From positions 1 to 23,568 of the IMG/VR virus record IMGVR_UViG_3300022916_000089: a stretch of DNA of 23,568 nucleotides; one strand, 5' to 3'. A model generated the notes under the pieces. That model ran no database searches. It was not told the origin of the DNA and saw nothing but the letters and a program-made list of their open reading frames with translations. Below, in pieces: positions 1 to 23,568 of the stretch. Source of the DNA: a virus. A program made the translations under genes and the position numbers. Position 1 is the stretch's first letter, and the number at the start of each line of letters is the position of its first letter.

Positions 1-1062
1 GGTGTATGCAGTGGCTGTATCATCTGCAAAATCAGTCTCTACATTGCAGACATAAGGGATTCCACCGTTGATATTAAATCCATCCACCCACTTCCAAAGA
101 TTGCCATAGAAATTCTCAATTCCACGATAGCTCATATATGCGTCGTTGGTATTTCCACCTGTATTAGCAGTCGCGTTCCCATCTCCGTTTGATTTACCTG
201 ACACACCTATATAACTATCTTTGACCCAAGTACCACCGCTCAACTCCGTTCGTCCCATCCCGATAACATCCTGAGAATAGAACGAAGCGTACTCCACCAA
301 ATAAAGAAGCTGAATAGCACTCACCAAATAGAAGTCCTGCTGTCTCCAACCCGCACCTCTATTCAAAGCAATCGCTCTGAACTCAGCCCTCGTTTCATCC
401 ATCATTGGTGCTTTACCACTTACACTACCAAGTTTGTCGTTGCCAGTATCAATCGCCCCACCTGCCCAGTTATCAGCAGATCCGGTTCCACAGTCCACAT
501 AGGCAGTTGTGCCATTGTCGTATCCAATCCCCTCATAAGCACCAATGTACCTATGATCCACCCAGGCACCGTCTTTGTAGAACGCTGGATGCCATTCGTA
601 GCCAGGAAGTAACACACTTGATATGCTCCAGGAATGAACATTCGTAGCCGCCACATAAGAATATTTGTAGGCAAACTTTGGGATTTCAACCATTACAGAT
701 CCATCCCCACCTACAATGTCTGAAGCAGTCGAACAGTCTTCTTTCTTGGTTGAATCCGTAGCGCACAGGTAATAAACAACCTCACCGTCATCATCTAAAA
801 TGCACCGACGCATAGCCGCTTGGATAGGTAGAACTGCATTGCTGGGTGATGCAGCCGCCGGGAAAGCAGCCAAAGCTCCAGTGCGGGTTAAGGTTGGGCT
901 TGATTCACTTTCGTCCCATGTGACTCCATATTCTTGTGAGGCAGTTAAAATACCGCCTGTATAGGTATCACCCACATAGCTTGTATAACTCCCCGCCCCT
1001 GCCCACCACGCCGAGGCCACCACCATCAGTATTCCTAAAAGTATTGCGTATCGTTTTTTCAT
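1..1062 (-). CDS. C-type-lectin-like receptor-binding or surface protein with signal peptide, 3' end outside the window
   Basis: The frame opens at the ATG at 1062 (AGGAGGG 7 bases before it; ATGA overlap with the endonuclease gene) and has no stop down to base 1, giving 354 visible residues. Residues 1-23 form a Sec-type signal (MKKRYAILLGILMVVASAWWAGA, AGA cleavage site). Further on are EIPKFAYKYSYV, the ETRAEFRAIALNRGAGWRQQ and DFYLVSAIQLLYLVEYASFYSQ segments (about 223-262), and YMSYRGIENFYGNLWKWVDG (about 307-326). The last two are typical of the C-type lectin / formylglycine-enzyme-like fold used in phage receptor-binding proteins and in targets of diversity-generating retroelements. 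The C-terminal variable part, if any, lies outside. Its function is probably ligand binding. Confidence 0.78.
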   Translation of the reverse strand, partial: MKKRYAILLGILMVVASAWWAGAGSYTSYVGDTYTGGILTASQEYGVTWDESESSPTLTRTGALAAFPAAASPSNAVLPIQAAMRRCILDDDGEVVYYLCATDSTKKEDCSTASDIVGGDGSVMVEIPKFAYKYSYVAATNVHSWSISSVLLPGYEWHPAFYKDGAWVDHRYIGAYEGIGYDNGTTAYVDCGTGSADNWAGGAIDTGNDKLGSVSGKAPMMDETRAEFRAIALNRGAGWRQQDFYLVSAIQLLYLVEYASFYSQDVIGMGRTELSGGTWVKDSYIGVSGKSNGDGNATANTGGNTNDAYMSYRGIENFYGNLWKWVDGFNINGGIPYVCNVETDFADDTATAYT

Positions 1063-1700
1063 GTCGTACCCTCCTGAAGCTCATTTGAATACCATCTGTT
1101 TGTTTTATTGATTGGCTCTGTAATAGCTCTCTCTGGTGTCCACCCATAATTTAGGCGACTGTTAATTGTTTTAGGCTTGAACCCGCATATACGTTCCCAC
1201 TCAGCAACAGGGTGAGTTTCTCCATTGAAAGTAATATTGCGATTATTTGATTTGTTCAAAGACTGTTCTTTAGGAGTAGCCCATTTGCAATTTTCTGGCT
1301 TATAATCACCGTCATTGTTGGTGCGCTCTATGGAGTATTCACCACCAGGCTTTTCACCCATGTCGTCAAAGAAGTTGTTAAACGATTCAAGCCATCTATC
1401 ACAAACCGTTATTCCACGCCCTCCGTATCTGGGATACTTGGCATTATTCTCATTTTGGCAACGGTCTCTCATGGCACACCAAGTATGCCATTCAGGGGTA
1501 TCAACCATCCCGTGCTTGGTGAAAAACTCTGTTCGGTAGCATCCACAACTTGAGGTTGTCCCTCTTTCGATATTTGATGATTCTGCTATTTTCTCGTTTC
1601 CACAATCACATAGACACTTGAACTTCAATCTTCCAGAGTTCGTTCTTCCCGCCTCTTCCAAAACTGTCAATCTTCCGTATTTCTCGCCTGGTTTTATCAT
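1059..1700 (-). CDS. Homing-endonuclease-like protein (HNH/AP2-type phage family) with N-terminal zinc cysteines
   Basis: This is a 213-residue protein. I chose the ATG at 1700 because AGGAG lies 8 bases before it and the family usually begins G-E-x-Y/F-G-R-L-T-V; the frame is open to an ATG at 1829, adding 43 residues. Five cysteines (C29, C31, C33, C52, C54) fit a zinc ribbon. They are followed by WHTWCAMRDRCQN, YPRYGGRGITVCDRWLESF (90-107), DDMGEKPGGEYSIERTNNDG (112-131) and YKPENCKWATPKEQSLNK (133-150). This W-x-x-M-x-x-R-C, Y-G-G-R-G-I-x-V-C, D-M-G-x-x-P and N-C-x-W-A-T-x-x-x-Q series marks a family widespread in phages as free-standing HNH-like endonucleases. A DNA-binding helix (EWERICGFKPKTINSRLNYGW) ends the protein. 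The 139-base gap 1701-1839 holds no other supported gene. It probably entered as a selfish gene between two fibre genes. Confidence 0.82.
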   Translation of the reverse strand: MIKPGEKYGRLTVLEEAGRTNSGRLKFKCLCDCGNEKIAESSNIERGTTSSCGCYRTEFFTKHGMVDTPEWHTWCAMRDRCQNENNAKYPRYGGRGITVCDRWLESFNNFFDDMGEKPGGEYSIERTNNDGDYKPENCKWATPKEQSLNKSNNRNITFNGETHPVAEWERICGFKPKTINSRLNYGWTPERAITEPINKTNRWYSNELQEGTT

Positions 1701-1839
1701 CGCTTCATCTCCTGTAATGGCTCCTGAATGTTTTGTAATGGCAGAAAAGAAGTGTTCAGGAAAACACCTTTCGGGAGCTACCCTATTTCCTGCCAGATTG
1801 TCTATTTTATGTAACATATTCAATGGCATAAGTCAACCT

Positions 1840-4362
1840 CTAATTGATGTCAACACGTTCCATCATGAACGTAACATCCACGCTTGCAGAGTTCCATGTT
1901 CCCGTTCCATCGTCGTTCAAATCCACGGTCTGAGCAGCCGATGTAGAGAACATTTTATTGACTTGGACAACGGTTATTGAGCTTGCCGTGATTGCCTGGT
2001 CAACGAAGATGTCCGTTGCTCCATCGCTTGTGCCGAGAGAGAGTGTTCCAGTGTTCCCTGCGGTTTCCTCAAATATAACCCTGGTTAAGATGTACCCGGC
2101 AGGGATGATGTTTGCGTATGTCGTATCAGCGGTTACGGCAGCTTTGATGTATTTCTCTCGGTGTGTGGTGGGTAGGTTGGTGGGTAATGCTCCATCCACG
2201 TCCCCATTAAGCCCGTTACCGCTCCCATCAACCCACATCTTATGCCCCACCCCAGAATTTCCCAGGTCCAGAACGCAGCCGATTTGGTAAACCTTGAAAT
2301 TTTTGACTGCCACATAATCTGTGCTATTTCCGCTAATTGCTACAGTTGCTCCATCAGCAAGAGCCATATAACTATCTTTATTCTGTGCTGCTGAATCATC
2401 AAATACACCTTCCCACACAACAACTCCTGTATCCCAAGCATCTGGAGTTGGAGCTGTAATTGTTGTTGACGCATTAGTCGATGCAACACTTCCAGCATCT
2501 ACACCTAAACCGAACGCAATCCCATCAGCAAGAGCATTACCAGATGGGACATATAAATCACAAACAATTCTATATTTCTTACCTCGTTCTAATAATGCGC
2601 TATCAAAATCGGATATATAATGAGAATTTGTGGCGGTTCCATCAATTACAATTTTGGTGGAAAGTTCATTACCTGTTGTAGCATCATTAACTTGTGATTG
2701 GCTTGTTCTAACTATATTATCGAATACCCCAGAGTTTGCCGTCATAGCCTCATCATAAACAGCCGTCTGACTAGCCCCAGCATACTTAAACGGCACATCC
2801 CCGCCGTGGATGATGGCGTTGTCTGTGGCGTCTGTTGGGTCTAGGGCTAGGTTGAAGAGCTTGGTTGAGGCCACATTAACATTTAACCAATCTGATGGAG
2901 TCGCAGTAGCCATTTTTGCAGCTATAGCAAGATGATTCACAGAATTTGGAATAGCACCTCCAGATAATGCGACAGACGAATCTGCAAATCCGTCAATATA
3001 CAACTGAATATTACTTGCGTCCCATGTAAACCCTATAGTATGCCAACTACCATCATTAATGGCAATAGTCCCAGCTTGGTTTGGGCTTGATGTTCCATTC
3101 CATACTTCTACATAAGGTATTCCTGTAGCGCCAGCATAGGTTATCTCAAAAGATTCATGTTTTGAAAGAATACGTCCGTTGGCTGCATCAGATGTTTTCA
3201 TAGTTATTAATGCAGACATCTCTGTTGCACCATCAAGTATGGTCGTATCCCCAACCGTAACAACATCATCCACCCCATCAAACCAGTAGCTCGTCCCCTT
3301 GGCGTTCAGGTCGGCTATGGATTGGGAGTTGGTGAAATACGCACCGCTGACATCAATGGTATCGTCTGTGGTGTCGATAACAAGCCCACCAGTGGACGTT
3401 GTGGCAAGTTTGGCCTTATAGGTCGCTGTTCCGTCAGCATCGTTGTAGCTGATCCTTAGAGCCTCTGTGCCTGTGCCTTGATTTATTTCCAGCTTGGTGT
3501 CTGGGGCGGTTGTGGCTATGCCTACGTTGCCCGCGCTCTCGTCTTGTAAAACTAAAGGGTCTGTAGAAGCACCACCGAGAATGCCGGTGTTGATCTTCCC
3601 TCCAGCACTTGCCTCAAAATAAATTTTCCCGAAACTGCTACTATTATTAATTGCAAAATACTCGTTCCCACCACGCTTTGCGACAATACTCTTGCCACTA
3701 CCATCATTTGGTGAGTCAACAATGATACCCCTATCATTTCCATCGCCGCCAAAATCCACAATTAATACTGTACCAGATCCATTGGTACTGCTATTAACAT
3801 CTAACTTTGCCCCCGGCGCAGCAGTCCCAATCCCAATCCGTTCATTCGTAGTATCAACATTCAGCACCGGCGTTCCACCGTCAGCGTCCAGCACCTGCAC
3901 TGCGGTTGTGCTGTCACTCGCAGGCTGCACAACCAGCGTCCCGTCAATGTCCGTGTTATCCAGGTTCGCCGTGCCGTCTACCCACAGGTCTTTCCACTCT
4001 TTTGTGGTTGAGCCTAGGTCGTAGGTGTTGTCGACCGATGGCAATAGATCATACGCAAACGACCCACCCGCAACGATATTAACCAGCAACCACCGCTTAT
4101 TCCCGGCATTATCATCAGGCGAGATAATATCAGGACTTGACTCTCCTGCACCGCTCGATGCGTCCAGGCTGTAAAAGTACACATCCGTAGCCGAGATCAC
4201 TGTGGCACCATCCCCATCGGATAATTGATTCCCGTCGATAGCGTCCAGTTTCCCCGCAGTCCCCCCGGTGAGTCCCGTTGCCCCGAAAAACTTATTCGCA
4301 GCATCAACCCCGGAAGCCATCCCCAAAACTAAGCACAAAACCAAAAGTAATTTTTTCATCAT
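1840..4362 (-). CDS. Large fibre/adhesin-like protein with signal peptide, LamG-like domain and second jelly roll
   Basis: This is an 840-residue protein. Residues 1-21 form a textbook Sec signal peptide (MMKKLLLVLCLVLGMASGVDA), with a VDA cleavage site. Next are fibre-type pieces: YDLGSTTKEWKDLWVDG (about 112-128), RIGIGTAAPGAKLDV and NVGIATTAPDTKLEI. Residues about 352-515 look like a LamG/concanavalin-type sandwich (YWFDGVDDVVTVG, ILSKHESFEITY, DGSWHTIGFTWDASNIQLYI). Residues about 545-700 look like a second jelly roll (LERGKKYRIVCDLYVPSG, then FKVYQIGCVLDLG). The last 140 residues are beta-rich and unassigned. GGAGG precedes the start, which overlaps the previous stop as ATGA. G+C shifts sharply between its domains. 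A signal peptide on a fibre encoded in a tail operon is unusual; the segment could alternatively be a membrane anchor. Confidence 0.82.
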   Translation of the reverse strand: MMKKLLLVLCLVLGMASGVDAANKFFGATGLTGGTAGKLDAIDGNQLSDGDGATVISATDVYFYSLDASSGAGESSPDIISPDDNAGNKRWLLVNIVAGGSFAYDLLPSVDNTYDLGSTTKEWKDLWVDGTANLDNTDIDGTLVVQPASDSTTAVQVLDADGGTPVLNVDTTNERIGIGTAAPGAKLDVNSSTNGSGTVLIVDFGGDGNDRGIIVDSPNDGSGKSIVAKRGGNEYFAINNSSSFGKIYFEASAGGKINTGILGGASTDPLVLQDESAGNVGIATTAPDTKLEINQGTGTEALRISYNDADGTATYKAKLATTSTGGLVIDTTDDTIDVSGAYFTNSQSIADLNAKGTSYWFDGVDDVVTVGDTTILDGATEMSALITMKTSDAANGRILSKHESFEITYAGATGIPYVEVWNGTSSPNQAGTIAINDGSWHTIGFTWDASNIQLYIDGFADSSVALSGGAIPNSVNHLAIAAKMATATPSDWLNVNVASTKLFNLALDPTDATDNAIIHGGDVPFKYAGASQTAVYDEAMTANSGVFDNIVRTSQSQVNDATTGNELSTKIVIDGTATNSHYISDFDSALLERGKKYRIVCDLYVPSGNALADGIAFGLGVDAGSVASTNASTTITAPTPDAWDTGVVVWEGVFDDSAAQNKDSYMALADGATVAISGNSTDYVAVKNFKVYQIGCVLDLGNSGVGHKMWVDGSGNGLNGDVDGALPTNLPTTHREKYIKAAVTADTTYANIIPAGYILTRVIFEETAGNTGTLSLGTSDGATDIFVDQAITASSITVVQVNKMFSTSAAQTVDLNDDGTGTWNSASVDVTFMMERVDIN

Positions 4363-5075
4363 ACCGCCTCCAGAATATTGATTGATACGTTCGAATATGT
4401 TTCATCGTCGTGAGACGCAGACGGCACCCCATCAAAAGCCCCGAATACCGTCCAGATGTCGTCAGAACCGCTCACGTTGTCCGTTATCAGCATAGCAAAG
4501 GGATCGGGTCCATAATACTCGTAAAGTTCCATCAGATCCCGGTAATGCGTTTCCCGCGCCATGAGACATGACCAACTAAGACGCCTGATCATTTCCAGTT
4601 TCTTCGTGTAAATGGCACCGTTCCTGAGTTGTTTCTTAATCGAGTGGTCCGTCAGGGTTTCGTTGATACCGGATTTCGGGTTCTTCATACTCAATACGTC
4701 ACCCGCACGGACAATCCCCGCCTCAACAGTAGCCGCAGTGGTGGTCAACTCGATAGCCGCTGTAATGGCGACCGTTTCCCGCGTCCATTCCTGCCAGTAA
4801 CGGCCCTCATCAATCGTCCACGCTCCTGAATAGACCGTTGCGCCGCCCACATCGCGTGTGACACTCACCGATGCACTCGTCGCATTTGTATTGTATAACG
4901 CAATACCCCCGGAATAAGCGGCAATGGGGACCGTCAGGGTAGCAACCTGGACGGAAGCCACGGCCTTCCACACCTTCTTCCGGTAATCACTTGCAAGATT
5001 CGTGGCCGGGTACGCGCCGTTCTCACTGCTTGCTGTTATCGACCCCGTTCGGTCCGGGTATATTGCGTGTTTCAT
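4359..5075 (-). CDS. Beta-rich tail protein, possibly discoidin-like adhesion module
   Basis: This is a 238-residue protein. The ATG at 5075 has AAGGA 8 bases upstream, inside the end of the coiled-coil gene. The N-terminal half (SENGAYPATNLASDYRKKVWKAVAS, then VATLTVPIAAYSGGIALYNTNATSASVSVT) has the order of many phage tail modules with a galactose-binding or discoidin-like sandwich: P-A-x-N-L, K-V-W-K/R, a hydrophobic strand, then a N-x-x-x-A-x-V-x-V strand. The C-terminal half (MARETHYRDLMELYEYYGPDPFAMLITD) is helical and then beta, and ends DDETYSNVSINILEAV. I do not recognise a named family. The role is probably tail tip or fibre adaptor. Its stop overlaps the start of the next fibre gene as ATGA. 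Confidence 0.75.
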   Translation of the reverse strand: MKHAIYPDRTGSITASSENGAYPATNLASDYRKKVWKAVASVQVATLTVPIAAYSGGIALYNTNATSASVSVTRDVGGATVYSGAWTIDEGRYWQEWTRETVAITAAIELTTTAATVEAGIVRAGDVLSMKNPKSGINETLTDHSIKKQLRNGAIYTKKLEMIRRLSWSCLMARETHYRDLMELYEYYGPDPFAMLITDNVSGSDDIWTVFGAFDGVPSASHDDETYSNVSINILEAV

Positions 5076-5208
5076 TTTTCAATTCCTTATTTTCGTTTTC
5101 GAGTGCAACCATCTGTTGCTGCATTATTTCAATTTGAAAAGTCAACTGCCCAACTTTAGCAAATTGAGCCTGTAGTACCTGTTCAATTGGTATCTTTTTC
5201 TCTTCCAT
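5023..5208 (-). CDS. Small coiled-coil protein
   Basis: This is a 61-residue protein. The ATG at 5208 has GGGAGA 5 bases before it and lies 10 bases after the fibre stop; an upstream in-frame ATG at 5238 falls inside the fibre gene. Residues 8-47 show a heptad pattern of hydrophobic residues (IEQVLQAQFAKVGQLTFQIE, IMQQQMVALENENKELKN), so a parallel coiled coil, perhaps a trimer, is expected. The tail is short and Asn/Gly-rich. It overlaps the following gene by 53 bases. Its position between two fibre-type genes suggests a trimerisation or assembly aid for a fibre, or a small i-spanin-like protein lacking a membrane segment. I favour the first, but neither is proven. Confidence 0.6.
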   Translation of the reverse strand: MEEKKIPIEQVLQAQFAKVGQLTFQIEIMQQQMVALENENKELKNETRNIPGPNGVDNSKQ

Positions 5209-5218
5209 TATGTTCTCC

Positions 5219-7366
5219 CTATATCCCTGAAAAATCAACCAAAGTCGCTGTCTTGGTTGAACCGCCTGCGGTTATTTTCATCATTATATCCCCGTCATCC
5301 CCCGCGCCCGTACCATCTGACATCCACATGATCCAAGCGCCCTCGGCAGGATTAGCCGGATCTGCTGAAAGTTCAGCGCCTCCAAAACCGGCAGCTGAAA
5401 CGGAAATTTCATCAACCGTCTCATCCCGGAAAATAAACCTCCCCTTTTCAGCACCGAGGCCGAGCCAGAAATCGTCCGTGACTTCCTGGTACCCAGTCAG
5501 GAAAAAATTGGTCCAAGGAGTTCCGGATTTTCCAAGCGAACAAGTGCCTAATTGGGGGTAAAAATCGCCATCTGAATTCAAAGTAACCCAAGCCTGATTT
5601 GCTGCATCTCTGGAATACATAGAGGCTTCATGCAACCCACTGACGCCTCTATTCACCAGCAATTCTGCATAATTAGTAGAAAGATTTGTGCCTGCACGCA
5701 TTAGAGCACCATCTTCACTGGCAAAAATTGCTACATAATCAAATTCTTTAATAGTTGTATTTATTGGATCATAGCCCACCCAAAAATATCTATCATCTGC
5801 TGTGGTTGGCCAAATGCACAACCCCAAAGCTTTGTCAGCGGCAGCTCCTATATTGAAATAAGTCCCAAATTTAAGCAATCCAGGGTTAGAATCGCTACTT
5901 GTAAAAGTAATATCCCCACCCGCATAAACATTCATACCACCGTATAGATCAAATGTTTCACCAGCAGCCATCTGTATAGATAGTGCCGCCCCCGACCACT
6001 TTATAAATGAACTGGCATCCCCAATATTAAACTTGTATGTCCCGCTATCATTCCCCAGCCAAAACCCGGCGTCCGTATCAGCATAAGTTGTTTTCCCGGT
6101 AGAATACACTGCTCCCGAAACAACCATATCCCCCGTTATACTGCCAGAGGTGGCTGTGATCGCTCCCGTAATCGTTGCCGATGTCGCAACCAGCGCCCCT
6201 GCGTTTGACACTCTAAAGGGAGCGGAACCGAAAGCGGTTGCACCAGTCCATATTCCCTCACCCGCTTTCATTTGGACCCTGGTTGCTCCTGTTCCAGCGT
6301 AAAAGCCTTCGGAGGTATCTGGGGTGAACCCAGCAAGTATGATTTGTGTATCTGACGCTTCAAAAATGACATCAGACCCGTTGTCGGCATAGACTTTCAT
6401 GCCGTACACCCCGGAAGATAATGAGCCGATCTCAATTCGCTTTTCCGCATTCTCATAGATAATAGCAGCAGCGTCAGCCCCAGACTTTAAAACAATACCA
6501 TCAGATGGACTTGATGATGGTGTTCCCGAAACCAGACTATACAAATAACCACTGATAACATCCCATCCCCCAATAGCACCGGAGGTCGCTGTAATAGCAC
6601 CCGATAACGTAGCGCTGGTGGCAATCAAATTCCCGCTCGCGTCAAGCTCAGAATTCGCCGCCTTCCACGTTATTTTTGTCCCATCAAAGTTCAAATACGC
6701 GTCGCTACCATCGCCCACATACGCCCTTGGATTCCCAGCGTTGTAGTCTAATTGAATCCCGTCATTCCCGAATGTTTGACTATTGATGGCGATTTGCTTG
6801 TCCGTAGCGTCAAGCCATAAGTTTGTATTGTGCAACTCAGTTGAAAGAACAGTCCATCCCCCGATAACCCCCGTTGTGGCTGTAATCTCTCCGGTGATTG
6901 TTGCCCCCGTTGCCGTCAGTACGCCCTCCTTCGTGACCCGAAAGGGTGCCGAGCCATAAGTCGCGTGGCCGATGGCAAGCCTGTAGGTGGCATCATCGGC
7001 ATCCATGGAAATAACGTCATTGCTGGTCGAACCGCCTAATCTGAACTTCGCATTGTCAAGGTCATATTCGCTACCCGCAGAGGCTCCCCAATTTATGGAT
7101 GTCAAAGTTCCGGTTATTATCTGATCCGCACTCCATACTGCTGGTTGATCCGCTCCGACATCCTCAACCCAAACCCCCACAGCATAGTCATCCGGTCTTA
7201 TATAATACGGGTGGTCGGTTGTATTCTCGGCTTCAGTGGAGGAACTGTCATAGATCATTTTACGGGTGTAACTATTGAGCCAAATGTAAGCAACATCACC
7301 ATTACTAATGGTTGCCTGACCAATTTTCGCTAGTGTGGTTGCAGTTCCAAGATGTATTACAGCCAT
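5219..7366 (-). CDS. Tail fibre protein with repeated beta modules
   Basis: This 715-residue, glycine/serine/threonine/alanine-rich protein has almost no long helices, as expected for a trimeric fibre or spike. It has three copies of a module: GSAPFRVTKEGVLTATGATITGEI (near residue 137), DASGNLIATSATLSGAITATSG (near 245) and GSAPFRVSNAGALVATSATITGAI (near 380). Two of the copies are followed by IGGW. Modules of this type occur in the C-terminal region of gpJ-like tail tip proteins and side fibres. The N-terminal region (NGDVAYIWLNSYTRKMIYDSS, about 1-90) may attach to the hub. The C-terminal region (GTCSLGKSGTPWTNFFLTGYQEV) carries the L-G-x-x-x-x-W-x-x-x-F/L-G fibre motif. It probably reaches the host surface. 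Start by TAATG overlap with the hub gene. Confidence 0.82.
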   Translation of the reverse strand: MAVIHLGTATTLAKIGQATISNGDVAYIWLNSYTRKMIYDSSSTEAENTTDHPYYIRPDDYAVGVWVEDVGADQPAVWSADQIITGTLTSINWGASAGSEYDLDNAKFRLGGSTSNDVISMDADDATYRLAIGHATYGSAPFRVTKEGVLTATGATITGEITATTGVIGGWTVLSTELHNTNLWLDATDKQIAINSQTFGNDGIQLDYNAGNPRAYVGDGSDAYLNFDGTKITWKAANSELDASGNLIATSATLSGAITATSGAIGGWDVISGYLYSLVSGTPSSSPSDGIVLKSGADAAAIIYENAEKRIEIGSLSSGVYGMKVYADNGSDVIFEASDTQIILAGFTPDTSEGFYAGTGATRVQMKAGEGIWTGATAFGSAPFRVSNAGALVATSATITGAITATSGSITGDMVVSGAVYSTGKTTYADTDAGFWLGNDSGTYKFNIGDASSFIKWSGAALSIQMAAGETFDLYGGMNVYAGGDITFTSSDSNPGLLKFGTYFNIGAAADKALGLCIWPTTADDRYFWVGYDPINTTIKEFDYVAIFASEDGALMRAGTNLSTNYAELLVNRGVSGLHEASMYSRDAANQAWVTLNSDGDFYPQLGTCSLGKSGTPWTNFFLTGYQEVTDDFWLGLGAEKGRFIFRDETVDEISVSAAGFGGAELSADPANPAEGAWIMWMSDGTGAGDDGDIMMKITAGGSTKTATLVDFSGI
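6137..6955 (-). repeat. Three interspersed module repeats in the tail fibre gene
   Basis: Related copies lie at about 6955-6866, 6650-6576 and 6239-6137. The first and last share the full GSAPFRV block plus the L-x-A-T-x-A-T-I-T-G-x-I-T-A-T strand; the middle copy keeps only the second half. They are diverged at the DNA level, which points to old duplication. Confidence 0.8.
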
Positions 7367-8970
7367 TATGCGATTACCCCCTCGCCTGATACTCCCACGA
7401 CATCATTTACCAGATCAAACTGTAACCGCCGCGCCCAGATATATGTTGACATGTCCGCCTGCATTTGCGTGTCCGTGAACGTGATCTTTTTTCCCGGATC
7501 TGGTAGGTTTGTTCCGATAGGCAGGTCGACACTCGCAGTATTTTTGTTTAGCACAATCAGGATATTGTCAATTGCTGTATCCACATTAGATATTGTATCG
7601 TGGTATGGGGTCACTGTGATTTCCGTCCCCCATGGAAGATCAGAATTAGAGACCACAACCTCCTGCGGGTAGTCTTTGATGTACCTCGCAGTCGTAACCT
7701 CATCGTCCAGGAACCCCACATATGCCTCTCGGTTCGTCCACGTCGCTGTGACCTGTTTCGTGGCATCGGCAGCGGAATATGAAGCGGTGAAATACTCAAA
7801 CTCATCCAGGGAGTCTGTCCCGTTGTCGAGCAACATGTCGCAAAGGTATAATTGATCGGCTTTGATATAAAAATAATGGGTAAAGAAGGCACACACATCG
7901 GATAGGAAATCAATTAGTGGCATCTGACTGGTTGCCCAGTGGCTGACGTCCGGAGAGGGCGCACGGTCCCCCGAATCGTCATAGGTATTAATCCCCAGCT
8001 GTGTGGTTCCCCAATCCATAATGTTGGTTAATGTCGTATCTGCACCCGTCCCTGATATGGTGACCTCACCGACGGGCGAATCTTTGAGCGAAAACGTACC
8101 ATCACCATTGGTGATTACATTGGATTGAATAGGTACACCATCGTCATATACGGCGAATGAGCCTTGAGTGAACGCGCTGGCACGTATGGGAAGAGTCTCG
8201 GAATTGTCGGTAGGAAATGACGTATCAATTACGAAATCAGCGCCGGATACCGACTCAATCGTCCACGCCCCATTAAAGTTGACAGATCCATTTATTGTTA
8301 TGGACGCCCCATTACTCCAACCGTGTGCCGCTGTGCAGGTCACTTTGGTTTTTGTGGATGATCTGGTGAAGCTTTCAACGGTCTTTGCATTCGTCCCGAT
8401 TCCCAATCCCCCCAAGTGATAGGTGGGCCGGCTACCCCCGTCATCCGGTAAACGTGTGGGGTTGACATGTGTGACTGATCCGAAGGCTCTCGGGGTAGCG
8501 ACCGTGTCTCCGTTGTAGTCGGTCACTTCATCAAGCAACTCCTGCGCGTATGTCGGCGCATAAAACGAATAGGATACACTCGTTGTATCGTAGCTTTCAA
8601 GATAGATGTTACCTTCGAATATTTTGATTGCCGCATCCTCAGTGGTTGCTGTCCAGTACACATTGACTTCGGCGTACTTTGGTGGTGGCCATGAACTTGA
8701 AAACGCATCAGGGGAGAAAGCAATACTCCCGAAACTCATTCGTACAAACCCGCCATGGTTCGTGGCTGTTTCGTAGCTTGGTGCTGAGAAACTGATTATC
8801 TCAGCATCCCAGTAATGATCAAACGCTTGGCCGTCCATTGACAAGTGTAGCGTCCCGGCATCGTCCACATCCCGGACGTATGTCTCACCATAGCCCTGCC
8901 AGACAACATCACCGTCACCATCGGACCATGTGACTGCCGCGCTGGGATTTAGTTCAACGAGGATAGCCAT
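7366..8970 (-). CDS. Putative tail tip / hub protein with an inserted FCCH-like beta domain
   Basis: This 534-residue protein follows the tape measure gene (TGATG overlap), where distal tail and hub proteins are encoded in siphoviruses. Residues 1-190 are beta-rich with FEGNIYLESYDTTSVSYSFYAPTYAQELLDE and RPTYHLGG. Residues about 196-262 resemble the E1_FCCH-type domain also found in the connector (AAHGWSNGASITINGSV, FNGAWTIESVSGADFVID). Residues about 330-480 contain MPLIDFLSDVCAFFTHYFYI then DQLYLCDMLL, a pattern like the central part of tail hub proteins. A hub/baseplate role is inferred mainly from gene order and this last segment. The stop overlaps the next start as TAATG. The alternative is a large distal tail protein. 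Confidence 0.72.
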   Translation of the reverse strand: MAILVELNPSAAVTWSDGDGDVVWQGYGETYVRDVDDAGTLHLSMDGQAFDHYWDAEIISFSAPSYETATNHGGFVRMSFGSIAFSPDAFSSSWPPPKYAEVNVYWTATTEDAAIKIFEGNIYLESYDTTSVSYSFYAPTYAQELLDEVTDYNGDTVATPRAFGSVTHVNPTRLPDDGGSRPTYHLGGLGIGTNAKTVESFTRSSTKTKVTCTAAHGWSNGASITINGSVNFNGAWTIESVSGADFVIDTSFPTDNSETLPIRASAFTQGSFAVYDDGVPIQSNVITNGDGTFSLKDSPVGEVTISGTGADTTLTNIMDWGTTQLGINTYDDSGDRAPSPDVSHWATSQMPLIDFLSDVCAFFTHYFYIKADQLYLCDMLLDNGTDSLDEFEYFTASYSAADATKQVTATWTNREAYVGFLDDEVTTARYIKDYPQEVVVSNSDLPWGTEITVTPYHDTISNVDTAIDNILIVLNKNTASVDLPIGTNLPDPGKKITFTDTQMQADMSTYIWARRLQFDLVNDVVGVSGEGVIA

Positions 8971-11900
8971 CAGTAGTATCTCCGCGTGTCGTCGGATCTG
9001 CCTCGTTTGTTCCGCATGACCACCACGTCATCGGCCCAAGCCTTGACTTCGCCTTCAAACTCACGACCGGCAATTTGAACGGTTAGGTTGATAGCTCCTT
9101 TCTGCGTGGACCCGCCGTTTGGAATAACCGTTGCTGGGTAGGACGATTTCGGGGAAACAATTAACTCATCGCCATGCAATGTCGCCAAATATCCGCTTTC
9201 AGGCCCATACGCCATCCCTCCCATTTCATAGCTAAGTCCAACTGAGCGAACTAAATTTTCAAATGCCTGCCCACCAATGGCCCATTCTGCCGGAGTGCTG
9301 AGGGTATCGTTTGTTCCATACTCGGCAATGCGGGAACCCAAATTGTATGAATTCTCCACACCAAAAAGAGTACCTAATTGAATTACCTGTTCTAAGATAG
9401 TTTTCTTGGTCGCTTCATCAGCTACAAGCGCAAGTGCGACTTTGGCATGTGCCCAATTCGCAATGTCTTCAATGCTGTAGTCTCCGCTGACAGCGAATTG
9501 GTAGAGTAAATTAACAGTCAGTGAGCGGGTTAGTGCGGCATCGGTTATCCCGAGGCCGGTGAGGTAAGCGTCAATGTCGTCTATAGGGAGAGCAGATGTT
9601 TCGTCTGGGTACAGCTCCATTATCATCTTGGCCATAATGTCCGGGATCTGAGCATCGGTTACCCCGATGTCTACCAGATAAGCCGCCATGTCGGATATGG
9701 GAATGGCGGACAACTCATCCTTGTACATTTCCATTATTAACTTGGACGTAATGTCCGGGATTGTTTCAACATCAAGCCCCATATCCGTTAGCCAAGCATC
9801 AAGATCACTAAGGGGTATTTCGGATAACTCATCAGGATACAGTTCCATTATTAGTTTCGCCGTAATGTCTGCAATTTCCAGATCGGTTAGCCCTATACCA
9901 TTCTCACCCAACCAGTATGCCACATTCGCTATCGGCACATTAGCAGCATCCATAAGATCCAAAATGAAATCAATTGTGATATCACTACCAGTTCCGTAAG
10001 TGTCAATAACTGCTTTCAGCATTGTCAGGACATCATTCGCATCCCCGTCAAACTCGGCCCAGTCGATAGTGAGGATTATATCGAGGGATCTGATCCGATC
10101 AATATATGCGTTTATCCCTGCGCTGAGAATGGCAAACTCATCGTTAATGGCCGTTAGGTCCACATTGACTTCAATGTTGCTTATGGCGTCTTCAATGGCC
10201 TCCAGCTCGGCAAGGATAGCCTCATCGTAACTTTGTGCCTCAGCTACCCCCTTCGCCGCCTCAAGATCAGACATAACCATTGCATATTTATTCTGGTATG
10301 CTTGTGACGATTTGAGATCCGCTTGTTGCTGGTCCAAATATGTGGATGCAAATGAAACAAACTTCTGATAATCATCCACATCCCCCGAGGCCAACGCAGC
10401 GGCTTTAAGCGCCTCATAGTCCCCCTGTGCCTGCGCTGCTTTTTCCTGGGGCAGACTGACATTCAGGGTACTGTATTTGATTGATTGGATAGTGCTTTCG
10501 ATCTGATCGACCAAACCGGCGAATGCCCGCGCAACGGTTAGTTGTTCGTTTAGGGCTTCCCGCTGACCGTTCAAATCCTCGCGATCGGAATTCGCCTTGT
10601 CCTGCGCTATCTTAGTTGCCTCTGCAACCGCCGCATTATACCAGGATTGCACATATGACGCGCCCTGGTAGAGCTTCTCCATCGCCCCTTCAAAATCAGC
10701 CGCCGCAATTAAATCCTCAACATCACTCTTGGCGCTGAGTATCTTCCCATAATAATAAGCGGTGTCACTCCCGCCCCCGGAGATGTATAATGTTTTGTCA
10801 ATCTGCTCTTGAATGGATTGTACGAGCTCCAAGATGGAATCCGCCAACCCCCGAAACCGCCAAGTGGCGTCTTTTGCAACTTCACCAGCATCATCGATGT
10901 TATCCACAAGCCAACCGATATCTTGCGCTATATCCCACCAATTAATACCCAATGCCTCAGCAACTGTCTTAAGTTCACTCAAATCCATCTCCGCAAAAGC
11001 ATCAATCATCTCCTGATAAGATAGGTCATATCCCCCATACCTTTCATCTATTTGAGCTTTACGGTCAAAACCATCCCCAAGGCCCATCTGATACTTCATA
11101 GTCTCAAGCGCCATTTCCTGTAGTGCAACGAAATCCTCCGATGCCGCGTTGACCTGCACCAACGCCTGCCACATGTCATAGAAGGTCGAAATAAGCGCAC
11201 TGACTGTCCCCTCAGTAGTTCCAACTTCAGAGTTAAGCGCCTTGACAGTGGTATTAATATTATCCCATACCTCAGCCTGCATAACTTCGGTCAAATTCTG
11301 TATTGCCTGGCTTAACAGTTCCGTTTTATCCCCGAGCTTCTCCACATCAATCCCGGCATCAACCATATCTTTCCATGTCAATTCAAACTGTGCAGTTAGT
11401 GACGCAACCCCCTCGTCAAGCAAGGTCACAGGGGAAGCTAACGCATCAAGATCACCCGCCAGCCCGGTGAAATATTTACCCCAAGAAACCGCAATAGCAG
11501 TAATTTCTTCTTCAGATACTTCTTCCCCAAGCGCTTCCAATGCACTGATGTGCGCCGCAGTTGCGGTAGTCGCCATCTGCATCGCTTTATCAAATACGGT
11601 AAATTCGGCAGTGGTTTCCCCCATTAAAACCTGGAATTTTTCGTACGCGACTGTGGCTAAATTCAGACTGTCCACCCCTTTGTTGAATGAGTTGGTGAAC
11701 GCAGTAATATCAGTGGACCACCCGGTAGGATCAAAAATATCTTTGATCTCCTGGGTCATAAGGTCAAAGATCGGCATCTGCTTAATGTTGCCTAATGCCT
11801 CCGCTATATAACCTGAAAATGCCTCTCCAAAAACAGACTTGAACGCTTCCGGGATCGTATTATAAATCCCGTCCCCAATCGGTGCACTGCCACCAGAGAG

Positions 11901-14618
11901 GAGCTGCCCAATGGTGTTAATGATATATTGGATCTCTTTTTCCGCACTGATATATTCACCTTCGAATGCTGCCAGCAATTCGCTATAAGTGACTCCTATG
12001 ATATCCGCTAACGCTTTGCCTGTTAGAGTCCCCGCTTTCACCGCTGACTCAAGTGCGTCCCGCTGTTCCGTATTAAGATCGCTAGGTAGGGCGTTTATAA
12101 ACGAGTCGGTGTATTCGATATATCGATTATCAAACAAACTCTCTACTCGACTCCATTCGTCGTCTGTAATCGTTCCGGCTGACCCTTGAGTGAAAAACGC
12201 TTCAATAGGTGCACCGTCAGACGCTTCCTGGGACACTGTAAGCATCAACTGATCCATGTCCCCCAAAGCAGTCTTAATCGCTTCCTGAGATGCTTCGGAC
12301 AGATTGGCAAAAAGAACATTATACATCTCGATTGATTTGCCTATTTCAACCGCTAACTCATTTGCGGTTTCCTCCGGGTTTGTCCATTCACCGTTATTTA
12401 CCCAACCGTCGAACATTTCCCCCTGAAGGAAACTACCGTCCTGACCCGGAGTTATATGTGTGCCCGTGTTTAATGTCGTGGCACCCCCCTTCATAAAATT
12501 ATTTCGAAACACCAACCCCAGTCCAATGATTGCAGCAATAGCAGCTGCCGCAATGCCACCCACTGCTGCCCCGGACATAGCCCCGGCACCAGAACCAGCA
12601 CCAACCCCGGCAGATCCAGCAATTCCGGACCCACCCGCACCACCTAACCCCATCCCGGCAAGGTGTCCTGCCGACCCAATCGCCGTACTACCGAGTGTGC
12701 CGGCACCCGATGACAGCATGGCAGCAAGCGTCTCAGCCGCGAAGTTATACACCTGCCCTATGAGACTCTTACCTGTGTAAAGCTCGTATCCTTTGGAACC
12801 GACGGATAAAATGCTCCCCAGATAATCCGTCCAACCGGACCCACCAGCACCCCCACTGACGCCAACCCCCGAGGATGAGCCACCACTAAATAGCCCGGAG
12901 AAAGAGGCGTTACCGTCCCCAACTCCGAAAATGTCAAACATCGCCGCCGCTGCCGCCCATTCAGCAAGCATACGCAACATGGCGTCTAACATGTCGTCGA
13001 ATGCATCCTCGATTGAATCAAATTGCCCTGTAAATACATCCTCAAAAACATCTGCGATACCATCTTCAACCCGGTTCATGGCCCGCATCCAAAGATCATA
13101 GGTCATGTCTGTGGTTTGCTTTGTGTCGATTTCTACTGCATCATTCGCGGCTTTTACTTTTTGGACAAACTGGTCAAGTGGCGTATCAATCATCCACAAC
13201 CCGAAGTAATCATCGCCGGGGTCTATATGTGACATCTCAGATATGGCTTCTAATGCCTTTTTTCGTATTTTTTCAAGGGCCTTTTCAAGTTGTTTCAACT
13301 CATTCTTAGTCAGCTTCTTGATCTTATCACCGACATCGACTACCCCTCCCCCTGTTTCTTCAAGCGCGTCAAAAAGCCCACTAAAGCCTAACCATGGATC
13401 GTCATGGTCCGTGATAACCGCCTTGGTTTCTATCAAACTCTGTTTGAGAGTGCCAAGTGCTGCGTGAAGTTTAAACACAGCATCATTCGTATTTGCGTTG
13501 GCTTCTGTGGTAGCTGCTAAGGCTTGGACAACATCATTGTAAGCACTCGTAGTCGCTACTAACTCCATCCGAATCTTTTTCTCTGACACCTCGCCCTGAT
13601 TCGCCCACAATTTGATCTTTTGTGCTTGTATTTCGATGGACAAGAATGCCTTCTTAGTTGTAAGCCACACCATTGAAACCGTGCGCATCTTTTCAATAAG
13701 GAACCCAATGGCAAGGATTGCTGTCTCCATGCCAGATGCAAAAGCGACAATTCCGTTTTTAGCAAAATCCATAAGCGCGACTTTGTTGTCTTTTATCGCA
13801 TCACCCCAAGAGATAAACACTTTTTCAAGGTTTAATAGTAACTCCACAAACACCTGATTTTTCGTAATGATAAAACCGATCTCTTCTTTGACATCTCCCA
13901 AAGCGTTCGCTGCCGCCTTCGTAGCACCGGAGAATGTATTTCTCATGGCCTCCGATACGCCACCGAACTGACTTTCCATTTCCTTCAATATGACGTTCTG
14001 GGCCTCCATTTGCTTTCCGGATTCCCACAACTGCTTGACCATATCCTTTTGATCTTTGGTAAACTGTACCCCGGCCCTGCTCATGGCAGAAAGATTAGCA
14101 ATGGGGTCATTCATAGCTTTGGCGATCATAACCATAGAGCTTTTCAAATCCTGACCCATAACCTCAGACATATCCAAAGCCACCTTTGTAGTCCGTTCGA
14201 AGGCTTCTTCTCTAACATTCTTAAATGTGGCGAGGATGGCCATCCCACCCAAAATGACCTCATCGCCAACGGTCGTTACTTGCTGCATCGCTGATGCCAT
14301 ATTTTTTAACTGGTCAATGTTATACCCAGCAGCTTGGCCCGTGGCCTTAATGACCGTTTCAAGGCGTTTTTCGGCATCCTCTTGAATCTTGGCAAGGGCA
14401 ATGGCTTCTCTGCCTACCTTCTGCATCTGATAGATGGCAACGGCAGCACCCGCAGCAGCAGCAACACCCATAACGGCAAAAGACTTTTTAAGCGTTGTTT
14501 CAATCTTCTTCCCAGCACGTTCAACTCTTTGTTGCGCCGTTAAAAGATCGGTTTTGAGTTTTTTTGTGTCTGCCCGTACTGAGGCATACACAGTGCCCGC
14601 GTTTAATCCTGCCATCAT
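8970..14618 (-). CDS. Tail length tape measure protein
   Basis: This 1,882-residue protein is the longest gene in the window and sets tail length. It begins with the usual helical part (DTKKLKTDLLTAQQRVERAGKKIETTLKKSF) and a hydrophobic alanine-rich segment (about residues 48-66). A TMP_2-like region follows with FKNVREEAFERTTKVALDMSEVMG, IAKAMNDPIANLSAMSRAGVQFT and MESQFGGVSEAMRNTFSG. A Gly/Ala-rich hydrophobic region with AAAAIAAIIGLGLVF lies near residues 600-705. Long helical stretches follow. The C-terminal third holds three 38-residue tandem repeats (about residues 1582-1695). The end has GGMAYGPESGYLATLHGDELIVSP, a common tape measure ending. At the usual 1.5 angstrom per residue the tail would be roughly 280 nm. 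No lysozyme or peptidase domain is evident. Confidence 0.95.
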   Translation of the reverse strand: MMAGLNAGTVYASVRADTKKLKTDLLTAQQRVERAGKKIETTLKKSFAVMGVAAAAGAAVAIYQMQKVGREAIALAKIQEDAEKRLETVIKATGQAAGYNIDQLKNMASAMQQVTTVGDEVILGGMAILATFKNVREEAFERTTKVALDMSEVMGQDLKSSMVMIAKAMNDPIANLSAMSRAGVQFTKDQKDMVKQLWESGKQMEAQNVILKEMESQFGGVSEAMRNTFSGATKAAANALGDVKEEIGFIITKNQVFVELLLNLEKVFISWGDAIKDNKVALMDFAKNGIVAFASGMETAILAIGFLIEKMRTVSMVWLTTKKAFLSIEIQAQKIKLWANQGEVSEKKIRMELVATTSAYNDVVQALAATTEANANTNDAVFKLHAALGTLKQSLIETKAVITDHDDPWLGFSGLFDALEETGGGVVDVGDKIKKLTKNELKQLEKALEKIRKKALEAISEMSHIDPGDDYFGLWMIDTPLDQFVQKVKAANDAVEIDTKQTTDMTYDLWMRAMNRVEDGIADVFEDVFTGQFDSIEDAFDDMLDAMLRMLAEWAAAAAMFDIFGVGDGNASFSGLFSGGSSSGVGVSGGAGGSGWTDYLGSILSVGSKGYELYTGKSLIGQVYNFAAETLAAMLSSGAGTLGSTAIGSAGHLAGMGLGGAGGSGIAGSAGVGAGSGAGAMSGAAVGGIAAAAIAAIIGLGLVFRNNFMKGGATTLNTGTHITPGQDGSFLQGEMFDGWVNNGEWTNPEETANELAVEIGKSIEMYNVLFANLSEASQEAIKTALGDMDQLMLTVSQEASDGAPIEAFFTQGSAGTITDDEWSRVESLFDNRYIEYTDSFINALPSDLNTEQRDALESAVKAGTLTGKALADIIGVTYSELLAAFEGEYISAEKEIQYIINTIGQLLSGGSAPIGDGIYNTIPEAFKSVFGEAFSGYIAEALGNIKQMPIFDLMTQEIKDIFDPTGWSTDITAFTNSFNKGVDSLNLATVAYEKFQVLMGETTAEFTVFDKAMQMATTATAAHISALEALGEEVSEEEITAIAVSWGKYFTGLAGDLDALASPVTLLDEGVASLTAQFELTWKDMVDAGIDVEKLGDKTELLSQAIQNLTEVMQAEVWDNINTTVKALNSEVGTTEGTVSALISTFYDMWQALVQVNAASEDFVALQEMALETMKYQMGLGDGFDRKAQIDERYGGYDLSYQEMIDAFAEMDLSELKTVAEALGINWWDIAQDIGWLVDNIDDAGEVAKDATWRFRGLADSILELVQSIQEQIDKTLYISGGGSDTAYYYGKILSAKSDVEDLIAAADFEGAMEKLYQGASYVQSWYNAAVAEATKIAQDKANSDREDLNGQREALNEQLTVARAFAGLVDQIESTIQSIKYSTLNVSLPQEKAAQAQGDYEALKAAALASGDVDDYQKFVSFASTYLDQQQADLKSSQAYQNKYAMVMSDLEAAKGVAEAQSYDEAILAELEAIEDAISNIEVNVDLTAINDEFAILSAGINAYIDRIRSLDIILTIDWAEFDGDANDVLTMLKAVIDTYGTGSDITIDFILDLMDAANVPIANVAYWLGENGIGLTDLEIADITAKLIMELYPDELSEIPLSDLDAWLTDMGLDVETIPDITSKLIMEMYKDELSAIPISDMAAYLVDIGVTDAQIPDIMAKMIMELYPDETSALPIDDIDAYLTGLGITDAALTRSLTVNLLYQFAVSGDYSIEDIANWAHAKVALALVADEATKKTILEQVIQLGTLFGVENSYNLGSRIAEYGTNDTLSTPAEWAIGGQAFENLVRSVGLSYEMGGMAYGPESGYLATLHGDELIVSPKSSYPATVIPNGGSTQKGAINLTVQIAGREFEGEVKAWADDVVVMRNKRGRSDDTRRYY
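9534..9875 (-). repeat. Three tandem 114-bp (38-residue) repeats inside the tape measure gene
   Basis: The units are 9875-9762, 9761-9648 and 9647-9534. The shared + strand landmark TCCATTAT starts at 9616, 9730 and 9844, exactly 114 bases apart. The protein unit begins I-x-D-I-T/M-A/S-K-L/M-I-M-E-L/M-Y and continues with DE, S-x-I/L-P-I/L-S/D-D and AYL or AWL, ending near a glycine. Weaker copies appear on both sides (around ITIDFILDLMDAANVPIANV and SLTVNLLYQFAVSGDYSIED). Confidence 0.92.
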
Positions 14619-14947
14619 TTCACCTTGTTAGCTTCGTTTTCAAGTCTTGACTCTTCATTCATGTCTGATATTGAACTCGCGGAAACAGCACACACCTTTT
14701 CAAAAATGGCGTTTACTGGAGTTGAAAATTCATCATTATACTTTTCCAAGTACTGCCATACCGCCACCTGGTTAATGCTAATCGGTCCACCGAACCCCAT
14801 GATTAACTGATTTTGCGTTGCTTGATATACTCTCCAAGCGTCCTCATTATTCGGCATCAATGGGGGGACACATGCTTCACAATCCGGTAGTTCCCCTTTG
14901 TTTTCATACATCTTACGGCATGACTCGCAGCTAGGCTTTTCTTTCAC
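14615..14947 (-). CDS. Tail assembly chaperone, -1 frame extension (lambda gpT-like), with zinc-knuckle cysteines
   Basis: This frame is 110 codons if counted from the GTG at 14947. It is open upstream to the frameshift site and is best read as the C-terminal part of a fusion of about 251 residues (134 from the upstream frame, 7 linking, 110 here). It contains CESC and CEAC (C7, C10, C23, C26 in this numbering), a probable zinc knuckle. After that comes the chaperone-like region NNEDAWRVYQATQNQLIMGFGG, then ISINQVAVWQYLEKYN, and a helical acidic tail. GpT-type domains bind the tape measure protein. No good ribosome site precedes the GTG, which supports expression by frameshift over independent initiation. 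The stop overlaps the tape measure start as ATGA. Confidence 0.82.
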   Translation of the reverse strand: MKEKPSCESCRKMYENKGELPDCEACVPPLMPNNEDAWRVYQATQNQLIMGFGGPISINQVAVWQYLEKYNDEFSTPVNAIFEKVCAVSASSISDMNEESRLENEANKVK

Positions 14948-14974
14948 TCTGGTTGCGAGTTCTATGAGTTTTTT
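14923..14974 (-). promoter_or_regulatory. Programmed -1 ribosomal frameshift signal (slippery heptamer plus stem-loop)
   Basis: On the minus strand the zero frame reads GTA AAA AAC TCA TAG, so A AAA AAC (14974-14968) is an exact X XXY YYZ heptamer. Seven bases later ACTCGCA (14960-14954) pairs perfectly with TGCGAGT (14929-14923) across a 24-base loop, the usual distance for a stimulating structure. After a -1 slip the ribosome reads Leu-Ile-Glu-Leu-Ala-Thr-Arg and then runs into the downstream chaperone frame with no stop. Confidence 0.85.
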
Positions 14975-15369
14975 ACTTCGTCATTCCTGATCGTCTGATT
15001 GTCCGTGGTCAACTGCTCTAATCCTTCCGAAACCAGGATGGCAAACCCCGGCCATTCCTGCATGAATTTCACTTTGTTCGCAGTCGTGATGGGGATTTTC
15101 TTCCCCTTCTCATCAATAACACCTTCCCATGAAACTATAATAGCGTCCCAGAGAAGCTCCGAGCGCAATTTCTCATTCACTTCATCTGGGACGATGTATC
15201 TCACGCCACGCCGGTATTCGGGTGGCTTCTTTTTTGATGTTCGCTTGTTGATTTTCTCCATATCCGCAGCCGGTATAGTGCGGATTAAGATGTGGCCATC
15301 CTCCGGTTTCTCATCATCAAAATAAAACTTCGCCGGTGGGTTTGGATCTTTTGCGTTAAAAACTGGCAT
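14962..15369 (-). CDS. Tail assembly chaperone, zero-frame product (lambda gpG-like)
   Basis: This 135-residue protein lies between the tail tube and tape measure genes, the fixed place of tail assembly chaperones. The sequence fits the class: HILIRTIPAADMEKINKRT, a lysine-rich link, a basic RRGVRYIVPDEVNEKLRSELLWDAIIVSWEGVID stretch, then KKIPITTANKVKFMQEWP, and a helical end. These chaperones coat the tape measure protein during tail tube assembly and are absent from the finished virion. GGAGG precedes the ATG. Near its 3' end is an A AAA AAC slippery heptamer, and the stop TAG follows two codons later. Ribosomes that slip back one base continue into the 110-residue downstream frame, giving a gpG-gpGT-type pair. 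Confidence 0.87.
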   Translation of the reverse strand: MPVFNAKDPNPPAKFYFDDEKPEDGHILIRTIPAADMEKINKRTSKKKPPEYRRGVRYIVPDEVNEKLRSELLWDAIIVSWEGVIDEKGKKIPITTANKVKFMQEWPGFAILVSEGLEQLTTDNQTIRNDEVKNS

Positions 15370-15384
15370 TGAAAATCCTCCGAT

Positions 15385-15401
15385 CCCGGATTACGTCCGG
15401 G
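15385..15401 (-). promoter_or_regulatory. Hairpin between the tail tube and chaperone genes
   Basis: On the minus strand CCCGGA (15401-15396), loop CGTAA and TCCGGG (15390-15385) form a perfect 6-bp GC-rich stem in the 51-base gap after the tail tube gene. No T-run follows; the next bases hold the GGAGG ribosome site of the chaperone gene. It could stabilise the 3' end of the tail tube message or partly reduce readthrough so that chaperone levels stay low. That function is inferred. Confidence 0.55.
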
Positions 15402-15420
15402 GCGTCAAGAGTTTGAGTGT

Positions 15421-15873
15421 TTAGACCATGACCATGCAGCCGCTCACTTTGCAAGTGAAAGACGTTTGCATCAGGCCAGACTTGTCCGCTGAAATGTCGT
15501 AGCTGGTTACATTGACATGAGACGGGAAAGTCTCATTGTTGGTGGAATCTGAAGCAGTCCACCAGGATGTGGTCTGGCAGGGCTCGTAATAGGACGTGTT
15601 GTCTATATACAAGCGCAGGGTTGTAATGTTCGTGTTGTCGAGGTTCGCGGATTTCAGTACATCCTGACCTGTGGTATCGGCGGGGTCGAACAGACCTGAA
15701 AAAGTTATCTGCCCACCGTCCTTGATACCGAACTTGAATGTCTTCCATTGATCGCCGAACTCGGTGTCTTCAAGCGAATCTGAGGTAATTCCGCTGAGGC
15801 TCCAGGTTCCCATGCCTACTACTGAGTTCGCGCCTATAGCGACTTTACAATCTTTACCTATTTTTGTTGCCAT
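15421..15873 (-). CDS. Major tail (tail tube) protein
   Basis: This 150-residue protein is the likely tail tube subunit. It has the typical small all-beta layout: opening KIGKDCKVAIGANSVVGMGTW, then LEDTEFGDQWKTFKFGIKDGG, then ITFSGLFDPADTTGQDVLKSA. The later strands include LRLYIDNTSYYEP and the closing SGLMQTSFTCKVSG. The D-G-G-x-I-T-F-x-G-x-F-D-P-A-D-T/x-Q pattern is common in siphovirus tail tube proteins. The strongest ribosome site in the window (AAAGGAGGG, 5 bases before ATG) fits a protein made in many copies. It is followed by the tail assembly chaperone genes, the expected order. Three cysteines are present, two near the C-terminus, which is unusual for a tube protein but not impossible. 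Confidence 0.87.
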   Translation of the reverse strand: MATKIGKDCKVAIGANSVVGMGTWSLSGITSDSLEDTEFGDQWKTFKFGIKDGGQITFSGLFDPADTTGQDVLKSANLDNTNITTLRLYIDNTSYYEPCQTTSWWTASDSTNNETFPSHVNVTSYDISADKSGLMQTSFTCKVSGCMVMV

Positions 15874-15892
15874 TTTGCCCTCCTTTGGACAT

Positions 15893-15924
15893 AAAAAAAC
15901 CCAAGTCCTTATAGACTCAGGCTT
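15893..15924 (-). terminator. Intrinsic (rho-independent) terminator after the glycosyltransferase cassette
   Basis: On the minus strand, CCTGAGTC (15921-15914), a six-base loop (15913-15908) and GACTTGGG (15907-15900) form an 8-bp stem including two G-U pairs. Extra A-U and G-U pairs at the base are possible. It is followed at once by seven T residues (15899-15893). The orientation fits only minus-strand transcription. It sits between the 52-residue gene and the tail tube gene, within the late operon. Confidence 0.8.
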
Positions 15925-15959
15925 AAAGAGGGCTTCCGATTCAGGAGTATCCCAGTTGT

Positions 15960-16118
15960 TTATTTTTTCTTAATTTTGTCCCACTTTATGGTCTCATTCA
16001 CATTGACTGTGGAGATGCCACCTTTAAAGCAGTTTACAACTATATTGCCGACCTTGCCAGTCACCAGAAACTCCTTAATGACCTTCATGGTTTCCATAAA
16101 CGGCGTGTCGTTTTTCAT
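15960..16118 (-). CDS. 52-residue protein, possibly DUF2292/YezD-like
   Basis: This small gene codes for 52 residues and begins inside the stop of the preceding glycosyltransferase gene (TAATG), with GGGGAG upstream. The protein has a helical start (ETMKVIKEFLVTG), then a predicted beta hairpin, KVGNIVVNCFKGGISTVNVN, and ends ETIKWDKIKKK. The layout of a short helix, G-x-I/V-x-V strand, G-G turn, I-x-x-V-x-V-x-E-x-I strand resembles small DUF2292/YezD-type proteins, whose function is unknown to me. That family link is by pattern only and is weak. It is the last gene before the intrinsic terminator, so it closes the glycosyltransferase cassette. Confidence 0.65.
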   Translation of the reverse strand: MKNDTPFMETMKVIKEFLVTGKVGNIVVNCFKGGISTVNVNETIKWDKIKKK

Positions 16119-17440
16119 TAGTGTTCACTCCCCGGTAGAAACAACGAATCTTGATCCTGTTCATCATAATCCGTGTAACACTCAGTAGCCTCATGATATC
16201 CCATGCGGTTTAGCTTCTTGTATAGCTCATACGTTTCGCGCTTCACCTCGTATGTGACCAGATGGCCGATCTCCATGGACGTATCAACATATATTTGATA
16301 CCCGGCATTGCGGACCTTCCAACAAAGACCGATGTCTTCTCCGACCGTCTTGCCATCAATGCCTTTGCGGATCTCGTACCACGGAGTCGGGATGTCGAGG
16401 AAGATATCAGTCGAATACATGACTGCCCCGCAGCCTGTCGCATCCACTTCTATCATGTCACCGGAATAACATTCCTTATCCGGGACGTGCTGATACTTGC
16501 CCAGCTTGCCGCGATAAAGCAGAGGATCGAAGGGTGGCCAACTCCTATGAACCGGAGTACCCACCATCTTATATCCGTCCACCGCATGTTGCAGCATCTT
16601 CGTGACAGTATCCGGTGGGTATAGCTGATCCGTGTCCAGCATCAATACATGGGAATATGACCCGTACATACCCATCGACTGGCTGATAAGATCGTTCCGA
16701 ATTCCGGCAATGTTGGTCGCCATGCGTCCGACTGAGAAACGCGGCATAAGCAGGGTAAAATCCGGCTTTTCCATTGCCAGAAAGCTGACCATAAACTGAA
16801 CACTGACATTATCGTTAATCAAGGGGAACGCGATGGCCAGGGTCGGCCCTACCCGGTCAAGTTTCCTTTGCCGGTAGAGCCGCTGATCCGGCACCACCAT
16901 TTCCCGATCATACACCCGCGTGTAGTCCTTATCCATCAGCGCCCTGTCCGTGTGTGGGTGGTGGTGGGTAATCGTTGCGATGGGACAGTGGATATACCGG
17001 CCAAGTTCGATACATCGTTCTGTGAGTTCCACATCGCAACGGGTGTGCTTATAACCTGTGTGGAAAAAAGTCCCGTCCAGAAACGGCAGGAGCTTTTTGT
17101 GCACCATCCAATGGGTGGCCACATCAGTTCCGTCGTGGTGCTGATCGTTTAACCCAATCATTCCCCAGTTATCCGGGAAGGTCTGCATGGCATCGAGTGC
17201 GTTCTTCAGACAGTCCGGTTCAACTGTGGTATCATCACCAAGAAACACCACGATTTCATGTTTCGCTTTGGCCACCAATTTTTGGATCATCTTGGGTGCG
17301 CCGATCCGTTCGTGGTCCTCTTCAGTTACAATCTCAAACTGACTATCCGGCAACCCCCCATTTTTGTAAATTGATGCGATGCACCGCTTCGCTTTCTCCG
17401 GTCTGATCACCGGAATGGTGATACTGATTTTCTCTCCCAT
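16118..17440 (-). CDS. Glycosyltransferase with two tandem GT-A domains
   Basis: This 440-residue protein contains two glycosyltransferase-like halves. Residues 1 to about 195 open with ISITIPVIRPEKAKRCIASI and carry EIVVFLGDDTTVEPDCL (D69/D70). Residues about 200-440 open with LAIAFPLINDNVSVQFMVSF and carry YSHVLMLDTDQLYPPDTV (D269-T-D271). The second half also has VGEDIGLCWKVRNAGYQIYVD (366-386), the ED plus H pattern (H393) typical of GT2 catalytic acceptor sites. I prefer the ATG at 17440, preceded by GGGAG, over the GTG at 17464, which overlaps the previous stop by four bases. There are no membrane segments. The two halves may act in sequence on one glycan. The stop overlaps the next start as TAATG. 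Confidence 0.85.
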   Translation of the reverse strand: MGEKISITIPVIRPEKAKRCIASIYKNGGLPDSQFEIVTEEDHERIGAPKMIQKLVAKAKHEIVVFLGDDTTVEPDCLKNALDAMQTFPDNWGMIGLNDQHHDGTDVATHWMVHKKLLPFLDGTFFHTGYKHTRCDVELTERCIELGRYIHCPIATITHHHPHTDRALMDKDYTRVYDREMVVPDQRLYRQRKLDRVGPTLAIAFPLINDNVSVQFMVSFLAMEKPDFTLLMPRFSVGRMATNIAGIRNDLISQSMGMYGSYSHVLMLDTDQLYPPDTVTKMLQHAVDGYKMVGTPVHRSWPPFDPLLYRGKLGKYQHVPDKECYSGDMIEVDATGCGAVMYSTDIFLDIPTPWYEIRKGIDGKTVGEDIGLCWKVRNAGYQIYVDTSMEIGHLVTYEVKRETYELYKKLNRMGYHEATECYTDYDEQDQDSLFLPGSEH

Positions 17441-17452
17441 TTTATTCTCCCG
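17434..17452 (-). repeat. Duplicated 19-base translation-initiation leader, copy 2
   Basis: This is the exact second copy of the 19-base leader at 17763-17781. It contains the ribosome site and ATG (17440) of the two-domain glycosyltransferase. Its presence is the main reason for choosing 17440 as the start instead of the GTG eight codons earlier. Confidence 0.8.
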
Positions 17453-17460
17453 AATAAATG

Positions 17461-17769
17461 TCACTTTAGCTTTTCGGCTATAAACGCAAGAACCTGACTT
17501 TCACATTCATGCGGTTCACAGTCAGAAACCATGTCGAGTTCTAAACACATAGTCTCAAAATCTGCATGAGATATACTGATCGACTTAATGAATCCCTCTA
17601 TTTTCGGGGATGCTGTTTTGAGTGGGTCAAGAAACACCTTATCCAATTCATCACGCACAACCCCAACACCACTATCATATAATTTTTCCAACCTCGCAAC
17701 ATGCACGGTCCGCGAGCCAACATCAACAAATTCATTTTCAACATACAACTTTAAAGTAAAAGCTCCCAT
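17461..17769 (-). CDS. Hypothetical protein of the glycosyltransferase cassette
   Basis: This is a 102-residue protein I do not recognise. It opens with a beta strand (FTLKLYVENEFVDVGSRTVHV). An acidic, mostly helical part follows, and the end contains MVSDCEPHECESQVLAFIAEKL with two cysteines and a histidine. No membrane or signal segment is visible. The ribosome site and start (a 19-base stretch at 17763-17781) are identical to those of the following glycosyltransferase gene. It lies one base after the GT2 stop and ends in contact with the next gene, so it is surely co-translated with the two glycosyltransferases. A role as an accessory or acceptor protein for them is only a guess from position. 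Confidence 0.65.
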   Translation of the reverse strand: MGAFTLKLYVENEFVDVGSRTVHVARLEKLYDSGVGVVRDELDKVFLDPLKTASPKIEGFIKSISISHADFETMCLELDMVSDCEPHECESQVLAFIAEKLK

Positions 17770-17781
17770 TTTATTCTCCCG
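17763..17781 (-). repeat. Duplicated 19-base translation-initiation leader, copy 1
   Basis: Read on the minus strand, the sequence CGGGAGAATAAAATGGGAG surrounds the start codon of the 102-residue gene. An exact second copy lies at 17434-17452 around the start of the two-domain glycosyltransferase. The stretch contains the Shine-Dalgarno GGGAG, an AT-rich spacer and the first codons. The fusion glycosyltransferase at 19730 and the zinc-ribbon gene at 18597 also use CGGGAG ribosome sites. Confidence 0.8.
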
Positions 17782-18433
17782 TAATATCTGGCTTCAAATA
17801 TTTCTCCTGTTGCAAGTATCTCTCTCCGTCCCACCCCTCAATCTGCTGGCAAACCATGCCATTGATCTTGATACACCGCTTCCCCACTGCGCCTGCAAAA
17901 AAATATCCCTTCGGCACCTTCTCCGCATATTCAAAGAAATCACTTGCACGGGTTACGAACATCCCCACGCTGACCGTAATATCGCCAATCTCGTGTTCCC
18001 CTGAAATCGTTGGGACGGTCTTTACGTTTATTGGTGTTAATACCTGCCGGACTCCCCCGCGCTTCAAGGACACAACCCCGACATTCTCTTCCCGTTCCAG
18101 CACCTCGATCATGGTTGACAACCAGAGGTGCGGCACCTCCATATCGTTATCAAGCTGGACGATGTAATCGGGATTATCGGCTATCTTCGCTCCGGCAATA
18201 ATACCACCCCACCCTCCGAGGTTCTCCGGTAAGTGCAACGGTTTGACTTTTGAGAAATAATCGCTCGATTTGGATGTGACCCAATCAAGCCATTCCTTAG
18301 TCCCATCAGTCGAATTGTTGTTGACTATGATATGTTCATATGGGAAATGCGTATTTTGCCGAACTGAATTTACACAACGAGTTAGGTATTCTAGTCGGTT
18401 GAATGCCGGAGTGATAATGGCGGTCCTTTTCAC
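17771..18433 (-). CDS. GT2 family glycosyltransferase
   Basis: This 220-residue protein consists of a single GT-A fold. The family signature is clear: TAIITPAFNRLEYLTRCVNSV at the N-terminus, YEHIIVNNNSTDGTKEWL (residues 32-49), LPENLGGWGGIIAGAKIA (68-85), then YIVQLDNDMEV with D95-N96-D97 as the DxD-type metal/nucleotide-sugar site. The later part (FFAGAVGKRCIKINGMVCQQIEG) probably forms the acceptor side. There are no membrane segments, so it is likely a soluble enzyme using an activated sugar donor. The start is GTG, which shares four bases with the stop of the zinc-ribbon gene. Donor and acceptor cannot be told from sequence. At 220 residues it is a minimal member of the family. Confidence 0.9.
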   Translation of the reverse strand: MKRTAIITPAFNRLEYLTRCVNSVRQNTHFPYEHIIVNNNSTDGTKEWLDWVTSKSSDYFSKVKPLHLPENLGGWGGIIAGAKIADNPDYIVQLDNDMEVPHLWLSTMIEVLEREENVGVVSLKRGGVRQVLTPINVKTVPTISGEHEIGDITVSVGMFVTRASDFFEYAEKVPKGYFFAGAVGKRCIKINGMVCQQIEGWDGERYLQQEKYLKPDITGE

Positions 18434-18597
18434 TTTTCATCCCCGGTATATTTTCCGCACATCGGACAATGGCACACGGCACACTCAATCAACACCTGAT
18501 CTGATTCCGTGTCTATCGCATTGAAAACAACAAACTGAGCACCGCAGTGTGGGCATGTGATGTCGTGCAGGTCATGTGTGATAGATAATTTTATCAT
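18430..18597 (-). CDS. 55-residue zinc-ribbon protein
   Basis: This is a short gene coding for 55 residues, overlapping the fusion enzyme upstream by one base (TGATG) and the GT2 gene downstream by four (GTGA). GGGAG sits 8 bases before the ATG. It has two cysteine clusters: CPHCG at residues 15-19, and CAVCHCPMCGK at 39-49, which holds C39, C42, C44 and C47. C15/C18 with C44/C47 or C39/C42 would make a four-ligand zinc ribbon. The middle part (AQFVVFNAIDTESDQVLIE) would be the connecting beta hairpin. Such mini zinc ribbons are common in phages and their roles are mostly unknown. The tight coupling on both sides argues that it is a real gene of the cassette. Confidence 0.75.
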   Translation of the reverse strand: MIKLSITHDLHDITCPHCGAQFVVFNAIDTESDQVLIECAVCHCPMCGKYTGDEK

Positions 18598-19730
18598 CAG
18601 ATAAACTCCCGAATGAATCTGAAATTTCCCTTCATGAATTTATACTCATCCCACTTCTCCACCAAGCCGTTACCGCACACATCACTTATGCGTCCGTGTA
18701 CTGATGAATTATCCAACAAATACATTTTCACACCCTTCTGGACTTTCCCTTTGCTACTGTGGTTTTCGGCAATCCAGTATCCCCGTTCCTTCAGTGCCTG
18801 GTATAGCCCCGGTGAGGTCTGCCATCCCGGTGATTTCCAACCATGTGTGAACCCCCAGGGTTCGATCTTGTCCAGGAACCTTAACCCATCATCCTTTGTC
18901 CATTCAGCGCACTCGAAGTTGTCCTCATGCCGCCAGCCATGAGGGATAATGTCCGCCCACTCAGCCAATCCCTTCAAATGCTCTAACCAATCCCGCGAAC
19001 AGCGGCCCAAGATCGTGAAGAGATTAACCTTGAAGCCTGGGATTGTCTCATATAGTTCACGCAAAAGCGGCAGGTGGTGATTGGTTTCGTGAAAGTCGTC
19101 CAGGTCAAAAATGATGTGATCTTGCCCCCATATCCGATCTTTTTCCGGTATGTTAAACGCATCAAGTATCCCCGCTATGTCCGCTGTCTTTGCCCTCTGC
19201 CCCCTTGCATGGGTCGATGAGTTCACCACCTGGTCCCACCAGTACGTCGGGTATTTCATAGGCCACACATCAGAAAGGAAGTGGTAATCCCCGCACTTCT
19301 GAACATCCTCCGCATGGACGTGCTGCTGGTAGACCTCATTCGAAACAACAAAACAGGGTGTCCCGATTTGGCTTATGATCGGCTTGTTCTGCCATACTAA
19401 AGGGGTGGGGTATAGCTTGCCCTCAATCAACGCTCTGCACATAATGACTTCAGGAGCATGATCGCTGACGATCTTCTTCAGATCCTTAATGAAATCATCA
19501 TGCAGAAAATCGTCGTCATCTTCCAACATGTAAACGAACTTCCCCCTGACATGCTGTTTTGTGTGCTTCAGATTCTTATTCGCCCACGGTATCCCCCTCC
19601 CTACATCGTCAATTAAACAAAGGGTCTGGAAATCCTGGTCGGTTTGTTTTTTCAAAGAACTGAGCGCTTTGTGAATTCCGGCAGGCCGTGTGGTACACCG
19701 GAACACGAACGTCAAAAAAGGCTCTCCCAT
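18597..19730 (-). CDS. Bifunctional protein: GT2-like glycosyltransferase fused to a polysaccharide deacetylase-like domain
   Basis: This is a 377-residue predicted cytoplasmic protein. Residues 1 to about 195 look like a GT-A glycosyltransferase. They contain an opening strand FLTFVFRCTTRPAGIHKALSS, then QDFQTLCLIDD and the acidic FVYMLEDDDDFLHDDF segment (residues 66-80, D71-D74), the usual nucleotide-sugar/metal site. Residues about 204-377 resemble a NodB-type polysaccharide deacetylase: an IIFDLDDFHE strand (D211/D212), HGWRH (H264 and H268, fitting an HxxxH metal pair), and KSPGWQTSPGLYQALKERGY (299-318, like the R-x-P-x-W/G motif). A strong GGAGGGGG ribosome site precedes the ATG. The stop overlaps the following small gene as TGATG. 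Activity and substrate are unknown. Catalytic competence of the deacetylase half is less certain than its fold. Confidence 0.82.
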   Translation of the reverse strand: MGEPFLTFVFRCTTRPAGIHKALSSLKKQTDQDFQTLCLIDDVGRGIPWANKNLKHTKQHVRGKFVYMLEDDDDFLHDDFIKDLKKIVSDHAPEVIMCRALIEGKLYPTPLVWQNKPIISQIGTPCFVVSNEVYQQHVHAEDVQKCGDYHFLSDVWPMKYPTYWWDQVVNSSTHARGQRAKTADIAGILDAFNIPEKDRIWGQDHIIFDLDDFHETNHHLPLLRELYETIPGFKVNLFTILGRCSRDWLEHLKGLAEWADIIPHGWRHEDNFECAEWTKDDGLRFLDKIEPWGFTHGWKSPGWQTSPGLYQALKERGYWIAENHSSKGKVQKGVKMYLLDNSSVHGRISDVCGNGLVEKWDEYKFMKGNFRFIREFI

Positions 19731-19744
19731 AGCCCCCTCCCGTT

Positions 19745-20140
19745 TTATGATTGTAATAGAATATTGTATTGGACGGTATATTGTCGGATATTTTCGTCCG
19801 GGTTAGACAATGACCAGTATTGACTGTATTGCATGAAAAGGTGTGTGTATCCGGCAACTGTCAAAGCCGCATCGTCATAAAGTGCTCTGAGATACGTTAA
19901 GAGATTGCCTATTTCGGTTTCAGATGTGCTTTGAGAGTAGATGTTAAACTGAATATCAACGTCATCAAACTCCTGTGTGAAATTCCAATCCCCAATTCCG
20001 GTTACAATATCCAATACGGCATACGGGAAAGGCGTATTTTGAGGAGCAAATCTCGTGTAAAGGCGTGATCCGATGGCTGTCTTGAAATCATTTGCCACGT
20101 TGAATTTCGTGAATATGCCTGTAAGTAATGGATTGCTCAT
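19745..20140 (-). CDS. Tail terminator / tail completion protein (DUF3168-like)
   Basis: This 131-residue protein resembles the DUF3168 / SPP1 gp17-like tail terminator family, which caps the tail tube and joins it to the head. Typical parts are the opening PLLTGIFTKFN, GSRLYTRFAPQNTPFPYAVLDIV, a strand with FDDVDIQFNIYSQSTSETEIGNLLTYLRALYDD, and a closing strand with IRQYTVQYNILLQ. Length is normal for the family. The start overlaps the preceding stop as ATGA. In most siphophages the next gene is the tail tube protein. Here the next tail gene does not begin until 15873, because a glycosyltransferase cassette of about 3.8 kb lies between. Confidence 0.85.
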   Translation of the reverse strand: MSNPLLTGIFTKFNVANDFKTAIGSRLYTRFAPQNTPFPYAVLDIVTGIGDWNFTQEFDDVDIQFNIYSQSTSETEIGNLLTYLRALYDDAALTVAGYTHLFMQYSQYWSLSNPDENIRQYTVQYNILLQS

Positions 20141-20523
20141 CTATCTAAACTCTCCTGCCAAAGCCGCTGTATCTTGGGACGGTTCCGTTTGATCGCCGGG
20201 CGCATGTACTTCTGAGCCTTCATTTTGTGGGTTCCGAATTCCACAAAGGATGCATAAAACTTGTCATAGTTTCCGGTTCCCTGCGCCGCTACAATCCAAC
20301 CACCATCCTTGAACTTGCTGGTTCTTACATCAATCTGATCTCTCAAATGTGAGTTCGCAATGCTTCCACCCGATCTTCCCGCGGATACCCATCCAGTATC
20401 ACCCACAGGCACCCTAACCCGCGCATCCCTAGCGATCATCTCAGCACCGCGTTCGCATACTTTATCAAGCGGAACTTGGATATCGTCGATGACTTCATTG
20501 AGATTGCACCATCTAGCTTCCAC
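20137..20523 (-). CDS. HK97 gp10-like tail-completion protein
   Basis: This 128-residue protein belongs to the HK97 gp10 (PF04883-like) class of small neck/tail-completion proteins. The visible signature is a helical N-terminus with CERGAEMIARDARVRVPVGDTG, then HLRDQIDV, then a glycine-rich hairpin, then FYASFVEFGTHKMKAQKYMRPAI. The F-x-E-F/Y-G-T-x-x-M-x-x-x-P-F/Y-x-R/P-P-A series is the family hallmark. It starts with GTG and overlaps the upstream gene by 11 bases. The stop overlaps the next start as ATGA. It sits between the head-closure and tail-terminator genes, as in many siphovirus genomes. No unusual feature is visible. Confidence 0.88.
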   Translation of the reverse strand: MEARWCNLNEVIDDIQVPLDKVCERGAEMIARDARVRVPVGDTGWVSAGRSGGSIANSHLRDQIDVRTSKFKDGGWIVAAQGTGNYDKFYASFVEFGTHKMKAQKYMRPAIKRNRPKIQRLWQESLDR

Positions 20524-20842
20524 CGTCTATTTCCTCACACAGCATTTCAAGCATGATATTTCGCATTTCGGGGTTGATAATTGATTTGATGTTGTAATAA
20601 TCAGATCCGTGCTTGACTCTCATATCAGCCATAATCCCACTTCGATATCGGGTGCGGATTCTGTGCGTGATGGATAGCTCTATCTTGTCATTGCTGATAC
20701 GCTCAGATGCGCTCAGTGGCCAAATGGAGGCTCTTAAATTAGAATAGGTGTCTGAATATGTGCTGGTGTATCCCCCCATTCCGTCACTCACCATCGTAGC
20801 ATCCTGAATGTCTATCACATGCCGTAATGTTCCCGATCTCAT
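20513..20842 (-). CDS. Head closure / head-tail joining protein (Phage_H_T_join-like)
   Basis: This 109-residue protein matches the SPP1 gp16 / HK97 gp7 class of head-closure proteins, which form the ring under the connector that docks the tail. The supporting pattern is the opening RSGTLRHVIDIQ, then DGMGGYTSTYSDTYSNLRASIWPLSASE, then ITHRIRTRYRSGIMADMRVKHGSDYYNIKSI. This gives the family order of a basic opening strand, a G-G-Y turn, an A-x-I/V-x-P strand, a T-H-x-I/V-x-x-R-Y segment and a closing Y-x-I-x-S-I strand. The length is normal. I chose the ATG at 20842, one base after the connector stop; the only upstream alternative is TTG at 20854. It is read in the same operon as its expected structural partners. 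Confidence 0.87.
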   Translation of the reverse strand: MRSGTLRHVIDIQDATMVSDGMGGYTSTYSDTYSNLRASIWPLSASERISNDKIELSITHRIRTRYRSGIMADMRVKHGSDYYNIKSIINPEMRNIMLEMLCEEIDGGS

Positions 20843-20843
20843 A

Positions 20844-22031
20844 TCAAAATCCAAACAGCCTATGGCTCCATAGCAGGTTAATGATTGCGTCCTTGATTTT
20901 GTTCACAGTCACACCAATAACAGTCTCTTCCCGGTTCTCGTATGCTTCACTAACCATCATCTTTATGGCGTGACGAATGGGTTCCGGCACGGTGATGATG
21001 GTTGACGTTCCACCTGATGTGTAAGTCTCAGAAGCCGCCGTTATGAGCTTCCGTGTCCCTGTTACACTCCAATCATCCGACGGAACCGTGCACCTTAACC
21101 GCACCATGTCGGAATTGATATCAACGGAGAACACAACCCCCGCAGTGCTCCCGACCTGACTCACGGTATCCCCGAACACCACTCCGTCCTCATCCGAATC
21201 CCCGGTGGCGTAGTCTTTATAAGCAACCGCATCTGTGCCGGCATCCCAGGTAGCCGTTACCCGGCCAGCCCGGAGATTAGCGCCCTTCTTCACCACATAA
21301 TCCCAATAGGCGCCGTCGGCTAGAGTATCTGCAAAGGTGTCAATGGTTTCTGTCCCTGTATCAACGTCCGTATTTGATACCGTCGCAATGGATGCACCGC
21401 TCGTGTAATCCTCATTCCCAGATGATCCATTTAATGAGAATGAATTGACATCCACCACAGTAATGATCCACCGTCCGTTGGCATTGGTATTCCCCTCGAC
21501 GTCTTCAACTAATATATCGTCGTTCGTGGAATACCCATGACCTGCAACCGTCACGACGATGGGGGAGGCATTTGTGGCGCCGGTAATTGTCTGAGACGTG
21601 TGCGATCCATACCCGCAAACAAACTGGACTTCAATGGGGTTCATCTCGGCCAGCGAAGCACCGGGGAATGTCTCCCCGTATTTCAGCACAATCCGTCCAG
21701 GGTCGGAGTCCGTGTCAACCGTGAACTCATCATCCTCATCGAAGTCCGTATTAACCGTATCCCCTGAGTCCGTGTATTTGACGTGGGTTACGGATTGCAG
21801 ATTCCCGTATGGCAGTTCCCACCGGCATGGCCAGTCATCGTAAAACACTTTCCAGGTTTGCGTGACCAGCTTCCGGCGGGTGATATCCTCAGCTTGGAGG
21901 GTCGCCATGTGGATCAGGGATCGGATATAGGCATCGTCCGTGGTGAAGGTGGACTCAATGCGTAGGTGTTCCTTGACCTCGGTTAAAGTAACCGGGAGCG
22001 CACTCGGAGGAGTTACTATTGTTGTTTTCAT
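20844..22031 (-). CDS. Head-tail connector protein (gp6-like) with an inserted two-domain beta module
   Basis: This 395-residue protein resembles the HK97 gp6 / phiE125 gp8 connector family, which forms the ring below the portal. The start at 22031 has GGAG 5 bases upstream and a 4-base ATGA overlap with the previous gene; a further in-frame start at 22052 lies inside that gene. Residues 1-143 show the typical beginning (TPPSALPVTLTEVKEHLRI, then AYIRSLIHMATLQAEDITRR and TQTWKVFYDDWP). Residues 346-395 show the typical end (VPEPIRHAIKMMVSEAYENRE and a final LLWSHRLFGF). About 200 residues are inserted between these halves. Residues 145-220 resemble the E1_FCCH-type beta domain (AGHGYSTNDDI, NANGRWIITVVD, FSLNG). 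Residues 225-345 form a second beta domain with NLRAGRVTATWDAG. Family members without such insertions are about half this length. Confidence 0.87.
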   Translation of the reverse strand: MKTTIVTPPSALPVTLTEVKEHLRIESTFTTDDAYIRSLIHMATLQAEDITRRKLVTQTWKVFYDDWPCRWELPYGNLQSVTHVKYTDSGDTVNTDFDEDDEFTVDTDSDPGRIVLKYGETFPGASLAEMNPIEVQFVCGYGSHTSQTITGATNASPIVVTVAGHGYSTNDDILVEDVEGNTNANGRWIITVVDVNSFSLNGSSGNEDYTSGASIATVSNTDVDTGTETIDTFADTLADGAYWDYVVKKGANLRAGRVTATWDAGTDAVAYKDYATGDSDEDGVVFGDTVSQVGSTAGVVFSVDINSDMVRLRCTVPSDDWSVTGTRKLITAASETYTSGGTSTIITVPEPIRHAIKMMVSEAYENREETVIGVTVNKIKDAIINLLWSHRLFGF

Positions 22032-23131
22032 CGCGTCTCCACATATCCACAAACTGAAACTCGGAAATACAATAACTGGCTAAAATCATCCTCAATACTG
22101 TAAACGATCTTATCCAGGGTCTCTGATTTAAGTGTAACGATCATGTTTTCCGGCAATGTCTGAGTCAATGTTATCATCGTATTTGTGCCATCAGAGACAT
22201 GATTTGTGACTATTGTGCTGTGGGATGACAGCATGTCCATCAGGTTTGTCATCCGTGACCGATGGGATGGCGAAGCCGGGTTCCCCTGATACCGTTTCCG
22301 CTCAAACCCAGCAACTGGCGCCATAGCCAAAATCTTATCATAGGATAGTTGCATCATAGTCGAATCGGCATTGTCGGCGCTAACCGCATCAACAAAGGTT
22401 GTTTGAAAACTCTTGATATGAAACCAAGTCCCTTTGGCAGGTGCAATTTTATAATCAATTGGTGCGCCTGACGCTTGGAGGGTTAGTTCATCAATGTAAA
22501 ATTTGGGGGCTTTAGGCCCTTCCTTGGATTCGCATTTGAACCTGAAAGCATCAAGGGTGCTGCTGGCAATCCCCATGTCAGCCAGTGGGATGTTAATGTA
22601 TTGCCAATCATCTTCATTGCTGGGGTTGAAATAATCCTCAAGATAAACTACATTTCCAACCAATGCCCCACCCACATGAGCGTAAACGGACATTGAATCC
22701 CCGTTTTTCCAATCTTTATCGACATTAATCCACATGGTCAGAGCAACGTAATTCCCTGTCATGTCAATGTCATTACCGGGTCCATCATTGTTGATAACCT
22801 GTATAACGTCATTGACAGCCGGGTTATCACACTTTAGCGACTTAGTGTCGGCATATGCTCTGTCGGTTGAATCGGCTACCCACTTGGTCCCTGTAGGTTC
22901 ACTGAACGTCCACGCCACAGTATCCGTCCCATCATGGATCAGTAGACCACCAACACCGTAAGATGCGTTTTGCGCCATCTCACGACCATAAGTGTCATTG
23001 GTGAAGAACGCAGCTTTCGGGGTGTATGTCTTGTGGTCACGGGTAGCCACCACCAGGCCAACATCCTCGCCGGAGTCCTGGTTGACTTCAACCGGAGTCC
23101 CGGCTTTATCTGCGAGAAAATGCTTGAGCAT
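22028..23131 (-). CDS. Neck/head-region structural protein with a CBM-like jelly-roll domain
   Basis: This is a 367-residue protein. I chose the ATG at 23131 because it overlaps the upstream stop as TAATG and has AAGGA 12 bases before it; an ATG 10 codons upstream (23161) is also open. Residues about 72-222 look like a galactose-binding-type beta-sandwich. They contain alternating beta strands, a WQYINIPLADMGI segment and the closing FYIDELTLQ strand, the usual pattern of carbohydrate-binding modules (an aromatic/IPL strand, then a YIDD/E strand). The flanking N-terminal 70 and C-terminal 145 residues are phage-like but unassigned. The stop overlaps the connector start as ATGA. A glycan-binding or decorative role is inferred from the fold pattern. 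It could instead be a scaffolding jelly roll with no sugar-binding function. Confidence 0.8.
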   Translation of the reverse strand: MLKHFLADKAGTPVEVNQDSGEDVGLVVATRDHKTYTPKAAFFTNDTYGREMAQNASYGVGGLLIHDGTDTVAWTFSEPTGTKWVADSTDRAYADTKSLKCDNPAVNDVIQVINNDGPGNDIDMTGNYVALTMWINVDKDWKNGDSMSVYAHVGGALVGNVVYLEDYFNPSNEDDWQYINIPLADMGIASSTLDAFRFKCESKEGPKAPKFYIDELTLQASGAPIDYKIAPAKGTWFHIKSFQTTFVDAVSADNADSTMMQLSYDKILAMAPVAGFERKRYQGNPASPSHRSRMTNLMDMLSSHSTIVTNHVSDGTNTMITLTQTLPENMIVTLKSETLDKIVYSIEDDFSQLLYFRVSVCGYVETR

Positions 23132-23568
23132 TAGTGATCCAATTCCTTGTAGAATCCCCAAATCATCGTTGTCAGGTAGGCCGTCGATGCCGCACTGTTA
23201 TGAATATATAGTACGTCATGATAACCAAGAACAACCTTACCATCTGGCCGGAAAACAACCTCTTTATCTGCCGCAGCATAAGTCTTCAATAACGGTCTCA
23301 ATTCAGCGATGTTTGTGGCGGTCATATACGCAGTTGCCAAAGCAGCCTTCCCAGAATCCGCCCTGGCGTTATATGCTAACACCGGCGTACCGCCACCCAC
23401 GGTTGACCATGTGCCGAAAGCGCCTGTCCATATGCTGTCAACATCGCTTGAACATCGGATTGTCTGAAAACACAAGTGCTTAACTGGATCATCATTTCTG
23501 ATTGCAAGCACATACTCAGCACCGGAAGTATTATCGCTGATTAACCATGAATATAACTCTTGTTCATG
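23131..23568 (-). CDS. Hypothetical phage structural protein, 5' end outside the window
   Basis: The frame is open through the right edge of the window, so the true start lies outside; 145 codons are visible. A GTG at 23511 could be a start, but the 19 codons upstream of it remain open and read as ordinary protein (SDNTSGAEY before the GTG), so I treat the gene as truncated by the window. The visible part is a mixed alpha/beta soluble protein with no membrane segment. Its C-terminal half has a short beta-rich stretch with FRPDGKVVLGYHDVLYIHN. I do not recognise a family. Its stop codon TAA overlaps the next ATG as TAATG, which indicates translational coupling to the jelly-roll protein downstream. 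Its place just before the connector gene suggests a head or neck component, but that is inference from position only. Confidence 0.75.
   Translation of the reverse strand, partial: HEQELYSWLISDNTSGAEYVLAIRNDDPVKHLCFQTIRCSSDVDSIWTGAFGTWSTVGGGTPVLAYNARADSGKAALATAYMTATNIAELRPLLKTYAAADKEVVFRPDGKVVLGYHDVLYIHNSAASTAYLTTMIWGFYKELDH

Follow-up and report, generated by a model that had tools for sequence, protein, structure and literature searches.

Why should two proteins encoded among the tail genes of a phage begin like secreted ones? The question arises from the window, a 23,568-base IMG/VR virus record whose genes lie on the minus strand. The contig carries genes for a tape measure, a major tail protein and neck proteins, and its sequence identifies it as a tailed-phage fragment. 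The gene order runs from head-tail adaptor and neck genes through the major tail protein, tail assembly chaperone and tape measure to a 715-aa fibre-like protein, a LamG protein, an HNH endonuclease and a lectin-like protein (Table 1), so that the LamG and lectin genes sit within the tail operon. We give an even chance to the reading that both are Sec/signal-peptidase-I (SPI) substrates, and that the LamG protein and the lectin are exported as non-virion binders and not built into the tail in the cytoplasm.

Other features of the window are recorded here as observations. The HNH gene may be a mobile insertion into a two-gene signal-bearing cassette. Three glycosyltransferase-like genes lie between the major tail protein and neck genes: 16118-17464, with GT2 Pfam matches above the cut-off; 17771-18433, GT2-like on reading alone; and 18597-19730, with weak matches below the cut-off. 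At the corresponding place, the related record L011 has a 615-aa ORF. The head-tail adaptor (20844-22052) is extended at its C-terminus by about 250 residues, and part of this extension matches the major tail protein family phrog_584.

Table 1. Features of the window discussed in the text
Feature	Position	Strand	Basis
C-type-lectin protein, DGR-target family, predicted Sec signal	1..1062	(-)	phrog_5302 E 2.4e-66; signal score; family alignment
Predicted signal-peptide codons, lectin, up to AGA/G site	988..1062	(-)	Shine-Dalgarno; signal score
HNH endonuclease gene between LamG and lectin genes	1059..1829	(-)	phrog_374 E 3.2e-68
LamG fibre-like protein, 840 aa, predicted Sec signal residues 1-21	1840..4362	(-)	Laminin_G_3; signal score; Shine-Dalgarno
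Predicted signal-peptide codons, LamG protein	4300..4362	(-)	signal score; codon comparison with L030
715-aa fibre-like protein without signal, candidate virion fibre	5219..7366	(-)	phrog_22201 tail fiber E 1.1e-8
Tape measure protein	8970..14618	(-)	phrog_27166 E 2.9e-36
Major tail protein	15421..15873	(-)	phrog_1407 E 8.1e-8

Predicted signals on the LamG and lectin proteins

The preliminary description had read well-formed Sec-type signals on both proteins and proposed signal prediction on the two N-termini. For this we used a rule-based Sec/SPI scorer, written for this analysis and calibrated on three segments of E. coli K-12 MG1655. At a score of 7 or more it accepted 11/11 SPI substrates, 3/7 lipoproteins, 4/21 inner-membrane and 0/89 cytosolic proteins, the classes being assigned by us from gene names and the cut-off picked after this table had been seen; by itself the scorer cannot tell whether an N-terminus is cleaved off as a signal or stays as an anchor. 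Both proteins passed, the LamG protein at 8.8 and the lectin at 8.6, and the remaining 18 window ORFs tested scored at most 5.4. Each has a basic n-region, a hydrophobic core and an A-x-A-like site at the real start codon. The 19-residue hydrophobicity maxima were 1.93 and 1.89 at the N-termini, compared with 1.39 and 1.24 elsewhere in the proteins. Shuffles of their own first 44-45 residues reached 8.5 in 0.12% and 0.02% of cases for the two proteins, which together with the E. coli controls rules out chance as the source of the signals.

The LamG protein begins MMKKLLLVLCLVLGMASGVDA/ANKFFG, with the predicted cleavage at the slash, and its Laminin_G_3 match lies much further on (residues 362-511, E 2.7e-11). 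The lectin begins MKKRYAILLGILMVVASA/WWAGA/GSYTS, with two candidate cleavage points, so that its site is ambiguous between ASA/W and AGA/G. Downstream translation starts, which the earlier description had raised as a challenge to its proposal, were not supported. The LamG gene has a strong Shine-Dalgarno sequence, GGAGG, 7 nt ahead of the second ATG, and its start overlaps the stop codon of an upstream 238-aa gene, for which a search for relatives found no locus. The lectin gene has an equally placed strong site, AGGAGG, 7 nt ahead of its ATG, and overlaps the HNH stop at its start. Furthermore, 14 of the 21 LamG signal codons differ from those of L030, a relative of the LamG N-domain, and only five residues change (nine synonymous and five nonsynonymous differences); the segment therefore looks translated and kept. 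Shine-Dalgarno sites, overlapping stops and this codon comparison rule out wrong start sites. Among other relatives of the LamG N-domain, SPI-like signals were found in L031 and L125 and lipoboxes in L128 and L129, while L126/L127, L130 and L131 are signal-less. Searches of cultured phages with the LamG protein, and with its N-domain, returned short matches only.

Signals and variable repeats in the lectin family

The window end cuts the lectin ORF before the variable repeat, leaving 354 aa visible, which align to a DGR-target family. Modelling the window lectin itself gave a poor result (pLDDT 51.6), so we turned to the signal-bearing relative L035 (pLDDT 91.9), whose modelled fold matches TaqVP, TvpA and Mtd. 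The closest solved fold is TaqVP, a DGR variable protein and target of Thermus aquaticus (PDB 5vf4; Z 26.8 over 267 residues, 20% identity), from a strain with a DGR reverse transcriptase in prophage 2 (PMC4605624). TvpA matched at Z 13.5 and Mtd at Z about 11. The L035 model and its match to TaqVP support a C-type-lectin fold for the family.

Lectin relatives end in a DGR-type variable repeat. A template repeat follows in 52 distinct relatives, with mismatches almost exclusively adenine-directed, and 11 signal-bearing relatives have one (L026, L028, L029, L036, L039, L043, L049, L078, L086, L090 and L099). A reverse transcriptase (RVT_1) was matched in the records of 21 of the 47 relatives searched. 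None is annotated in the 23.6-kb window, itself a fragment, and the closest kin, L008-L011, have neither template repeat nor reverse transcriptase in the available sequence. Since the repeat of the window phage would fall past the contig end and its closest kin show none, we infer its DGR from the more distant family. One and the same lectin gene (L099, L100) turns up both in a MAG labelled Bacteroidales and in one labelled Geobacteraceae; probably at least one of them is misbinned. Searches of genomes from the phyla of two MAGs gave few matches and no new signal-bearing member.

Signals were predicted in 16 of 76 distinct complete lectin relatives, leaving 60 without. Fifteen of these score at least 7, and L036 was included manually, as its signal starts from an internal ATG that the scan did not cover. 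Starts were scanned across the first 40 codons in relatives and background ORFs alike, and 66 of 853 other ORFs passed (Fisher p 0.0005 against 16/76). The excess of signals among lectin relatives is real but moderate. On a tree of lectin-domain sequences only, built by a quick method, signal state changes 11 times, and well-supported branches force at least four of these changes. In the window's clade, five of six members have a signal. The closest kin of the window lectin, L008, has a lectin without one. In L039 and L043, the signal-bearing N-termini could be uncleaved anchors.

Almost all of the relatives predicted to carry a signal come from viral contigs, and several lie within capsid or tail operons. 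For example, their records carry genes for a portal (L009), protease and capsid (L011), tail assembly and central fibre (L035), tape measure (L087, L094), tail fibre (L043) and endolysin (L090); some other records are short contigs that are taken as phage on the strength of their IMG/VR listing. Signals also cluster with one another: among genes at most two places away they were found in 14 of 53 beside signal-bearing lectins and 3 of 186 beside signal-less ones, in a post hoc comparison designed after the gene maps had been viewed and including related loci that are not independent. After the lectin gene in L009 (7492-7947), L010 (7280-7765) and L011 (7542-7997), all close relatives of the window lectin, are three similar signal-bearing proteins of 151-161 aa. 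Pfam searches with ten signal-bearing neighbours and relatives named nothing but LamG and S74 in L005.

Two points thus go beyond the preliminary description: the second protein is in a DGR-target family, and the signal pattern recurs in other phages. Benler 2018, a survey of phage DGRs, describes phage DGR proteins as being without detectable signal peptides and takes this as support for their phage origin (PMC6199706). The signals predicted here in 16 distinct relatives contradict that claim. None of the six annotated lectin genes checked in cultured phages has a signal. The literature searched, which included few subscription papers, yielded no report of signal-bearing phage DGR lectins.

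Glutamine at +1 and the case for export

In 11 loci, Gln directly follows an A- or G-ending site (L005, L028, L029, L062, L078, L080, L082, L087, L090, L094 and L099), amounting to about eight distinct loci because L028/L029, L078/L080 and L082/L090 are near-copies; the set was chosen by its Gln, so the count is no test in itself, and in L078 the scorer placed its preferred site further on. In Bacteroidetes, Gln at +1 is found in most SPase I substrates (PMC5837995), from which we infer Bacteroidetes hosts for these phages. Shine-Dalgarno use is lower in these loci (27% vs 55%, p 0.0016, genes pooled), an independent sign of Bacteroidetes-type host adaptation. Phage genes with host-adapted Sec signals have a counterpart in the Q-rule genes of Porphyromonas gingivalis phages (Kauffman 2023, PMC10367356); those differ in being, in the part of that paper describing them, five genes of unknown function with no lectin or DGR link.

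The preliminary description had offered hydrophobic anchors in the tail as an alternative. In this kind of reading, the hydrophobic N-termini are not export signals and are retained on the protein, serving virion assembly or contact with a membrane. Fibre-like proteins do normally join virions in the cytoplasm, and our scorer accepts some inner-membrane anchors too (4/21). However, a hydrophobic segment confined to virions has no reason to track the peptidase preference of a host, so the peptidase-type sites with Gln at +1 in one set of phages favour real export signals, as predicted from sequence. The lipobox versions of the LamG N-domain also weaken the idea of a tail anchor, as does the L035 model, in which an N-terminal helix stands outside the fold and is followed by a low-confidence linker. 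We consider a retained virion element improbable. Predicted export, in turn, is well supported by the recurrence of signals in relatives, the +1 Gln and a LamG signal kept under codon turnover.

Possible sites of action

The overlapping starts and stops and the capsid and tail operon settings suggest late expression. Both proteins would be made alongside the late tail genes, and the LamG fibre-like protein and the C-type lectin would pass to the host envelope via Sec and signal peptidase I, with cleavage and final location as predicted steps. Since its relatives are hypermutated by a DGR, an exported lectin would probably be a fast-changing binder. It could occupy surface or envelope glycans and receptors, its presumed ligands, late in infection and in the lysate, acting as an adhesin, receptor mask or decoy. 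The adhesin or receptor-masking role first proposed for this locus fits this scheme. Several points count against this reading: no outer-membrane or surface anchor was recognised that would account for a place on the surface, the lectins of L008 and of most relatives (60 of 76) have no signal, and neither do the cultured-phage lectins checked.

The main rival to non-virion binders is that the proteins are exported, fold in the periplasm and dock on virions at or after lysis, as receptor-binding proteins assembled outside the cytoplasm. The lectin domain is the one also found in signal-less phage tail proteins, and the genes are located in structural operons. A Cys pair, as would suit an oxidising compartment, is more frequent among signal-bearing members (5/17 vs 1/49 signal-less), but this was spotted before it was tested and is confounded by clade, and the enrichment fits either non-virion export or docking after export. 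No tail-attachment domain was recognised behind the signals of signal-bearing members, and Mtd_N-like motifs are found solely in signal-less members, though in just three or four of these. We know of no precedent for phage receptor-binding proteins assembled outside the cytoplasm after export. The window also carries a separate signal-less fibre-like protein, which we count in favour of a non-virion role for the exported pair. We favour non-virion binders and regard docking as unlikely.

Mtd of Bordetella phage BPP-1 is likewise a phage C-type-lectin DGR target; it differs in being a tail-fibre protein that binds the receptor from the virion (PMC6199706), and its Mtd_N domain appears here in some signal-less relatives only. 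The Legionella variable lipoprotein and Treponema TvpA are surface-displayed, exported C-type-lectin DGR targets (PMC6199706), but they are encoded by bacteria and not within phage structural operons. A further reading is lysogenic conversion, with the proteins exported from a lysogen and displayed on its surface as bacterial DGR targets are. According to Roux 2021, bacterial DGR targets often carry signals or TM segments (PMC8144416), and the link between genotype and phenotype would be kept in a lysogen. However, the starts in the window overlap neighbouring stops inside a tail operon, and other loci are in capsid and tail operons; of the readings weighed, this one appears the least probable.

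In these phages, variable lectins may leave the infected cell by export, besides being built into virions. More broadly, and tentatively, at somewhat below an even chance, a late module in some tailed phages would secrete a hypermutating lectin and partner proteins to the envelope of the host and the lysate, and phage DGRs would diversify non-virion binders as well as fibres. The site of action of these proteins can now be tested directly. If export is real, the presence of a signal peptide is no guide to whether a DGR target is cellular or belongs to a phage, and phage DGRs have a second purpose.

Follow-up and report, generated by a model that had tools for sequence, protein, structure and literature searches.

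The window analysed here is a viral contig of 23,568 bases from IMG/VR, in which a late structural module lies on the minus strand. Six open reading frames (ORFs) occupy positions 15960–19730 between the tail terminator gene and the tail tube gene, as an earlier note on this DNA had claimed, and they are tightly packed with overlaps of 1–4 nt or gaps of 1–20 nt. The features of this region are as follows.

19745..20140, minus strand: tail terminator gene, which borders the variable slot on its upstream side (PF11367, Tail_completion_gp17, E = 1.8e-7; phrog_176, E = 1.1e-7)
18597..19730, minus strand: P0001, a protein of the variable slot with an N-terminal GT-A-like part (approximately aa 1–199) and a NodB-like deacetylase domain (approximately aa 200–377), assigned from weak matches and motifs
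18430..18597, minus strand: P0002, a 55-aa zinc-ribbon-like protein (PF14255, E = 1.5e-4, below the cut-off; CPxC-type spacing)
17771..18433, minus strand: P0003, a GT2 glycosyltransferase of the variable slot (PF00535, 3e-24)
17461..17769, minus strand: P0004, a 102-aa protein with no family match
16118..17440, minus strand: P0005, a tandem GT-A protein, the conserved anchor (AlphaFold2 model; invariant motif acids)
15960..16118, minus strand: P0006, a 52-aa protein, conserved in nearer relatives only
15897..15924, minus strand: terminator-like hairpin that follows the block and precedes the tail tube gene (12-pair stem and T run)
15421..15873, minus strand: P0007, tail tube or major tail protein gene, whose product is the proposed acceptor (phrog_1407, E = 8e-8)

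The identities that the note had given to the two flanking genes are upheld by these Pfam and PHROG matches, to which the tail tube adds a Pfam match at E = 3e-5 that lies below Pfam's cut-off. The intrinsic terminator that it had described was found as the listed hairpin, and similar hairpins recur ahead of the tail tube gene in relatives. A scan for sigma-70-type promoters gave 11 sites in the region as compared with 7.6 ± 2.6 in shuffled sequences, which is the chance level.

P0001 had been described as a fusion of a glycosyltransferase (GT) and a deacetylase. Its C-terminal part carries the NodB-type motifs DD, HGWxH, and KxPG, which are invariant across four sequences (the window and three other loci), and its N-terminal part gave weak GT matches (PF11316, E = 7e-4, below the cut-off; phrog_14775, E = 1.5e-3). 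No Pfam match above the cut-off was obtained for the C-terminal part, and a comparison of the deacetylase-like part with PDB profiles gave a peptidoglycan deacetylase at E = 0.08 only. P0002 shows the cysteine spacing of a CPxC-type zinc ribbon, and its Pfam match is below the cut-off. P0003 was confirmed as a GT2 enzyme, and the ORFs of P0004, called unknown in the note, and of the 52-residue P0006 are present, neither of them matching any family in Pfam and PHROG profile searches. Three GT-A domains had been claimed for the block, where we counted four.

Tandem Glycosyltransferase P0005

The ATG at position 17440, with the Shine-Dalgarno sequence CGGGAG, is more likely to be the start of P0005 than the alternative GTG at 17464, and with this start the gene does not overlap P0004. 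In the numbering from the GTG (448 aa), the protein consists of two domains, GTN (approximately aa 10–203) and GTC (approximately aa 209–420). The earlier reading of P0005 as a double GT-A protein is borne out by PF13641 and PF00535, each of which matches two stretches of it, and by the two GT-A domains of an AlphaFold2 model built with 58 aligned sequences (mean pLDDT 91.8). The GT-A motifs are intact in both domains: the acids of D77-D78 in GTN and of D277-T-D279 and G375-E-D377 in GTC are invariant in the 58 sequences, which suggests that both domains are probably active.

A profile of the double GT gave no match to the sequences of solved structures, for which structure comparison alone gave matches. 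The best structural match of GTC is A197 of the archaeal virus STIV (PDB ID: 2c0n), with Z = 18.1 and an rmsd of 2.7 over 176 of 191 residues at 15% identity, while GTN matches a Leptospira GT (6p61, Z = 16.7) and polypeptide GalNAc transferases (Z = 16–17). For the entire P0005, the top Foldseek hits are two-domain enzymes, E. coli K4 chondroitin polymerase (K4CP) and P. multocida heparosan synthase 2 (PmHS2), at E-values from 7e-11 to 1e-9. GTC also matches PHROG 1574 (6e-9), a family annotated with "unknown function" in PHROGs. The fold match of GTC to STIV A197 and its DTD and GED motifs point to GT-A. The acceptor cannot be read from a GT-A fold.

A GT-A Gene Ahead of the Tail Tube Gene in Every Relative Checked

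When P0005 alone was used as the query, no close relative was matched, and alignments were therefore used as queries. P0001, P0007, and P0008 gave no match when compared with phage isolates. Relatives were gathered by the tail tube alone and by tail-tube alignments over viral contigs, a selection that is blind to GTs, and a profile census was taken of GT-A domains in the 2.6 kb ahead of the tail tube gene, for contigs having at least 650 nt upstream. A GT-A gene was present there in 124 of 124 relatives found by the tail tube alone, and in 172 of 172 contigs when all routes were combined, including GT-query and MAG contigs; the tail tubes of the latter set amount to 122 distinct ones when grouped at 90% identity. 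The gap between anchor and tail tube genes has a median of 64 nt and is within 250 nt for 149 of the 172 contigs. MAGs contributed only four contigs, from bins assigned to Methanoperedens, Pacearchaeota, Lutibacter, and Pseudomonadota, such bins of phage contigs being weak evidence of the host.

The anchor occurs in three forms. GTN and GTC occur together as in the window in 89 contigs, either as one protein or as two adjacent ones, GTC occurs alone in 39, and another GT-A domain, K, is found in 42, with K and GTC side by side in 2 more. K occupies the junction in, for example, L076–L083; its Pfam matches are weak (PF00535, best 9e-5), it resembles GTN weakly, and it matches the structures 2qgi and 2nxv at 4e-8, which we take to be GT-A enzymes, the structure listing saying only that they are an ORF of an ATP synthase region. 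The existence of three forms, one of them K, indicates that a GT is retained there even when its gene is a different one. The note had regarded the block as a moron-like cassette. This is not supported, since the double GT is no optional insert: a GT-A gene stands at this junction in each relative whose contig extends far enough, and the slot genes alone are optional.

Conserved order in phage structural operons could keep a GT gene beside the tail tube gene without a functional tie.

A few loci depart from this arrangement. The double GT of L112 is placed between the connector and head closure genes, and second GTC-like copies are located elsewhere in L056, L154, and L205. Furthermore, in other phage types, homologues of GTC lie immediately behind the gene for the major capsid protein (MW202711, MW202496, MW202462, and Microcystis phage Mel-JY34), and two of these capsid-following genes also match PHROG 1574 (MW202711 at 4e-24 and Mel-JY34 at 5e-15). 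These capsid-following homologues give supporting context for the glycosylation of a virion. Together with L112 and the second GTC-like copies, they also suit an explanation in which the acceptor is another structural protein, namely the capsid, neck, or tail fibre, and the position of the GT reflects inherited gene order, as does the modification of the capsid besides the tail tube in the known mycobacteriophage systems. We regard this explanation as unlikely, since in almost all contigs, and in three forms, the anchor adjoins the tail tube gene and not the capsid gene of these phages.

Turnover of the Slot between Terminator and Anchor

The slot, which extends from the tail terminator gene to the anchor, was found to be highly variable. 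Its families in Pfam include Methyltransf_11/23/24, rhamnosyl O-methyltransferase/CmcI, Radical_SAM with SPASM, GT2, GT17, GT29, GDP-mannose 4,6-dehydratase, and hexapeptide transferase, with weak matches to GT4, GT-D, and sulfotransferase; deacetylases are also among the slot genes of relatives, and HNH, NUMOD3, and LAGLIDADG endonucleases occur among the slot proteins. Of the 95 contigs having both borders, 25 lack any slot gene of 120 aa or more apart from the anchor. On a tree of 95 tips constructed from GTC and the tail tube, slot content (17 states) underwent at least 37 changes, methyltransferase presence 21, and GT presence 14, as compared with a single change for the split between GTN+GTC and GTC alone. 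Even L084, the nearest tree neighbour of the window by supported grouping, differs in its slot, which holds a hexapeptide transferase, a GT, and two methyltransferases.

The six genes of the window do not travel as one unit: no homologue of P0002 or P0004 was found among the relatives fetched, GT2 genes of the P0003 type come and go, and P0006 is confined to nearer relatives. The deacetylase part of P0001 is found in three other contigs: L015, where it stands as a separate gene at this junction, and L002 and L003, where it lies within GT clusters adjoining the capsid gene.

The catalytic part of P0003 matches a PHROG family annotated as "GtrB-like O-antigen conversion" (6e-11), and many phages carry surface-modifying GTs. 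This brings up the explanation that the genes alter the host cell surface, either to block superinfection, as the note had offered as its alternative, or to free progeny from debris. However, no membrane segment was predicted in P0001–P0006 (the highest 19-residue hydropathy being 1.27), no flippase-like gene exists in the block, and only 18 of 307 ORFs of the relatives pass the hydropathy cut-off, many of which are structural or other non-slot proteins. The lack of a predicted membrane segment in the cassette proteins makes superinfection exclusion less likely, and the location in a late structural operon, with the GT kept by one virion gene in all relatives, also argues against a role at the host surface, which we consider improbable.

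Methyltransferases are common in the slot, and DNA hypermodification by GTs of viruses has been described (Pyle et al. 2024, as cited in PMC12619734). A modification of the phage DNA by these GTs nevertheless appears very improbable to us. The models matched by the methyltransferases of the slot are Methyltransf_11/23/24 and rhamnosyl O-methyltransferase, and neither PF00303 (thymidylate synthase/hydroxymethylase) nor PF00145 (C5 DNA methylase) was found in 18 longer relatives, the contigs of which are perhaps incomplete.

Tail Tube Protein

Distant homologues of the tail tube were identified in six isolated phages: Roseobacter phages CRP-811 and CRP-406, Pelagibacter phages HTVC026P and HTVC202P, Rhodobacter phage RcCronus, and Synechococcus phage S-H1. 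None of the six has a GT-sized gene directly ahead of the tail tube gene. In CRP-811 and CRP-406, the terminator gene is followed by the tail tube gene with nothing between, which is the order expected for siphoviruses in the note. The six GT-less tail tubes do not have the segment corresponding to approximately aa 95–110 of P0007. Among the GT-linked tail tubes (131 sequences), 92% have Ser or Thr at position 93, and 95% or more have aromatic residues at positions 95 and 96. Since it is present in GT-linked tail tubes and absent from the six homologues, the segment of approximately aa 93–117 was assumed to be a candidate acceptor or docking site, in a correlation drawn with one distant comparison group only. 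An N-glycosylation sequon in the tail-tube motif YxDNTSYY was rejected, as its N is kept in only 39% of the 131 sequences. The structure model of the tail tube is of moderate quality (pLDDT 71), and no argument rests on it.

Proposed Virion Glycosylation

We infer, with moderate confidence, that the anchor enzyme glycosylates the phage's own virion, that the tail tube is the likeliest acceptor, and that the variable genes tailor the resulting glycan. P0005 would be a cytosolic tandem glycosyltransferase produced together with the late structural proteins, and it would put sugar on the tail tube protein before or during tail assembly, with one domain probably adding the first sugar and the other extending it. 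The slot enzymes, which in the window are the GT-A/deacetylase, the GT2, and the small proteins, may then extend or trim the glycan, and the methyltransferases, radical SAM proteins, GDP-mannose dehydratase-like protein, and other GTs in the slot of relatives may tailor the same glycan. The benefit could be shielding, stability, or adsorption. The earlier note had also supposed a sugar modification of a virion protein; the tie between sugar-type genes and a virion protein gene agrees with it.

Because the slot genes are swapped often, related phages would carry differently decorated tails. It may be speculated, and only tentatively, that the obligate pair of GT and tail tube together with the swap site constitutes a dedicated device that diversifies the tail glycan coat between lineages of a widespread clade of uncultured siphoviruses, in which the tail tube would have its own acceptor segment at approximately aa 93–117.

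Phage-encoded virion glycosylation is itself already known, having been shown experimentally so far in a few mycobacteriophages. The open-licence literature that was searched contained no earlier description of a GT gene tied to the tail tube gene, of its three anchor forms, or of the fast-changing tailoring slot, and it is these features that appear new. If our proposal is true, self-glycosylation would be an integral part of the tail module throughout a broad clade of uncultured phages, for which the tail tube is a testable acceptor, and this clade would be a natural library of tailoring enzymes. It would also suggest a function for PHROG 1574 and provide a simple genomic marker for glycosylated virions elsewhere, namely a GT gene that immediately precedes the tail tube gene or follows that of the capsid. 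Such tail glycans would influence the stability of the virion and its adsorption, as well as the recognition of phages by other organisms.

Comparison with Known Systems

Mycobacteriophages (Che8 gp110, Corndog gp38, and Myrna) encode GTs that glycosylate their capsid and tail tube, according to Freeman et al. (2023) as cited in PMC12363180 and PMC12619734. The likeness lies in the phage-encoded GTs, which in the mycobacteriophages act on abundant virion proteins. The GT genes of Che8 (gp108–110) cluster at 56–59 kb of its 59.5 kb genome, that is, at the right end and away from the tail genes, indicating that adjacency of a GT to its target gene is not required, whereas in the present clade a GT gene keeps its place immediately ahead of the tail tube gene and is accompanied by a variable tailoring slot. 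The similarity between GTN and Che8 gp110 is weak (22.9 bits by profile, with E = 1e-8 among 3 sequences; hhalign E = 0.007 with a probability of 6%), and blastp of gp110 against the relatives gave 3e-4. The C-terminal part of Che8 gp108 appears methyltransferase-like by eye, which may be compared with the methyltransferases of our slot.

STIV A197 is a single-domain GT-A protein of an archaeal virus, a different type of virus, whereas P0005 has a double domain. K4CP and PmHS2 resemble P0005 in having two GT-A domains per chain; however, both domains could not be superposed at once (rmsd 18–21), and a polymerase function is not implied. The Gtr serotype conversion systems employ a membrane-bound GT and a flippase, and the block in the window has neither. 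In flagellin glycosylation islands, the gene for the major filament subunit lies beside strain-variable genes for GTs, methyltransferases, and sugar-nucleotide enzymes. These islands of bacterial flagella and the tail-tube slot appear alike in logic, as an analogy that claims no homology.

Leader of the Tail Tube Gene

The Shine-Dalgarno sequence of the tail tube gene is immediately preceded by a terminator-like hairpin in the leader, for which counterparts were located on two related contigs:

15874–15960, minus strand, tail tube leader of the window
L007 7905–8000, counterpart leader
L008 4284–4366, counterpart leader

In all three, the Shine-Dalgarno GGAGGGC can pair with an upstream GCCC(U/A)C, generating a stem that encloses the hairpin, and fold z values of −1.3, −3.6, and −2.9 were obtained for the window, L007, and L008, respectively. 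Other relatives possess comparable hairpins, for which the outer stem is missing. Expression of the tail tube may be controlled by the leader structure. Tail tube genes paired in tandem were also observed 3′ of the glycosyltransferase (GT) gene in L058, L069, L191, L198, and L205.

Genes between the Tail Terminator and Tail Tube

The 52-residue protein P0006 (15960–16118, minus strand), which exhibited no match to Pfam, is kept among the nearer relatives, and a doubled version of 105 residues is encoded in L015 (6288–6605). By eye only, it resembles the small YezD/DUF2292 proteins. The leaders of P0004, a 102-residue protein, and P0005, the tandem GT-A protein, are nearly identical (CGGGAGAATAAAATGGGAG; 17754–17775 and 17425–17445), a resemblance that duplication of a single start region would produce. 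HNH, NUMOD3, or LAGLIDADG endonuclease-like genes were repeatedly located within or adjoining this variable slot in six contigs, and are a possible means of gene exchange:

L007 7029–7907
L015 6906–7877
L016 1211–2182
L074 6116–7045
L130 5338–6222
L032 4232–5740

In L110 (3059–3982), the connector-like gene that comes 3′ of the GT gene is on the opposite strand, which reflects either rearrangement or an assembly error.

Sugar-Modifying Genes on the Capsid Side

Two further gene runs were identified:

L002 1111–6404, GT4, GT2, methyltransferase-like, deacetylase, and more GT genes, flanked by a capsid-like gene and connector-like genes
L003 6071–9106, a comparable run

These form a capsid-side counterpart to the tail-side slot.
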